NCBI GenBank assembly: GCA_002699585.1
Contig: PABP01000032.1
Span: forward strand, 138,636-202,635
Length of the DNA stretch: 64,000 bases
From: Anaerolineaceae bacterium
Lineage (GTDB): Bacteria > Chloroflexota > Anaerolineae > Aggregatilineales > Phototrophicaceae
Direction of reading: 5' to 3'
The number at the start of each line of letters is the position of its first letter. The first letter of the stretch is position 1. A program made the translations under genes and the position numbers. Below the pieces are notes generated by a model, which was given only the letters and a program-made list of their open reading frames with translations, had not been told where the DNA came from and did no database searches. Shown here piece after piece: positions 1 to 64,000 of this stretch.

Positions 1-1
1 C

Positions 2-1279
2 GCATTGATGTTCGCGGTGGTGACCCTGCCGGCTGGTGCACAGGACGATATGACATACCCCGAGTATATGGGTGAACCGGTTGAACTGCGTATGGGTTGG
101 TGGGGTAATGATGACCGCGCTAATAGAACCCTCGCCGTGATCGACCTGTTCGAGGCACAATACCCCGATATCACCATCATCGGTGAGCCGAATGGCGGGG
201 CTGGCGACCACTTCCAGATTTTGGATACGCAGCTCGCAGCCAACAACGCCCCGGACATTATCCAGTTTGGTGGTAATTGGCCCGACTACACCCAGTATCT
301 GGAGCCGCTCAATGATTATCTGGGCGAGTACCTGATGATCGACACGCCGGAAACTTTTGACCAAGCTGCGCTGACCCCTGCGACAGATGCTGAAGGCGAT
401 CTCTATGCCATTAGCCTCGGCACTAACACACTGGTTCTAGCCTACAACAAGACCATGATTGAAGAAGCAGGCGTTGATCTCCCAGAATTCAACATGACAT
501 GGGAAGAGTTCATTGACTACGGTCGTGAGCTGGCAGCAGCACTGCCGGAAGATGTCGCACCGTTTGTCGATAACAGCATGAACACAGCCAACTACCTGAG
601 CTACTTCTTCACACAGCAGGGCACACCAATCTGGACACTAGACGATGGCGGTACATCCTACTCAACCGTAGAATCCGCCGAAGCATGGATCCAGATGTGG
701 GCAGATATGCGCGAAGAGGGTCTAATCCCAGATGCAGACACCACCTACACCTACACCGAAGATGGCCCAGATAGCTCGGCACTGGTTGCAGGTGACGCAG
801 CAATCGGTTTAGTTTGGAGTAATCAGGTCGCAGCGTATCAGGCAGCGATGACCGATGAACTCGGTATGACCACGCTTCCAATGGGTGGTGAACCGGCCTA
901 TGCGATCCAGATGAGCCAGTACCTCGGCATCAATGCAGCCAGCGAAAACAAAGAAGCGGCTGCTTTGTTCGTCAACTTCTTCGTCACCAGCCCTGAGGCC
1001 GGTGCAATTCTCGAGACGAATCGTGGTGTGCCTTCCTCGCCGGTAGTGCGCGCAGCCATTTCCGACGCCGCGACGCCGCTTGATGCTGAAGTTTACGGCC
1101 TATACAGTGCCGTTACTGAGGCTGGACGCGTGGTTCCGCAAGGCCCGAACCTCCCGAATGACCAGGAATTTGTGAACGAGCTTGAACTAATCGGCCAGCA
1201 AGTTGCTTACGGACAGACTTCCGTAGAACAAGCTGCTGAGGACTTGCAGGCCCTGATCGAGCGTCTGGCAGTCAAGTAA
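2..1279 (+). CDS. ABC transporter sugar-binding protein, family 1 (5' end missing)
   Basis: Extracellular solute-binding protein of a carbohydrate ABC importer. The reading frame is open to the window edge. The first visible residues are the end of a signal peptide (hydrophobic run, then AGAQ before the mature chain), so the true start lies upstream. About 410 mature residues fit the MalE/UgpB-like family: an N-terminal lobe with VIDLFEAQYPDI, the YNKTMIEEAG and MTWEEFIDYG segments, and a C-terminal part with NKEAAALFVNFF and a GVPSS motif. Its permease genes must be upstream and out of view. A terminator follows at 1304. The rhamnosidase downstream suggests a rhamnose-containing glycoside as ligand, but that is inference. 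Confidence 0.9.
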   Translation, partial: ALMFAVVTLPAGAQDDMTYPEYMGEPVELRMGWWGNDDRANRTLAVIDLFEAQYPDITIIGEPNGGAGDHFQILDTQLAANNAPDIIQFGGNWPDYTQYLEPLNDYLGEYLMIDTPETFDQAALTPATDAEGDLYAISLGTNTLVLAYNKTMIEEAGVDLPEFNMTWEEFIDYGRELAAALPEDVAPFVDNSMNTANYLSYFFTQQGTPIWTLDDGGTSYSTVESAEAWIQMWADMREEGLIPDADTTYTYTEDGPDSSALVAGDAAIGLVWSNQVAAYQAAMTDELGMTTLPMGGEPAYAIQMSQYLGINAASENKEAAALFVNFFVTSPEAGAILETNRGVPSSPVVRAAISDAATPLDAEVYGLYSAVTEAGRVVPQGPNLPNDQEFVNELELIGQQVAYGQTSVEQAAEDLQALIERLAVK

Positions 1280-1303
1280 CTTTCAACAAAATTGCTGAAT
1301 CAT

Positions 1304-1338
1304 AAAGGCGCGGGTTCGAATGATCCCGCACCTTTTTC
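1304..1338 (+). terminator. Rho-independent terminator
   Basis: Stem of AAAGG plus GCGGG pairing with CCCGC plus CCTTT, with one C/A mismatch, a 10-nt loop and a T-run. It lies 25 nt after the stop of the binding-protein gene. It separates that gene from the rhamnosidase gene, which must then have its own promoter in the remaining 230 bp. No convincing promoter could be picked out there. Confidence 0.75.
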
Positions 1339-1576
1339 ATTCCCGAATGACCCGAAACGCCACATAAAGCCGATTGCGCTGCGTTCGTTTTACAGGGATC
1401 TATATGCCATGACGAACCGGATCGGGGTCTTCGCGATTTGAATAATCTGTGTAGGTGGCGCATACTAATGCTTCCCTATCGGGAATGGTTTGTAGTGCCA
1501 ATGACAAGCTCAAATCACCCCAGCACTAGTCTGCCAGATTGTTGACGTTGATTGCCACATACATGTGAGGACCACA

Positions 1577-4204
1577 TTGAAACTAACCCATCTCAAGACC
1601 AACCACGTCGTAAATCCTTTGGGCTTTGCAATAGAAAAACCAACTTTTAGCTGGATTGTGGAAGATACAACAGACAAGGTACAAACGGCTGCTCAAATTC
1701 TGATCAGTCGGGATAGTGGATTTGAGCAAGTTTTCTTCGATAGCGGCAAGGTCGACGGATCAGAAATTGATAGCTTGGCTTATCGTCCACCGGTGCACCT
1801 CACACCGCGCACCCGTTATTTCTGGAAGGTCAGGGTATGGGGAGAAAACGAAAACGCAGAAAGTGGCACGGCATGGTTCGAGACAGCGAAGATGCATGAA
1901 GATTGGCAGGCGGCGTGGATCACCCCGGATTTCGAGGATAACAATAAGCATCCGATTTTGTTTCACTCGTTTGAACTTCCTGCAAAGGCGATTGCGGCGC
2001 GAGCCTATATCTGCGGCCTAGGGCTGTATCACCTTGAACTGAACGGCAATAAGGTCGGTGATGAATACTTCACACCCTATTGCAACGCCTATGACCAGTG
2101 GATTCAGTATCAGACCTTTGACATCACCGATCAGCTTACAACTGGCGTGAACATGATTTCGGTCATGCTGGGCAATGGCTGGTATAAAGGTCGCTATGGC
2201 GTAAGTGGTGGCACGAACAGTTACTATGGGGATCGTTTTGCACTGCTCTGCGAGATTCACATTACCCTAGAAAACGGCAACGAATTGACTATTGTCACTG
2301 ATCCTTCATGGCAGGCACAGCCCTCCCCGGTGATCGCCAGTGACATTTTCGATGGCGAGACCTACGATGCGCGCATCAAAAAAGTTATTCCTACTGGTAA
2401 TGCAGTTGGTGTAAAGTCGATTGACATCGATATGTCTCTTCTGGAAGCAAGACGATCCCTGCCCACCCGCATTATGCAAGAGATCAAACCGATTGCGCTG
2501 ATCCAAACCCCTGCCGGGGAAACGGTGCTGGACATGGGCCAGAATATGACCGGTTGGCTACGCTTCAAAACGAGTGCCCCCTCAGGTACTCGTATTCATC
2601 TTCAGTTTGGTGAGGTGCTGCAAGAGGGCAACTTCTTCCGGGATAACCTGCGAACCTCTAAAGCGGAACATATTTACATAGCCAATGGCGCAGAAGCCCT
2701 AGTGGAGCCTTATTTCACATTTTTCGGCTTCCGCTATGTGAAAATTACAGGCTGGGTGGGTGAAATTCACCTCGATGACTTTACGGGGTGTATCGTATAT
2801 TCGCAGATGGACACCATCGGCGAAATCGAGACATCAAACGAGAAGGTTAACAAGCTATTCCAAAACGCAATGTGGAGTCAGAGGGATAACTTTCTCGACA
2901 TCCCGTCCGATTGCCCACAACGTGATGAGCGCCTTGGATGGACAGGTGATATACAGGTTTTCTCTGGGTCAGCTTGCTTCAACATGGATTCCTCTGCGTT
3001 TCTGTCCAAATTTGCTTATGATTTAGGCAAAGAACAACGCAAGTTGGGTGGGATGGTGCCACACATTGTGCCCATGGTCAATCAGAACAAAAGTAGTTCT
3101 GCCGCATGGGGTGATGTGGCAACGATTCTGCCGTGGAATCTATACGAATTTTATGGTGATATCGATATTCTGGAACAACAATTTGAAAGTATGCGCGCTT
3201 GGGTAGATTATATCAAGGATATTGATGATTCATCGGGCGGTAGAAGATTATGGACAGAAGGTATCCACTTTGGAGATTGGCTGTCGCAAGATACCCCACT
3301 CTATGATGATCCACGCCGTGGAGGTACACCGCACGATTTTATCGCCTCAGCATTTTACTGTTATTCGGCTGGATTAGTCGCAAAAGCGGCCAAAGTGCTC
3401 GGTAAAACGCAAGATGCAGATACCTATAGACGGTTATCAGAAGACATCAAAGCAGCGATACAAGATGAATATTTCACCGCTACCGGGTGCTTAGCTATCC
3501 AAACTCAAACCGCATATTTATTAGCGCTTTACATGGATTTGGTTGCTGATGGCCATCGTAAGTGCGTCGAAAATGATCTGATTGAACAACTAAAGCATGA
3601 TCATAATCATCTCAGCACAGGTTTTGTTGGTACACCTTATCTATGTCGTGTGCTTTCCAATATTGGCGCAAACGACCTAGCTTACAAATTACTTCTCAAC
3701 GAAGATCATCCATCATGGCTCTATGCCATCAATCTAGGAGCAACAACCATCTGGGAACGCTGGGCATTGCTCGATCCTGATGGAGTAATCAATGAAACCG
3801 ATTTGCGGTCACATTCATTTAATCACTATGCCTATGGCTCGATTGTCGAGTGGATGTACCGCGATATGTGCGGACTGAATCCATCTATGGAAAATGGTGT
3901 TATGGGCTTCCGACATGCTCGGATCGCACCCAAACCTGATAAGTCTTTACAATGGGCCAGAGCGCGGTATCGCTCCGCCGCTGGCCTGTATGAAAGCGGT
4001 TGGTATATTGACGAAACAGGGTATCTCACGATTGAGATTACGATTCCGTATAACTCATCTGCTACCGTTGTATTGCCCAATGTATCATGCGCCAAAGAGA
4101 TCTTAATCAACGATCAGAAGTTATCTCCGATAAAGCAGGTAGAGGACTGTATTGAATTCACTCTTGAAGCAGGTCGGCACAAGTTTGAGTACCGATTTCA
4201 GTAG
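1577..4204 (+). CDS. alpha-L-rhamnosidase, GH78 family
   Basis: Hydrolyses terminal alpha-L-rhamnose from glycosides. About 875 residues, with no signal peptide seen, so probably cytoplasmic. An N-terminal Ig-like domain (LKTNHVVNPLGF, FSWIV) is followed by beta-sandwich domains, an (alpha/alpha)6 barrel and a C-terminal beta domain. The GH78 acid motif DCPQRDERLGWTGD is intact; by comparison with Streptomyces avermitilis SaRha78A its Asp445, Glu451 (general acid), Trp455 and Asp458 match D630/E636/W640/D643. GATTIWERW gives the second catalytic Glu, Glu727. A TTG start at 1577 is preferred because GTGAGGA lies 6 nt upstream; a GTG at 1565 would place that ribosome site inside the gene. Confidence 0.93.
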   Translation: MKLTHLKTNHVVNPLGFAIEKPTFSWIVEDTTDKVQTAAQILISRDSGFEQVFFDSGKVDGSEIDSLAYRPPVHLTPRTRYFWKVRVWGENENAESGTAWFETAKMHEDWQAAWITPDFEDNNKHPILFHSFELPAKAIAARAYICGLGLYHLELNGNKVGDEYFTPYCNAYDQWIQYQTFDITDQLTTGVNMISVMLGNGWYKGRYGVSGGTNSYYGDRFALLCEIHITLENGNELTIVTDPSWQAQPSPVIASDIFDGETYDARIKKVIPTGNAVGVKSIDIDMSLLEARRSLPTRIMQEIKPIALIQTPAGETVLDMGQNMTGWLRFKTSAPSGTRIHLQFGEVLQEGNFFRDNLRTSKAEHIYIANGAEALVEPYFTFFGFRYVKITGWVGEIHLDDFTGCIVYSQMDTIGEIETSNEKVNKLFQNAMWSQRDNFLDIPSDCPQRDERLGWTGDIQVFSGSACFNMDSSAFLSKFAYDLGKEQRKLGGMVPHIVPMVNQNKSSSAAWGDVATILPWNLYEFYGDIDILEQQFESMRAWVDYIKDIDDSSGGRRLWTEGIHFGDWLSQDTPLYDDPRRGGTPHDFIASAFYCYSAGLVAKAAKVLGKTQDADTYRRLSEDIKAAIQDEYFTATGCLAIQTQTAYLLALYMDLVADGHRKCVENDLIEQLKHDHNHLSTGFVGTPYLCRVLSNIGANDLAYKLLLNEDHPSWLYAINLGATTIWERWALLDPDGVINETDLRSHSFNHYAYGSIVEWMYRDMCGLNPSMENGVMGFRHARIAPKPDKSLQWARARYRSAAGLYESGWYIDETGYLTIEITIPYNSSATVVLPNVSCAKEILINDQKLSPIKQVEDCIEFTLEAGRHKFEYRFQ

Positions 4205-4348
4205 CAAGCAGTCAGTGGCGATCATGCAAGGGAGGGAGATTAGGTGTACCCAAAGCTAACGTGAGTTTTCTTTAAGCCTGAGCCAAAGTCAGAAAGAATT
4301 GGCGGTTCAAAGAAGATTTTTGGGTTGATGTCAGTAAGCAATCAAGCC

Positions 4349-5631
4349 TGTCCTGGCTACTTTAGCCGTCCGAACAGCTTTTTCACTTAGGCTGCCCATT
4401 GATAATCATGATGCAAGCCTGCCAGCACTGGGATTCGTCGTAGCTGCGAAATTGGCGGCATAAGCAATGGCACGGTTCTCTCTGGGATTGGCAGGTGCCC
4501 TTCTATCCCCTGATGTGGCCAGGCATAATTGAAATACTTCACATATTCCTTGACCTTGTGGTACCGGTGTCGCTGACTCAAGATCAGCATGTGATCGAGT
4601 AGCTCACGTCTCACGCTTCCAATGTACCGCTCACACACGGCGTTCGCCTTCGGAGCTTCGACTGGTGTATGGATCACGTCGATCCCACTGTTTTCTGCCA
4701 ACGCTTCAAATTGTGATCCATACTTGCCATCATTGTCGCAGATTAGGAACCGCGGCTTCACCCCGAATGGGGTCGCTTCTCTCAGCTGTGGCGTCACCCA
4801 GGCGTCACCTGGCGAACGTGTCACATTGAAATGCACTACTCGCCTGCTCCCCAATTCGATGATGAAGAAGATGAAGATCGTTCTGAAGAACAGGTCATAG
4901 ATCTGTACAAAATCACACGCCCATATCTCATCAGCATGGTTAGCCAAAAATGTCGCCCATGTCTGGCTCTTGTTGAGTGGCGGTAGGCTTCTGCGGGCTT
5001 GTCGCATGTACTTTTGCACTGTCCGCTTGCTGACCTTGATCCCCAGCTTTCGTAATTCATCCCGTATTCGCGGTGCACCCCACAGTCGATTCTCAACCGC
5101 CATTTCCTTGATCAATGCGATTGTCTCTGGCTCTAGTCGCGGCTTTCGTCCTTTATGCCTCGTTTTCTGTCGCCAATACAGGCGGAAGCCATGCCGATGC
5201 CACTTGAGTAATGTCTCTGGTTTGACAATATGCAGGGCATCTCGCCAACCTTTCAGCTTCCTTGCCAACAACACCAATATCCGCCGTTCTTATTGAGTCA
5301 GTTGTGGCTTTCCCGTTATCTGCCGCTTCAACACAATTACCTGTTGTCTCAAGTACGCATTTTCAGCGACTAACTCAGGCTTACTCCGCAATAGGTCGGA
5401 GGCTACTCCTACTATCTGGCGTTCTGTGGTTGGCTTCGTCCATGCCTTTAGCTTTTCTTCGACACGTTTCAGCCCATTCGCAGCCCAATATCGTCCTGCA
5501 GCCACCAGCAGTCGCCAGGTCATTCTATTTTCCTTTTGTGATGTTGGAGATGGATAAGTGCTACTTTTCAGGAGCTGATTATACTCGTTGACCAAGCAAT
5601 ATCACGTCGGATAGCTAAAGTAGCCGGAACA
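4349..5631 (-). mobile_element. Insertion sequence with imperfect terminal inverted repeats
   Basis: About 1.28 kb. The left end (4349-4373) and the reverse complement of the right end (5607-5631) match at roughly 21 of 25 positions, share the block GGCTACTTTAGC, and both start with TGT. The element contains one interrupted integrase-core transposase on the minus strand. No clear target duplication is seen: the flanks differ, so the insertion is old, has rearranged, or the ends are set a few bases wrong. It separates the GH78 gene from the 3' end of the large minus-strand cluster. Confidence 0.75.
4387..5523 (-). pseudogene. Integrase-core (DDE) transposase broken by one in-frame stop
   Basis: Transposase of the IS3/IS481-like integrase superfamily. 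The reading frame runs from ATG 5523 (AAGGA 7 nt upstream) through LLRSKPELVAENAYLRQQ, meets a TAA at 5290-5292, then continues in the same frame as ERRILVLLARKLKGW, the sequence expected next in this family. The downstream part holds a helix-turn-helix (WGAPRIRDELRKLG) and a DDE core: Asp in WACDFV, Asp in ICDNDGKYG and Glu in AVCERYIG. Without the stop it would be about 378 residues, a normal length. The second part could start at TTG 5277 but would lack the N-terminal domain. Confidence 0.85.
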
Positions 5632-5697
5632 CTCACCCATAATGACCGTTTCGTTACCAATATAAGATACTGCTTACATCTCTGACTTGCCCATATA

Positions 5698-6897
5698 TCA
5701 GTTTGTTACACCGTGCTCACTGAATTGCCTAATCTGAGCGGCATCGTACTGGAGTTCACTGAGGACCTCGGCTGTATGCTCACCAAGCCTGGGAGGTGGT
5801 TTTCGATAAGTGAGAGGTGTCTGTGAAAGGTGAACAGGCGTTGCAATTGACTTGATCAATCCCAGAGCCGGATGCTCGAGTTCGACGATGATGCCACGTT
5901 CTCGCAAGTGTTCGTCACTGAGCGCCTGATCAATCGTATTGATACGACCAGCCGGAACACCAGCGGTACGTAGGTCGGACAGCCATGTATCAACAGGACG
6001 TTGAGCGATAATAGGATGCACGATAGGCATCAGTTCATCGTAATATTTGACGCGATTCGCATTTTCAGCAAAGCGCGGATCGCTGGCAAGGTCAGGACGT
6101 TCGATCAGGCTGCAAAAGGACTGCCACACATTGTCAGATCCAACACCTAGAATGAACCAATCACCGTCAGAACCCTGTACAGCCTCGTAAGGCGCAATCT
6201 GCGGATGGCGGTTCCCCATGCGCTCTGGTGCTTTACCGGTGGCGAAATATTCACCCGCGTAATTATCCAACCAGGTGATTTGCCCCTCTTGCAGCGACTG
6301 GTCAATAAACTGCCCCTGGCCCGTCTGCTCACGGGCATACAAGGCCGATAGAATCCCAATCAAAGTGAATAGGCCGCAGGTCAGGTCAGCCATTGGGCTG
6401 AGGAAACGCATCGGCGCGCCATTGACTTCACCTGTCAGTGACATCGTGCCGGATTCTGCCTGCGCAACCAGGTCATAACCGGGTTGGTCAGCCCTAGGAC
6501 CTGTCCGGCCATAACCGCTGATGGATGCATAAATCAGTCGTGGGTTTAATTGTCGGAGCGTTTCATAATCAATTTGATATTTTTGGAGTGAACGCCGTGT
6601 CGCGATATTGGTGATGAAGACATCCGCATCGGCGATGAGCTTGTACAGAATGCCTCGGCCTTCATCGTGGGCAATATTCAGAGCGATACCACGTTTATTG
6701 CGATTTGCGGCCAGATAGTACGTGCTCTGATCTCTGATGAAGGGTGGTCCCCATTGACGCGACTGATCGCCGACGCCGGGACGCTCAATTTTGATGACAT
6801 CTGCACCCAGGTCACCCAGCATCATCGCACAATAAGGTCCTGCCAGGGCTTGTGTCTGGTCAATAACACTGATTCCAGATAAAGGAGACTTTTTCAT
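5698..6897 (-). CDS. CaiB/BaiF family CoA-transferase
   Basis: Family III CoA-transferase that moves CoA between carboxylic acids; cytoplasmic. 399 residues, the usual length. The N-terminal motif GPYCAMMLGDLGADVIKIE and the LAANRNKRG segment are typical. The catalytic Asp is expected in MADLTCGLF (Asp171), by analogy with Asp169 of formyl-CoA transferase, followed by TGQGQFIDQSL. ATG 6897 is chosen because AAGGAAAG precedes it and it falls just after the MFS stop; longer starts run into that gene. It is the last gene of the cluster. It probably activates the acid made by the aldehyde dehydrogenase, or another acid, for the thiolase-like/DUF35 pair (inference). Confidence 0.88.
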   Translation of the reverse strand: MKKSPLSGISVIDQTQALAGPYCAMMLGDLGADVIKIERPGVGDQSRQWGPPFIRDQSTYYLAANRNKRGIALNIAHDEGRGILYKLIADADVFITNIATRRSLQKYQIDYETLRQLNPRLIYASISGYGRTGPRADQPGYDLVAQAESGTMSLTGEVNGAPMRFLSPMADLTCGLFTLIGILSALYAREQTGQGQFIDQSLQEGQITWLDNYAGEYFATGKAPERMGNRHPQIAPYEAVQGSDGDWFILGVGSDNVWQSFCSLIERPDLASDPRFAENANRVKYYDELMPIVHPIIAQRPVDTWLSDLRTAGVPAGRINTIDQALSDEHLRERGIIVELEHPALGLIKSIATPVHLSQTPLTYRKPPPRLGEHTAEVLSELQYDAAQIRQFSEHGVTN

Positions 6898-6910
6898 AAT
6901 TGTTCTTTCC

Positions 6911-8113
6911 TTACGTCTGACGTATCCAGGCGATGGTTGCGACGAGAGCAGCACACGCAGTACAAAGCATCCACAGATGAAAAACAGATACCCAGCCTGA
7001 TTGTTCAACGACCATTCCAACGATTGTGCCTGCCAAGCCCCCAGCAATGCTCCAGACGGCTGTGATCAAACCGCCTGCCGACGATACACGGCGCTCTGCT
7101 ACTAGGAGCATCGGTGCGGCACTAAGCACCAGACCAGCCATTCCACTGGCCAGCATGACAGCCAGAATCAGTGCCAGGACCTGCACCATCGCGGTCGGCG
7201 CTGTACTGGACAGTAGACAGAAGAATAAAGCCACGAGGATGTAAACGACTGTCTTGTACAACTGAGCCTGACGCACTAACAATTGGCCTGAAAAGAGCAT
7301 GCCAGGGATACCAATTAGTGGGATGAGAGCAAGTAAAAGCTTGTCAATACCACCGGGCAAAAACGTCCATGTTTGAACATACGTCGGCAGCCAGATCAGA
7401 AAGCCAATGTAAACGAAGCCCATCGCCATAGCGACCACTAGCATGGGCAGCATACGCCTGATGTCATCAGCTAAGTCCACAAGTCCTGTCCGTGGACCTG
7501 ATGTTTTGACAGGTTCAGAATCAAGTCCGGCGCTTCTCCACAAACCAGCTATGACCAGCAACATGAACCCCGGAACCAAAAATGCCAGCCTGAAATCGCC
7601 CATTGCAATAAGGACAGATGCTAGGGCCCACGCAGCTGCTGTTCCTACCTGGAAGCTCATGGAGAAGATAGTTGAAAGACGTCGTTTTTGTGAAAGGGTC
7701 ACGTGTGATGATAAGATACGCAGCATGGGCCCCCAACCCATGGACTGTGCAAAGCCGTTGATACCCCACAAAATTGCCATCAGTACAAGCGAGGTCTGGA
7801 ACGCGAAACCTATATTGGCTATCGCAACCAGCAGCAAACCAGAGAAAATCATCCACTGGGGCCGTACTATGCTGCCAAGCTGGCCGTTAATAATCTGACC
7901 AATGGCGTATGTCCAGAAAAAAATCGTACCCAGGATGCCGACTTTTCCCATTCCCAGCCCCAATGTGGCGGCGATAGCGGGCAAAGCTGGGCTGAGGTTC
8001 AATCGACCCAGATAGAATGCCGCATACGTTCCCCACATGATTGCAACTTGCTGTGTCTGCTTAGAGGATAGATGCTCATTGGGTGTTGTTAACGCATCCT
8101 GGAATGCACTCAT
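6911..8113 (-). CDS. Major facilitator superfamily transporter
   Basis: 400-residue membrane protein with about 12 hydrophobic segments. The N-terminal stretch (IMWGTYAAFYLGRLNLSPALP) and the GFAQSMGWGP segment in the first half resemble organophosphate:Pi antiporter (GlpT/UhpT-type) and hexuronate-type MFS members. Its start overlaps the isomerase stop by ATGA. Besides the ABC importer, this gives the cluster a second transport route. It could import a sugar acid or phosphorylated sugar, or export an acidic end product. Direction and substrate cannot be read from the sequence. Confidence 0.88.
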   Translation of the reverse strand: MSAFQDALTTPNEHLSSKQTQQVAIMWGTYAAFYLGRLNLSPALPAIAATLGLGMGKVGILGTIFFWTYAIGQIINGQLGSIVRPQWMIFSGLLLVAIANIGFAFQTSLVLMAILWGINGFAQSMGWGPMLRILSSHVTLSQKRRLSTIFSMSFQVGTAAAWALASVLIAMGDFRLAFLVPGFMLLVIAGLWRSAGLDSEPVKTSGPRTGLVDLADDIRRMLPMLVVAMAMGFVYIGFLIWLPTYVQTWTFLPGGIDKLLLALIPLIGIPGMLFSGQLLVRQAQLYKTVVYILVALFFCLLSSTAPTAMVQVLALILAVMLASGMAGLVLSAAPMLLVAERRVSSAGGLITAVWSIAGGLAGTIVGMVVEQSGWVSVFHLWMLCTACAALVATIAWIRQT

Positions 8114-9558
8114 ATATTGACGCCGTCGAGTTGTAGATAGTCAGCATAGGGGACTCGCTTGACCAATTGCAGCTTCTTCCAAGCTGCGAACTCTATTAGC
8201 TCGTTGGTGACGTCGCCTATGCCTAGTGCGAAGTGATGTTCATGGCCGCGTACCGTCAGCGTGTTGACTAGATCCCAGAGCTCGATAGCTTCTTTATTGA
8301 GTTCAAATCTGTTGAACCATCCGCGTGTTCCGTCAAAGCCAGAGAGTTCGTGCTCGATGATGCTCGCGCGCAGCACCAGCACATTGGCCCCGTCGCCGCC
8401 CAAATATGTGATGGTCGTATCTTCCTGTGCCGCAAATATCTGATCGCCGGCAACCCCATAGGGTTCCTCGCCACTATTACGCCCGAGCGTGACGTGATCC
8501 ACCCATTTAATGCCCTCGGCATTGGCAAAGTGGCGCGGTGTCACACCACAATGGAACATCATCATCATGCGGGCTTCAGGATCGAGTGCGGCCATATCAA
8601 GCAAGGTTGATGACTGATTTGCATTCGTGAGAACGTTCAGAAGATACATGCTGATCGCCCCCTGCAAATCCCCCTCGCAGGAAACAGCAATGCCATCTTC
8701 GCTGCCCAACCAACTGTACGCCATACAGGGTACGATGCGATACAACTCCTGAATCTTCGACCAGCACTGAACAGCCAGCGCATCATAACCGTGTTCCTGA
8801 GTCATCTCTTTGAGTGCCAGATAGACCCGTGTCACGCGATCAAACGCCAGGTTTGACGATACTGTCACTGCAGTCGCAGCAGAGCGTATCTCCGTGGCAA
8901 GTTCACGAACGTGCTCAGGATTTTGTGCCTCTGCACGTCGCACCAGTTCTGCCATTTCATGCTCGCCCACGTAGACGCCTAAACGGTCGTTCAACTGTCG
9001 TGGATCGACCATCATGTTGTGGAAGCCCGGCGACACACCGCCAATCCAGCCGATGCGCGCCTGCTCTATATTCTTGACCCCGGTTAGCGCCCGGACTGTT
9101 ACACCGAAGCGGCGCCGGAACAGGTCACTGTCGACATGATCGTAAAACCACTTAAACGGAATGGCTTTGTGCTTCAAATAGCGTTTTAGGATACTGGCAT
9201 GTTCATTGAGCGCGACCAGAGAATGCAATTGGACTTCGCCTTCCAGTGACGGGTCGGGCAACGACCAGATACCGATTCGCGGTGCGACATCCACCAATGG
9301 CAGTAATTGATCACCGATGCTAATGGCTGTGTTCTGTATCAGCAAAAAGTCAATCGCTTCAGCTTTAAGTTGATTAGAAGCGCGTATTGAATCCGCTTCG
9401 CTGGCGATCACATCGTAGATGGCGACTAGCTCAAAATCCCACTCCTGAGAGATTTGCACTAGACCATCGATGCTTCGCTCACGATAGTGCAGCTTTTCCG
9501 CGGAATAAGCAGGCAGCGAGAGTCCCACATAGCCCACACGAAGTTTATGCTTCGCCAT
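8110..9558 (-). CDS. L-fucose isomerase-fold ketol isomerase
   Basis: 482-residue protein of the L-fucose/L-arabinose isomerase superfamily, which interconverts aldoses and ketoses with a divalent metal. The C-terminal half shows the family metal site: SCEGDLQGAIS (Glu and Asp ligands) and the terminal GHEHHFALGIGDV (His ligand). It is shorter than classical FucI (about 590) and nearer to the FucI-like isomerases found in sugar-degradation loci. ATG 9558 has GAGGAGG upstream and overlaps the DhaL gene by 14 nt, which suggests translational coupling. It probably converts the released aldose into the ketose used by the DhaK/L-like kinase. Confidence 0.8.
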   Translation of the reverse strand: MAKHKLRVGYVGLSLPAYSAEKLHYRERSIDGLVQISQEWDFELVAIYDVIASEADSIRASNQLKAEAIDFLLIQNTAISIGDQLLPLVDVAPRIGIWSLPDPSLEGEVQLHSLVALNEHASILKRYLKHKAIPFKWFYDHVDSDLFRRRFGVTVRALTGVKNIEQARIGWIGGVSPGFHNMMVDPRQLNDRLGVYVGEHEMAELVRRAEAQNPEHVRELATEIRSAATAVTVSSNLAFDRVTRVYLALKEMTQEHGYDALAVQCWSKIQELYRIVPCMAYSWLGSEDGIAVSCEGDLQGAISMYLLNVLTNANQSSTLLDMAALDPEARMMMMFHCGVTPRHFANAEGIKWVDHVTLGRNSGEEPYGVAGDQIFAAQEDTTITYLGGDGANVLVLRASIIEHELSGFDGTRGWFNRFELNKEAIELWDLVNTLTVRGHEHHFALGIGDVTNELIEFAAWKKLQLVKRVPYADYLQLDGVNI

Positions 9559-10207
9559 TACTATCCTCCTCTGCTGCGTTCATTTGCGCCCAATAGTCAG
9601 CCATCGCCCCGAACATCAAAGCGATTGATTTGGCACCGGCATCAACATGCCCCACAGCCCGTTCTCCTACGTAACGTGCTCGTCCATATTTGGCTTGCAT
9701 ATTGGCAGTCGCTTGTGCGCCGTCTGCAGCGGCACTCGCAGCATGTCTCAATGCTTCTCCAAGAGATGTGCCTGCAGTGCTAGCTTGTGCCAGCGACGCC
9801 ACCGCGGGCGAAAGCGCATCGACCATGGTCTTATCACCGGGTTGGGCTTTTCCCCTGCTGATGACCCCTTCCAGGCCTGCCTGCCACATTGCACCGAAAA
9901 GTTCTGACGATACATCATCGAACTCTTTTACAGTCATCGCTGCGCGCAAAAACAAGGTTCCAAACAGCGCACCGGACGACCCACCCATGCGGTTCATGAG
10001 TGTCATGGCTGTCTTCTGCAGGACCTCAGACGGAGTTTGAGCTTCCTCAATTGCATTCACTGCGGCTGCAAAGCCTGCGCAGATGGTCGTGCCATGGTCG
10101 CCATCGCCTAGCTCGGAATCGAGTGCGTTCAGGTCAGACTTTGAATCGCTCAATGCTGTGCTGATAGCCTTGACCATGTCTTTCAGATTGTCCGTAGTGA
10201 TGGTCAT
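9545..10207 (-). CDS. DhaL-like nucleotide-binding subunit of a ketose kinase
   Basis: 220 residues, matching DhaL (DAK2 domain). The metal-phosphate site DSELGDGDHG (Asp30, Asp35, Asp37) and the MGGSSGALFGT and GDKTMVDAL motifs are present. ATG 10207 overlaps the DhaK stop by ATGA, so the two subunits are coupled. No phosphotransferase subunit DhaM is present in the cluster, so it is expected to use ATP. Members of this family phosphorylate dihydroxyacetone and, in characterised paralogues such as the mycobacterial tetritol pathway kinases, ketotetroses. The substrate here is unknown. Confidence 0.88.
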   Translation of the reverse strand: MTITTDNLKDMVKAISTALSDSKSDLNALDSELGDGDHGTTICAGFAAAVNAIEEAQTPSEVLQKTAMTLMNRMGGSSGALFGTLFLRAAMTVKEFDDVSSELFGAMWQAGLEGVISRGKAQPGDKTMVDALSPAVASLAQASTAGTSLGEALRHAASAAADGAQATANMQAKYGRARYVGERAVGHVDAGAKSIALMFGAMADYWAQMNAAEEDSNGEA

Positions 10208-11223
10208 GGTTGCACAACCCTGACGTTGGCACCGATGGCCGGTGCATCCCACAGGGCCTTAAGCATGTCATCCACACGACAAAGCGATAGCGCGAAACCG
10301 GCCATCTCCTGTGTCGTGGCATAGGGGCCAATGTACGTCTTGTAAACGTTGATATTGGCTTCTTCAAGAAGTTGGGCTACGCGGCGATTGAGAATAAACA
10401 ACTCCATCTGGGTCAGGCTGCCGCTGTTATTCAGGAAAACAAGAACGTCGTCACCTGCCACGAAAGGCAAGTCCTCTATAATTGGGGGCAACATGGCATC
10501 AATCGTATCGTCAGCAGAGACAAATTTGCGCCGACCCTGCCCAACCTCGCCATGTACACCCATGCCAATTTCGATTTCGTCATCAGGTAGGCTAAACATG
10601 ACCTCGCCAGATACTGGATTTGTGCCCGGGGTCATGGCGACAGCGAGGGTGCGTGTATTATCGCGGATGCTTTCTGCCATAGTCTTGCATTGTGCAAGTG
10701 TGACGCCTTCCTGCTCTGCATAAGCTCCAAGCATCTTCCAAGTGAAGAATAACCCGGCGGTGCCACGTCGTTCGGGCTCCTGACCCTTGGGCGCGCTGGA
10801 AATGTCGTCGTACAAAACCACCATTTCCACATTGTCCATGCCTTCCATCGCACAAAGTTCTAATGCCATCTCGGCATTCATCAAATCACCGGCATGGTGC
10901 GATACGCAGACAAGAACGCCAGCACCGCGGTCCGCTTCCTTGATGCCCTCTAAAATGCGGTCTGGCCCGGGAGCGGCGAAAATCTCTCCTGGCACGTTGA
11001 CGTCAAATAGGCCCGGACCAACGAGCCCAATCATGGCAGGTTCGTGGCCACTGCCATTGCCGATCATTAGTCCGACCTTGCCTTCGGCTTTTGGCTGTCG
11101 TCTCACAATTAATCCGGTGTCCGTCAGGCGGACTATGTCGGGGTACGCGGCTGCAAATCCCTCTAGCATGTCCTGCAAAATATGTTCTGGTTGATTAATC
11201 AGCTTTTTCGTTCGCGCAGCCAT
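10204..11223 (-). CDS. DhaK-like substrate-binding subunit of a ketose kinase
   Basis: 339 residues, usual for DhaK (DAK1 domain). GNGSGHEP carries His60, and GMGVHGEVG carries His224, the His that binds the ketone covalently in dihydroxyacetone kinases. Asp113 of the active-site turn is kept, but the usual NYTGD there reads HHAGD. That change next to the substrate argues for a ketose other than dihydroxyacetone. Its ATG shares one base with the DUF35 stop (TAATG), with GGAGG just upstream. With DhaL it would supply the ketose phosphate for the LacD-type aldolase. Confidence 0.88.
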   Translation of the reverse strand: MAARTKKLINQPEHILQDMLEGFAAAYPDIVRLTDTGLIVRRQPKAEGKVGLMIGNGSGHEPAMIGLVGPGLFDVNVPGEIFAAPGPDRILEGIKEADRGAGVLVCVSHHAGDLMNAEMALELCAMEGMDNVEMVVLYDDISSAPKGQEPERRGTAGLFFTWKMLGAYAEQEGVTLAQCKTMAESIRDNTRTLAVAMTPGTNPVSGEVMFSLPDDEIEIGMGVHGEVGQGRRKFVSADDTIDAMLPPIIEDLPFVAGDDVLVFLNNSGSLTQMELFILNRRVAQLLEEANINVYKTYIGPYATTQEMAGFALSLCRVDDMLKALWDAPAIGANVRVVQP

Positions 11224-11762
11224 TATTCCTCCAGTGGTGCAAAATACATTAAGTGGATCGGATGCTGTACCGGGCCTTGGTTATAGGTAACGTGCACACG
11301 CATATCGGTATGAACCTCGTTGTTTTCAGCCCTTAATAGGTGTGGGAACAGCGTCGAGCTGCCATCAAGTAAAACATAGGCCAGCACCATGGGCATCGCT
11401 TGTACGCGAACATCATCGTTGATGTTGGACGAGTAATGCATGACTGAGTATGTCTTGACGCTGCCTGTACCGGGCAATTCGTGCCAGTCAGTGATCTTTG
11501 TGCATTTGGAGCAGAGTGGGCGTGGCGGTGTATAGACAGTTTGGCACCGTGAACATTTCGTTCCTAAAAATCGACCGTTTTCCAGCTCAATAAAAAAACG
11601 CGAATATTTGCCCAGGCTGTGCTTATATTGCTGTATCAATTCGAGCGTGATAATTTCAACCTGCCGGAAGGCGGACCAGGGATCATCCTGACCAGAGATG
11701 TATTTAGGTTGTGCAGTTTTCTTTTCAAGTTGGCTCAGAATTCGCGTATCGATGTCGCTCAT
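11223..11762 (-). CDS. DUF35 zinc-ribbon/OB-fold protein, partner of a thiolase-like protein
   Basis: 179 residues. A rubredoxin-like zinc ribbon with four cysteines (CSRC and CSKC, 13 residues apart) is followed by an OB-fold domain (GTGSVKTYSVMHYS, MVLAYVLLDGSS). DUF35 proteins bind thiolase-fold enzymes: they bridge thiolase and HMG-CoA synthase in archaea and form part of the Ltp2-type retro-aldolases of steroid side-chain degradation. The extra N-terminal 60 residues resemble DUF35 partners that have a helical preamble. It lies 3 nt after the thiolase-like gene, so the two are almost certainly one complex. Confidence 0.88.
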   Translation of the reverse strand: MSDIDTRILSQLEKKTAQPKYISGQDDPWSAFRQVEIITLELIQQYKHSLGKYSRFFIELENGRFLGTKCSRCQTVYTPPRPLCSKCTKITDWHELPGTGSVKTYSVMHYSSNINDDVRVQAMPMVLAYVLLDGSSTLFPHLLRAENNEVHTDMRVHVTYNQGPVQHPIHLMYFAPLEE

Positions 11763-11765
11763 GGT

Positions 11766-12968
11766 TTAGTCGCGCCTCTCGAAAATATTAACCACACAGA
11801 TTGTGCCGATACCCGCATGTGTATCTGTTAATCCACGTCGCGCATTGTGAATCTGGCGCTCCGGGGTGACGCTCTCCCAGAGTTGCTGAACGACTTCAAT
11901 CGCTTGGGCAATGCCCGTCGCTCCGACTGGAGCACCACGTCCTAGCAGTCCCCCACTGGTGTTGACGGGCAGGTAACCATCTCGGTCGAACAGTCCATCA
12001 GCGATGGCAGGTCCACCAGAACCTTGACTAACAAATCCCAGATCTTCGACAGCCTGTATTTCAACACCGCTGTAACTATCGTAGAGTTCAGCAACGTCAA
12101 TTTCATGCAGTGGATCGCTGATGCCTGCCATCTGATAGGCTTGCCGAGCCGCTTCTCGTTTGCCTGCGAAGTTGGTCAGGTTGGGGTAGCGATCCCCCAG
12201 GCGCATGGTGTCCGTTCCGCAGCCTGTTGCTGTGAACACGACCTTGGGCCGTACGGAAAATGCAGGGCTATGCTGTTTTGCCCAGCCTTCCGTTGATAGC
12301 AAGATCGCTGCTGCGCCATCACTGAGTAGGCTACAGTCAAATAGTGTGTAAGGCTCAGCAATGGGACGCGAATTCAGAACCTCATCAATAGAGATATCCA
12401 TCGGTTTCTGGGCATTGGGGTTATCAAGGGCATTGCGTCGATTGCGCACAGCCACATGGGCGAAGTGCTCGCGTTTTGTGCTATATTTTTCCATGTGGGC
12501 GTGCATCATCGCAGCATAAAAGGCCGTATAAGTGCCCCCAACCATCATCTCCCAATCGACATCAGCAGAGAGTGCGAAGAGCTGATTAGCTGTTTGCGAT
12601 GAGATACTCTTGCCATTGGTTTCGCAGCCATACACTAGAATGGAATCACATAGGCCGCTCTGTATATATGCCCATGCGGTCCGCAACGCCAGGGCGCCTG
12701 TTGCGCCACCGCCTTCTACTCTGACATTCGGTGTCGGGTTCAAGCCCAGCGTATCGTGCAGGATCGCGCCTAGTGTCATCTGGCGATTGAAGTGATCGCT
12801 TTCGTAGCTGGTCAGGCCGTGCTGGATGGCATGCAAACTTTCAAGCTCCGCATCATGCATACAGGCAAGAACAGCTTCCACAGCCAAATCGCGTACATTG
12901 CAGTCATCACGACTGGCAGCAAATGGCGTCAAGCCTACGCCGACCACAACTGGAAGTCGATCAGTCAT
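11766..12968 (-). CDS. SCP2-type thiolase-like protein lacking the catalytic Cys and His
   Basis: 400 residues with the SCP2-thiolase architecture: VVVGVGLTPF, VEGGGATGALA, AELYDSYSGVEIQAVEDLGF and LPVNTSGGLLGRGAPVGATG. The position of the nucleophilic Cys is Gly88, and the His of the usual GHPxGATG motif is Ala346. It therefore cannot be an ordinary thiolase. Thiolase-fold proteins that lack the Cys and pair with DUF35 proteins include the retro-aldolase Ltp2, so CoA-ester aldol cleavage is the best guess. ATG 12968 overlaps the aldolase stop by 8 nt. A longer start at 12995 is possible but not needed. Confidence 0.85.
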   Translation of the reverse strand: MTDRLPVVVGVGLTPFAASRDDCNVRDLAVEAVLACMHDAELESLHAIQHGLTSYESDHFNRQMTLGAILHDTLGLNPTPNVRVEGGGATGALALRTAWAYIQSGLCDSILVYGCETNGKSISSQTANQLFALSADVDWEMMVGGTYTAFYAAMMHAHMEKYSTKREHFAHVAVRNRRNALDNPNAQKPMDISIDEVLNSRPIAEPYTLFDCSLLSDGAAAILLSTEGWAKQHSPAFSVRPKVVFTATGCGTDTMRLGDRYPNLTNFAGKREAARQAYQMAGISDPLHEIDVAELYDSYSGVEIQAVEDLGFVSQGSGGPAIADGLFDRDGYLPVNTSGGLLGRGAPVGATGIAQAIEVVQQLWESVTPERQIHNARRGLTDTHAGIGTICVVNIFERRD

Positions 12969-13947
12969 CTGACTGTTCCATACTCGGATATTCACGAAAT
13001 GACCGAGTTGATATCATCATGTCGAGATCAGGATAACGTTCTTGCCAGGGTGTGCCATAAGCCTGGGCAATCGAACTGAGCAGAGTCAGCCGTTTATGAC
13101 CCTCACTAGTTAGCCATCGTTGACGCTGTTCATAGTCACAGATTTTCGCGGCATCACCCCATAGTGCTCGCCCAACGATGAACCCCGATGCCCCGGCTCG
13201 AGAGGCGACTTCGAGCTGTCTGGCGAACATTTCAAATGTCACACCTGCGCTCAACAGCACCCAGGGGACATTAATCGACTGTGTAATAGCTTGGCAGGCG
13301 TCGAACCAAGCCGATTCATCGGGCTTTACATTTGCATCGGCGGGAAACTCCAGCTTAAGCACATCTGCTCCCAATTGGGCTACCTGCTGGGCCGATTGCA
13401 GAACCAGCTTGTCTTTTGTTTGATCGGGCTGGTCGGGTTGTATATAGACGATTGGCTCGGCATAAAAGGGGATGTCGTATCGTGTGCAATCAGCCGCCAC
13501 CTGTTGAATGACTTTCTCCTGGCGTTGAGCATGGTCGTGGACGTGAGGATTATAGTAAAAGAACAATTTGACACCATCTGCATGCATGCTTTTGATTTTG
13601 CTGACGCTCCAATCTGGGTCGATTTCGACATCCAAAGGCAGCGGCTGCATTTGATAATCTGCTTTTTCAAGCTCAACTAACAACCCATTGTTGCCCAGTA
13701 CATTGCTAACAATCGCCTGGAAAGCCCCATAGACAGGATCAAGCAGCACCCCACTGGCATCACCAATAAGTGCTCGAACAACATCCAGTTTGAAGGCTGT
13801 CATATCGGCAGCCGCGACGGTATTGGGGGCGTCAGGCTTCAAGGCGCGTTTAAGCGCATCCTGGTGGTCAATGGCGAGAATGGCAAAAATACCTTCAGGC
13901 GTACTCGCCCGTTGTAATGCACGGTATTTACCCACTGAGATCGTCAT
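12961..13947 (-). CDS. LacD-type class I aldolase (tagatose-bisphosphate aldolase family)
   Basis: 328 residues of the LacD/YihT family, Schiff-base aldolases that cleave ketose phosphates to dihydroxyacetone phosphate and an aldehyde. AIDHQDALKRAL, LLDPVYG and VKLFFYYNP are family motifs. The Schiff-base lysine is expected at Lys198 in GADVLKLEFPAD. SAGVTFEMFARQ and GFIVGRALWGDA complete the barrel. An ATG at 13947 gives a family-like N-terminus; the frame could also open at 13977, inside the aldehyde dehydrogenase gene. It should take the product of the DhaK/L kinase and feed the aldehyde dehydrogenase encoded just upstream. Confidence 0.88.
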   Translation of the reverse strand: MTISVGKYRALQRASTPEGIFAILAIDHQDALKRALKPDAPNTVAAADMTAFKLDVVRALIGDASGVLLDPVYGAFQAIVSNVLGNNGLLVELEKADYQMQPLPLDVEIDPDWSVSKIKSMHADGVKLFFYYNPHVHDHAQRQEKVIQQVAADCTRYDIPFYAEPIVYIQPDQPDQTKDKLVLQSAQQVAQLGADVLKLEFPADANVKPDESAWFDACQAITQSINVPWVLLSAGVTFEMFARQLEVASRAGASGFIVGRALWGDAAKICDYEQRQRWLTSEGHKRLTLLSSIAQAYGTPWQERYPDLDMMISTRSFREYPSMEQSDD

Positions 13948-13958
13948 ATCCGGCTGGC

Positions 13959-15473
13959 CTAATCCGTTTTGATCCATACGCTTTTGACTTCGGTATACAG
14001 GTCGATGGCCTCTTTACCCATCTCACGGCCATAACCACTCTGTTTGTACCCACCAAATGGTGACGACGCTTCGGTATTGCCCCAGGTATTGATCCAAATC
14101 GTCCCCGCACGCAGAGCCTTCGCCAGTTTATGAGCTTTGCTCAGATCCTTGGTCCACAGGCCCGCTGCCAGACCAAAATCAGTATCATTGGCCCGCTGAA
14201 TGATTTCATTGACATGGTCAAAGGGCATAGCACATACAACTGGGCCGAAAATCTCTTCACGGGCGATGCGCTGTTGGTCAGCCACATTGATGAGTATTGT
14301 AGGCTCCACAAAGTAGCCTTCTTTCAAGTCACCACTCATACGCTGCCCGCCTGTAATCACCTGAGCGCCTTGGGCCAGGCCTTCATCAACGTAACCCATG
14401 ACCCGTTTGAGATGTTCATCGCTGATAACAGGACCCAGGTTGTATTTTTCTTGTGACATACCGGGTCCGACTTTGATTCGTTTGGTGGCCTGCTCCAGGC
14501 CATCTAGTACTTGCTCGAAGACGCTGCGCTCGATATATAGGCGTGAGCCAGCCGTGCAGGATTGACCGTTGTTCCCGAAAATGGCCCAGGTTGAGCCAAT
14601 GGCAGCGGCTTCCAGGTCGGCGTCAGCGAAGACGATGTTGGGCGCTTTCCCACCCAGTTCCAGCGAAACGCGCTTGAGGTTGCCAACAGATCCCTGAACG
14701 ATTTTTTGGGCAACTTCTGTACTGCCTGTAAATCCAATCTTGTCAACCCCATCGTGTGTGACGAGTGCCGCTCCGGCTTCTTCACCATAGCCCGGTAATA
14801 CATTAAATACACCGGGTGGGAAGCCCGCTTCTGCTGTCAGTTTGGCGATATAGAGGGCACTGAGGGGCGTTTGTTCGGCAGGCTTGACGATGATGCAGTT
14901 ACCCGCCGCCAATGCCGGAGCGAATTTCCAGGTTGCCATCAACAGCGGATAGTTCCAGGGAGAAATCAATCCGACTACGCCGACAGGCTCTCGCAGCGTA
15001 TAGTTGAACATGTTCTGTGGGCTGACGGGAATCGTGCTGCCTTCGATCTTGGTCGGCCAACCTGCATAGTAATAGAGATGATCTGCCGAGAGTGGCACAT
15101 CGACCGTACGTGCGGTATGCAAAGGCTTACCATTATCGAGTGAGTCCAACTGGGCGATGATGTCTGCATGCACTTCGATAAGTTCAGCCAAGCGCCAGAT
15201 ACATTTTGATCGATCTGCTGCTGACATCTTTTGCCACCAATCGCCTTCATCAAAGGCACGCCGCGCAGCCTGCACAGCGGCATTGGCATCATCTAGCATG
15301 CAGCGTCCGATACTTGCCAGGTATCGACCTGTCGAAGGATCGAGCGTGTCAAATGTTTGCCCAGAAAGTGTCGCCACATATTCACCGTTGATATAAGGCA
15401 TAATTGGCTTTGCCAGGAAGTCAGCGACCTCTGGCAGCAGTGAGACATATGTCTCTGGGAATTTATCTACCAT
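13959..15473 (-). CDS. NAD(P)-dependent aldehyde dehydrogenase
   Basis: 504 residues, class 1/2 aldehyde dehydrogenase. Catalytic Cys306 in GQSCTAG, general-base Glu272 in LELGGKAPN and Asn174 in SPWNYP are all present, as is the cofactor loop GFTGSTEVA. ATG 15473 is used; a longer frame reaches back into the phosphorylase gene. Lying directly before the aldolase gene, it probably oxidises the aldehyde that the aldolase releases, for example a lactaldehyde or a longer hydroxyaldehyde, to an acid that could then be activated by the CaiB-type protein. Confidence 0.9.
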   Translation of the reverse strand: MVDKFPETYVSLLPEVADFLAKPIMPYINGEYVATLSGQTFDTLDPSTGRYLASIGRCMLDDANAAVQAARRAFDEGDWWQKMSAADRSKCIWRLAELIEVHADIIAQLDSLDNGKPLHTARTVDVPLSADHLYYYAGWPTKIEGSTIPVSPQNMFNYTLREPVGVVGLISPWNYPLLMATWKFAPALAAGNCIIVKPAEQTPLSALYIAKLTAEAGFPPGVFNVLPGYGEEAGAALVTHDGVDKIGFTGSTEVAQKIVQGSVGNLKRVSLELGGKAPNIVFADADLEAAAIGSTWAIFGNNGQSCTAGSRLYIERSVFEQVLDGLEQATKRIKVGPGMSQEKYNLGPVISDEHLKRVMGYVDEGLAQGAQVITGGQRMSGDLKEGYFVEPTILINVADQQRIAREEIFGPVVCAMPFDHVNEIIQRANDTDFGLAAGLWTKDLSKAHKLAKALRAGTIWINTWGNTEASSPFGGYKQSGYGREMGKEAIDLYTEVKSVWIKTD

Positions 15474-15486
15474 AATGCACTTTACT

Positions 15487-16242
15487 TTAAAGTTGTTCGG
15501 CCAATTCGAGCGCGACTTCATAAACTGCTTGATTGCTGCGATCCAGTTGTTCCTGGCCCCCTGGCGGCAGCGGGTCCAAAAAGCGTCTGCCCCGCGTCAG
15601 GTCATCCCACACGACCACCATCGACACGGCAGCCATATCAAAATGGTGGGCGACGGCATAGGTCGTGGCGGTTTCCATCTCCACGGCCAGATACCCAGCT
15701 CGATGCCATGCTTCCATCATCTGTGGTGTTTCCGTAAATAACGATGACCAGGTGACATGTGGACCGCGATAGGTCGTATGTCCACGAGATTGCAGACTAT
15801 TTTGTGCTTTGTCTAACCACTCGCTAGAGCCTAAAATCGCATCAGGCGCACCATACATGTGGGCGACCCCTTCCCGGCAAATCGCAACCTCTGGCAGGAT
15901 GATGTCACCGGGGCGCAAGTGTGATTGCAGGCCGCCGCAGGTTCCAATCTGTATAGCCAGTTTCGCCCCCAGAACGCCAAAAAGGTGAATCACCTCGACG
16001 GTACGGGCTGCGCCATAGGCCATAGAAAAAGCGACTTTCTTGTCCTTCCAGCGCCCCCAAAAAATATCGGGGAACGTCAGCTCGCGCACATCTTCTAAAT
16101 AGCCCAGACGCCAGTTTGTCCGTTGTTCACGCCACCAGCTGCCTTCAACAATCACAACATCTGGCACTTCGGCGGCGGACAGGCCCATTGCGTCTAACCA
16201 TTCCGGCGCTCGGATGTCCATGATGGATCGGAAAGTTACCAT
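15487..16242 (-). CDS. Nucleoside phosphorylase family protein
   Basis: About 251 residues of the purine nucleoside/uridine phosphorylase family (PNP_UDP_1), which splits N-ribosides with phosphate to give a sugar 1-phosphate. AIQIGTCGGLQ is the phosphate/ribose loop and AVEMETATTYAVA the nucleoside-binding segment; RPGDIILPEVAICREG is typical. The N-terminal 70 residues (PDVVIVEGSWWREQR) are unusual. ATG 16242 is preferred because GGGGT lies 7 nt upstream, just after the GH42 stop; GTG 16251 is an alternative. One of three glycosyl-bond-cleaving proteins of nucleoside type in this cluster; the substrate is unknown. Confidence 0.82.
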   Translation of the reverse strand: MVTFRSIMDIRAPEWLDAMGLSAAEVPDVVIVEGSWWREQRTNWRLGYLEDVRELTFPDIFWGRWKDKKVAFSMAYGAARTVEVIHLFGVLGAKLAIQIGTCGGLQSHLRPGDIILPEVAICREGVAHMYGAPDAILGSSEWLDKAQNSLQSRGHTTYRGPHVTWSSLFTETPQMMEAWHRAGYLAVEMETATTYAVAHHFDMAAVSMVVVWDDLTRGRRFLDPLPPGGQEQLDRSNQAVYEVALELAEQL

Positions 16243-16255
16243 GATCGACACCCCA

Positions 16256-18457
16256 TTAATTCAGCAGCACAATAGCGCCGTCTTCGGCAGGTAGATGCAG
16301 GGAAAACTGCGCACAATCTGTCTGCGTGAGTTCCAACTTGGCTTCTGTAAACATCTCGGTTGCCATCGTTATCTCCTTTGCAGCCGGAACGCGAACCGTG
16401 ACATCGACAGCAGACTCGCCCTCGTTGTTGAGCAAAATGGCATATTGATCGGCATCAACCAGCAAGTGAGCATCAACTCGCTGCCGAATGTATTCAGCAT
16501 TTTCGCCACTGAGGAGCACATCTTTCTTTACGCCAGATAGGGCCATGAGATTGTCAAAGAGTTTGCGTAGGTCGGGGTCAGGATGCTCCCAGTACGCCAT
16601 ATCCAGGTGGGTAGCGATCAGGATAGCGTGGCCCTGCCCATGTTGACGCCGGATGATGGCCGGCGCACCATCGAGAAAGCGCGCGAGCACCTCAACATCA
16701 TCAGAAAGATCAAACTCCTGTCGATGCCAGAATCCGGCAAGGTTGTCAGCTTCAATGCCATCGAACAGGTCTGAACCATGATCAACCTGAAGCGTGATTT
16801 TCTCGTGTGGCTCCCGGAATACTTCGATATGGGTTTCTGTAGCTCCAAATAGACTCGTCAATCCAGCCCCAGGACGGTTGTTCCACGCCCAACCGCGTTC
16901 ATTCACGTGTCCTAATTTGGCGAAACCAATCACTGTGCCACCTTGTTGCACAAACTCACGCAGGCTTTCAGCATGGGTCTCTGGCAAGTGCATGACGAAA
17001 GGGAGCAGAATGACACGGTAATCAGCTGTTGTTTCCCCCAGGAAGCGCGGTTCGACAAATTGGAGCGTATAGTCTGCTTCCCACAAAGCAAGATGTGCAC
17101 CGCGCAACGCCCTATAGAGAAACTGCTCATTTGCTTGTCCATCGAGCAGAATCACATTTTCGTGTGAATGGTAGAATGCAACCTGAGCTTGTGGTGGCAG
17201 GGCATCCAGGAAAAAAGCTTCGTGCTGTTTGATAATGTGGTTGACTTCAGCGGCAGCATGATAGCGTGCGGTGGGCTGGCCGTGGAAATCGACCAACGCG
17301 CCCCAGGTCAGCGGAATGAAGTTCCAATCGCGGTAACCCTGATATAGCATACATTTTGCACCGTGCCCCACGCAGGCGATGTTAAACCGCTTGATGTCCA
17401 GCGGACCGGTCGCAAAGTTGGGTCCTGCGGAAAAACCACCAATAGGACCGCTTTCCAACTCAGGAACCCACATGGTTTTGTCATTGTGATGCGCTACTGA
17501 GTAAGCAAAATCGAAAAACCAGGACGAAAACGAGGGGTCTTTGCGAAAGTTGTTCTCTGAGGGGTAGATGTCATGGCCAATAATATCGGTAATGCCGCCG
17601 ATGTCCCAATGGTTAGGTTCATTACGTGCGCCGAGATCAGGCCGCAAGCAATCATAGAGATTATGCATGGTGATCTGGTTCGGATCGTAGGCTTTGATGA
17701 GTGCATGCTGGAAGCGCACATAATCCGCGATAGATCGCTGCACAAAGATACGAAAGTCAAGCCAGGCTGTGCCATTTCCCCATTCAGCCGGCATCGAACG
17801 TGGCAATTGGATTTGATGCCAATCGTAATAACGATAGTGTGTAGGGTCCCATGCCCAGGCTTCGTTTAAGGCATCGATTTTCTCATATTTTGTCTGAATA
17901 TATTCGCGGAATAATCGCTCACAGTGATCACAGTAACACCAGTAACCGTAGCGCCGTCCATGGGAATGCTCGGCTTCGGTAAAGGCGGTGCCATGACCAA
18001 TCTGATTATCGATCTGCCAGCAGTACAATGTGGGATTGCTGCTGTACCGCTTAAGTAAGATCGTCAGATAGCGCGTCACTTCACTCCGCAAGCCGGGGTT
18101 GTTAACACAGGCCCAGCCCCAGACGGTATTTGTCGGGTACTTCATGCCTTCGCGGGAGACACGCTGTAAGTCCGGGTAGTGCTCCAGCATCCAGATGGGA
18201 GGATTACATGAGCCAGTCCCCAGCACAATTTGCATTCCCTGGGCGGCAGCCAGCTCAAAAGTATGGTCGAGCCAATCAAACTCAGGTTGTCCGCGTCGGG
18301 GTTCGATGTAATCCCAACTGGTGATCAGCTCCGCTGTGCGGATGATATTAAGCCCGGCTCGCTGCATATTGGCAATGTCACGCGGCCAGTCTGCTGAGTC
18401 ATGTGTCGGCGGATAGTAGCTAGAGCCAATCGGGAAATACGGCGTTTGGATTTTCAT
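16256..18457 (-). CDS. GH42 beta-galactosidase-family enzyme with acid/base Glu replaced by Gln
   Basis: 733 residues, full GH42 length: a TIM barrel (SYYPPTHDSADWPRDI at the N-terminus), a Zn-type Cys cluster WCYCDHCE, a trimerisation domain and a C-terminal beta domain. The acid/base motif, normally WQIDNE, reads WQIDNQIG with Gln152 (codon CAG at 18002-18004). The nucleophile Glu is kept in WVPELESG (Glu333). Retaining glycosidases with Gln at the acid/base position, such as plant myrosinase, act on substrates whose leaving group needs no protonation. The enzyme is probably active but specialised, or it binds without cleaving. Its stop lies 13 nt before the ATG of the phosphorylase gene. 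Confidence 0.9.
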   Translation of the reverse strand: MKIQTPYFPIGSSYYPPTHDSADWPRDIANMQRAGLNIIRTAELITSWDYIEPRRGQPEFDWLDHTFELAAAQGMQIVLGTGSCNPPIWMLEHYPDLQRVSREGMKYPTNTVWGWACVNNPGLRSEVTRYLTILLKRYSSNPTLYCWQIDNQIGHGTAFTEAEHSHGRRYGYWCYCDHCERLFREYIQTKYEKIDALNEAWAWDPTHYRYYDWHQIQLPRSMPAEWGNGTAWLDFRIFVQRSIADYVRFQHALIKAYDPNQITMHNLYDCLRPDLGARNEPNHWDIGGITDIIGHDIYPSENNFRKDPSFSSWFFDFAYSVAHHNDKTMWVPELESGPIGGFSAGPNFATGPLDIKRFNIACVGHGAKCMLYQGYRDWNFIPLTWGALVDFHGQPTARYHAAAEVNHIIKQHEAFFLDALPPQAQVAFYHSHENVILLDGQANEQFLYRALRGAHLALWEADYTLQFVEPRFLGETTADYRVILLPFVMHLPETHAESLREFVQQGGTVIGFAKLGHVNERGWAWNNRPGAGLTSLFGATETHIEVFREPHEKITLQVDHGSDLFDGIEADNLAGFWHRQEFDLSDDVEVLARFLDGAPAIIRRQHGQGHAILIATHLDMAYWEHPDPDLRKLFDNLMALSGVKKDVLLSGENAEYIRQRVDAHLLVDADQYAILLNNEGESAVDVTVRVPAAKEITMATEMFTEAKLELTQTDCAQFSLHLPAEDGAIVLLN

Positions 18458-19540
18458 CTAGGGCGCTTTTTCTAGCTTTGTGAAAAAGTCACGGAAGATG
18501 GCATCACGGTTGATTCCGTAAGCTTCTCGCATTAAATGACGGCTGTCATCTTGCTCGTAAAACAGGTCCTGGGTCAAAATAGGTGAATGGACGAGGTGAG
18601 AAGGCACCCATTCTGGATTTAGTAACCAGGCAATGTTGATGATATCCCAGATCACCCAGGTGCGACCGAATTGTTCATTCAGACCAAACATTGGATAAAT
18701 CGGATTGTGGGTGTAAAGATGATGGAGATAGTCACCGATTTTGCCTTTGCCTTTAACCCAACGTTCCATATCCGGCAGGGAAATTTTGAGCTGCTCACCG
18801 ATGTAATAACCGGGCAGATACACATGGGGAACGCCGCAATCGAACAAGAGACGTGACGCATGCGGGTCCTGGACCAGATTGAGCGAGGGGACATTCGATA
18901 GCTTGACGTGTGAGGGATAAGAACTGGTCCATAGCACAACGATGCGGTTGATGATCTCCGGCTCCATCAAGATGGCCGATGCAATATTCGTCACACAGCC
19001 TATTGCTGCAATATATAGTGGGCGCTCGTTGTCGGCCATTGCACGTTCAATGATGAATTCAGCGGCGGGTGTACGCAGAGGGATGTCTGCTGCTTCAAGG
19101 TAACCTGGCGAACCCCGGTAGACTTTGCCAGTAGCATCTTCTTCCATCAGGTCATAGACCTTCAAGATTTCCTGATAACTCAGTTCCATGCCCTCATCTG
19201 GCGGATAAAAAACCAGATCATGCGGGTTGATGTCATTGGCAATCATGTTTTTAACCGACTGCTGATACTTCCTTAAAAAGTCAGATAAATCAGCGTTTGG
19301 GTCGGCTTTAAGGGCATCATAGGCCTTTGTCAGTGGTTCTTTATGGTGCTGATGCGAATATGGCTCCGCCAAAACACCTTCGATTTCAAGCGCATCTTGT
19401 GAGAGCAATGCCCAGGCGATGGCATATTGGTCATCGATTTCGTTATGGGTGTCCGTATCAATGATGAGGCGTATCTTGCCTGACGGCAGCGCTAGCCTTT
19501 GGCGCATCGTATCTTCAGATAGTTTGGGGAAGTTTGGCAC
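18458..19540 (-). CDS. Inosine-uridine nucleoside hydrolase-like protein
   Basis: About 360 residues related to the calcium-dependent nucleoside N-ribohydrolases. The N-terminal Asp cluster is present but spaced out as DTDTHNEIDD (Asp28, Asp30, Asp36, Asp37), and AAIGCVTNIASAI, DPHASRLLF and WDIINIAW match later family blocks. The normal HD near the C-terminus is WD. Insertions make it longer than the usual 310 residues. GTG 19540 is chosen because GAGAGGA lies 7 nt upstream; ATG 19570 has no ribosome site. The stop abuts the GH42 ATG. It could release a pentose from a nucleoside-like compound. Confidence 0.8.
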   Translation of the reverse strand: MPNFPKLSEDTMRQRLALPSGKIRLIIDTDTHNEIDDQYAIAWALLSQDALEIEGVLAEPYSHQHHKEPLTKAYDALKADPNADLSDFLRKYQQSVKNMIANDINPHDLVFYPPDEGMELSYQEILKVYDLMEEDATGKVYRGSPGYLEAADIPLRTPAAEFIIERAMADNERPLYIAAIGCVTNIASAILMEPEIINRIVVLWTSSYPSHVKLSNVPSLNLVQDPHASRLLFDCGVPHVYLPGYYIGEQLKISLPDMERWVKGKGKIGDYLHHLYTHNPIYPMFGLNEQFGRTWVIWDIINIAWLLNPEWVPSHLVHSPILTQDLFYEQDDSRHLMREAYGINRDAIFRDFFTKLEKAP

Positions 19541-19580
19541 GGATGAATCCTCTCGGTCAATAAGTATCATGAAAAATGAT

Positions 19581-20663
19581 CTAAAGTAGCGCGCCTAGAT
19601 CGTCAACATTCTGACGAGCTATCTGATAGTCCTGCTCAATGAGTTGGGTCAGTTTTTGAGAATACATGTACATATCAACATCTAGGTTGCCATCAATGAC
19701 GGGTTGTATCCATTCTTTGGGGATGCCATCAACGCCCTGATAAGCACCTGCGAGCGCGCCAGCCACGCTGGCATAGCTGTCTTTATCGCGGCCATACATG
19801 ATCGCACCCATGATCGATTGCTTGGCGCCACCCTCGGCAGCCACGAACATCGACAGGGCAACTACCAGCGTATGGATTGCTTCAGAAAACAGGTGTCCCC
19901 ATTCAAGGATTTCCATTAAGGGTTCACGGATAGCGAAGACATCACGTTTGTCTCTGGCAACTTCTAAGGCCCGATCTAGAAATTGCAGGTTAGGATCGTA
20001 GCGCCATTCGGTATTGTGCCAGTGATCGCCTTCTCTGCGACGAGCAAAACGGATATGTGCATGTCGTGCTGCTTCGATGATGCCGTCAACACTGGCCGTA
20101 GGCCGCATCGCTTCTGCTATGGCTGCAACCAATATAGCTGAGCTATTCTTGGCATACCCAGCCGTCAGGAACGCCATGTCAAAGCCCAGTTGGTAGGCTT
20201 CATCAGGTTGACAGGCTGTGATTAACCCAAGTGGCGAATTGGCCATGAGGGAACCATTGGTTGGCTCACCGCCGAATGCGACCTTATCCTCTTGCCAGAG
20301 GGCCTTCATATAGTATTCTTCGATAAAACCTTCATGGAGTGGGTCAGGCGCATTGTGATACGCTTCTGCCAGGACCATCGCCAGGTCGCCAGGCCGAGGC
20401 TTGCCTCCAGCACGGAAGATTGCCTGACAGTGCAGATGCTTGAGGCGCGTATCATCAGTATAGTTGCCGATGGCATCACCACTGGCAAAATGGGCGTGGT
20501 GCGCCGGTGGGCGGCGATATGGCACATAGCGATCCAGATTGCCCCCATAACTTTCGCGGATTTCTTCGGGCGTCATGTGCTCGACAGGACCACCCAGGGC
20601 GTCGCCAATTGCTCCGCCAAGCATGCACCCATACACTTTATTAAACAGTCTGGATTCAGACAT
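19581..20663 (-). CDS. ADP-ribosylglycohydrolase family protein
   Basis: 360 residues of the DraG/ARH fold, di-magnesium enzymes that cleave ADP-ribosyl bonds; many members in sugar loci act on other ribosides or have unknown roles. GCMLGGAIGDALGGPVE, YTDDTRLKHL (Asp70, Asp71) and the C-terminal metal motif GRDKDSYASVAGALAGAYQG are all present. The initiator ATG 20663 overlaps the stop of the ATPase gene (ATGTCTGA). Its place between an importer and glycosidase-like genes points to processing of an imported glycoside rather than protein de-ADP-ribosylation (inference). Confidence 0.85.
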   Translation of the reverse strand: MSESRLFNKVYGCMLGGAIGDALGGPVEHMTPEEIRESYGGNLDRYVPYRRPPAHHAHFASGDAIGNYTDDTRLKHLHCQAIFRAGGKPRPGDLAMVLAEAYHNAPDPLHEGFIEEYYMKALWQEDKVAFGGEPTNGSLMANSPLGLITACQPDEAYQLGFDMAFLTAGYAKNSSAILVAAIAEAMRPTASVDGIIEAARHAHIRFARRREGDHWHNTEWRYDPNLQFLDRALEVARDKRDVFAIREPLMEILEWGHLFSEAIHTLVVALSMFVAAEGGAKQSIMGAIMYGRDKDSYASVAGALAGAYQGVDGIPKEWIQPVIDGNLDVDMYMYSQKLTQLIEQDYQIARQNVDDLGALL

Positions 20664-21714
20664 TTTGGAGACCATTTTCACTCGGCAGCAACCAGATATG
20701 GGTTTTAGGTAATTGAATAGGCAGTGTTTGTCCCACCTCAATCTCAAAGTCAGCCGGGCCATGTGCCAACCAGGTATGCCCCATTACATCAAGCTGAACT
20801 TGTTTATGGGTGCCCATGTATACCTGTGTTAGGACTTTCGCCTGGACGAGGTTAGTATTGTCACTTGGAACAAGCGCTACATCTTCTGGTCGGACGGTAA
20901 CCATCACGGGACCGTCCGACTGGTCGACACGGCCCGCGTCAATCTCAAGATTACCTGATGGAGTTTCGACCACACTGCCTCGGCGTGTTCCGAGTATCAT
21001 ATTGTCATTGCGGAAGAAGCGAGCGACCTGGGCGGAATTGGGCCTTTCATAAAATGCCTGTGGTGTATCGAACTGCTGCAAAACACCGTTGAACATCAAG
21101 GCAATACGGTCTGCTAGCATGACCGCCTCTTCTTGATCATGAGTAACGAAGATCGCAGTTGTATTCAGCTCGTTCTGTATCGTGCGGATGAGTTCGCGCA
21201 TTTCCAGGCGCAAATTGGCATCCAGATTCGCCAGGGGTTCATCCAGCAGGAGCACATTCGGACGAACAATCAATGCGCGCGCTAGGGCAATGCGCTGCTG
21301 TTGCCCGCCTGATAGCTCGTGCGGACGGCGTGTCTCAAAGCCGGGCAATCGAACTAGCTCCAGCATCTCGCTGACTCGCCTATCGATTTCTTTCTGAGGC
21401 ATCTTGGCCATACGCAAACCAAAACCAATGTTTTTGGCAACATTCATCGTAGGGAACAACAGGTGCTTCTGGAAGACCATCACAGCCCCCCGTTTTTCCG
21501 TTGGGATAGTCAGCACGGACTTACTATCGAATAGGACATCACCCGAGGTTGGAAGTAGTAGGCCAGTAATCATGCGGAGCGTGGTTGTTTTGCCACAGCC
21601 GGATGGTCCGAGAAATGCCACCATCTCACCTGACTCAATTTCCAGGTTCAGATTGTTTACAGCGATGACTGAGTCGAAGCGCCGTGTTAGGTCCTTGATT
21701 AAAACGTGCGTCAT
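20656..21714 (-). CDS. ABC transporter ATPase with TOBE domain
   Basis: 352 residues. The ATPase domain has Walker A GPSGCGKTT, signature LSGGQQQRIALARA, Walker B LLLDEPLANLD and the H-loop VTHDQEEA. A C-terminal TOBE-type domain follows (VMVTVRPEDVALVPSD). This is the PotA/FbpC/YnjD arrangement used with paired permeases. It overlaps the upstream permease stop by ATGA. It energises import by the two permeases and the YnjB-like binding protein. Confidence 0.93.
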   Translation of the reverse strand: MTHVLIKDLTRRFDSVIAVNNLNLEIESGEMVAFLGPSGCGKTTTLRMITGLLLPTSGDVLFDSKSVLTIPTEKRGAVMVFQKHLLFPTMNVAKNIGFGLRMAKMPQKEIDRRVSEMLELVRLPGFETRRPHELSGGQQQRIALARALIVRPNVLLLDEPLANLDANLRLEMRELIRTIQNELNTTAIFVTHDQEEAVMLADRIALMFNGVLQQFDTPQAFYERPNSAQVARFFRNDNMILGTRRGSVVETPSGNLEIDAGRVDQSDGPVMVTVRPEDVALVPSDNTNLVQAKVLTQVYMGTHKQVQLDVMGHTWLAHGPADFEIEVGQTLPIQLPKTHIWLLPSENGLQNV

Positions 21715-22514
21715 AGTCGACCAAATCCTCCCATGACAGCTGAGTCCTGACCCAATTGTCGTGAAATTAATACGAGTACCAGGATTGCCGGGGCAACAAA
21801 TATAAGGCTAATGGCGGCAGCGTTGGAATAATTGACGCCACTTATGAATGGGAACAATACCATCGGCAGCGTGACAATTGTGCCGCCACCAATCAAAACA
21901 CTTGTGATGTACTGTCCCCAGGAAATCAAGAAAGTAAACATAGTCGCGACCATCAACCCTGGTAAGATACCAGGTAGAGTCACACGTAACAGGACCTGGA
22001 GTGGATTCGCGCCCAGTGTACGCGCAGTGTCTTCGAGTTCAGTGCCATAGTTGGCAAACACACTCGTCATTACCAACACCATATACGGAATGCACGGAAT
22101 CAAATGAACAAGGCTGACACCAATAAATGTATTGGTCAAATGAAGGCGGATGAAGAGTTGGTGGATTCCTAGTGTGGAAACAATCCCTGGAACAATGATA
22201 GGAACCATCAATATCCACTCGACAAGTCCCTTACCTTTGAAGTCGTTCAAAGCGATAGCACGAGCAGCGGGCAAACCCACCAAAATCGACAGGAAACAGA
22301 CGAATGTTGCAATGAGTAGACTGTTGATGAAACCTTCGCCAACCCGCGAAGATGCTGTGAAAACGTACTCCCACGAACTCAGGCTCCATTCGGTTGGCAG
22401 CAAATTCGGGAATAACCAGCGATGGGCGAACGACCAGATAATCTGGGGAACAACGGGCAACAAAACGCCCAAGGTAATTGAGATGGCTGCAATCCAGCGC
22501 ACTGCTTTTTGCAT
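21711..22514 (-). CDS. ABC transporter permease (second)
   Basis: 267 residues with about six membrane segments and the binding-protein-dependent transport signature EDTARTLGANPLQVLLRVTLPGI (cytoplasmic EAA loop, EDTARTLGAN). It resembles PotC/YnjC-type permeases. It lies 9 nt after the first permease gene and overlaps the ATPase gene by 4 nt, so these genes form one transport operon. Confidence 0.92.
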   Translation of the reverse strand: MQKAVRWIAAISITLGVLLPVVPQIIWSFAHRWLFPNLLPTEWSLSSWEYVFTASSRVGEGFINSLLIATFVCFLSILVGLPAARAIALNDFKGKGLVEWILMVPIIVPGIVSTLGIHQLFIRLHLTNTFIGVSLVHLIPCIPYMVLVMTSVFANYGTELEDTARTLGANPLQVLLRVTLPGILPGLMVATMFTFLISWGQYITSVLIGGGTIVTLPMVLFPFISGVNYSNAAAISLIFVAPAILVLVLISRQLGQDSAVMGGFGRL

Positions 22515-22523
22515 GGGAATTTC

Positions 22524-23396
22524 CTAAGTTTCTGCTGCGTACTTGGCAAGACGCTTGTAAGCAACCAAGAGTAGTATGGCCACGATTGCCAGGATGACAC
22601 TGATAGCCATTGCTTGTGGTCTAAGCGCTAAATCCGGGTCCTGATAATTGCGGAAGGCCATTACAGGCAATGTTGTTGGGTATCGCACACCCAGTAGCAG
22701 CGGAATCTCGTAATTAGCGAAAACGAAAGCAAAAACAATGATGGATGTTGATAGAATGCCCGGCATGATGAGCGGCAACAGAACAAAGCGGAAGCGCTGC
22801 CAACGATTTGCTCCCAACGTCTGTGCGATTTCTTCATATTGTGGCCCAACACTCTTGAGTACCGCTAGAACAACAATGCCAATAAAAGGCACTTCTTTCC
22901 ATAAATATGTCAGTTGGATAGCAATGCCGGGTCGGTCAAATACCATGACGGGGAAATCTCGCGGTGTACTGGTCAAACCCAGTGTAACGGCCCCACGCGA
23001 CAACAACCCACTTTGGCTGACGAGCAGGACGATACCGGTCGCAACGACTAAATGCGGTATCGGTATCGGTATTTGGTAAAGGAAAGTGAGGAATTGGCTA
23101 CCTCGAAAGGCATGTCTCAAGACCAGCGCGAAGAGCACGGCGATTACTGACGACATCAACGTACTCAAAAATGCGAGCCTAAACGTAAGCCATAAGGATT
23201 CGATGAAACCACTATCTGTCAGGATGTCTCTGTAATAATCCAGAGTGAAATCTTGCAGTCCAATCACCGGGAAGTAACCCACACTCTGTCCAATGCCGGA
23301 GATCATGCCACCGCCGAATAGCAATACGACAATTGCCAGTGCCGGGAAGAGCATCATCGGCACTCGGAGTTTCTCAAAAAGTTTGAGGCGATTCAT
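22524..23396 (-). CDS. ABC transporter permease (first)
   Basis: 290 residues with about six membrane segments and the EAA-type loop EEIAQTLGANRWQRFRF. Paired with the next permease as a heterodimer. A long stem-loop in the gap before it (23413-23440) separates it from the abundant binding protein. Confidence 0.92.
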   Translation of the reverse strand: MNRLKLFEKLRVPMMLFPALAIVVLLFGGGMISGIGQSVGYFPVIGLQDFTLDYYRDILTDSGFIESLWLTFRLAFLSTLMSSVIAVLFALVLRHAFRGSQFLTFLYQIPIPIPHLVVATGIVLLVSQSGLLSRGAVTLGLTSTPRDFPVMVFDRPGIAIQLTYLWKEVPFIGIVVLAVLKSVGPQYEEIAQTLGANRWQRFRFVLLPLIMPGILSTSIIVFAFVFANYEIPLLLGVRYPTTLPVMAFRNYQDPDLALRPQAMAISVILAIVAILLLVAYKRLAKYAAET

Positions 23397-23412
23397 ACCA
23401 GCTCCTGCTAGA

Positions 23413-23440
23413 CAGATGGTCGGCTTATGCCGACCATCTG
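23413..23440 (-). promoter_or_regulatory. 12-bp perfect stem-loop between binding-protein and permease genes
   Basis: CAGATGGTCGGC and its exact complement are separated by a 4-nt loop TTAT. There is no T-run, so it is unlikely to be a full terminator. Such hairpins after the first gene of ABC operons usually protect the upstream mRNA from 3' decay and raise the binding protein level over the membrane subunits; that role is inferred from position. Confidence 0.8.
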
Positions 23441-23451
23441 CTGGCGAGATG

Positions 23452-24714
23452 TTAGTTTTCTAATACGTTTTCGATCCATCCAGCTTCAATCGCCGTGACC
23501 CAATCACCGTTGGGTTCTGGCAAAGCTGCAGCTGCGAGGACAGTGGATGGCAACATGGCGGGATGCAATTCCATATTGTCGACTGCTTCCTGGAATTCAT
23601 CCGAATAGACCGTGGGCGAAATCGGCGATTGCCAGGCCCATAGTTCCGGATCGACCATCTTCAATTGGAATTCCTCAGACAGCATGTAGTTAGCAATAAC
23701 CATCGCGCCAGCTGGATTGGTAGCATTGAACGGAATGGCTACGAAGTTGTTATTGGAAATCGTTCCGGTATCGAAAACGAATGTGCGGATAGATTCTGGG
23801 TAAATACCCTGGAGGATGTTATTAGCGGCATTCGCTGGACCATAGCCCATATTGAAGGCAATTTCCTGGTTGGCGAGCATGCTATCCATCACGGTTGCTT
23901 CCGGATAGGTTTCGCCACCACGCCACAGATGGGGTTCTATTTCGTTTAGATAGTCCCATACCGCCGGGGCATATTCATCGAAAACATCCTGATCGAATTC
24001 TCCTAGGAAGGGTTCGGGGCCACCAGCGACCCAGTAAAAGACATGACGGACGAACACGCTACCAGTAAAATCAGGCAATGCTGGATAAGTGAATAGCCCA
24101 GGATTTTCTTCGATCCATGTCGTCAGGTCTTCAAATGTCGTCGGTGGTGTATCACCTACCAGATCGGTATTGTATTCCATCACGAACTGAGCATGACCCC
24201 AGGGGGATTCGTAGCCGTCGACAGCGTAGCCAAAGTCATATGCTAGGGCAGGGTCATCCCAATTAACGTAACGAGCATTGGGAATGGATTCTGCCCAGGG
24301 GCCATAAAGCAGGTCAGCTTCTTTAAGCGTGCGGAAGTTCTCACCATTTATCCACATGAGATCGATGGTGCCCTGTTCCACACCGGCTGAGGCTTCATTC
24401 AACACCTGGTCTACAAAGAGTTCAGCACCATTTGGAACCCGATTAAGCGTGACGCCATACAATTCTTGGACACGTTCGCCGATATCTGTATCAACATTCG
24501 TATTGATCTGATCATCGCCACCCCACATCCACCAGGTGACTGTGGTACCTTCAGCAGCGGCCAGTACTTCTTCCCAGCTGTCGAACCCAGGAACTTCTCC
24601 CTGAAGTTCATCATCCATCTGATCTTGAGCTATTAGCGCGCCTGTTGCTACCATAAGGAGCGCAATCATAACCATAAGACCACTAATTAAAGAATATCGT
24701 CTGGATAAAAACAT
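23452..24714 (-). CDS. YnjB-like ABC transporter substrate-binding protein
   Basis: 420 residues related to Escherichia coli YnjB (COG4134), the binding protein of an ABC system of unsettled substrate. It starts at ATG 24714, where GAGGAGA lies 7 nt upstream; the frame opens earlier at 24738 without a site. A signal peptide (hydrophobic stretch ending ATGALIAQD) precedes the mature chain. VTWWMWGGDDQINTNVD, DLMWINGENFRTLKEA and LLYGPWAESIPN are hallmark YnjB segments. Here it serves the sugar cluster, so it likely binds the imported glycoside. Confidence 0.88.
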   Translation of the reverse strand: MFLSRRYSLISGLMVMIALLMVATGALIAQDQMDDELQGEVPGFDSWEEVLAAAEGTTVTWWMWGGDDQINTNVDTDIGERVQELYGVTLNRVPNGAELFVDQVLNEASAGVEQGTIDLMWINGENFRTLKEADLLYGPWAESIPNARYVNWDDPALAYDFGYAVDGYESPWGHAQFVMEYNTDLVGDTPPTTFEDLTTWIEENPGLFTYPALPDFTGSVFVRHVFYWVAGGPEPFLGEFDQDVFDEYAPAVWDYLNEIEPHLWRGGETYPEATVMDSMLANQEIAFNMGYGPANAANNILQGIYPESIRTFVFDTGTISNNNFVAIPFNATNPAGAMVIANYMLSEEFQLKMVDPELWAWQSPISPTVYSDEFQEAVDNMELHPAMLPSTVLAAAALPEPNGDWVTAIEAGWIENVLEN

Positions 24715-24766
24715 AATTAATCTCCTCAGTAAATTCAAATTCTCGGGATTATTTCCTTGTCAAACT

Positions 24767-24791
24767 CAATTGCAGTGTGAAACTGTAATTG
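24767..24791 (-). promoter_or_regulatory. Inverted repeat in the leader of the binding-protein gene
   Basis: CAATTGCAGT and ACTGTAATTG pair at 9 of 10 positions plus one G-T, with a 5-nt loop. It lies between the epimerase gene and the binding-protein gene. There is no T-run. It could be an mRNA hairpin or an operator. Confidence 0.5.
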
Positions 24792-24855
24792 GGATTTCGT
24801 CCAGCCCACCTCCTGTATTGTCTAGGAACGAAAGGTCCACAAGAAATAGTTCTAA

Positions 24856-25701
24856 TTAGGCAACGTTCTCTCTCAAAAACGCGAGCGAAGTCTTTATTTC
24901 CTCATCCAGATTCTCGACTAGGGACCGCCATGTATTGACCGTACGTCCCGTTTCCGCATTTGGATTAGGAAATGTCTCAATGATCATGTCTTTTTGATAA
25001 CCAATTTCATCCAGGGCACGTTTGATGTCATGCCAATTGATATGCCCCTGTCCCGGCAATTTGCGATTGCTGGCAGCACAATGAAAGTGCCCTAAGTTTG
25101 GACCTGCTCGTCTAATCGCCGCAGCGAGGTTGTCCTCTTCCATATTCATGTGATAAGTATCTAGTTGGAGCTTCACAGCTGGGTGGTCAATCTGCTGGAG
25201 GAACACCAGTCCTTCATCAACCGTATTGAACATAAAGGTTTCAAAGCGATTGAGTACCTCTAACGTGAGTACAATACCTAAGTCGTCAGCAATGCGTGCA
25301 ACTTCTTTGAGTGCTCTTGCACTACGATCACGATAGGGTCTGAGGTCATCGGTCTGTGGAAAGAACAGCCAGGGTGCGTAGGTCACACCACCCAGTGCGG
25401 GGCTATCGAGCTTTGCAGCCGTTTCTAGGCATTGGCGCAAATACGTTACACCCGCTTGACGAACGGCCGCGTTCGGGCTGGTGATATCTGTTTCTGTACT
25501 AAGGCCCGTACTACAGAAAACGCGCAAGTTGAGACGCTCCAACTCATCGCGCATACGGGGAATATTGATGGTTTCAGGGCCAGAGACAAAGGATATTTCG
25601 ACGCTGTCGAACCCGCAATCATGCGCTTTCTGAAAATAAGCGATCTGGTCGTCCGACCATTGGTCAATCCAATAAAATATTTCAATACCAATTTTGCGCA
25701 T
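24856..25701 (-). CDS. D-tagatose/D-psicose 3-epimerase family ketose epimerase
   Basis: 281-residue TIM barrel of the xylose isomerase-like superfamily. The four metal and catalytic residues of ketose 3-epimerases are present with exact family spacing: Glu148 (EVLNRFET), Asp181 and His184 (LDTYHMNMEE), His207 (GHFHCAASNR) with Arg213, and Glu242 (IETFPN). In Pseudomonas cichorii D-tagatose 3-epimerase these are E152, D185, H211 and E246, so the intervals are the same. It inverts C3 of a free ketose. As the first gene of the cluster, it indicates that a free ketose occurs in the pathway. Confidence 0.9.
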   Translation of the reverse strand: MRKIGIEIFYWIDQWSDDQIAYFQKAHDCGFDSVEISFVSGPETINIPRMRDELERLNLRVFCSTGLSTETDITSPNAAVRQAGVTYLRQCLETAAKLDSPALGGVTYAPWLFFPQTDDLRPYRDRSARALKEVARIADDLGIVLTLEVLNRFETFMFNTVDEGLVFLQQIDHPAVKLQLDTYHMNMEEDNLAAAIRRAGPNLGHFHCAASNRKLPGQGHINWHDIKRALDEIGYQKDMIIETFPNPNAETGRTVNTWRSLVENLDEEIKTSLAFLRENVA

Positions 25702-25928
25702 ATTTAACTACAAAACTTTATTTGAATACAAGATAAATGTGTTATGGGAACGCTATTTGAGACTAATTATTCTGAAATTTCAGATTTCATATTGAACGGA
25801 TATTATCGTATAATTTACTTTTGTCAAACAAATTGGCCCCGATATCTCCGATCAGCTAGAAAATTCAAGCCATAAATTGACATATGATAAGGAATCAACT
25901 ACTATCATGCCCAACTTTTATCTAATAC
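25702..25928. promoter_or_regulatory. Divergent intergenic region with a perfect 14-bp palindrome
   Basis: 227 bp, AT-rich, between the catabolic cluster (leftward) and its likely regulator (rightward). TCTGAAATTTCAGA at 25771-25784 is a perfect palindrome. On the plus strand TATAAT at 25809-25814 lies 17 nt after a weak TTCATA (25786-25791), a plausible promoter for the regulator with the palindrome just upstream. The GntR/FCD protein is the natural candidate to bind the palindrome. Confidence 0.6.
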
Positions 25929-26675
25929 GTGTATCAATCTGAAATTCCAGTACGCTGTCATAGCCGGAGCAACAATTCCACCGTGTCGGACTATTCTTCT
26001 CCCATAGATGCCATCTCGTTGCCAAATCTCAATGACGTTGTCTATGATAGACTGCGTGAAGCTATTTTGCGTCTTGAATTTGAACCTGGCGAGCGTTTGA
26101 ACTTGCCAGAACTTGAGGAAAAACTACAGGTCAGCCGAACACCTCTGAAGAACGCCCTGACACGACTAGAGATGGAAGGGTTAGTGGCCATTCATCCACG
26201 GCGTGGCACGTTCATCTCAGAAGTGAGCAAAGAAAAGCTAGAAGAAGAATACAAAATTCGCAGTGCCTATGAGCTTTATGTTGCTCTGTGTATCTATAAG
26301 TACTTGTCACCAGAGGACTATGTATTCTTTGATAACATTTGGCGTCAAATGAATGAGCTAGCCCACAAAGCTGAATCACTGGGTTGGCAAAACGTGATCC
26401 ATAAGTATCTCTTGCTCGACTATGCGCTACATGAACGGTTCGTTGTGCGAGGGGGTCCCCCTCGAATGATCGTATTATGGCAACAAACTAACGTACATAT
26501 GCAGGTCAGTCGCATTGCTGGACGTTTGAGTGATTATGATTGTGATATGATACATTTTGAGCATCAACAAATCCTTGATGCTCTACATTTCGGTTCTCCA
26601 GAGCGGCTAAGTGCATCACTACTAAATCATCTGGAGTCCTCACGATTCAGAGTGGTAAGTATCCTAAAGGGCTAG
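25929..26675 (+). CDS. GntR-family regulator, FadR subfamily (FCD domain)
   Basis: Up to 248 residues: a winged-helix DNA-binding domain (YDRLREAILRLEFEPGERL, LQVSRTPLKNALTRLE, GLVAIHPRRGTFIS) and an all-helical FCD ligand domain with candidate metal His residues (YALHERFV, HFEHQQIL). The start is uncertain: GTG 25929 gives an odd N-terminal tail, and GTG 25983 would begin just before the conserved part; neither has a good ribosome site. Divergent from the large cluster, so it probably represses or controls it in response to a sugar acid or sugar phosphate. Confidence 0.88.
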   Translation: MYQSEIPVRCHSRSNNSTVSDYSSPIDAISLPNLNDVVYDRLREAILRLEFEPGERLNLPELEEKLQVSRTPLKNALTRLEMEGLVAIHPRRGTFISEVSKEKLEEEYKIRSAYELYVALCIYKYLSPEDYVFFDNIWRQMNELAHKAESLGWQNVIHKYLLLDYALHERFVVRGGPPRMIVLWQQTNVHMQVSRIAGRLSDYDCDMIHFEHQQILDALHFGSPERLSASLLNHLESSRFRVVSILKG

Positions 26676-26729
26676 AAGCCAGGATCATTTCAATCATTTT
26701 TTGTCAGACTGCCATTCTAAAAGTATCCC

Positions 26730-27077
26730 TCAGGGAACTGATTTCATTTTCGCGATTTCATGCATACTGAGTGCCATATTCTTGAGCATATGCAGCACAA
26801 ATTCGATCTGGTTCTCAGGGAACATTCTCAATATATCCAGCGCGCGCTGCTGCCAATCAGCGGATTCATCTTCGTAGAAATACATAATAGGTTTGTTGAG
26901 GGCACTAGCCCACAGCGGTAGATTGGGCACGTCAATAGTAGTCAGGCCATTCTCTACATTGGAAACAACTGCCTGACTGATTCCCAAGATCTCCGCGAGT
27001 TCTTCTTGCTTGAGATTCATGTCGCGCCGCGCCCGCCGAACACGTTCACCGAGTTGATTCTTTGCGTTATCTTTCAT
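26730..27077 (-). CDS. Small XRE-type helix-turn-helix regulator
   Basis: 115 residues. Residues 8-65 form a Cro/C1 HTH (LGERVRRARRDMNLKQEELAEILGI, SQAVVSNVENG). The C-terminal 45 residues are acidic then helical. It lies between the GntR gene and a serine recombinase and faces away from the latter across 266 bp of AT-rich DNA. It may belong to the recombinase element rather than to the catabolic cluster. Confidence 0.8.
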   Translation of the reverse strand: MKDNAKNQLGERVRRARRDMNLKQEELAEILGISQAVVSNVENGLTTIDVPNLPLWASALNKPIMYFYEDESADWQQRALDILRMFPENQIEFVLHMLKNMALSMHEIAKMKSVP

Positions 27078-27343
27078 CGCCTGGCCTCATTCATTACGGA
27101 GACGAAGTAATCTCTTGAAATTTGTGACATTATAAAATTGTGATACCATACTTAAAAATATTATACATAGGTTTATGTTGCAGGCAAGTATATAAAGATT
27201 TGTCAGCAAGATACGAGCATTATATCGAGAAAACGACAGGGTTGGATTTTTGCCAAACTGACTTTTCGCTGAAAAACGATCACCTACAGATTCAAGTTAC
27301 AATGCGCTACTGAAAGATTTATCGTAGAGTTTCCAGGCTTTGT

Positions 27344-28993
27344 ATGATGTCACTCAACAAACTTCCTCCGCATCCGGGTTGGGCGATCTTCTTGCGCACC
27401 AGCTCGCGTGAGGCGCAGAATCCTAAGAACTCACAGAAGCGCCAACGACATAACATCCACGAGGCGCTCATCTTCAAGTCCCAGATGGCAGTCGTCGATG
27501 AGTATGTTGATGTGATGAGCGGTCGCACGACCAATCGAGTAGATTACCAGCGATTACTGAGCGATGCCCGTCTGGGTCGCTTCTCGCATGTGGCGGTGGA
27601 GAATGCTGAACGGTTCGGTCGCAATGACACCGAAGCACTAGTGGCAATCGATGAAATGCATGCGCTGGGCGTGGCTGTACGATTTGCCGATTATCCTGAC
27701 CTTGATCCAATGGATGCCGATGACCGAATTCTGATTGCCCTCTCGTTTGTCCTGGCGCGACGCGAGTCAGCCAAGCTGGCCGAAAGAGTACGCGGTGGAC
27801 TGCATGCCAAGCTGCGCAGTGGGGGTTTCGTTGGATTAGCCCCCGATGGCTATTTGAACAAGATGGAACGCGACGAACAGAGCATGGTGGAAGGAAATGG
27901 TCGCGTCCGACGGTGGATTGAACCCGATCCGGACCAGTGGCCTGTCTGGCGTGAAGCTTGGGACTTGCTCCTAACAGGGCAGCACACGCTGACTGAGATC
28001 TGTGAAACACTACATGCCAAAGGCTACCGCTATCGCAGTGGTCGTCCCTTTGTGGAAGTCAAGAATGACATTCGACGAGCAGCTAAGAACACCCTCTCGA
28101 AGCGCTTTCACAACTGGTTCTATGCAGGTTGGATCGTGAGTCCCAAAGCGGGCATTGCTCCCAAGACCATCCGAGGTAACTGGAAACCGGTTGTCTCTAC
28201 TGAGGAATTCGAACGCGGTCTGGAGATCCTGGCTGTTCGAGCCGAAGATCGACCGCGGAAACGGCGGCACAAATATCTACTGAGTGGGCTGATTTATTAC
28301 CAGCGGCCGAAGAGTGGTAAACGCATTCGGATGTCCTGCTCCACATCCAATCCCAATCGCAATGGTGGCATCTCTTACTACCGCATTGTGGGCACGGATA
28401 TTCGGTTACTGTGCAAGCGGATCGATGCCCAATTAACCAGGTGGCTGCAACGCATACAAGTTGAACCGGACTACATCCCAGCGATGCGTGCTGCCTACAC
28501 TGACGAGATTGCCATGAAGATGGGGCATCTGCAGCCGAATCGGCGGCAGGAGATGGACGACGCTCTGAAAGCCGTCGAAGACGAAGAAGCCAGAGCAGTA
28601 CGTCTGTTTGCCTCTGGTAAGATTACCGAATCCGTTTGGGATGCGCTCTGGTTGGAGTGGCAGGACCGGAGGCGGACGCTGCGTGAGAGTCTGGCTGCCA
28701 TGCAGCAGGAGTCGCGTTATCATATCAAGCATCTAGACGATGCATTGGACATTATTTCAAAAGTGAGTATGATATTTTGTAGAATGGACTTGGAGAATCA
28801 GAAGAAATTACTCAAGGAGATGATTCACCAAGTTGTGGTGAATCAGGAAGGTCAGATCATCGACGTGGAATGGCGACCGCCCTTTGGCTACTTACATGAG
28901 GTTTCTGCCCGAGTAACGGGTGAAACCACCTGTTTGAGTGCCATTTCTGTCGTGAAAATTTCGAATAGAGTCTCCTCAGGTCCAATTTTGTAG
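27344..28993 (+). CDS. Large serine recombinase lacking the usual zinc-ribbon cysteines
   Basis: 549 residues. The resolvase catalytic domain has the nucleophile Ser20 in FLRTSSREAQ, then ENAERFGRND and an arginine-rich helix (RRESAKLAERVRGGLHAK). A recombinase domain (GLAPDGYLN, LTEICETLHAKGYRYRSGRPF) and a long coiled C-terminus (EEARAVRLFASGKIT) follow. In most relatives the next segment is a zinc ribbon starting LSGLxxCxxCG. Here it reads LSGLIYYQRPKSG, so the metal-binding cysteines are gone. It could be part of a mobile element; no att-like direct repeat was found around it. Confidence 0.88.
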   Translation: MMSLNKLPPHPGWAIFLRTSSREAQNPKNSQKRQRHNIHEALIFKSQMAVVDEYVDVMSGRTTNRVDYQRLLSDARLGRFSHVAVENAERFGRNDTEALVAIDEMHALGVAVRFADYPDLDPMDADDRILIALSFVLARRESAKLAERVRGGLHAKLRSGGFVGLAPDGYLNKMERDEQSMVEGNGRVRRWIEPDPDQWPVWREAWDLLLTGQHTLTEICETLHAKGYRYRSGRPFVEVKNDIRRAAKNTLSKRFHNWFYAGWIVSPKAGIAPKTIRGNWKPVVSTEEFERGLEILAVRAEDRPRKRRHKYLLSGLIYYQRPKSGKRIRMSCSTSNPNRNGGISYYRIVGTDIRLLCKRIDAQLTRWLQRIQVEPDYIPAMRAAYTDEIAMKMGHLQPNRRQEMDDALKAVEDEEARAVRLFASGKITESVWDALWLEWQDRRRTLRESLAAMQQESRYHIKHLDDALDIISKVSMIFCRMDLENQKKLLKEMIHQVVVNQEGQIIDVEWRPPFGYLHEVSARVTGETTCLSAISVVKISNRVSSGPIL

Positions 28994-29013
28994 CATTGTG
29001 TTATTAATTTATT

Positions 29014-29041
29014 TGATATTTATTCTAAAGATCAAATATCA
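29014..29041. terminator. AT-rich inverted repeat after the recombinase gene
   Basis: TGATATTT and AAATATCA are perfect complements separated by 12 nt, 21 nt past the recombinase stop. It may be a weak terminator or part of an element end. Confidence 0.35.
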
Positions 29042-29136
29042 CGTGAGAATACCTAAATCTCCCCTTTGTTGCTATCTCAGGCGAGTGAAAACTCATGTTG
29101 TCGGCACTACAGTAGTTCAAGTCTCCTAAGGTGTAT

Positions 29137-30012
29137 TCAGGCTGAGTAAGCTCGATCCATCGTTTTCAACCATTTCCATATATATATAGCTGACATTAAA
29201 GTATAGAAGATTCCTCCTGTTAGCCACATCACGAGGCCTGCCAACTGCTGATCGTGTAATGGTGCTAGCCCCCAACGATCAGAGACATCACTATAGAAAC
29301 CATACCAAGGCCGCGAACTGAAAACGAGTAGCATGCCAAGAGCCGCCCCCTGCATCATGGTCATGAAAAGGAGCACAGTATTGATGCCAAACTGCATCCT
29401 GCTGTGGTGCTGCAATACAACCCACCAGAAAAAATACGCTGTTAGCAAAAAACAGGCATGCTCAAGGTCGTGTATGAAGTCATTTTGTAACGCAGCTTGA
29501 TAGAACGTTGGCAGATGCCACAACCAAAACGGAATAACGAAGATTGTCCATGCTGTTGTGGGGTGCGCTAGGAACTGAAGATTGGATTTGACGATGGATG
29601 ACTTCAAAAGCCACTGGCTAATTTGCTGAGCAGCACGACGTGGCAGTGCCCACATCAAAGCATAAGGCGCATTACCGAATGCCAACAGCGGCGCAGCCAC
29701 CAAAATCAAGAGGATATGCTGAACCATATGGGCTGAAAATAGCACATCACTGAGTGCATCTAATGGGGTGAGGAGCGCAACGGCGACCGCGAACAGCCCG
29801 CTCATGAACGCTAGATACTGCCGACTCTGGATACCATGTCCTCTACCTGCACGTCGCCATACAAGCAACGCGCCTCTGTGGTAGACCCATGCCGAAAGTA
29901 GCAAAACGATTGTCAGCGGGTATACTATCTGCCATGCAGACCATAGATCATGTGGTGCAAGTGGCTGCTGACTGTGTGCAAGGATTGGAAACAGCGAATA
30001 ATCTACATTCAT
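29137..30012 (-). CDS. ctaG: Cytochrome c oxidase assembly protein, CtaG (caa3 type)
   Basis: About 291 residues with seven hydrophobic segments. Family blocks are clear: LLTPLDALSDVLFSAHMVQHILLILVAAPLL, HPTTAWTIFVIPFWLWHLPTFY, and a late GLVMWLTGGIFYTLMS. The His residues in SAHMVQH and LWHLPTFYQA are typical. CtaG helps insert copper in caa3-type oxidases. The oxidase genes lie 7 kb away at 36.8-41 kb. ATG 30012 is used; the frame opens at TTG 30033. Confidence 0.9.
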   Translation of the reverse strand: MNVDYSLFPILAHSQQPLAPHDLWSAWQIVYPLTIVLLLSAWVYHRGALLVWRRAGRGHGIQSRQYLAFMSGLFAVAVALLTPLDALSDVLFSAHMVQHILLILVAAPLLAFGNAPYALMWALPRRAAQQISQWLLKSSIVKSNLQFLAHPTTAWTIFVIPFWLWHLPTFYQAALQNDFIHDLEHACFLLTAYFFWWVVLQHHSRMQFGINTVLLFMTMMQGAALGMLLVFSSRPWYGFYSDVSDRWGLAPLHDQQLAGLVMWLTGGIFYTLMSAIYIWKWLKTMDRAYSA

Positions 30013-30160
30013 CACACTCAACAATACTATCAACAGATATATTTAACCAAGTACTTGTGATCTATGGCATCCAGGACAGATGGATCATCATGGCATAGGC
30101 CAACTGGTCTACAGGAAGATCCTAAGAATCAAGTTGTAGTTGTTATCCAATCTGAGTTCA

Positions 30161-30595
30161 TCAACTATCAGACTGGGAAATCTTTTCCACAACGTCTGCA
30201 GTTGTGTGCGGCTGGTCAATGCGCGTGGCAATATCGGCCTGCGCAATGATGCCCAACACGACATTATCGTCGTTCACGACCAGGATGCGGCGAATCTGAT
30301 GCGCTGCCATCGCCTGGATTGCCTTGCCCACATCATCATTTTCCTTGCAGGTGATGGGATCTGATGTCATCACTGTGTCAATGCGCGTCTGCTGCGGATC
30401 TTGCCCTTCGGCAACGACTTTAAGTGCGAGGTCACGATCTGTGACGATACCAAGCAATTTTTTGGACCGCTGGCTTTGCACCACTGGGATGGAGCCTACA
30501 TCTTCTGACCTCATCATTTTTGCGGCACTCTTAACGATGTCCGTTGGCAGGCAACATTGAACATCTTTCGTCATAACTTCACGACAAGTCGTCAT
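30161..30595 (-). CDS. CBS-domain pair protein
   Basis: 144 residues made of two CBS domains and little else: VMTKDVQCCLPTDIV, LLGIVTDRDLALKVVAEG, VMTSDPITCKENDD, IRRILVVNDDNVVLGIIAQADI. Such stand-alone pairs bind adenine nucleotides and act as energy or redox sensors. The neighbour upstream is a dodecin gene on the same strand, 68 nt away, so they may be co-transcribed. Confidence 0.9.
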   Translation of the reverse strand: MTTCREVMTKDVQCCLPTDIVKSAAKMMRSEDVGSIPVVQSQRSKKLLGIVTDRDLALKVVAEGQDPQQTRIDTVMTSDPITCKENDDVGKAIQAMAAHQIRRILVVNDDNVVLGIIAQADIATRIDQPHTTADVVEKISQSDS

Positions 30596-30663
30596 TATTT
30601 TGCTCCCCTATGTTGGGTCCATTTCAGCCTTTGACGGTCAATAAATATTACGATAAGTGCCGT

Positions 30664-30882
30664 TTACGAAGCAGCGCCGTCCTCAATACCAAAAGCCACT
30701 TTGACGGTTACACGCCAATCCATCATCTTGTTTTCATTCATTTGAACAGTCATATTGGTGACTTCTACGCCACTGATATGTCGAATTGACTTTGATGCTT
30801 CTTCAACGGCCCTCTCGACGGCATCCTGCCAACCTGTAGCAGATGAACCAACAAGCTCAACAACTTTCGCAATATCGGACAT
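30664..30882 (-). CDS. Dodecin (flavin-binding)
   Basis: 72 residues, normal for dodecin, a dodecameric protein that stores or buffers flavins. GWQDAVERAVEEASKSIRHI carries the aromatic residue that stacks on flavin, and the strand DWRVTVKVAFGIED ends the fold. AAGGAGGG stands 6 nt before the ATG. Confidence 0.9.
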   Translation of the reverse strand: MSDIAKVVELVGSSATGWQDAVERAVEEASKSIRHISGVEVTNMTVQMNENKMMDWRVTVKVAFGIEDGAAS

Positions 30883-31091
30883 CGAATTCCCTCCTTATTC
30901 ATAGATCCATACGTAGAAATCTCCCCTTAAATACCACGATAAAGGATTTGTCCTCGGAATGGCTCCATCATCTGTCCAAACTCTGTTAAGCCAATCGACT
31001 AGTTGAGAATGATACGATTGGGCGCTGCGAAAATTGCGATGATTTGTCAGGATGAAATAGATAGGTAAGTTGAAACTGTTTGGAGCTAATA

Positions 31092-32417
31092 ATGAAAAAA
31101 AGCATCGTATTTTTGCTAACGATGTTCGCTTTTTTTGCGTTTAATCCGGTGCTGGCCCAGGATAATGCGCCGCCATCCACCATTGGGCTGGAAGTGGTCG
31201 CTGAAGGACTCACTGCGCCACTGGACCTTGAACAACCCAATGATGGCAGCGGGCGTATGTTCATCGTTGATCAGATTGGCGTCATCCATGTCATCGACAG
31301 CGACGGTCAGTTGCTGGACGAGCCATTTTTGGATGTCCGTGACCGCATGGTCGAATTAAGCGACTCCTATGACGAACGTGGCTTGCTGGGGCTGGCTCTA
31401 CATCCTGACTTCGCCAATAATGGGCGTCTGTTTGTTTACTACAATGCACCGCTGCGAGAAGAAGGCCCGGAAGAATGGAACAACACCAGCCATGTCTCCG
31501 AGTTTACCGTCTCGTCAGACAATGCCAATCAGGTTGATATGGATTCCGAGACTGTGCTGCTGATGGTCGACCAACCTCAGATGAACCATGAGGGCGGCGA
31601 CATCGTTTTCGGTCCCGATGGCTACTTGTATGTGCCTTTAGGCGACGGCGGTGGTGCGGATGATACCGGTATGGGCCATACCGAGGGTATGGGTAACGGG
31701 CAGGATTTGTCCACGATGCTCGGTAAAATCCTGCGCATTGACGTCGATAACGGCGATCCCTATGCCATCCCCGACGACAATCCATTTGTCGATAATGCTG
31801 ACGCTCTCGATGAAATCTGGGCGTACGGTTTCCGTAACCCGTGGCGTGTCTCGTTCGACGAAGAACATGGCCTGATCGCTGCCGATCTTGGGCAGAACGT
31901 TTGGGAAGAAGTCCATGTTGTCGAAGCGGGTGGTAATTATGGCTGGAACGTCATGGAAGGCTCACACTGCTTTAGCACGGAAACCCCGAACTACAATCCG
32001 CTGGAATGCGATATGTCTGCTGCTAACGGTGACGCACTGCAGCTGCCAGTGGTCGAATACAATCATCAGGTAGGCATCTCCATTATTGGTGGCTACGTCT
32101 ATCGTGGTTCTGCAATGCCGACTGGCATGCAAGGCGCTTACGTATTCGCTGACTGGAGCACATCGTTTGCCGCACCACATGGGCAGATTTTCGCCGCAAC
32201 GATGGCCCCGGAAGGTGCAGACGAAAAGATGTGGAAGATGCAGACGCTGACAGTCGCCAATAGCGGCAATGCCTATCTGGATTCCTATATCCTGGCATTG
32301 GGTGAAGATAACAATGGTGAACTCTACATTCTATCATCCGATACCGCTGGGCCTTCCGGCGAGACTGGGCAGGTCAGGCGCATTGTCCCGGCTGATTCCA
32401 TCTTATCAGACGGCTAG
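31092..32417 (+). CDS. Secreted glucose/sorbosone dehydrogenase-like quinoprotein
   Basis: 441 residues with a signal peptide (MKKSIVFLLTMFAFF, cleavage after VLAQ). Six-bladed propeller of the soluble glucose dehydrogenase/sorbosone dehydrogenase family: LDLEQPNDGSGRMFIVDQ, GLLGLALHPDF, NHEGGDIVFGPDGYLYVPLGD, GFRNPWRVSF, ADLGQNVWEEV and GGNYGWNVMEG. Several members bind PQQ and oxidise sugars outside the cell, while others are Hedgehog-interacting-type lectins. ATG 31092 has GGAG 7 nt upstream. A strong terminator follows. Confidence 0.88.
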   Translation: MKKSIVFLLTMFAFFAFNPVLAQDNAPPSTIGLEVVAEGLTAPLDLEQPNDGSGRMFIVDQIGVIHVIDSDGQLLDEPFLDVRDRMVELSDSYDERGLLGLALHPDFANNGRLFVYYNAPLREEGPEEWNNTSHVSEFTVSSDNANQVDMDSETVLLMVDQPQMNHEGGDIVFGPDGYLYVPLGDGGGADDTGMGHTEGMGNGQDLSTMLGKILRIDVDNGDPYAIPDDNPFVDNADALDEIWAYGFRNPWRVSFDEEHGLIAADLGQNVWEEVHVVEAGGNYGWNVMEGSHCFSTETPNYNPLECDMSAANGDALQLPVVEYNHQVGISIIGGYVYRGSAMPTGMQGAYVFADWSTSFAAPHGQIFAATMAPEGADEKMWKMQTLTVANSGNAYLDSYILALGEDNNGELYILSSDTAGPSGETGQVRRIVPADSILSDG

Positions 32418-32442
32418 TCAATCTACGCCGCAATAGAAAACG

Positions 32443-32476
32443 AAAGCTCCTTCTGTCATGAAGGAGCTTTTGTTTT
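32443..32476 (+). terminator. Rho-independent terminator
   Basis: AAAGCTCCTTC pairs perfectly with GAAGGAGCTTT around a 6-nt loop, followed by TGTTTT. It lies 25 nt after the quinoprotein stop. It also lies between convergent genes, the other being the transketolase C-terminal half, so it may serve both. Confidence 0.88.
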
Positions 32477-32553
32477 GTGTGATTGGCTGATGTTCACCCT
32501 GAATTTGGCTGAACGCCAGCCAAGTGGAACTGCTTGCCAGTAGTTAGTGTTCG

Positions 32554-33525
32554 TTAGCTGGCTTGTTTTCTATCGAGCAGCTCGGTCGTTTTTTGAACGA
32601 TGTGTTTCGCTGAAATGCCGTATTTATCGAACAGGTCATCCGGGTCGCCCGATTCGGCATATTCATCCATGATGGCGACGTATGTCATCGGGACAGGCTG
32701 CTTGGCTGTGACAATCTGTGCGACGGCTGCGCCCAACCCGCCGACGATGCTATGTTCTTCAGCCGTAAGGATCGCGCCTGTTTCCAGAGCGGCTTTCTCA
32801 ATGGCTGCATGATCTATCGGCTTGACGGTATGCATATCCAGGACACGCGCTTCGATACCCTGTTGCGACAACGTATGCGCCGCTTCCAGCGCGATGGCAA
32901 CCATCAGGCCACAGGCGACAATGGTTAGATCATTGCCTTCGCGGACGACATTGGCCTTCCCTAGCTGGAAGGTGCTGTCAACGTTATAGACTTGCGGCGC
33001 ATCCGGGCGACCTGTTCGTAAATAGACAGGTCCATGGTGGTCGAACATGGCACGCGTGGCCCATACGGCGGCGTGTTCATCCGCAGGGACGAGGACTGTG
33101 AAGTAGGGTAGCGAGGCCGCCAGTGCCAGGTCTTCAATCGCCATCTGGCTGGGCCCATCCTGCCCCAAACTGATGCCGCTATGGGAACCCACCAGCTTGA
33201 CATCCAGCCGTGGGTAAGCAATCCCCATACGAATCTGATCGTAGGCATTACACAGCAAAAAGGCGGCAAAGCTGGCAGCGAGCGGTTGTTTGCCACTCGC
33301 TGCTAAACCACTGGCGATACCGACCAGGTTACTTTCCGCAATGCCAACGTTGAAGAAGCGCTCAGGGAAGGCGTTTTTGAAAAAGCGCGTTCGGGTCGAG
33401 TCGTGGACATCGCCATCAACAACGACGATGTTCTCGATCTCTGCGCCCATTTCTTCCAGCGTTTTGCCAAAGGCGTCGCGTGTTGCGACGCCCATTTCTA
33501 AACCAATGCTTTTACCGAGTTCCAT
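32554..33525 (-). CDS. Transketolase, C-terminal subunit
   Basis: 323 residues carrying the pyrimidine-binding and C-terminal transketolase domains: ATRDAFGKTLEEMG, FNVGIAESNLVGIASGLA (with the Glu that activates thiamine diphosphate), GSHSGISLGQDGPSQMAIEDLAL, PVYLRTGRPD and TAEEHSIVGGLGAAVAQI. The N-terminal subunit is encoded upstream at 34868-35737, with a LysM/GerMN gene between them. Split transketolases serve the pentose phosphate pathway or specialised sugar routes; which applies here is not clear. Confidence 0.93.
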   Translation of the reverse strand: MELGKSIGLEMGVATRDAFGKTLEEMGAEIENIVVVDGDVHDSTRTRFFKNAFPERFFNVGIAESNLVGIASGLAASGKQPLAASFAAFLLCNAYDQIRMGIAYPRLDVKLVGSHSGISLGQDGPSQMAIEDLALAASLPYFTVLVPADEHAAVWATRAMFDHHGPVYLRTGRPDAPQVYNVDSTFQLGKANVVREGNDLTIVACGLMVAIALEAAHTLSQQGIEARVLDMHTVKPIDHAAIEKAALETGAILTAEEHSIVGGLGAAVAQIVTAKQPVPMTYVAIMDEYAESGDPDDLFDKYGISAKHIVQKTTELLDRKQAS

Positions 33526-33543
33526 GTGTGCCTCCTCGTATGC

Positions 33544-34815
33544 CTAAATCTCGCCTTCGAGCGGTTGGCCATTCAACGAGATGGAGACGCTGTCGATGGT
33601 GCTATATTGCAAGGCTGTTTGCTCAATCTGCGCCATGACGCGCGGTTCATCACAGGTACCGCCGATTTGCAGGGAGCCAGACAGCTCGATGATGGCTTCT
33701 CCGTTCACAATGTCGATACCCTCGACCGTGAGGTCAGATTGATAGAGCGCATTGTACAGGCCAGATTGCCCATATGTGCGCGACTCAATGGCGAACAACT
33801 CTTCCAGTGCAGCTGTGAGCGGCGCAGGCGTGGGTTCAAAGTTGACAGTCACAGGAATGAGGCTGTCGCCGCAGCCTATCTGCTGACCTGAACGACCTTC
33901 ATCACCCAATGCAACCAGATAGATCTGGGTCTGCTCGAACATCGCGCCGTCTTCCGGTGGCAGCGGTGTTGGGGTTGGGCTGACCTGCCCATCAGTCACG
34001 GTAAATACTTCTGAGACGGTTTCTTCATTGTTGAGGACGACAACGGCGACACGCTCCTGTGGCGGTTCGATCTGTGGAGAAATTTGTAAGGTCGCGTCCA
34101 GTTCGCCATCTGCGTTAATTTCCCGTGTTGCAACGACGACATACTCCGAAGCTGGCGGACCCATACCAACTTCAACTTGGGCACCAGGCGGGAAGCCGGA
34201 AGCAAAGACGCGAATCGTCGTTCCGGCGGGACCGCTATCGGGGCGGATGGATACGGAGCGAGCTGTACCACCACCAGGGATGTTCATCATCTGTCCAGGG
34301 AAGATCAGTGACGGGTCGTCAATATCGGGGTTGGCGTTCAATAACGCTGCGACTGTCGTATTGCAGTCAACCGCAATGCGATACAGATTGTCGCCACCCA
34401 GTACTTCATAAGGACTATCACAGGTGGGTTCAGGGTCGGTCGGTGGCGTTGGGTCTGCCGGAGCCGGACGCGTATCACAGAAGACGACATTTTCGCCATC
34501 TTCAGAAACGCGATAATCGTAAACTGTGCCATCATAGGTCAGCAAGAATTGATAACCGGGCGTGATAACCTGAGCATAGCTCTGTCCCTGGCTCGGACAT
34601 CCCAGGCTGGTATCACTGAACTCTTCATAATCCCATTCGTACACAGTGAGGTCATCCAATGTGATGTTTGCTCGTTCACCCTGGCTGAGCTGCGCCAGCG
34701 CAAGGTCGATCTGCGGCGGCGCGTCTTGTGCGCTTGTCATCGCCAGGGGCAGCAAGAACATCATAATTGCGATTACTATCGTGGGAATGAATCTTCTACG
34801 GGGTACATGTGACAA
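33544..34815 (-). CDS. Secreted LysM and GerMN domain protein
   Basis: 423 residues. Signal peptide to about residue 30 (hydrophobic core MMFLLPLAM, then TSAQ). A middle region with DEPTC-type linker precedes a LysM domain (YEVLGGDNLYRIAVDCNTTVAALLN, with FPGQMMNIPGG), an Ig-like segment (DSGPAGTTIRVFASGFPPG) and a C-terminal GerMN domain (VTVNFEPTPAPLTAALEELF, DLTVEGIDIVNGEAIIELSG). LysM binds peptidoglycan or glycans; GerMN domains occur in spore and lipoprotein contexts. It lies between the two transketolase halves on the same strand, with gaps of 18 and 52 nt. Confidence 0.88.
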   Translation of the reverse strand: MSHVPRRRFIPTIVIAIMMFLLPLAMTSAQDAPPQIDLALAQLSQGERANITLDDLTVYEWDYEEFSDTSLGCPSQGQSYAQVITPGYQFLLTYDGTVYDYRVSEDGENVVFCDTRPAPADPTPPTDPEPTCDSPYEVLGGDNLYRIAVDCNTTVAALLNANPDIDDPSLIFPGQMMNIPGGGTARSVSIRPDSGPAGTTIRVFASGFPPGAQVEVGMGPPASEYVVVATREINADGELDATLQISPQIEPPQERVAVVVLNNEETVSEVFTVTDGQVSPTPTPLPPEDGAMFEQTQIYLVALGDEGRSGQQIGCGDSLIPVTVNFEPTPAPLTAALEELFAIESRTYGQSGLYNALYQSDLTVEGIDIVNGEAIIELSGSLQIGGTCDEPRVMAQIEQTALQYSTIDSVSISLNGQPLEGEI

Positions 34816-34867
34816 AATAATCTCCTTTACGTCTTAATACGTGCATTGTGGAGTGTGACGCCTTCAA

Positions 34868-35737
34868 TCAATCTAAGTCGGCGTACATATCATCCAATTC
34901 CGACAGCGCCACCTGAGCTTCTTCTTTGGTTAAGGTTTTGCCATGCTTATGGCTGGTTTCGTCAGCTTCAAAGGGGGATAAACCTTTGCCTTTTTTGGTG
35001 TGGGCGACGATGACCTGGGGTTGGCCCGACACACTTTTCATCATCTCCAGGCTGCTGACGATTTTTTGCATATCGTGCCCGTCGATTTCATGGGTGTACC
35101 AGTCAAAGGCGCGCCATTTTTCCATAAAGGGCGTCAACACCGGCATGATGTCTTCCACTGCGCCGGTTTGCTGATAGTGATTGTTATCGACGATCAGCGT
35201 CAGATTATCGACTTTGTATTTGGCGGCTGCCATTGTCGCTTCCCAGATTTGGCCTTCGTCAGCTTCACCATCACCAATGATGACGTAGACACGATAGGTT
35301 TGACCGTCTAAGCGTGCAGCCAGCGCGTGACCTAACCCGATTGATAAACCCTGCCCTAGAGAGCCTGTGGAGGCTTCGACACCGGGGAGTGCTCGCATGT
35401 TGGGGTGGCCTTCTACGGGGCTGCCTGTTTGTCTCAGGGTAGGCAGCAGGTCCGCATCGAAGTAACCGGCTTCTGCCAGGGTGACGTACAGGCCGGGCGC
35501 ACCATGCCCTTTGCTCAGGATGAAGCGGTCACGCTCCAACCATTGTGGGCGGTGCGGGTCGTAATGCATGACGCCGCTAAAATAAAGCGCTGTCAGAATA
35601 TCAATCATCGACAAGGAACTGGACGGATGTCCTGATCCTGCCCGGGTGGTGATTTCGATAATCTGTTTGCTTAACTTATGAGAAATACGCCTCAAATCTT
35701 TGATGGTGCGCTGATTGAGATCGGCTGAAGTCTGCAC
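34868..35737 (-). CDS. Transketolase, N-terminal subunit
   Basis: 289 residues with the thiamine diphosphate domain: TTRAGSGHPSSSLSMIDILTALYF, DRFILSKGHGAPGLYVTLAEAGYF, GSLGQGLSIGLGHALAAR, the GDGEADEGQIWEA metal motif and VDNNHYQQTG. GTG 35737 is chosen because AGGAAGGA lies just upstream; the frame extends to 35848 with unlike sequence. Works with the C-terminal subunit at 32554-33525. Confidence 0.93.
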   Translation of the reverse strand: MQTSADLNQRTIKDLRRISHKLSKQIIEITTRAGSGHPSSSLSMIDILTALYFSGVMHYDPHRPQWLERDRFILSKGHGAPGLYVTLAEAGYFDADLLPTLRQTGSPVEGHPNMRALPGVEASTGSLGQGLSIGLGHALAARLDGQTYRVYVIIGDGEADEGQIWEATMAAAKYKVDNLTLIVDNNHYQQTGAVEDIMPVLTPFMEKWRAFDWYTHEIDGHDMQKIVSSLEMMKSVSGQPQVIVAHTKKGKGLSPFEADETSHKHGKTLTKEEAQVALSELDDMYADLD

Positions 35738-35968
35738 AATTTTTTCCTTCCTGATGTCCGTCCTGTGGAACCAACCATTAGTCAGGCGTGTTCTGCACAG
35801 ATACGAAACACTCTCTTTCAGCCTATATAACGGAGCACAGAATGTCATGGGGTATACAGTTAAACGTGGCTTCGGTCGTATGACCTATTGGAAATAGGTG
35901 ATTCGGCTAACCATGCAGTGGACATACTTCAAGAATAACGAGCATGTCACCGTAGTTTCATCTATCTA

Positions 35969-36346
35969 TCAGGTGCGCTCATAGAGATAGGCCATAATGA
36001 TACGGGCCTGGGCTTCGGTCAGCCCAAGGATAGGCATCGCCGTTTGATGATCGATGGATTGCGGATTGCGGATCCACAGAACCAGATTTTCAGGGGTGTT
36101 GGGGAGTCTCCCAGCGATATAACTGCGTTCTCGAAAATTACCCAGGGCAGGGCCGGTGTGCACATCTGGCCCTGCCAGGCCAGGGATCACATGGCAGGAA
36201 CGACAGCCGTACTGACGCATGAGGTCCCGCGCCTGATCGTGATCGGCTGCCTCAAATGTCGGCATCGCCGTGACCAATTCCGTGTTGGTCTGTGCTGTGC
36301 AGGCCGCCACAATCAACAGCGTCAGTAGCAACAAAAGACGTTTCAT
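35969..36346 (-). CDS. Lipoprotein c-type cytochrome
   Basis: 125 residues. A lipoprotein signal (MKRLLLLLTLLIVAAC, lipobox VAAC) anchors a single cytochrome c domain with haem site CRSCH and a likely axial Met in TAMPILGLTEAQARIIMAYLYE. NPQSIDHQTAMP resembles the haem c domain of cox subunit II in this locus (NPQSIKPGSEMP), which suggests a shared origin or partner. It is the last gene of the respiratory block and probably passes electrons to the oxidase. Confidence 0.88.
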   Translation of the reverse strand: MKRLLLLLTLLIVAACTAQTNTELVTAMPTFEAADHDQARDLMRQYGCRSCHVIPGLAGPDVHTGPALGNFRERSYIAGRLPNTPENLVLWIRNPQSIDHQTAMPILGLTEAQARIIMAYLYERT

Positions 36347-36374
36347 TGGTAACTTCCACACTATGAACATTCGG

Positions 36375-36791
36375 TTACGCCCCGCAGACGGGCACAGTGA
36401 ACAGCGGGACAGTCTGTAGCATGATGATGACCCCAAACAAGATGGCGGCCAGGCTGCCGAAAATTGCCATAAAGCGCTGGCGCTCCAAAGCAGCGTACAC
36501 GATGCCCTGGTCAGGGGCAGACTGTCGCTCGATGTCCTGTATCTGGCGCCAGATGCCATAAGACAACATGCCGCTTGCCACCGTTATGAGGAGCAGCGGG
36601 ATGGTCATCAGCAAGATGAGGGCGACAACGCTGTTGATACCCAACAGGGTTTGATCACCCAGGCCGGATAGACAGCCCATCTCACTGATGAACCAGATCA
36701 GAAAGAAGTGGATAACCCAGGTAATGGCACTGCCAATAAAGCCAAACCACAGCCTGAAATAGGAAAAGGTGGGAATATTGGATGGTGTCAC
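36375..36791 (-). CDS. Small membrane protein of the oxidase locus, unrecognised
   Basis: 138 residues with about four hydrophobic segments: residues 12-38, 48-77 and a final stretch around 106-132 that may hold one or two. There is no recognised motif. It sits 9 nt after cox I and 28 nt before the cytochrome c gene. By position it may be a small oxidase subunit or assembly factor; nothing in the sequence proves it. Confidence 0.75.
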   Translation of the reverse strand: MTPSNIPTFSYFRLWFGFIGSAITWVIHFFLIWFISEMGCLSGLGDQTLLGINSVVALILLMTIPLLLITVASGMLSYGIWRQIQDIERQSAPDQGIVYAALERQRFMAIFGSLAAILFGVIIMLQTVPLFTVPVCGA

Positions 36792-36800
36792 AGCAAAATC

Positions 36801-39371
36801 CTAAAGAATATACGGCAGAACAAATAAGACGAACGAGCCGAGGCTGGTCGCGCCCGCTGCCCATAGCGCAAAAATGGCCATCTCCGATACAGACTTATGG
36901 TTACTCGCTCGATACTGGTTCCCACGCCACAGCACCCAGAACAGGGAAATCACGTTGATGAGCAGGCTCGCAGCTTGCAGCACCAGCATGAAGACGGCAA
37001 TCATGATGAAGGCTGAGCCATAGGCATTGGTAGTAGCATCAAAAGGCAGGCTTAAGTAGAAGCGTATTTGTAAGCCCAGCGCGATAGCTGCAACAAGAAC
37101 GCCAGCGCCGAAGAACCCACGCAGTCGAGGAAAACTATCTCGCTCGACAGCTTTTGCGGCCAAATACAAGAAGAGGCCCGATACCCATAACACGATAAGT
37201 CCTAAAATCGGCAGCGTGACATCGGTGATTTCCATGCCTGCTGGTGGGAAGTCATCGAAGTTCAGGCGAATGTACAGGTATGTAAAAATCAGCGTGACAA
37301 AGGCTACAGACAAGGTGAGCAGCGCCAGCAGCATCCCCCCGCGCGACACCCGTCGGCTGCCGGCCATCAGGACAGGTAAGCCTGTCAACGCTTCAATGCG
37401 ATCTTCCGTTTCCGTGCGCTGTTCTTCCGGGGTGTTGGGGCGATAATGCCAACCCACCAGCGAGGCAATACTGCCTACGACAGCCAGCGCAGCCAGCGCA
37501 TACAAATCAAAAATCAGGAAGAAGGAAAAGGCCGTCATAGCAAAACCCAGCATCAGCGGATAGATGGATGGACCCGCCACGCGGAAGATTTCTTTGGGTT
37601 CGCCATCAAAGACGCCCGTGGTTAACTGAGCACGATAGCGATAGGGTCGCTGTTCCAGCACCTCAACGACTTGCTTGGTCTGGCCGGAAACCTCAAACAG
37701 TTCATCTTGATCCCACAGGGGATGGCGACTGCGGACAATCGGCAGCTTGCGGAAACCATACTGCGGCGCGGGCGACGGCGTGCCCCACTCTAGCGTATCG
37801 GCACCCCAGGGGTTGGCTTCCGTGACTTGCGGCCTGAAGATGCTGTAAATGATATTGAAGAAGAACACAGCGAAACCCGCGGCGATGATGAACGCGCCGA
37901 TGGTTGAGATCAGGTTGAGAATGCCCAGCCCGCTACCCGCCTGATAGGTATAAAAACGGCGTGGCATACCCTGCAAACCAGCAACATGCATCGGGAAGAA
38001 AGCCACGTTAAAACCGATAAACACCAGCCAGAAATTGAGTGACCCTAATCGGCTGTTGAGCATACGGCCGTTCCCCATAAATTTGGGTGCCCAGTAATAA
38101 ATGCCAGCTAGCACCGGGAAGATCATGCCGCCAAAGAGCACATAATGCAGATGCGCCACGACGAAGTAGGTATCGTGGACCTGTTGATTGACTGGCACAG
38201 CCGCCAGCATAATCCCGGTGATGCCCCCTAGCACAAATACGAGGAAGAAACCCATTGCAAACAGCATCGGCGGCTTAAGCTGCGGTTTGCCACGCCACAT
38301 GGTCGCGATCCAGGAGAATATCTGGATGCCAGTCGGGATCGCAATCGCCATGCTGACGACGCTGAAAAAGCTGAGCGAAATTTCAGGCAAGCCAGTGGCG
38401 AACATATGGTGTACCCACAGGCCAAAGCTAAGGAACCCTGTCGACACGATTGCCAGTACTACCAGGGGATAACCGACCAAACGCCGACGGGAGAAAACGG
38501 GGATGATGGTCGATAAGATGCCCGCTGGCGGGATAAACTGAATATACACATCGGGATGACCGAATATCCAGAAGATGTGCTGCCATAATAAGGGATCGCC
38601 ACCCCCTGCCGGATTGTAAAAATGCGTACCGATTTTACGGTCAATCTCCAATAACAGACTACCGACCACCAGCGGTGTAAAAGCAAAGAGCATCATGAAT
38701 GCGGTGACCAGCATCGCCCAGGCAAAGATCGGAATCCGATTTAGAGTCATGCCAGGGGCGCGGCATAACAATATCGCTAAGATAATCTCGAATGCACCCG
38801 CGATAGCTGCGATTTCGGCGACATTTAAGCCCAACAGCCAGAAGTCCATACCTCGTCCAGGCGAAAATACAATGCCACTGAGCGGGGGATAGGCGAACCA
38901 CCCTTCTTGAGCAAGGGCATCCATCCCGACGATGTATTCAAAGAAGAAGCCTGAGTAAAAAATAATGCCGCCAAACAAGAACGTCCAGAAGGCGAAGGCC
39001 GTCAGGCGCGGGAACGGTAGCTCGCGTGAACCGAGTATCTGTGGCAGTACCAGGGTGGCGATGCCTTCCAACAACGGAATCACGAACAGGTACATCATCG
39101 TGCTGCCGTGCATGGTGAACAGTTCGTTATAGGTATTGGGGTCGATTAAGGTACTTTCCGGGTTGGCCAGTTGCAACCGCATTAGGAGTGCCATAATCCC
39201 CGCCAGCGCGAAGAACAAAAAGGCAACTGCGATAAAGCGCAAGCCAATCACACTGTTCTGGACGGTAACCAAACGCCCCCAAATACCCTTCGGTATTTGC
39301 CAGACGTCACCGAATTGTTCCTGCGAGATCGTCGTAAATGGCGTAGATGAAGTTTCTTGGTTGGCAGACAC
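36801..39371 (-). CDS. ctaD: Cytochrome c oxidase subunit I with subunit III-like C-terminal region
   Basis: 856 residues. Residues to about 560 are haem-copper oxidase subunit I: haem His in FTMHGSTMMYLF, CuB His in GHPDVY and WVHHMFATG, and HDTYFVVAHLHYVLFGG. The usual GHPEVY reads GHPDVY, an Asp where the D-channel Glu normally sits. From about residue 640 a second membrane region (SRGGMLLALLTLSVAF, YLYIRLNFDDFPPAGM) resembles subunit III but lacks its His-rich motif. The GTG start at 39371 follows a GATAAGG site. It is the proton-pumping core of a caa3-type terminal oxidase. Confidence 0.92.
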   Translation of the reverse strand: MSANQETSSTPFTTISQEQFGDVWQIPKGIWGRLVTVQNSVIGLRFIAVAFLFFALAGIMALLMRLQLANPESTLIDPNTYNELFTMHGSTMMYLFVIPLLEGIATLVLPQILGSRELPFPRLTAFAFWTFLFGGIIFYSGFFFEYIVGMDALAQEGWFAYPPLSGIVFSPGRGMDFWLLGLNVAEIAAIAGAFEIILAILLCRAPGMTLNRIPIFAWAMLVTAFMMLFAFTPLVVGSLLLEIDRKIGTHFYNPAGGGDPLLWQHIFWIFGHPDVYIQFIPPAGILSTIIPVFSRRRLVGYPLVVLAIVSTGFLSFGLWVHHMFATGLPEISLSFFSVVSMAIAIPTGIQIFSWIATMWRGKPQLKPPMLFAMGFFLVFVLGGITGIMLAAVPVNQQVHDTYFVVAHLHYVLFGGMIFPVLAGIYYWAPKFMGNGRMLNSRLGSLNFWLVFIGFNVAFFPMHVAGLQGMPRRFYTYQAGSGLGILNLISTIGAFIIAAGFAVFFFNIIYSIFRPQVTEANPWGADTLEWGTPSPAPQYGFRKLPIVRSRHPLWDQDELFEVSGQTKQVVEVLEQRPYRYRAQLTTGVFDGEPKEIFRVAGPSIYPLMLGFAMTAFSFFLIFDLYALAALAVVGSIASLVGWHYRPNTPEEQRTETEDRIEALTGLPVLMAGSRRVSRGGMLLALLTLSVAFVTLIFTYLYIRLNFDDFPPAGMEITDVTLPILGLIVLWVSGLFLYLAAKAVERDSFPRLRGFFGAGVLVAAIALGLQIRFYLSLPFDATTNAYGSAFIMIAVFMLVLQAASLLINVISLFWVLWRGNQYRASNHKSVSEMAIFALWAAGATSLGSFVLFVLPYIL

Positions 39372-39409
39372 GAAAGCCTTATCTCCCTTTCTTTGAATAT
39401 GGCGATTCT

Positions 39410-41014
39410 TTAACGCAGCGACTGAAGATAATCGAGCAGCGCTTGCAGGTCTTCGCCAGTAAGTTGTTGGTTGGGCATCTCACTACCGGGCTTGATAGAC
39501 TGCGGGTTGGTGATCCATCCGCCCAGGTGCCCGCGCGTATTGGGCAAGATGCCTGCCGCGATGGTGCGGCGGCTGGCCAGGTGCGTGAGGTCGGGACCAA
39601 CACCGCCAGGTGCGGCACCGAGGCCACGTATCGCGTGGCAGCCCCCACAGCCCGTGGCGACGAACACATCCTGACCGTTGGCAAGCGCGTCGTTCTCCGG
39701 CGCAGGTGCATCTTGCTGCTGCTGTGTGACCCACTGCTCAAATTCATCCGGCGCAAGGGCAACGACAAGAAACTGCATATTGGCATGCTGCGTCCCACAA
39801 AATTCAGCACACTTACCACGATAAACTCCCGGTTCATCGGCCTGTATCCACAGGCTGTTTTCAGCACCCGGAACGACATCCATCTTGCCGCTCAGTTCCG
39901 GGACCCAAAAGCTATGGATCACATTGTCTGAGCGCAGTTCAATGCGGACAGGCTCCCCGGCAGGAATCTGGATTTCGTTGGCGGTGACGATGTCATGTTC
40001 TGGATAGCGCACATCCCACCACCACTGTTCGCCATGGACTTCAATCGTCAGGTTTGTCTCGCGTGCGGAAGGTGCCGTGATGTTGATAACGAAGAGCGTC
40101 AGGGCCAGGACGATCACCAATATGCCTGTCGGCATGGCGACACTGTTCAAAAGCACATAGCGCATCGTAGTCGGGGAATCTTCCCGCTCCTGCAACGGGT
40201 CTTCGGGCGCATCGCGTTTATTACGAACAAAGACGGTATACAGCACCAAACCAATAATGTAGGCATAAACCGGAATGCCAATAAGCAACAAAATCCAGAA
40301 CAGGTTGCTGGACGCTTCGGCAATCTCGCCCTGTGGGTTGAGGGCAGACACTTCGTAGTCCATCAATGATGGGGATATGGGCGTCATATCGCTGGATACA
40401 CCAGCGGCGGCAGCGCCCTGCTCCGTTGCAGTCGCCTCTGACGGTGATGCTGTAGCCGAGGTGGCTGTCGTATCCGCGCCCGCTCCTGTATCAGCCGAAG
40501 TTGTCGTACTAGAGGTAGCGTCAGACCCCGGCTCAGGCGTGGTTGTAGGATCAGGCATAGCCGTTTCATCGGTCGTCCGCGGAACGTTTACATCTTCAAC
40601 CGCACTGGCTGATGTGACCTCAGGCCGGGGTACTGGACGATCATTCACCTGGCTGAGCGAGGTTGGCTCGGTCGGGATGACCACATCCTGTACGTTGCTG
40701 AGCGACGTGGGCGTGACAGGTATAAACTGATCCCATACGTTGCTAAGTGACGTCGGCTGCCATGTAGGCACATGGCGGTTGATGACGTTGCTTAACGATG
40801 TGGGTACGCCGGGGATCGCTTCTTCGATTTCACTTCCCAGGCTTGTACTCTGTGTCGCTGTTGGCACAGGACGATCTGTGACGTTACTCATAGACGTTGG
40901 CGTTGATGCTATTGGTATGACATCATCTGCGCCGTCATTTTGCGCGCCTATCCCTACCGCCGTTGTCAACAGCAGAAGCAGGCTAGCAACAATGAGAATG
41001 CGTTTTTGTGGCAT
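39410..41014 (-). CDS. ctaC: Cytochrome c oxidase subunit II with haem c domain and N-terminal repeats
   Basis: 534 residues. After a signal peptide (residues 1-24), seven imperfect copies of a PTSLSNVxDxxxP unit fill residues 38-144, followed by a Thr/Ala-rich stretch to about 205. Two membrane helices lie at about 238-262 and 293-312. The cupredoxin domain has the CuA ligands HSFW, CAEFCGTQH and Met413. A cytochrome c domain follows, with haem motif CGGCH (456-460) and axial Met in SEMPNQQ. This is the caa3 type. The long extracytoplasmic repeat region before the first membrane helix is not usual in this family. Confidence 0.93.
   Translation of the reverse strand: MPQKRILIVASLLLLLTTAVGIGAQNDGADDVIPIASTPTSMSNVTDRPVPTATQSTSLGSEIEEAIPGVPTSLSNVINRHVPTWQPTSLSNVWDQFIPVTPTSLSNVQDVVIPTEPTSLSQVNDRPVPRPEVTSASAVEDVNVPRTTDETAMPDPTTTPEPGSDATSSTTTSADTGAGADTTATSATASPSEATATEQGAAAAGVSSDMTPISPSLMDYEVSALNPQGEIAEASSNLFWILLLIGIPVYAYIIGLVLYTVFVRNKRDAPEDPLQEREDSPTTMRYVLLNSVAMPTGILVIVLALTLFVINITAPSARETNLTIEVHGEQWWWDVRYPEHDIVTANEIQIPAGEPVRIELRSDNVIHSFWVPELSGKMDVVPGAENSLWIQADEPGVYRGKCAEFCGTQHANMQFLVVALAPDEFEQWVTQQQQDAPAPENDALANGQDVFVATGCGGCHAIRGLGAAPGGVGPDLTHLASRRTIAAGILPNTRGHLGGWITNPQSIKPGSEMPNQQLTGEDLQALLDYLQSLR
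40583..40903 (-). repeat. Seven in-frame repeats encoding PTSLSNV-type units
   Basis: Coding repeats within ctaC. The clearest units read TPTSMSNVTDRPVP, VPTSLSNVINRHVP, QPTSLSNVWDQFIP, TPTSLSNVQDVVIP and EPTSLSQVNDRPVP, spaced 15-18 residues; two more are degenerate. The DNA copies differ at many codon positions, so the repeat is kept at protein level rather than freshly amplified. Confidence 0.9.
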
Positions 41015-41041
41015 CGCTCCTCCTTTAGGTCACGAGTGACT

Positions 41042-41080
41042 TTCCGAAGACACCCGCTGAAACAACGAGCATCTTCGGAA
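41042..41080 (-). promoter_or_regulatory. Inverted repeat between quinoprotein and ctaC
   Basis: TTCCGAAGA and TCTTCGGAA are exact complements 21 nt apart, in the 80-nt gap after the quinoprotein stop. There is no T-run, so it may stabilise or process the mRNA rather than terminate it. Confidence 0.5.
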
Positions 41081-41093
41081 TCTGGCTCTGAAC

Positions 41094-43385
41094 TTAGTGA
41101 TTGCTGAGGAATGCGATGATGTCAGCAACGTCTTGCACGGTGAGCGCCTGACCATAATCGTCCGGCATCGTGCCCGATGTGTAGCCCTGCACCACGTAGG
41201 CATCGGGCCTGACGATACTTTCTACGGCATAGTGCACAGCACTATCGTCAGATAGCGAGTCCTGGGAAAGACGTTCTGACTCAATGCGGGACCAGATGCC
41301 GTCGAGCTGCGGGCCATTTGTCCCACCGACGTGGCAACTTGCGCAATTGACTGTTTCGCCAAGGCCCGTTTCGGCAGAACCGTTATAGATAGCATCGCCA
41401 TTGCTGGCATCGCCTTCAAGTTCGTTTACCGCGGCGACAAGCTGCTCCACGTTCCGTCCAGCCGGGTCGTCAGGTGCCAACGAAGCAGAACCTTCACCGT
41501 CACTACTGCCTTCGGCTTCGCTGCCCTGGGTTGGGGTTACGTCTGCGCCTTGCGTAGGCGTTGCATCTGAAGGTGTCGCATCTAATGAAGTCGGCTGTGG
41601 TGTGGATGTCGCTTCACCAGAAGGTGTCGCTTCACCAGATAGGGTGGGCGTCATGTCACCTTCTGCTGGTGTGGCTGTGGGCGACATTTCTGTAGCGGAT
41701 GTACCCTCATCACCACCGGGGGTTGGTGTGGCTTCGGTTGCTTCATCGGTTGATGGCGGCGGAAGCGTTGCGGTTGTTTCTGCGCTGCCACTCGCACCGA
41801 GCCGCAAAGCGATCAGCACCGGATTTTGGCCTGCACCCGCCGGCCAGACGATAGTATCTCCCGCAACAGCCGGCCATGCATTGATCCCAACCGGAGCCTC
41901 ATAACGCCAGACGACATCACCACTGAAGCGATCCAGCGCGTAAATCACCCCGTCATAGGTCGCTGTAAAGACCAGGTCATTGACAATGGTCACGCCAGCA
42001 TAGTTATCGACGCCGAACTCAGTACTCCAGTAGATTTCACCTGTGGCAGCATCAATAGCGACCACTTCACTGGTTCCGGTACCGTACTCCTGTGTAGTGA
42101 TGTTATTCAGCGCTTCCGTGCCCGTTGTTGCACCGTGGCTCGTTGCTTCATGTTCGGACCACAAATTCAGGACAGGGGCATAAATCACACCATCAACATA
42201 GGCCATTGGCGTTTCCACGCCACCGAGCGTCCCTGGGTAGACACGGACCGTTTCGCCAATGGGCAGCTCGTCGAGGTCATCGTTCATGTGGATGCCAACT
42301 TCTCGCCGCCATAACAATCGACCATCATCACGGCGCATGCCATAGATCACGCCGACTTTGCCGGAGCCAATCACGATGTCTTCCTCGGCATTGTTGACAA
42401 GGACCGATGCCAGAATGGGTGAAATCTGTAAATCGAGGTCGAACAGGTCGTCCGGGTTGAGGTAGTTGTACCATTCGAGGTCGCCATCCGCGTTCAGCGA
42501 GATGACCGAATTAGCATACAGGTTCGGTTCCGGGCGGCTGCTGGCATTCGGGAAATCGGCTGTACCCGGGAAAGGTGCAGGATTACCCGTACCCCAGAAG
42601 GTCATACCCGTATTGGTGTCAATTGCTGGCGAGAACCAGACACCGCCGCCACTGTTGATCTCTTCATTGCCCCAGAAGCCATCTGTAACCGTCTGGAACT
42701 GCCACAAGGTTTCTCCGTCTTCGGCGTCCAGAGCATAGATCACGCCGCTAGTTCCCCCGGCATAACCGCGATATGAGCGATTGCCTTCCCCACCGACGCC
42801 AGCCTGCGTGGTGATATAGACCTTGTTGTCATAGACATAGGGTTGGATTGCGCCAGTTGGCTTGCCTTCCGTACTGACTGACCAGACCTCTTCGCCATTC
42901 TCAATATCGAGGGCGGCAAAGGTATCTACCCCGCTGGCGATATATACACGGCCATAACCAATGGCGGGGCCATTTGGCCCAACGACCTGATTATCATATA
43001 GCTTTTGCCAGACAAGGCTGCCATCGCCCAGGTTGACGGCAAATACGTTGCTCGCCAAATCCTGGAAGTAAACCGTATCATTGGCGATCAATGGCGCAGA
43101 AGCCGCCGCCCCAAATTGTCCAGCTCCGGGTATGGGCATGGCCCATGCGACGCCCAATTCATCCACATTTTCCGTACTGATGGTGGATTGCGCCGCGGTA
43201 CGGGTATTGCGGTAATTCTGGTTGGCCATCGGCCACTGATTTGTGTTTTCAGCGACTTCTGGCGGTATACGACTATCAGCATCCTGACCGATAGTGGTCC
43301 ACACAGGCACAACAGCCAGTGCCACAACCAAAAATGTCATGGTTCGTATGACGTTTTTACGATTTAATGATCGAGTCGATATCAT
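41094..43385 (-). CDS. Quinoprotein-type propeller protein fused to cytochrome c
   Basis: 763 residues. Signal peptide to about residue 34. An eight-bladed PQQ-enzyme-like propeller (WPMANQNYRNTRTA, AGGTSGVIYALDAEDGETLWQF, GEIYWSTEFG, TYDGVIYALDRFSGDVVWRYE) is followed by a long Thr/Pro/Ser linker (about 540-650) and a cytochrome c domain with haem motif CASCH. This is the layout of quinohaemoprotein alcohol dehydrogenases, but whether PQQ is bound cannot be told. Its ATG overlaps the AI-2E permease stop by ATGA, and ctaC follows, so it probably delivers electrons to the caa3 oxidase. Confidence 0.85.
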   Translation of the reverse strand: MISTRSLNRKNVIRTMTFLVVALAVVPVWTTIGQDADSRIPPEVAENTNQWPMANQNYRNTRTAAQSTISTENVDELGVAWAMPIPGAGQFGAAASAPLIANDTVYFQDLASNVFAVNLGDGSLVWQKLYDNQVVGPNGPAIGYGRVYIASGVDTFAALDIENGEEVWSVSTEGKPTGAIQPYVYDNKVYITTQAGVGGEGNRSYRGYAGGTSGVIYALDAEDGETLWQFQTVTDGFWGNEEINSGGGVWFSPAIDTNTGMTFWGTGNPAPFPGTADFPNASSRPEPNLYANSVISLNADGDLEWYNYLNPDDLFDLDLQISPILASVLVNNAEEDIVIGSGKVGVIYGMRRDDGRLLWRREVGIHMNDDLDELPIGETVRVYPGTLGGVETPMAYVDGVIYAPVLNLWSEHEATSHGATTGTEALNNITTQEYGTGTSEVVAIDAATGEIYWSTEFGVDNYAGVTIVNDLVFTATYDGVIYALDRFSGDVVWRYEAPVGINAWPAVAGDTIVWPAGAGQNPVLIALRLGASGSAETTATLPPPSTDEATEATPTPGGDEGTSATEMSPTATPAEGDMTPTLSGEATPSGEATSTPQPTSLDATPSDATPTQGADVTPTQGSEAEGSSDGEGSASLAPDDPAGRNVEQLVAAVNELEGDASNGDAIYNGSAETGLGETVNCASCHVGGTNGPQLDGIWSRIESERLSQDSLSDDSAVHYAVESIVRPDAYVVQGYTSGTMPDDYGQALTVQDVADIIAFLSNH

Positions 43386-44644
43386 GATCCATCCTCGTTC
43401 GTATAGACTTGACTATCTTGTATCTTTTCGTCGAAAGGCAGGACTTCGGACACGTCATCGGCATCTTCAGACACCAGATCGACATCAGCCGATGCACCTG
43501 TTTGCTGTCGAATGCGCGGCACAATCTCTCGCATGAAGATAATTTGCAAAACGGCAACGACCGGCACGGCAATGAGAGCACCCATCACACCCATCATCAA
43601 ACCCCCAACGATGATGACGATGGGGATCAAGAAGCGTGGGACCTTAAGCTGGCTTTCAAACACAAGTGGAGAAATCACATTCCCTTGTACCTGCTGTACA
43701 ATCAGGATGTACACCACTGTGATCCCCAGGGTTGGCAATGATTGGAGAGCGGCCACCAGCAAAATCGGCACGGCAGCAATTAACGAACCAATCGTCGGGA
43801 GGGCTTCTAACAGGCCAGCAAGCACGCCCAATAAAGGCGCATAGGGCAACCCAATCAGCATGAGGCCGACGGTTGTCATGACGCTCACCAACACCATATT
43901 GAAGAGCACAGCGTGGACATAAGCCCCCATCACTGCAATTACTTCGGAACCTACATTCTCAGCATGTTGTCGATTGTGTTGCGCAAAAAGTGACAGGTAG
44001 AACGCTTTGACGCGCGGCGCAGCCGCCAGTGCGAAGAGCGACAAAATCCATACCAACACGATGTTGAATAAAGCATTTACAACCGAGACAGGTACACTGA
44101 TCACGTTCCGACCAATTTGTGCGATTTCCGTAGCAAATTGGTCAAGTATGGAGGAGATAGTCTGGTTTTCACCCAGTTGTTGATTCACCGTATCCTGGAT
44201 GGTATCTACATAAGAAGGTATCTGGTCAATGAATGCCTCTAGCTGCGCCGGAAGGGGAAGGATAAATGCAGTCACCAGGAGAATGATGACCGCAGTAAGT
44301 AGAAGCCCTGTAGCCAGTACCGCAGCTTGACGCGGAATGTAGGATGAAAGGCGTTTAACCACAGGTGCTAGGGCTGCAGCGACGCTAACTGCAACGAAGA
44401 GCAACGCAAAAGGTTGCGCCATAAAAGGCACGAGTTGGATAAATCCGAGTCCGATGATAATGGCCGCAGCAAAAACACCAATGGCTTTCCACCATGTCAC
44501 AGACCATGCCCCTACGGGTACATTGCAGTCATGATCCGTAATTGTGGCCTCCCCTCTTTTCTGTGGCTTTTGCGTACGGCTTCGTGTCTTTTGTTGGACC
44601 TTTAATTGCGCTTCACATCGGACGAATAAATTCCATATATACAA
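43382..44644 (-). CDS. AI-2E family membrane protein (PerM/TqsA type)
   Basis: Up to 420 residues with about eight hydrophobic segments typical of the family: IPRQAAVLATGLLL, LPAQLEAFIDQIPSYVDTIQD, LIGLPYAPLLGVLAGLLEALPTIGS and VYILIVQQVQGNVISPLVF. Members export small molecules or act as ion antiporters. The start is unsure: TTG 44644 gives an untypical basic tail, while GTG 44500 (AGGGG 8 nt upstream) begins right before the first membrane helix. First gene of the respiratory transcription unit; its role there is unknown. Confidence 0.85.
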   Translation of the reverse strand: MYIWNLFVRCEAQLKVQQKTRSRTQKPQKRGEATITDHDCNVPVGAWSVTWWKAIGVFAAAIIIGLGFIQLVPFMAQPFALLFVAVSVAAALAPVVKRLSSYIPRQAAVLATGLLLTAVIILLVTAFILPLPAQLEAFIDQIPSYVDTIQDTVNQQLGENQTISSILDQFATEIAQIGRNVISVPVSVVNALFNIVLVWILSLFALAAAPRVKAFYLSLFAQHNRQHAENVGSEVIAVMGAYVHAVLFNMVLVSVMTTVGLMLIGLPYAPLLGVLAGLLEALPTIGSLIAAVPILLVAALQSLPTLGITVVYILIVQQVQGNVISPLVFESQLKVPRFLIPIVIIVGGLMMGVMGALIAVPVVAVLQIIFMREIVPRIRQQTGASADVDLVSEDADDVSEVLPFDEKIQDSQVYTNEDGS

Positions 44645-45134
44645 TCATGAGGCAAGCTGGGGTGGATTGCATGGACTAACTGACTGAACTCTATCGGTCA
44701 TATGGGCTATTGCGACTTACCCATTAGCAGGACCTCACCGATTTATCCTTCCCACTCAAGCAACATATAAGGCCTGCATTAGACAGAGCCTCTTAATACC
44801 AGCGTATAAACGACAGTACTAGCCAAATTAATAGATTAGGCGTTTAGTACATGTTCACCCTTTGCCCGACGCTTGATGTTTTATCGCTTGGTATGCTCCC
44901 GTGGATGGCGTGTTTAAGAATTACATCTCAGGAGTACCTCTGAAGGATGCCTCACACACGAGACATGCAATGCAAAATATGTAGCAGAGAATGCTTGTGG
45001 ATAAACAACAATTGGCCTATCGACCTATTCACTTTTCGTCTGATAGGTCATGGCTGTGATAGTTGCCTAAGGTAGGATGATCCGTACATAAATAAAGTTA
45101 TGACAATAAGATGTTTTGAAACTGGAGCTATGAG
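44645..45134. other. Intergenic region, 490 bp
   Basis: Divergent region between the AI-2E gene and the Mn-catalase gene. No coding stretch or RNA gene was recognised. GACCTAT (45022-45028) and ATAGGTC (45043-45049) form a 7-bp inverted repeat about 90 bp before the catalase start that may be an operator. GGAG 7 nt before the ATG is the catalase ribosome site. Confidence 0.4.
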
Positions 45135-45737
45135 ATGTTTTACACGGATGCAAAAGTGCAGTTTGATGTTCGAGTGGAAAAACCAAACGCCCTATTCGCC
45201 AAGCGACTTCAGCAGGCCATTGGTGGGACAGAAGGCGAAATACGTGTTTGTATGCAGTATATGTTTCAGGCTTGGGCGATGACAAAAAAGTCGAACAAGT
45301 ATCGCAGCCTTTTGCTTTATACTGCTGCGGAAGAACTCAGTCATATAGAAATGCTGGCGACTGCTGTGGCCAAAAATCTAAGCAATGCGCCGGTTGATTT
45401 GCAGGAAGACGCTGCTTATCGCAATCCTATGGTCAAATCGATTCTGGATGGGCTTAAGCCCCGGCAAGCTTTTGATGATTGTTTACATGCGATGCCGATG
45501 AACAGTCAGGGCGCAGCCTGGTCAAGTGAATGCATCGTTGTAAGTGGCGATCTCATAGGCGATATGTATGCCAATCTGATGGCTGAAGTAACAGGGATTG
45601 CCCTGGCCAAACGACTTTATCAGCAGACGAACGATCGGGGTATGCAGCACATGCTCAAACATATCATTGAACGTGACAAGCTGCATCAGAAGCAATGGCT
45701 GACCGTACTGGCGGAACTCGGTGAGCTGACTGTCTAG
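45135..45737 (+). CDS. Manganese catalase, short form
   Basis: 200 residues. The di-manganese ligands are all found: Glu35 (GTEGEIRV), Glu67 and His70 (AAEELSHIEMLA), Glu151 (NLMAEVTG) and His184 (ERDKLHQKQW). It ends about 10 residues after the last ligand helix, whereas typical Mn-catalases continue for 60-100 residues with a C-terminal extension that helps subunit contact. It decomposes hydrogen peroxide in the cytoplasm. A DUF4132-like remnant lies 18 nt downstream. Confidence 0.92.
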   Translation: MFYTDAKVQFDVRVEKPNALFAKRLQQAIGGTEGEIRVCMQYMFQAWAMTKKSNKYRSLLLYTAAEELSHIEMLATAVAKNLSNAPVDLQEDAAYRNPMVKSILDGLKPRQAFDDCLHAMPMNSQGAAWSSECIVVSGDLIGDMYANLMAEVTGIALAKRLYQQTNDRGMQHMLKHIIERDKLHQKQWLTVLAELGELTV

Positions 45738-45755
45738 CGAGTCATCTTCAGAGAG

Positions 45756-45956
45756 TTGGGCAAATGGAAGCCACTGTCGCTTGAAGAGATTCCCCCCATT
45801 GTCTTCTCAGAAGTCATGCGCGATATGGACCTGGTGGTTAGTATTGCTCATCGTGGAAGCGTTGACCCGGAAGCGACGGCATCGACAGTGGAAATGCGGA
45901 CAGCACTTCTTCGTGAGACGTGCAAGCTTCTGAAGGTACAAGTGGTAAGGGTGTGA
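45756..45956 (+). pseudogene. C-terminal remnant of a DUF4132-type protein
   Basis: 66 codons reading KWKPLSLEEIPPIVFSEVMR and then DLVVSIAHRG, with VDPEATASTVEMRTALLRET after it. I recognise this as a block from the C-terminal part of large DUF4132 (MolR-related) proteins. Nothing before or after it resembles the rest of that family, and a stop follows immediately. It is therefore a fossil, not a gene. Recognition is from memory of the family and not from a search. Confidence 0.6.
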
Positions 45957-46144
45957 TCTGTCCCTCTTGCATGGCTGCCTGCGATTGATCTCTGTGGACT
46001 TGATGCTATTTGTCGATAGTAAAGAGTATATCGCGCAGCTCATTGAAGGCGGATTGTGCATCAGATACGGTGTTAAATGTGCCGACGACCCAGAAGAAGC
46101 CGCTGTGATTGCTGCTAAACTGCTGCCTGATGGACAAACGCATT

Positions 46145-46822
46145 TTATTCCTCATCCGATAGATCGACCCGGAAATCCCGACGTTCTTCGAACCGCACCG
46201 AAATATCCGTGCAGTTCACGTCTTGCAATCGCTTGATGGCATTTTTCAGGACTTGAACATTGGAGAGGGTAAAAGTGATATTGTCTATATGCACACGGAC
46301 CAAAGCCTTGCTCATCCCTAAAGAGGCATTTTCCATCTCTGATACCAGCATTTCGGCAATTTTTTCTGTTGGTGCAGTCGCTGAGACAGATACGTCTAGG
46401 TGTCGATCATCAGCATTCCATATCATCGAACCGCTGACAGTAACTTCATATGCACCAAGCTTTAGCACGAGGCGGTCGATAGGATCTGCACCAGAATCCG
46501 CTCCCCAGTTATTGTAGATAAATATAAAACGGTCGAACACATCAAGCGTGTAATTGCTTCCCCATAACACAGGGAACTCCCAGTCAATGCGATACTGCTC
46601 GGATAAAGAACGTTCTACGGGCGTGATATTGCCTTCATAGACGTCTTGGGCAATGTTATCAGACTCCGCAGGATGCTCGATATGCCATTCAGTAAGGTTG
46701 TCCAGAATATCACGTAGTTTCTGTGCAGATAATTGAGCATCGTGGGGAGATCGAAAAACGCCAACGATCGTGAATCGGGCACTGTTATTGCTGCTGAATT
46801 CCTGCCAGATGGATAACTTCAT
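46145..46822 (-). CDS. Unrecognised protein paired with a radical SAM enzyme
   Basis: 225 residues from ATG 46822 (GGGAGA 7 nt upstream; ATG 46825 and a frame opening at 46930 also exist). No known domain is recognised. It begins MKLSIWQEFSSNNSARFTIV and is acidic and soluble-looking, with a block YNNWGADSGADPIDRLVLKLG. It overlaps the radical SAM 3' end by 38 nt in another frame, so the two are surely co-translated and probably work together. It could be an accessory or carrier protein for that enzyme. Confidence 0.7.
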   Translation of the reverse strand: MKLSIWQEFSSNNSARFTIVGVFRSPHDAQLSAQKLRDILDNLTEWHIEHPAESDNIAQDVYEGNITPVERSLSEQYRIDWEFPVLWGSNYTLDVFDRFIFIYNNWGADSGADPIDRLVLKLGAYEVTVSGSMIWNADDRHLDVSVSATAPTEKIAEMLVSEMENASLGMSKALVRVHIDNITFTLSNVQVLKNAIKRLQDVNCTDISVRFEERRDFRVDLSDEE

Positions 46823-47747
46823 CATTGATTCTCCCTGTGCTGATGAGTGCGCGTTCTGGCAGACGTGCGCAGCCGCCAATTGCAGCAGCTTGTCTGTTCT
46901 TCCTGCGAGAATTCCAGTAATCACGGACATCTGCTATGGTTTCAAATGGTATCGTCCAGTGATGAAATGAGCACGGCTTGATGCGCCTGTCACTCGTGAT
47001 TGACAGAAAGCCGTCCCCAGCGCCGCAATCCGATGTCTCGAATAGTCGCGGCACATCAGGTAGAAGATTACCCCAGCAAACATCCAGCTTGAGTTGGATC
47101 GTATTCTGAAGATTATTATGGACATGCTGAAGGAAGTCCGAAAATGCTTCGTAGTGGTGCTTCTGAAAGTGCATGGATGGATCACTGCCTTTATAACTCA
47201 GCAACAAGAAATCACGGACTCCGAAGCTTAATAATTTGAAGAATTTCGCCTCGATGCTATCCAGTTCATCTGGTGTGATCAGCCAGTTGACGCCGAATCG
47301 GGCATTGTGATCAACGAGCAATTCAATCGTCTGCTTATAGCGATTGGTGTCATAGAGTGATAGACGAATATTGCCGTATTTGCCCTCAATGCTGCTGAGA
47401 AAAGAAGGTGTGAGCTTCATACCGTTGGTGGTGAAGTTGATCGCTAACTGGCTCGTATCATATAGCTCATGAATGAATTGCTCCCAGTTTGGGAACAGCA
47501 TCGGTTCGCCGCCGCCAAAAGCAACTTCCAGCACACTCCAGTTGCTGGCGTGCTGACAGAACCTAAGCAGCGAATCATACGTCCAGTCACTGGCCGACTT
47601 AAGATTGCGATAGCAAAAGGGGCATTGCAGGTTGCACACGTTCGTTACGGCGATCAGGAGCGTCCTGGGAGCGACGCGCTCTAAATGATGAGTCTCTTCA
47701 CCTTCAAGTTTGATATTTAAGCCAGTATCACGATTGAACAGTAGCAA
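46785..47747 (-). CDS. Radical SAM protein with SPASM-like cysteines
   Basis: 320 residues. The iron-sulfur motif CNLQCPFC (Cys-x3-Cys-x2-Cys), FGGGEPMLF and a TTNGMKL block define a radical SAM barrel. Further cysteines near the end (DVCWGN, SDCGAGDGF, KPCSFH, GGCARLPE) suggest a second cluster of SPASM type, as in peptide-modifying members. The first usable start is TTG 47747 with no ribosome site, but the frame stays open for about 9 more codons (HPLDSALL), which look like genuine family sequence, so the true 5' end may be damaged. Downstream partner gene overlaps. Confidence 0.82.
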   Translation of the reverse strand: MLLFNRDTGLNIKLEGEETHHLERVAPRTLLIAVTNVCNLQCPFCYRNLKSASDWTYDSLLRFCQHASNWSVLEVAFGGGEPMLFPNWEQFIHELYDTSQLAINFTTNGMKLTPSFLSSIEGKYGNIRLSLYDTNRYKQTIELLVDHNARFGVNWLITPDELDSIEAKFFKLLSFGVRDFLLLSYKGSDPSMHFQKHHYEAFSDFLQHVHNNLQNTIQLKLDVCWGNLLPDVPRLFETSDCGAGDGFLSITSDRRIKPCSFHHWTIPFETIADVRDYWNSRRKNRQAAAIGGCARLPERALISTGRINDEVIHLAGIQQQ

Positions 47748-48030
47748 TGCGCTATCTAGTGGGTGAACCTGCTAGTCTAAGGTTTGGAGCTGAGGTGGTA
47801 GGAACGCTCTATAAGTAGTTAAAATATCGGACACAGCATGTAATCCTAATCAAGCATCGCCCTAAGTCTTCAATACGATCATATCACCACATGAGCTTTC
47901 GCCACTATAACATGCAGCGTGCACTACCTTTTTGGGCAACCTTTATGAGATAAGACAAGCACATTAAGGATGATTAAGGCTATCCTTTCCCCTTCATCTT
48001 CATTTAGGAAGTAAGGCGATATGATTATGA

Positions 48031-48195
48031 TATGCAAAACTACCTGATCTGCTAATAAATACGCCTTCTCCGACCAATACACCCGGACCTGACTTTACGT
48101 TGCCGATTGCGACATTAACGCCAACTTCCAGCGATACACCAGAGCCTAGCGCAAGAATACCATCGCCGATTGATACACCGGCATTGAGTCTGTAA
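48031..48195 (+). pseudogene. Fossil of a Thr/Pro-rich secreted-protein tail
   Basis: A 54-codon open stretch without a start codon, reading NTPSPTNTPGPDF, then ATLTPTSSDTPEP and similar, ending in TAA. This is the linker style of the secreted proteins here (compare the tail of the giant protein and the quinoprotein linker). The rest of the 47748-48405 gap shows no gene. Likely the 3' remnant of a former secreted-protein gene next to the present one. Confidence 0.5.
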
Positions 48196-48405
48196 GCATG
48201 ATAGAAATTAAGGCGAAATACGCTATTCAAAGCAACAGGATGGGATTCTTCTGATTGAAACTGACTAGAAAGAAACAATTTATGACATCTTACATGCCAG
48301 CTACATGACGTAAAGACAGGCTCTACAAACGAGCTTTATTCTGGCAGTAATGTATTACAGTTATACTGAATTTAGTTGATTCAACACGAAGTTGGGATTC
48401 AGTCA

Positions 48406-51400
48406 TTGAACAAAATATGGTTCATCATCGCTATTGTCATACCCTTGATTTCCAATCTGATAGCTCTGGCCCAAAGCACTCCTGAAGCGATACCTTTTGC
48501 TGGGTATACGCCCGACTTCACAGTCAATAGCACGCTGGATACAATCGATGCCAACCCAGGCGATGGTATCTGTGCGGACGCAGGTGGCCAATGTACGCTG
48601 CGTGCAGCCATCAACGAAAGCAATGCCCTGCAATTCTCTCAGAATATTTATGTGCCAGCCGGAACCTATATACTGACAATCGCTGGTACGGATGAAGATG
48701 CAGGCTACACAGGCGATTTGGATATTCTGGATACAGTCGCTATCTATGGTGATGGCCCTGACCAAACCATCATTGATGCCAACCAGATTGACCGCATTCT
48801 TCACATCAATCCTATAAATGCTTGTGCAGGGTTAGATAACTGTACGGAAGATGTGACTCAGTTGTCGGGCCTGACGATTCAGGGTGGAGCTGCGCCTTAT
48901 GGTGGTGGTATCTACCAGGAAGACGGTTATCTAACTATCAATTGGACGAAGCTAACAGATAATTACGCGGATGGTAGCCATGTTTGTACGAGTAATGCCG
49001 GGGCAGCATATCTCGGTTATGGCTCGGCCTTTGTAGAATTCTGGCATTCTGAAGTTACAAATAACACGACTCCATCAGCATCTTTGGATACGAAATATGG
49101 GGTTATTGCCGGCTACGCTACATATGTAACCGATACGCAGATTGATCAGAATGATGCCGATTGGGCAGTAATCTCCCCTGAATACCCGGATACGGTTGGC
49201 TGCGAAAGAGAAGAATACTATTTGAGCGAGTACGTTTACTATCAGCGTGTCTCAATCACAAACACAACTGGCGGCGCATTTACTGCAACGATTCAGCCGG
49301 ATTTGCCAGCCTTTAGGCCCACATTTGAAAAAGTCACCATTAGTGGAAACGGTGCGGGCCTGCGCTTCACGAACGATACAGACAATGATGTACTTCTAGA
49401 GGGAACTTATCCTGAGAGTAGTTCTTTTATCGATGTGACTATTGCAAATAATACAGGTGTGGGGTTGGATCTGTTAGGCAACATTGAGGCAGATGTCACT
49501 AATGTCGTGATCGCCGATAATGGCATCAACTGTACCGACTATGCGCATGGCATCGGTGTGGTAAGCGATACGTCTTGTGTTGACCCGACTGCCAGCGAAC
49601 TAACTGTTGCAGACCCACAACTAATGCCACTAATCGCATCTGAGTATCAGCTTTATCATTCAACACAATCTGGCAGCCCCGCCGAGAACGTCGGTGATTA
49701 TGGCCCGCCAGTTTTTACCCCCATGCCACTGTCGGTCATAAACGTTATTGCATCCAAATACTATTCAGATTTTGCTCCTTCGACGATGAATAATGCAGTT
49801 GAGCGTTTAGCAGACCAACTGATTGTTGTATTCGAAAATCAGCCGTATGACCCGCCTGCCAATACGAACCCCAATGATGTGACCAATCCAGCAAATTACG
49901 CGCTTGTCACTGCCGGAGATAACGAAGCGATTGAATCCACTGCCTGTGATGCAATCGGTGGTGATGATGTCATTGTGCCTATTGAAGCTATTCAATTCTT
50001 TCCATATGGCTCACCCAATAAATATTTACAGTCAGATGGTTATCTGGCCGACATTTTGCCCAATATCATCATCAATTTTGATGAATCAGCCTTGGGTGAT
50101 GACCCAAATCGCCTTGGGTTGAGGTCATACCGTTTCTTCGTTTGCAACAATTTGCGCACTGTGGATGGTGGTGGCTTCGATGGCACATCGTATTTGGGTA
50201 CAGGTCAGCAGGATAGTGATGCTATTTTCAGCTTCTTCGAAGGTGATTCGCCCTATCTGATGCTGAACCGTATGATTGCGGAGTCATACGCGGGTGTTAG
50301 GCAGGATATGCTTCTCCCATTGCCTCAGGTAGGTGACAATCCTAATCAATTTGAACCGATCATCAATGCTGATGTGCGTCGTCTAGACCTGTGGTTTGAT
50401 AGTTATATAGATGCTAACCAACTCCTGCAAACGGACGCAAACCTTCAGCTCGTCGCGGCTGGGCCAGATGGCATCATTGAGACCCAGACCTGTGGCAGCC
50501 TCCTCGGCGATGACGTCAATTACCCGCTTACCAATATACGCGTTGGCAGTGAGTCTTACTCGACCAACGATACCCTGCGCGAAGCACCCCCATTCTACAT
50601 TGCCCAGGTGGATGTGCCGCTCTCTATTCCGTCTGGCGAGAAATATGCCCTTATTGCTTGTGATACCATTCAAGAAATAGAGGGCACACGGCTTGATGGC
50701 GATTATGACGGCCTACCGGGTGGTGATTTTTTCAAAACATTCTATACGATGCCGACTTCGCAGCAGCTCATGCCGACCGTCAACATTGTAACGGGCACTC
50801 AGATTGAACTTGCTATACCCGATATTGCCTTGCCGGAGGGGACCCATTATGAGCTTTATAGTGCAGACGAACCAAATAGCGTAACCTTCCTTGATGATAT
50901 CGCGATAGACGCTGAGACTTTCATGGTTAGCGATCTTATATGTGGTACAGCATACAACTATCGACTTCGGTTTTCTTGGCCAGGGGATCACTATGATACA
51001 CTCCCGGATGATTACGTGAGTCCTTATTCTGATATTCTGTACACGGCTACGGCTGATTGTGCAGGCCCCTGGGTTAAACGCATACGAGCTGAGGGTCGAC
51101 CTGTCGATTACAAACCATACGATGCTCGTATTACTAATCTACAAATTGAGTTCTCATCGGGCATGAGCGATACAGCCAGCGATCCATCCAACTATCGTCT
51201 TTATGAAGCTGGCGATAAAGGTGTCATCGACAGCACCAGTTGTTCCGCACTTACGGGCGATGACCAGATCATCCCGCTGACTGTGACTAACTTTACGGTC
51301 GGTGACGATACCGTTACCCTCAGTGTGAATAATGGCAATCCTCTGCCCATCGGTGAGTATGCCATCATTGCCTGTGAAGGACTCGCTGGGGAAGATGATC

Positions 51401-54400
51401 ATCCCCTGGATGGCGACCGTGATGGCATCGCTGGCGGTGAAGTCCGGCGTGATTTCTCAGTTTTAGAGCCGATCAAAATCCTTGAAGTGAATACAGTTCA
51501 AGATAGCATCGCGACCCCGCTCAACGATGGTGATGTCCGTGACTTCCCGTTTGGCACAATTGATATTAGCTTCTCGCAAGAACTCTTGCTGTCCAACGGT
51601 GGCAGTTATTATTTGCTGACTCCAGGCAACAATGGCACTATAGATACTGACCAGTGTGTTCCCTATTACAACAACAGCAGCGATGATGTCTATGTAAATC
51701 TGAATCTGGACATAGATGCTGAGACATTGAGCATTATCACGCTCGATTTGCAGCAAGTTATGCAGCAGGAGCCTGCACGACTCATCATATGTGATGTCCA
51801 GAATACTAATGAACTCTATTTGGACGTGGATGACGACAACATAGGTGGTGACACCTTCATACTCGATTTCAATGTGCGCCGCGCACCGCGTGTCGTTGGT
51901 GTCACATCAGATGCGGGTCCACTCGATGCATTGGCGTCTTTGGATATGCAGACATTAACCATCACCTTTACTGAATCGATGGCTGATCCATCAGGTGATA
52001 CTGAATCTATGGATGTCACCAATCCAGCCAACTACCGCTTGATCAATCATGGCCCGGATCACGAACTTCAAAGTGATTTATGTGGGGCTATGCTCGGCGA
52101 CGATACCCTGATCCCGATCAATAGTGTGACCTATAATGACGCTAGTTTCTCAGTAGTCCTTGCTATAAATGGTGGTCAGAGCCTGACCTTTGGGACTTAT
52201 ACGATTGTAGTCTGCCCAACTGTTGAAGACACACAGGGCACACAACTTGACGGCAACAATGATTTGTTCCCTGGGGATCCCTATAGCACCATTTTTGTGT
52301 TCGATGTAGCGCAGACTGACAGCGATCTTTACGTCAACACCACCGATGAAGGCATCATTGGCAATTGTGGCAATACGCACTGTTCATTCCGCGAAGCTAT
52401 CCTGGCTGCCAATGGTATTGATGCTGTTGTCACCATTCACTTACAACCAGATGCGCTTTACGAAATCAAAACTGCTTATGTGGCAGACTACGGCCTACCA
52501 TTGATAAAAGCTACTGTCATCATACAAGGCAATGGGGCAACGCTTCAAAGGAGTTATCTGCCAGACACACCTGAATTTGGACTACTAACGCATAATGGAT
52601 CCACGACGCTACATGGGCCAAGTGTATATACCTCATTGACTGTAGAAGACTTGACTCTCAAAAATGGCTTTTCTACGGGGGCTGGTGGAGCTATAGCGGG
52701 TCGGGACGTCTATGTCTATGACTGTAATTTCATAGATAATGAGGCACACACTGCTGGTGCACTCTATGCATCAAATGACCTGATCGTTGAGCGTAGTTAT
52801 TTCCTGCACAATCGCATCAATACACTTGGAAGTTCGCCGCGCTATGGTGGTGCAATCTATGTCACTGGCGAAGCCACGATTTCTCATTCGATTTTTGAAG
52901 AGAACTTCTCAATCTATTATGGTGGCGCGATTGTGACCAATAATTTTGCCCAAGTAACCATTGAGAATAACCTCTTCATTAGAAATGAAGCCAGAAGCTC
53001 CGGCACAGCCATCTGGATGAGGCTCAGTACGGACAGTCGCATTCACAATAATACATTTGTTAATAATGGCACAATCAATTTATCGCCTGACTCCCACCCA
53101 AGCACTACGATTTATCTGAATCGTTCGGGGCGGGTAGAAATCGCGCACAATACGTTCGTAGAACAGAATAACTATGCGTTGTCGCTTGGTGTGTACTCTG
53201 ATTCGTCGACCATGTTTGGCAACATCATCACAGGCGATGGTGTGCTCTGTCATGATGAGAATTCCGATGATGGCACGGCAAGTAATTCGTCTATTGGCTA
53301 CAACGTTTCGACCAGCTCTGCCTGCTTGAGCCCCAATCTTGACAATGGTGATGTCCTGGGCGATCCACAACTCGATACCTTACGTGATAATGGGGGCCCA
53401 ACCTTGACAGTCGCCTTAGGTGTGACCAGCCCTGCTCTGGACATTGTCCCAGAAGCTGAATGTGTTCTGTTTGAAGATCAACGTGGCATGGTTAGGCCGC
53501 TAGATGGCGATGGCGATGGTACGCTGGGGTGTGATGCGGGTGCTTTTGAATCGCCATCGCTCAGTGCGGAATTCCCATCTGATCTCAGATTGACGCTGAT
53601 TGAGCCATCAACAGCACCGCCTGATGCAAGTTTGTACACAGTACGTGCGGTTTTACACAACGATGGCCCAGCAGCCGCCGAGAACGTGGCGGTTGTGTTT
53701 GATGGCGACTTTGCTTACCCGACTGTAGATGGTGAAGACTTCGATTCCGCTACAGGTCGCTGGCAGCCTGGGGATATTCTCCCAGGTACGGAAGCTGTAA
53801 TTGACGTTGTTTTCCGTGTTGACCGGGAAATGAAAGATCATAGTCTGACGTTATTTGGCGAGGTAGAACGTAACCTCATCTATGATCTTGATAGCATCCC
53901 CGACAATGGTGATCCGAATGAGGATGACTACGATAGCCTGACATTGACCGTTGGCTGTTCGATTGTGCCTACTGTGGTTGCGCCTGGAGACGTCGATGGC
54001 ATTATATCAGCCATATATGCCGCCAACGATGAGAGTTGTAATCCAGGTGCAGATGCTTTTTCGCTCTCGCCCAATGCCACATATATAGTCCATGACTACT
54101 ATTCTACAGAAAGGGTCAATAGCCATAGTGAATATACGGCTTTTCCTCTGGTTGATTCAAATATCGCGATTGATGGGCAGGGATCGGTTTTAGATTTTGA
54201 TGCAGAATTGCTCCGAGTAACGCCAACGCGGTTTTTCTACACACTCCAGGGTTCTCGCCTGACGCTTAATAACATGACGTTTCAAAATGCACATGGTGTT
54301 TTGGTACGTGGGACTGTGATTAAGAGTCAGGGCGACCTGTACCTTCAGCATGTCAATTTTCTGCATAATTTTCGTGCTACGAGTAGTTACAGTAGTAATA

Positions 54401-56361
54401 ATATTGTCCACCACACGATAGGTTCCTTACTCATTCAAGATAGCTACTTTGAAGCAAACCACAAGAATCACAATGTTATTGAAATTGAGGATGCACTCGT
54501 CGCACGTATTGAAAGATCGACGTTCTACGATAACGATGTTATCTATTCCGTTGTCGAAAGCATAAACACTCCTCTGGATGTAATAAACAGTACCTTTGTC
54601 GAGAACGCTGGTAAATCGATAAATAATTTTGAAGCTGGTAGCGTAACTGTGGATCAGAGCACATTTTATGGTAATGCGTCAGCTTTGAATAGCCAAACGC
54701 CAACAATTGTTAGAAATAGCGTTTTCAGTCCTGGGATATGTTCCTACTATTATGGTGTTGCCGGAGAAATCATTTCTGAAGGCAACAATGTGCTTCAGGA
54801 TACGTCTCTAGATGCCTCACAATATCTCTTTAACTGCGGTTTTGACCATCCCACAGACTTGGTTGTTGAAAATGTTAGCCTGCTGCCGCTGGCCAGCTAT
54901 AATGGTTCCACACCCGTCATGCGTCCAGCCGCCGATAGCCCCGCTGTGGATATCATCTCGCTAGAATCGTGCAATGCGGCTGTAGATCAACGGTTGGTGG
55001 CGCGGCCCTTCAATGGTACCTGTGATGCCGGTGCTGTCGAGCTAGCTCTGGATGAGAGCTTTGGGACTCCTGACGCACTCCATCTCGTAGATGTCTCCGA
55101 TAGCGCGATTGTCATCACATTGCCTGCGTTACCATCTGAAGAAGTAGACCTTCAGCTTGAGCGGCTGGATAGAACAAGGCCATCATCCTGGCGCGTCATT
55201 TCAACTCACTCATTTGAGGATACAACCCACGTTGATACCGGCCTTGTTTGCGGCCAGACCTATCAATATCGCGCGTCCTACGTTAGTGATGCAGGTGTGC
55301 ACCTTGGTCAGCCATCAACCGCCCTTGAAGTGACGACTTTGCCATGTGAGCGACCGATCACGCATACATTTGGTTTGTATAAAGGTGGTCAATGGCTGTT
55401 CTACACGCTCGATGGCGACCAACGTTACGATGCCCGCTTCAACTGGGGGCCGCAAGAACCTGGCTGGCAGCCTGTGATCGGTGACTGGAATGGTGACGGC
55501 ATCGATGGCATTGGCCTATACAAAAACGGGCACTGGTTGCTCAGGAGCGTAGATCTATTTGGTAATGTGGTAGACATTGAATTTGACTTTGGAGACACAT
55601 TGGCTGGGGCGGTCGCTCTTGCCGGCGATTGGGATGGGGATGGTGTCGATACTGTGGGTCTGTTCCAGACTGGTGTCGCCTACCTACGCAACTCCAATTC
55701 CACTGGTGTGGCTGATGTTGTGCTATCCGTTGGTTCAACGACATCTGTGCCGATTGCCGGTGACTGGAACGGCAATGGCGTCGATACGGTTGGCCTTTAT
55801 GAAAGCACAACGTTCTCCCTCGCAGCACAAAATTCCCAGTTGCCTCCAATGCAGATAACCTTCTCCTTTGGGCCAACAGACTGGCAACCCCTTGCTGGTG
55901 ATTGGAATGATGATGGCATCGATACAATTGGTATATACAATCAGGGTTTGTGGCGTATGCGTAATAGCAACGCTGGTGGCAGCGTGGATGTTGGCTTCAA
56001 CTATGGCAATCTGGAAGGTGGTTGGCAGCCGGTAGGTAATTTCGATAGTTCGCCAGCGGTTCTCAATCTGTTGTTTGCAGCGACAGTTCCAACGCCGCGT
56101 GTACCCATCATTCCGGGGCCATCCATCTCTACGCCGACAGAAACAGCCCCAGATAATCATCCGCCTGCTCTTGACGATGTACCAATCGAACCAACGCCTC
56201 TAGCTTCTGTGGTTCCGACCTTAGAAATTACGTTGACACCTGAGCCCACGTCTGATGCTCTGTCAACAGAGACCGCTGTTCCATCATATATTCCGGAGCA
56301 GACTCAGATAGAGGTGGTGCCGCAAATCACACCAGCATCACCTACGAATACCAGTGAGTAG
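48406..56361 (+). CDS. Giant secreted protein with CSLREA, Ig-like, beta-helix and FG-GAP-like repeats
   Basis: About 2,651 residues from TTG 48406 (GGGA 8 nt upstream; TTG 48376 also possible). Signal peptide MNKIWFIIAIVIPLISNLIA. Three CSLREA-type starts of polymorphic beta-helix modules are seen: GGQCTLRAAINESNA, THCSFREAILAANG and a looser one near 54000. Between them, about five Ig-like (Big_5/SbsA) modules each end near LDGDxDGxPGG. A fibronectin-like segment precedes five C-terminal repeats of about 45 residues with GDWNGDGIDTIGLY (55490-56040), probably calcium-binding. A Thr/Pro tail ends the protein, with no sortase or lipid anchor seen. Likely an adhesin or surface-layer protein. 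Confidence 0.88.
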   Translation: MNKIWFIIAIVIPLISNLIALAQSTPEAIPFAGYTPDFTVNSTLDTIDANPGDGICADAGGQCTLRAAINESNALQFSQNIYVPAGTYILTIAGTDEDAGYTGDLDILDTVAIYGDGPDQTIIDANQIDRILHINPINACAGLDNCTEDVTQLSGLTIQGGAAPYGGGIYQEDGYLTINWTKLTDNYADGSHVCTSNAGAAYLGYGSAFVEFWHSEVTNNTTPSASLDTKYGVIAGYATYVTDTQIDQNDADWAVISPEYPDTVGCEREEYYLSEYVYYQRVSITNTTGGAFTATIQPDLPAFRPTFEKVTISGNGAGLRFTNDTDNDVLLEGTYPESSSFIDVTIANNTGVGLDLLGNIEADVTNVVIADNGINCTDYAHGIGVVSDTSCVDPTASELTVADPQLMPLIASEYQLYHSTQSGSPAENVGDYGPPVFTPMPLSVINVIASKYYSDFAPSTMNNAVERLADQLIVVFENQPYDPPANTNPNDVTNPANYALVTAGDNEAIESTACDAIGGDDVIVPIEAIQFFPYGSPNKYLQSDGYLADILPNIIINFDESALGDDPNRLGLRSYRFFVCNNLRTVDGGGFDGTSYLGTGQQDSDAIFSFFEGDSPYLMLNRMIAESYAGVRQDMLLPLPQVGDNPNQFEPIINADVRRLDLWFDSYIDANQLLQTDANLQLVAAGPDGIIETQTCGSLLGDDVNYPLTNIRVGSESYSTNDTLREAPPFYIAQVDVPLSIPSGEKYALIACDTIQEIEGTRLDGDYDGLPGGDFFKTFYTMPTSQQLMPTVNIVTGTQIELAIPDIALPEGTHYELYSADEPNSVTFLDDIAIDAETFMVSDLICGTAYNYRLRFSWPGDHYDTLPDDYVSPYSDILYTATADCAGPWVKRIRAEGRPVDYKPYDARITNLQIEFSSGMSDTASDPSNYRLYEAGDKGVIDSTSCSALTGDDQIIPLTVTNFTVGDDTVTLSVNNGNPLPIGEYAIIACEGLAGEDDHPLDGDRDGIAGGEVRRDFSVLEPIKILEVNTVQDSIATPLNDGDVRDFPFGTIDISFSQELLLSNGGSYYLLTPGNNGTIDTDQCVPYYNNSSDDVYVNLNLDIDAETLSIITLDLQQVMQQEPARLIICDVQNTNELYLDVDDDNIGGDTFILDFNVRRAPRVVGVTSDAGPLDALASLDMQTLTITFTESMADPSGDTESMDVTNPANYRLINHGPDHELQSDLCGAMLGDDTLIPINSVTYNDASFSVVLAINGGQSLTFGTYTIVVCPTVEDTQGTQLDGNNDLFPGDPYSTIFVFDVAQTDSDLYVNTTDEGIIGNCGNTHCSFREAILAANGIDAVVTIHLQPDALYEIKTAYVADYGLPLIKATVIIQGNGATLQRSYLPDTPEFGLLTHNGSTTLHGPSVYTSLTVEDLTLKNGFSTGAGGAIAGRDVYVYDCNFIDNEAHTAGALYASNDLIVERSYFLHNRINTLGSSPRYGGAIYVTGEATISHSIFEENFSIYYGGAIVTNNFAQVTIENNLFIRNEARSSGTAIWMRLSTDSRIHNNTFVNNGTINLSPDSHPSTTIYLNRSGRVEIAHNTFVEQNNYALSLGVYSDSSTMFGNIITGDGVLCHDENSDDGTASNSSIGYNVSTSSACLSPNLDNGDVLGDPQLDTLRDNGGPTLTVALGVTSPALDIVPEAECVLFEDQRGMVRPLDGDGDGTLGCDAGAFESPSLSAEFPSDLRLTLIEPSTAPPDASLYTVRAVLHNDGPAAAENVAVVFDGDFAYPTVDGEDFDSATGRWQPGDILPGTEAVIDVVFRVDREMKDHSLTLFGEVERNLIYDLDSIPDNGDPNEDDYDSLTLTVGCSIVPTVVAPGDVDGIISAIYAANDESCNPGADAFSLSPNATYIVHDYYSTERVNSHSEYTAFPLVDSNIAIDGQGSVLDFDAELLRVTPTRFFYTLQGSRLTLNNMTFQNAHGVLVRGTVIKSQGDLYLQHVNFLHNFRATSSYSSNNIVHHTIGSLLIQDSYFEANHKNHNVIEIEDALVARIERSTFYDNDVIYSVVESINTPLDVINSTFVENAGKSINNFEAGSVTVDQSTFYGNASALNSQTPTIVRNSVFSPGICSYYYGVAGEIISEGNNVLQDTSLDASQYLFNCGFDHPTDLVVENVSLLPLASYNGSTPVMRPAADSPAVDIISLESCNAAVDQRLVARPFNGTCDAGAVELALDESFGTPDALHLVDVSDSAIVITLPALPSEEVDLQLERLDRTRPSSWRVISTHSFEDTTHVDTGLVCGQTYQYRASYVSDAGVHLGQPSTALEVTTLPCERPITHTFGLYKGGQWLFYTLDGDQRYDARFNWGPQEPGWQPVIGDWNGDGIDGIGLYKNGHWLLRSVDLFGNVVDIEFDFGDTLAGAVALAGDWDGDGVDTVGLFQTGVAYLRNSNSTGVADVVLSVGSTTSVPIAGDWNGNGVDTVGLYESTTFSLAAQNSQLPPMQITFSFGPTDWQPLAGDWNDDGIDTIGIYNQGLWRMRNSNAGGSVDVGFNYGNLEGGWQPVGNFDSSPAVLNLLFAATVPTPRVPIIPGPSISTPTETAPDNHPPALDDVPIEPTPLASVVPTLEITLTPEPTSDALSTETAVPSYIPEQTQIEVVPQITPASPTNTSE
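55490..56060 (+). repeat. GDWNGDGID repeat array in the giant protein
   Basis: Coding repeats of 44-47 residues: the GDWNGDG unit starts near 55488, 55625, 55759 and 55900, with a final degenerate copy near 56037. Each unit has an Asp-rich loop of DxDxDG type, then an aromatic GLY strand. Calcium binding is inferred from the loop. Confidence 0.85.
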
Positions 56362-56370
56362 CTGGGGAAA

Positions 56371-56610
56371 TTAAGTTTTCAATATTTGACTAACACGTGT
56401 CCAGTGAATACCCAAAGAGCTGCCAATCTCACGGTAGCTCTTTCCTTGTTTGCGCATGGAGTGAATGATTGTGCGAAGATAAGCTTTGTCAGGGTACTTC
56501 CGATTACTTGCTGTTGAGGCCGAAACAGGCACAACGAATAGCAGTTTATGCCTAGTTAACGAAACTGAGTCCCTCAGGTCCATCTCTCTATTCGAACATT
56601 CTCCACTCAA
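56371..56610 (-). CDS. Small helix-turn-helix protein or fragment
   Basis: 79 codons. Only the last 45 residues look real: RKYPDKAYLRTIIHSMRKQG followed by KSYREIGSSLGIHWTRVSQI, a helix-turn-helix of the type in transposase N-termini and sigma-like regulators. The first 35 residues look random, so this may be a decayed piece. It converges on the giant gene with a 9-bp gap. Confidence 0.4.
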   Translation of the reverse strand: MSGECSNREMDLRDSVSLTRHKLLFVVPVSASTASNRKYPDKAYLRTIIHSMRKQGKSYREIGSSLGIHWTRVSQILKT

Positions 56611-56631
56611 TCAAAGTGATCATACTTTCCC

Positions 56632-56666
56632 AAAAAGCATTGCGTTTCCACAACGCAGTGCTTTTT
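56632..56666. terminator. 15-bp stem-loop, bidirectional terminator-like
   Basis: AAAAAGCATTGCGTT and AACGCAGTGCTTTTT pair along 15 positions with a single G-T wobble and a 5-nt loop. A-run and T-run on both sides suit termination in both directions. It lies 271 bp beyond the giant gene and just upstream of the small HTH frame. Confidence 0.75.
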
Positions 56667-56675
56667 CACGTCTCC

Positions 56676-56785
56676 TTGAGCCTAGTCACGTCACGGTCTT
56701 TGCGGTGAACTGGAGGAGTCCAACCCTCCTCCGATCACCTGAAGTCTCGCTGGTCCGGGCAGTCAGACCGCTGTTTCAAGTGTAG
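56676..56785. other. Structured non-coding segment with nested hairpins
   Basis: GGTGA...TCACC encloses GGAGGAG...CTCCTCC, and GGTC...GACC follows 12 nt later; GCGGT also recurs as ACCGC. No known RNA family is recognised. It could be a small RNA, a mobile repeat or the end of a former element. The whole 56611-57088 gap otherwise holds the terminator-like stem and a coding fragment. Confidence 0.35.
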
Positions 56786-56985
56786 CAGGATCTCTATCTC
56801 TCAGTGATCTTGTTCAGAATGTGCCCGATCCACAAGCGATTATTGCACCACTGAAAGTACTCGATCTAATGGTGAACAAGTACGATCGTTACGTTCCTGA
56901 AGAACTACTGCGCGAGGCATATATAAACGATCAGATGGATATGGCCGAATCGATCCCTATACTGAATCAAATGATTCATCAATGA
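56761..56985 (+). pseudogene. Coding fragment without a start codon
   Basis: A frame open from about 56732 to TGA at 56983 that looks protein-like in its second half: VPDPQAIIAPLKVLDLMVNK, then YDRYVPEELLREAY and a short acidic end. Only GTG 56821 could start it and it has no ribosome site. Probably the 3' remnant of a gene of unknown function cut off during rearrangement upstream of hen1. Confidence 0.4.
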
Positions 56986-57088
56986 CCTCTCCAATATCAC
57001 ATTGTTGCTGCAGCCATAAATTGAACCATTGTGAGCCTTAGTAGTCTCTTGTATGATTATCTTCTATTTATGCAAGAGATTACGATTC

Positions 57089-58489
57089 ATGCTGCTGACC
57101 ATCACTACTACTCACCAACCTGCGACTGATCTGGGCTATTTGCTATACAAGCATCCAGCACGCGTACAGACCTTCAAACTGGCATTTGGTGAAGCGCATG
57201 TCTTCTATCCGGAAACGAGTGAAGATCACTGTACTGCTGCGCTGTTGCTGGACATCAACCCGGTGGGATTGGTACGCGGCAAAAAGGACTTCGCCCTGTC
57301 GCAATATGTGAATGATCGTCCCTATGTGGCCTCGTCATTTTTGAGTGTAGCGATTGCTCAGGTCTATGGCACGGCATTGAACGGCACCTGCAAGGATCGA
57401 CCGGAACTGGCCCAAACGCCGATTCCATTGGAAGCGACAATGAGTGTGCTGCCCTCACGAGGTGGCGCGGAACTGTTGACACGGTTGTTTGAGCCACTGG
57501 GATATACGGTTTCTGCGGAACCCCATGTGCTCGATTCACAGTTCCCAGATTGGGGTATGAGTCCCTATTACACGCTTACATTGACACACACGGTTCGTCT
57601 GGCTGATCTGCTGTCGCACCTCTATATGCTGATTCCGGTGCTGGACAATGACAAGCATTACTATGTGGGCGATGGTGAAGTGCAAAAGCTGCTGGCGAAG
57701 GGCGAGGGCTGGCTGAGCGGGCATCCCGAAAAAGACCTGATTACGCGCCGTTATCTGAAGCATCAGCGCAGCCTGCAACGGGCTGCATTAGAGCAACTCG
57801 TTGATGAGGATACGGATTCGCTTAAGCAGGACGAGGAAGAGATCGCTGCCGAGGATCAACTTATCGAGCCAGAAGCAAAGATCAGCCTTCATCAGCAGCG
57901 ATTGGGTGCTGCTCTGGCGGTGCTGAAAAACAGTGGTGCGCAACGTGTGCTCGACCTCGGTTGTGGGGAGGGACGCTTGCTGCGGCTCCTGCTTGACGAA
58001 AAGCAGTTCACTGAGATCGTCGGGATGGATGTTTCGCATCGGTCGCTTGAGATGGCAGCGGATCGCCTCAAACTGGACCACATGCCCGATCGCCAACGTG
58101 CACGCCTGACGCTGATACAGGGTTCGCTGATGTACCGCGATGCCCGTTTGCAGGGTTTTGATGCCGCCGCAGTCGTCGAAGTGATCGAGCACCTTGACCC
58201 GCCCCGGTTGGCCGCTTTCGAGCGCGTGTTGTTTGAATTTGCTCATCCGGCGACAGTAGTCATCACCACGCCGAATGCGGAATACAACATCATGTGGGAG
58301 AGCCTGCCTGCGGGCCAGTTCCGCCACCGTGACCACCGCTTTGAATGGACACGCGCGGAGTTCCAGGCATGGGCAGAGGGCATCTGCGAGCGATTTGGCT
58401 ACACCGTACGTTACTTACCCATCGGTCCCGAAGATGCCACTGTCGGCGCTCCCAGCCAGATGGCTGTGTTTGATGTAATCCAACAGTAG
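57089..58489 (+). CDS. hen1: Hen1, 3'-terminal RNA ribose 2'-O-methyltransferase
   Basis: 466 residues. The N-terminal half (about 1-240) is the bacterial Hen1 N-terminal domain, which activates the Pnkp ligase (TTTHQPATDLGYLLYKHP, NDRPYVASSFLSVAIAQVYG). The C-terminal half is the methyltransferase: SAM site LDLGCGEGRLL (from Leu288), the metal motif EVIEHLD (Glu364, Glu367, His368), TTPNAEYNIMW and RHRDHRFEWTR. It methylates the 2'-OH at a cleaved RNA end before ligation, which protects the repaired site. ATG 57089 matches the family N-terminus. pnkp lies 2.9 kb downstream instead of adjacent. Confidence 0.95.
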   Translation: MLLTITTTHQPATDLGYLLYKHPARVQTFKLAFGEAHVFYPETSEDHCTAALLLDINPVGLVRGKKDFALSQYVNDRPYVASSFLSVAIAQVYGTALNGTCKDRPELAQTPIPLEATMSVLPSRGGAELLTRLFEPLGYTVSAEPHVLDSQFPDWGMSPYYTLTLTHTVRLADLLSHLYMLIPVLDNDKHYYVGDGEVQKLLAKGEGWLSGHPEKDLITRRYLKHQRSLQRAALEQLVDEDTDSLKQDEEEIAAEDQLIEPEAKISLHQQRLGAALAVLKNSGAQRVLDLGCGEGRLLRLLLDEKQFTEIVGMDVSHRSLEMAADRLKLDHMPDRQRARLTLIQGSLMYRDARLQGFDAAAVVEVIEHLDPPRLAAFERVLFEFAHPATVVITTPNAEYNIMWESLPAGQFRHRDHRFEWTRAEFQAWAEGICERFGYTVRYLPIGPEDATVGAPSQMAVFDVIQQ

Positions 58490-58497
58490 TTCAAGGA

Positions 58498-60597
58498 ATG
58501 GCGCAGATAATGAAGCGAATGGTCAGTATATTAAACACGAACTCTCTTATGAAAAATGGTATGAGGATCCTTCCTCGTGCCCTCCTGGATGGGCTGTGGG
58601 TAAGGTCGGATACAGGTGTACCTATGCTAGTTTCGCATGACCATAGTCGCGTAATAGGATGGGTTCATCCATTTGCTGTGCATTTCGAACCAGGAATGGT
58701 GCGATCAGTAGGTTTTACAGACATATTTGAAGATAGGGACGAAGCAGAGCAGATTCAAATTCAGCGATTACAATTTTATAGTCAATTAATTGTCCAAAAA
58801 CAGAGCGTCGTTGACGAACTAAGGCAGAAGTTAGCTGCATCCTTTAATGGTCAAGAGCAAATCGTACATGCGCCTCAAATAGCTTACTTTGAGCAAGGAT
58901 TAGCTGCTCGAGCATTCCCGAAGATTTTTGAATTAACCAAAAGAGACAAGCATGGATTAGTTCCTTTGGAAGCATTAACTCCCATTGGCCCAGGGGTTTT
59001 TCAGATAGGTGAATTTGTTATATTTGCACATGAGTATTTTAGGCGTGCATTATTCAGGCTGAATTCGCTAAATGCTGAATTCCTTTCAGAATTACAAAAC
59101 TTGCACAGTGATTTACGACCCCGAATTGCTTTGGATCCTGACATGGTAGGTTTGGCTGATGATTTTGCATTACCGATAGAATTAATGTATGTGTGGGGAC
59201 CCCGATTTGATGATGATCTCACAAATATAAAGCAAGGGGTCACTGTTCATGAATCGAATGATGATACAGATCGTTTTTTCTCTGGAATTTCCTCAACTGA
59301 AATGTGGTGGAAATCGGACGAAGACAACTACACGTTTGAAGTAGAAGAATTAGTAGATCGAGATCATCCATATTACAAAGGTGAAATGCAGTTTGGTTGC
59401 CGATATGCCCATTCAATGGTTGAGAGAGATACAGGCACTGCAATACATCTAGATGGTGCCGTACGTATGTATTCTGAAGAGAAGATGGTTGAGCGTCTGG
59501 ATAAACGTATTAACAAAGCGGGTAAACACAGTCTATATACCAAACTTTGGAGAATTGATGGCGAAGTAGACACTATTACATGGAAATCGCTGGTATCTAG
59601 CTACTTTCGTGACAACACACTCATCGGCGAATATTTGGGCGGAGCTGATAGCAAGCTTGTTCGTCATATGTTACCAGGAAATGAAAACTTAGATAAAAGC
59701 AGTGGAGACAAGTATGAGTATGTTCCATATTCTATGGATACCGGAGACGGGCTTAGGATAGCTATTTCCTATCAATATATGGAACACAAGATTGATGAAA
59801 CCTTAACACACCATATATCAACCTATGATCGACTGTCAGATGGGGAAAAGAACATTTGGATCTTGGATTCACGCCTAATTGATTTCCTGAAATTATTGGC
59901 TAAGGCTGGGGCAAGGACACAGAAACCAAGTGATTTTACTATTGTCAAATTTCAGGATGGGTACGTAAATTTCCCTACAATATGGCACGCGAATAATCAA
60001 TTAGAAGAGAACATCCGACTAACAGAAAATGTAATTCATAAGATTGTGCGTATTTGGCATACACGAAATCTGGATATTACTCTGGCCTACAGTTTTGGAT
60101 ATCGAATTGACGATCGTTCAGTACTAATTTCAATAATGGGGCATATAGATGATGTGTGGAAATGGCTAGAAATGCCAGTATCTCAGATTCCACTATCGAA
60201 AGATAAACTAGATAGTTGGTCTGAAAAGGTCACAGATTATCTTGATAGCAATTATCCATCAGCTGACGACTGCCCTCCTCTTGGCAATACGCTACAAGAC
60301 TCTGGGCTTTTGGCGATTCTTCGTCAACAGCCCAAAAATCTTAAAACCGAGTATTTTGTAGATGAGTTTGGTTTACGTTTCAATGCTTCAGGTCTGGACA
60401 ATCAAGCGATCAGTTTGATTAATTCGGGTGATATAAGTCTCTCTGGTAGTTTCATCTTATCTGAATTGACATGTACAAACTGTAATCAGCAATATATTCA
60501 ATGCGATTGTAATTCCCTTCTTGATAGTTCTGTTTCAAGACGAGTTGATAGTTGCCGTCCTCTTCCATTACATTGGACTGATAGACATCATGCATAG
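58498..60597 (+). CDS. Unrecognised 699-residue protein inserted in the RNA-repair operon
   Basis: No family recognised. Visible features: an acidic, soluble-looking chain; LMVSHDH-like start region, a dense central part (DRDHPYYKGEMQFGCRYAHS, VERDTGTAIHLDGA), and a C-terminal cysteine cluster CTNCNQQYIQCDC (Cys659, Cys662, Cys669, Cys671) that could hold zinc. Its base composition is clearly more AT-rich than hen1 and pnkp, which points to recent transfer. It starts 8 nt after hen1; ATG 58498, 58510, 58519 and 58549 are possible. It is probably co-transcribed with hen1 and so may be an RNA-repair or defence partner. Confidence 0.8.
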   Translation: MAQIMKRMVSILNTNSLMKNGMRILPRALLDGLWVRSDTGVPMLVSHDHSRVIGWVHPFAVHFEPGMVRSVGFTDIFEDRDEAEQIQIQRLQFYSQLIVQKQSVVDELRQKLAASFNGQEQIVHAPQIAYFEQGLAARAFPKIFELTKRDKHGLVPLEALTPIGPGVFQIGEFVIFAHEYFRRALFRLNSLNAEFLSELQNLHSDLRPRIALDPDMVGLADDFALPIELMYVWGPRFDDDLTNIKQGVTVHESNDDTDRFFSGISSTEMWWKSDEDNYTFEVEELVDRDHPYYKGEMQFGCRYAHSMVERDTGTAIHLDGAVRMYSEEKMVERLDKRINKAGKHSLYTKLWRIDGEVDTITWKSLVSSYFRDNTLIGEYLGGADSKLVRHMLPGNENLDKSSGDKYEYVPYSMDTGDGLRIAISYQYMEHKIDETLTHHISTYDRLSDGEKNIWILDSRLIDFLKLLAKAGARTQKPSDFTIVKFQDGYVNFPTIWHANNQLEENIRLTENVIHKIVRIWHTRNLDITLAYSFGYRIDDRSVLISIMGHIDDVWKWLEMPVSQIPLSKDKLDSWSEKVTDYLDSNYPSADDCPPLGNTLQDSGLLAILRQQPKNLKTEYFVDEFGLRFNASGLDNQAISLINSGDISLSGSFILSELTCTNCNQQYIQCDCNSLLDSSVSRRVDSCRPLPLHWTDRHHA

Positions 60598-60613
60598 TAA
60601 CAATAATTCATTG

Positions 60614-60648
60614 CTCACCATCCCTGAATTTGCGCTGGTGGTGCTGAT
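60614..60648 (+). repeat. Displaced copy of the pnkp 5' end
   Basis: 35 bp identical at 34 positions to 61419-61453, codons 3-14 of pnkp. In frame it reads LTIPEFALVVL and then leaves the pnkp sequence, ending in a stop near 60689. It has no ribosome site. With the true pnkp start it forms direct repeats that bracket the small-protein/HNH pair. Confidence 0.92.
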
Positions 60649-60708
60649 GAGGGCGATGAGTAGAAAACTTGATATACAATACATTTAAGATGTTTAGGAG
60701 AAATCACA

Positions 60709-60954
60709 ATGACGATGCCAGCACCACTTGTTGCCTTCGACGAATTGATCACATTTTTGGCTGCATCCCCCTCGGCAGAAGCGATTATGGCGTATCGTCC
60801 TTCACAGGATTTACAGGATAGGTTAAGTGAACTCCTTGAAAAGAATCGACAGGGTCAGTTAAGTACAGAGGAAAATGCTGAACTTGACGAATTCCTTAGA
60901 ATGAACCGCTTCATGAGTCGCTTACAGGCCCGAGCTAAACAGCATTTGGGGTAG
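60709..60954 (+). CDS. Small helical protein paired with HNH endonuclease
   Basis: 81 residues, mostly helix: DLQDRLSELLEKNRQGQLST, EENAELDEFLRMNRFMSRL and ARAKQHLG. AGGAG stands 8 nt before the ATG. Its stop is 2 nt before the HNH gene. Such short proteins with an RLxELLxKNRxGxLxxEExAEL core often precede HNH genes in cyanobacteria and Chloroflexota, which suggests a toxin-antitoxin-like or modulator pair; this association is from memory. Confidence 0.8.
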   Translation: MTMPAPLVAFDELITFLAASPSAEAIMAYRPSQDLQDRLSELLEKNRQGQLSTEENAELDEFLRMNRFMSRLQARAKQHLG

Positions 60955-60956
60955 GC

Positions 60957-61385
60957 ATGACGACGTATATTTCCACAGCACTGCGTCAATCCGTCATCGA
61001 ACGCGCAGGTGGCTGTTGTGAATATTGCCTCTTGAGTCAGGATGATATTTTCTTCGCTTTTGAAATTGATCATGTCATAGCTGAGAAACATGATGGGCAA
61101 ACAGTGACAGGGAATCTTTGCCTCAGTTGTCCAGATTGTAATCGTTATAAAGGTAGCGATATTGGCTCGATTGACCCAGAAACGGATCTGTTAACAGCCT
61201 TGTACAATCCGCGTACGCAGCATTGGAATGACCATTTTCGCTTAGAAGATTTTGTTATCGAACCACTGACGGATGTGGGTCGAGTGACCGTGCGTCTGCT
61301 GCGATTGAATCAGATTGAACGTATTCAGGATCGGCAGCTCTACGCGGAATTAGGCAGCTATCCCTGTCGATCTGAGAATGCTTAA
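60957..61385 (+). CDS. HNH endonuclease
   Basis: 142 residues. A zinc-type HNH nuclease: CEYC, EIDHVIAEKHDGQTVTGNLC, then CPDCNRYKGSDIGSIDP. The His-Asn-His metal finger is complete (His in DHVIAEKH, Asn in GNL, and the CNRYKG end), although the last His of the textbook motif is replaced as in many relatives. The C-terminal part binds RLLRLNQIERIQDRQ. Translationally coupled to the 81-residue gene. Target unknown: mobile DNA homing or defence are both possible. Confidence 0.9.
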   Translation: MTTYISTALRQSVIERAGGCCEYCLLSQDDIFFAFEIDHVIAEKHDGQTVTGNLCLSCPDCNRYKGSDIGSIDPETDLLTALYNPRTQHWNDHFRLEDFVIEPLTDVGRVTVRLLRLNQIERIQDRQLYAELGSYPCRSENA

Positions 61386-61412
61386 CTAACGCCTTGTAAA
61401 AGACACAAAATC

Positions 61413-63941
61413 ATGAAACTCACCATTCCTGAATTTGCGCTGGTGGTGCTGATTGGGGCATCTGGCAGCGGCAAATCGACCTTTGCGAAAAAGCACTTTG
61501 GCCCATTCGAGACGGTATCCTCGGATTTTTGTCGTGGGCTGGTCAGCAACGACGAGAACAGCCAGGCCGCCTCGAACGATGCCTTCGATATTTTGCATGC
61601 CATCGCCGCCAAGCGCCTCAAGAATATGAAGCTGACGGTCATCGATGCCACTAACGTGCAGGCTGCTGGTCGCAAGAACCTCATCAATTTGGCACGCCAG
61701 TATCACGCGCTGCCGGTTGCTATTGTGCTCGATGTTCCCGACCGCGTATCCTACGACCGCAATCAACTGCGCGAGGATCGCAACTTTGGCATGCATGTCA
61801 TTAAACGCCAGCGCGGTGACCTCAAACGCTCGTTGAGAAACCTTAAGCGTGAAGGGTTCCGGCGGGTGCTGCATTTAAGGAATGTCGAGCAGATTGAATC
61901 AGTGGAGATCATCCGCGAGCCGCTGTGGAACAACCGCCAGGACGAGCATGGCCCGTTCGACATCATCGGCGATGTTCATGGCTGCTTCGATGAATTGGTC
62001 CTGCTGCTGGAGCAGTTAGGGTATCAGATTGATGGCCTCCAGGTAACGCCTCCCACAGGCCGTAAGGCGGTCTTCCTGGGTGATCTGGTGGATCGCGGCC
62101 CCAAGACGCCGCAGGTGCTCAAGCTGGTGATGGGCATGGTCACTGCTGGAACAGCAATTTGTGTCCCTGGCAATCACGACATCAAGCTGAAACGGGCGCT
62201 CGAAGGCCGTAATGTTCAACGCACGCATGGTCTTGCCGAATCTATGGAGCAGCTCGAAGCTGAATCGCCTGAGTTCCGCCAGCAAGCCCACGATTTTATC
62301 GAAGGGTTGGTCAGTCATTATGTGATGGATGGTGGCAAGCTGGTTGTGGCTCATGCGGGTATGCGCGAGGATATGGCTGGTCGCGCTTCTGGTAAGGTCC
62401 GTGAATTTGCCTTATACGGTGAAACCACTGGTGAAACAGACGAATTTGGTTTGCCTGTTCGTCACAACTGGGCCGCTGAATATCGTGGCAAAGCGACCGT
62501 TATCTATGGTCACACGCCCGTTCCTGCTGCGGAATGGCTCAATCATACGATCAATATCGACACAGGCTGCGTTTTCGGCGGTGCCCTGACCGCTTTGCGC
62601 TACCCCGAAAATGAGATCGTGTCGGTTGATGCCTTATTGCAGTACGCCGAACCAGCAAGGCCCTTCCTGCCAGAAGAAACAACGTTACTTTCTGCGCAGC
62701 AGCAGTATGATGATGTGCTCGATATTGTCGATGTCAGCGGCAAGCGTATTGTCAACACGCACCTGCGCCCGAACATCACCATTAAAGAAGCGAATGCCAT
62801 CACGGCGCTGGAGGTCATGAGCCGCTTTGCGGTCAATCCCAAGTGGTTGATCTACCTGCCACCAACCATGTCGCCGCCAGAGACGAGTCCACTTGAGACC
62901 TACCTCGAGCATCCTGCTGAGGCGTTCGATTACTATCGACGCAATGGCGTGCCGCAGGTCATCTGCGAAGAGAAGCATATGGGTTCACGTGCGATAGTGG
63001 TCGTCTGCAAAGACGAAGATGCTGCTCGTGAGCGCTTTGGCGTAGTGGATGAGGGTATTGGCATTGTCTATACGCGCACAGGTCGCCGCTTTTTCAACGA
63101 TCTTGACCTCGAAGCGCGGTTTTTGGCGCGCCTGCGTGACGCCATTTCGGCAGCAGATTACTGGCAGCGGTTCGATACCACCTGGATGCTGCTCGACTGC
63201 GAATTGATGCCCTGGTCGGCCAAGGCGCAGGTCCTGCTTCAAGATCAATATGCAGCGGTCGGTTCAGCAGCGACAGCATCCATTGGCACAGCCGTCGGCC
63301 TGATTCAAACTGCTGCAAACAACGGCGCAGACGTTGGCCATCTGTTGGAGAAATACGGTCGCCGCCAGACGCAGGTCGCACAGTACATTGATGCCTATCG
63401 CCAATACTGCTGGCCCGTCAATTCGCTCGATGATCTCAAGCTGGCGCCATTCCATCTGCTGGCAACTGAAGGTGCGAGCCATGTTGATAAGCCGCATACC
63501 TGGCATATGAAGATGCTCTCCAAACTGGTGAGTGATGACCTCCTCATGGTGACGGATCACAAAGTCATCGACCTGACTGACGAAGCCAGTCAGCAGGCAG
63601 GTATCACCTGGTGGGAGGAATTGACAGGACGAGGCGGCGAAGGCATGGTCGTGAAGCCGCTCGATTTCATTGCGAAAGGTCCGCGTGACGTGTTGCAGCC
63701 TGCGGTCAAAGTACGTGGCCGCGAATACCTGCGTATCATTTATGGGCCGGAATATACCGATCACCTGGATATGCTTCGCAAGCGTGGCCTGAGTCGCAAG
63801 CGGTCGATGGCCATGCGTGAATTTGCCTTGGGCATTGAAGCCCTGGAGCGCTTTGTTCGCAAGGAACCCCTGCGTCGTGTGCATGAATGTGTGTTTGGCG
63901 TCCTCGCGCTAGAAAGCGAACCTGTCGATCCGAGATTGTAG
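61413..63941 (+). CDS. pnkp: Pnkp, polynucleotide kinase-phosphatase-ligase
   Basis: 842 residues with all three Pnkp modules. 5'-kinase: P-loop GASGSGKST (15-23) with SSDFCRGLVSNDENSQ. Metallophosphatase: GDVHGC (from Gly186), FLGDLVDRGP, GNHD, AHAGMRED and YGHTPVP. Ligase: EEKHMGSRAI with adenylated Lys521, and later VVKPLDFIAKG. It heals and seals RNA broken by ribotoxins such as anticodon nucleases, together with Hen1. The N-terminal MKLTIPEFALVVL is also found as the displaced copy at 60614. The gene ends 59 bp before the window edge; nothing is seen in that end piece. Confidence 0.96.
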   Translation: MKLTIPEFALVVLIGASGSGKSTFAKKHFGPFETVSSDFCRGLVSNDENSQAASNDAFDILHAIAAKRLKNMKLTVIDATNVQAAGRKNLINLARQYHALPVAIVLDVPDRVSYDRNQLREDRNFGMHVIKRQRGDLKRSLRNLKREGFRRVLHLRNVEQIESVEIIREPLWNNRQDEHGPFDIIGDVHGCFDELVLLLEQLGYQIDGLQVTPPTGRKAVFLGDLVDRGPKTPQVLKLVMGMVTAGTAICVPGNHDIKLKRALEGRNVQRTHGLAESMEQLEAESPEFRQQAHDFIEGLVSHYVMDGGKLVVAHAGMREDMAGRASGKVREFALYGETTGETDEFGLPVRHNWAAEYRGKATVIYGHTPVPAAEWLNHTINIDTGCVFGGALTALRYPENEIVSVDALLQYAEPARPFLPEETTLLSAQQQYDDVLDIVDVSGKRIVNTHLRPNITIKEANAITALEVMSRFAVNPKWLIYLPPTMSPPETSPLETYLEHPAEAFDYYRRNGVPQVICEEKHMGSRAIVVVCKDEDAARERFGVVDEGIGIVYTRTGRRFFNDLDLEARFLARLRDAISAADYWQRFDTTWMLLDCELMPWSAKAQVLLQDQYAAVGSAATASIGTAVGLIQTAANNGADVGHLLEKYGRRQTQVAQYIDAYRQYCWPVNSLDDLKLAPFHLLATEGASHVDKPHTWHMKMLSKLVSDDLLMVTDHKVIDLTDEASQQAGITWWEELTGRGGEGMVVKPLDFIAKGPRDVLQPAVKVRGREYLRIIYGPEYTDHLDMLRKRGLSRKRSMAMREFALGIEALERFVRKEPLRRVHECVFGVLALESEPVDPRL

Positions 63942-64000
63942 TCACAACCACGTTGAACAATGACATCTAGCATATGCGTAAAGTGACCAATGGTTGGCGG

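Follow-up and report, generated by a model that had tools for sequence, protein, structure and literature searches.

Can a GH42 protein still act as a glycosidase when the glutamate that serves as its general acid/base has been replaced by glutamine, and if so, which bond does it cleave? This question is raised by an open reading frame of 733 amino acids located on the minus strand (positions 16256 to 18457) of the 64,000-nucleotide stretch of Anaerolineaceae DNA analyzed here, to which we refer as the window. The encoded GH42-fold protein matched the Pfam profiles Glyco_hydro_42, with 207.4 bits (curated cut-off, 21), and the GH42 trimerisation domain, with 56.8 bits (curated cut-off, 25.8). 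It was aligned to 1kwg, 3tts, and other GH42 proteins. In both pairwise and profile alignments with the Thermus A4 beta-galactosidase (1kwg), Gln152 (codon CAG, 18002 to 18004, minus strand) fell on the acid/base residue Glu141, which corresponds to Glu160 of BiBga42A, and Glu333 (17459 to 17461, minus strand) fell on the nucleophile Glu312. The original prediction that the acid/base Glu is absent and that the nucleophile Glu is retained was thus confirmed on both counts. A frame or sequencing error at Gln152 was discarded, since the independent assemblies of two other genera also encode WQIDNQ. Inspection of the N-terminus by eye revealed no obvious signal peptide, and the protein is probably cytosolic.

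Homologs were searched for in 98 genomes from the family, 396 from the class, and 400 from the phylum, together with a pattern-based scan of ~85,000 species genomes. Across all these searches, only two close orthologs were found, sharing 80% (G025/L004) and 74% (G059/L005/L036) identity with the window protein. They belong to other genera of the same family as the window, and both contain WQIDNQ, the Gln codons being CAG and CAA; the Gln form is hence known from three assembled genomes. In a maximum-likelihood tree built from 19 GH42 proteins, the three Gln proteins formed one clade with 100/100 support, and the tree requires a single E-to-Q change. The nearest relatives outside this clade (L037/G010, L040/G376, L041/G212, L042/G292, and L043 and L049/G270), which are from the same class and ~32 to 43% identical, bear Glu and are referred to below as the Glu-bearing sisters. 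Alignment of GH42 members thus yielded a clade with a common Gln and the same neighbor genes. This clade is a single lineage, and features that co-occur in it may count as one event. Among the Gln orthologs, dN was 0.14 to 0.18 and synonymous differences were near saturation, which argues for strong purifying selection on these proteins and led us to reject drift as the cause of Gln152.

The motif WQIDN[E/Q] was matched 77 times at the DNA level in the 396 genomes of the class, with Glu in 72 matches and Gln in 5. The four WQIDNQ matches located outside the window were dismissed as independent cases because none of them is in a GH42 gene. A scan of viral contigs did not reveal any relative of the window GH42, and the plasmid scan returned only distant GH42 proteins (~26% identity or less among the matches listed). 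In open-licence papers, we found no GH42 protein with a natural Gln at the acid/base position. Another divergent GH42-like group (L044, L045, L046, and L025) carries WDLWSEP or WNTFQEI at this position; the acid/base Glu is kept in these proteins, and the Asn that precedes it is replaced by Ser or Gln.

The original prediction had considered the protein otherwise intact and had assumed a galactoside as substrate, and both views were contradicted by the residues of the sugar site. In BiBga42A, O6 of galactose is bound by Trp326 and His369, O4 by Arg121 and Glu366, and O3 by Arg121, while Phe356 stacks on the galactose ring; Asp285 binds both O2, together with Asn159, and O1, together with Tyr287 (PMC10688820). 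The window protein retained the machinery around C1 and C2 (Asn151, Asp296, Tyr298, and Glu333), but Arg121, Trp326, Phe356, Glu366, and His369 were replaced by Val112, Gly341, Gln373, Pro382, and Trp385, respectively, so that the residues reading O3, O4, and O6 are gone. Site saturation at the position of Glu366 inactivated a related enzyme (PMC12887932). The same five galactose-recognition residues were replaced in the Glu-bearing sisters, which retained the complete catalytic set; the whole subfamily is thus affected. Because of this loss, the subfamily, including the window protein, is judged from its sequences unlikely to consist of beta-galactosidases, and the departure from galactose most likely preceded the Glu-to-Gln change. 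The subfamily is therefore a misannotation trap, as sequence files its members under beta-galactosidases in spite of the lost galactose-recognition residues.

The GH42 gene is part of a long minus-strand operon, the gene order of which was preserved in G059 over most of its length. Its first half encodes a D-psicose-3-epimerase-like TIM barrel (24856 to 25701), an ABC importer (20656 to 24738) composed of a solute-binding protein (23452 to 24738), two permeases (22524 to 23396 and 21711 to 22514), and an ATPase (20656 to 21714), an ADP-ribosylglycohydrolase (DraG)-family protein (19581 to 20762), a nucleoside-hydrolase-like (IUNH-like) protein (18458 to 19570; Pfam IU_nuc_hydro) whose stop codon adjoins the start codon of the GH42 gene, the GH42 protein itself, and a PNP/UDP-phosphorylase-superfamily (PNP-like) protein (15487 to 16251; Pfam PNP_UDP_1) that abuts the 3' end of the GH42 gene. 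From there onward, the operon encodes an aldehyde dehydrogenase (13959 to 15521), a LacD/YihT-like class I aldolase (12961 to 13977), a thiolase (11766 to 12995) with its OB-fold partner (11223 to 11762), dihydroxyacetone-kinase-type DhaK (10204 to 11223) and DhaL (9545 to 10252), a sugar-isomerase-like protein (8110 to 9558), an MFS transporter (6911 to 8113), and a class III CoA-transferase (5698 to 7047). A GntR/FCD regulator encoded divergently on the plus strand (25929 to 26675), a distant homolog of which is also present in the G010 operon, likely controls these genes.

Classical nucleoside hydrolases have a DxDxxxDD metal motif, unlike the spaced motif DTDTHNEIDDQ of the IUNH-like protein, whose function is uncertain. 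In the PNP-like protein, the phosphate-site Arg of bacterial PNP (RVGSCG) aligned with a Gln (IQIGTCG) that is kept in G059, and this protein may be a hydrolase instead of a phosphorylase. The isomerase-like protein had no Pfam match and scored 128 bits against the sulfoquinovose isomerase SftI, a weak similarity in view of the curated cut-off of 700; it is probably a member of an unnamed sugar isomerase family. Given this score, and a YihT/LacD-like aldolase that matched at the family level only, sulfoquinovose catabolism was rejected as the function of the operon. The thiolase with its OB-fold protein and the class III CoA-transferase were found inside an otherwise sugar-type operon. The operon of G010 also contains a thiolase and a CoA-transferase, which showed 75 to 79% identity to those of the window, compared with 43% for the GH42 protein. 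The operon region is flanked by an IS481/IS3-like transposase (4387 to 5277, minus strand) and a serine recombinase (27344 to 28993, plus strand), and it could be mobile. Elsewhere in the window, a very long ORF of 2661 amino acids was observed on the plus strand (48376 to 56361).

Comparison of the neighborhoods of the Gln and Glu versions bears on the product that is released. The isomerase-like gene shared a contig with the GH42 gene and was located within ~10 kb of it in 7/7 checkable genomes, that is, those with a long enough contig (the G025 contig spans only 5 kb), and these comprised both Gln and Glu versions. This conserved partner suggests that an aldose is released in free form and disfavors a phosphorylase; since it is common to both versions, they probably release a similar aldose and differ in the leaving group. 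The same partner disfavors the action on glycosyl phosphates that the original prediction had entertained. A further alternative, a phosphorylase (also named in the original prediction) or a transglycosidase, supposes that phosphate or another strong nucleophile intercepts the glycosyl-enzyme, so that no base is required, and that a good donor requires no acid. Phosphate is accessible to a cytosolic protein, and GH1 variants with Gln in place of the acid/base work effectively as transferases when the donor is good and the acceptor nucleophilic (PMC1781453). However, no sugar-1-phosphate-handling gene was recognized among the annotated operon genes, and the conserved partner is of the free-sugar-isomerase type, which makes this alternative improbable.

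The two genes abutting the GH42 gene point in another direction. Orthologs of the IUNH-like and PNP-like proteins were found in 3/3 Gln genomes and in 0/5 Glu genomes, some of the latter being incomplete. The Glu versions in G376 and G270 are near a different IUNH-family gene, and that in G376 is also near a DraG-family gene. The association with nucleosidase-type genes is thus partly a trait of the subfamily that extends beyond the Gln clade, and the idea that such neighbors explain the Gln is weakened accordingly. The two nucleosidase-type genes that abut only the Gln version nevertheless lend a degree of circumstantial support to N-glycosides, one of the substrate classes proposed originally, and make an N-linked leaving group the first candidate. 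The same surroundings bear on the view that the protein is not a glycosidase at all: it would have lost catalysis and serve in binding or regulation, or else hydrolyze a different type of bond, like soybean hydroxyisourate hydrolase, which provides a precedent (PMC1781453). Nucleosidase-type genes on either side and the disappearance of the acid/base as well as of the residues that read galactose speak for this view, which we nonetheless regard as unlikely: the nucleophile, Asn151, Asp296, and Tyr298 are retained, and the Glu-bearing sisters possess the full catalytic set along with the same isomerase-like partner.

Taken together, our preferred reading, to which we assign a probability of about 0.45, is that the window protein, a member of a divergent GH42 subfamily other than the beta-galactosidases, may be catalytically active in the cytosol as a retaining glycosidase and, having itself lost the acid/base, cleave substrates whose leaving group needs no protonation. 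A myrosinase-like loss of the acid with the nucleophile kept, as initially suggested, remains the simplest reading, now detached from the galactoside and from the intact site. The ABC importer would take up a small glycoconjugate, the anomeric carbon of which would be attacked by Glu333 while Asn151, Asp296, and Tyr298 hold O2 and O1. The aglycone, already a good leaving group, would depart without proton donation; our first guess is an N-linked heteroaromatic base of the nucleobase or pyridine type, while an aglycone of the ester, thio, or enol type would also be possible. Water would then open the glycosyl-enzyme, perhaps assisted by an external base or by the substrate itself. Isomerization of the released aldose to a ketose would follow, and the kinase and the aldolase would convert this ketose into dihydroxyacetone phosphate (DHAP) and an aldehyde, the latter being subsequently oxidized. 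The catalytic activity, the kind of leaving group, the sugar, and the pathway are all predicted from sequence and gene context. The narrower proposal of a GH42-fold retaining TIM-barrel N-glycosidase that has shed its acid/base and cleaves an N-linked nucleoside-like conjugate, within a catabolic operon for such a conjugate, is doubtful.

Published data on acid/base variants are relevant to this mechanism. Removal of the acid/base in BiBga42A (E160A) lowered kcat 170-fold on an activated aryl galactoside and changed Km little (PMC10688820); with ~1/170 of the kcat remaining, substrates with good leaving groups are still turned over, albeit slowly, by a GH42 fold that lacks the acid. Myrosinases of family GH1 are a recognized exception that operates without an acid/base (PMC6522968). 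GH1 enzymes with Gln at this position function with good leaving groups, and two such rice GH1 proteins are thought to be possibly active as transferases (PMC1781453).

Alternatively, the acid/base may have been relocated rather than lost, making the protein an O-glycosidase with a rebuilt geometry. The loop directly after Gln152 (IGHGTAFTEAEHSHGRRYGYW; 17939 to 18001, minus strand) is longer in the Gln clade than in the Glu-bearing sisters, and four of its residues that could have taken over the role, Glu161, Glu163, His164, and His166, were invariant in 3/3 Gln proteins. Room for such a residue could possibly be provided by Thr384 (17306 to 17308, minus strand), within PLTWGALVD, a position occupied by Thr in the Gln clade and by His (PLHW/PIHW) or Arg in the Glu-bearing sisters. 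The invariance of the loop residues carries little weight in a clade with a mean column identity of 87%. AlphaFold2 prediction on the three Gln proteins reached a pLDDT of 37.7 and a pTM of 0.28, a model too poor for active-site geometry. We consider relocation to be a credible but minority possibility.

If the preferred reading, the loss of the acid/base in an active glycosidase, is true, the Gln clade would represent a natural and fixed loss of this residue in a bacterial retaining family beyond GH1, and thereby another instance of the myrosinase solution. The Gln clade and the Glu-bearing sisters, in comparable operons, form a natural pair with which to ask which chemistry drives the loss of a catalytic residue. 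The sisters resemble the Gln proteins in the loss of galactose reading, in the sugar-isomerase-like partner and, in several cases, in the kind of ABC importer; they differ in the acid/base Glu, in the His or Arg at position 384, and in the absence of the flanking IUNH-like and PNP-like orthologs.

Among known systems, the GH42 beta-galactosidases (Thermus A4, 1kwg; BiBga42A, 8ibr/8ibs/8ibt) share with the window protein the fold family, the trimerisation domain, the Cys cluster, the Asn before the acid/base, the Asp-x-Tyr pair, and the nucleophile Glu, whereas the Gln at the acid/base position, the five replaced galactose residues, and the longer loop set the window protein apart. Plant myrosinases (GH1), which are retaining glycosidases, likewise combine a kept nucleophile with Gln at the acid/base position, an arrangement that would suit leaving groups that need no protonation; however, they belong to another family, use ascorbate as a cofactor, and cleave thioglucosides, features with no recognized counterpart in the window protein. 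Soybean hydroxyisourate hydrolase, which is related to GH1 and, having lost its glucose-binding residues, opens a ring derived from a purine (PMC1781453), is also of a family other than that of the window GH42, but it resembles the latter as a glycosidase fold that is tied to purine-type metabolism and has lost its sugar-binding residues.
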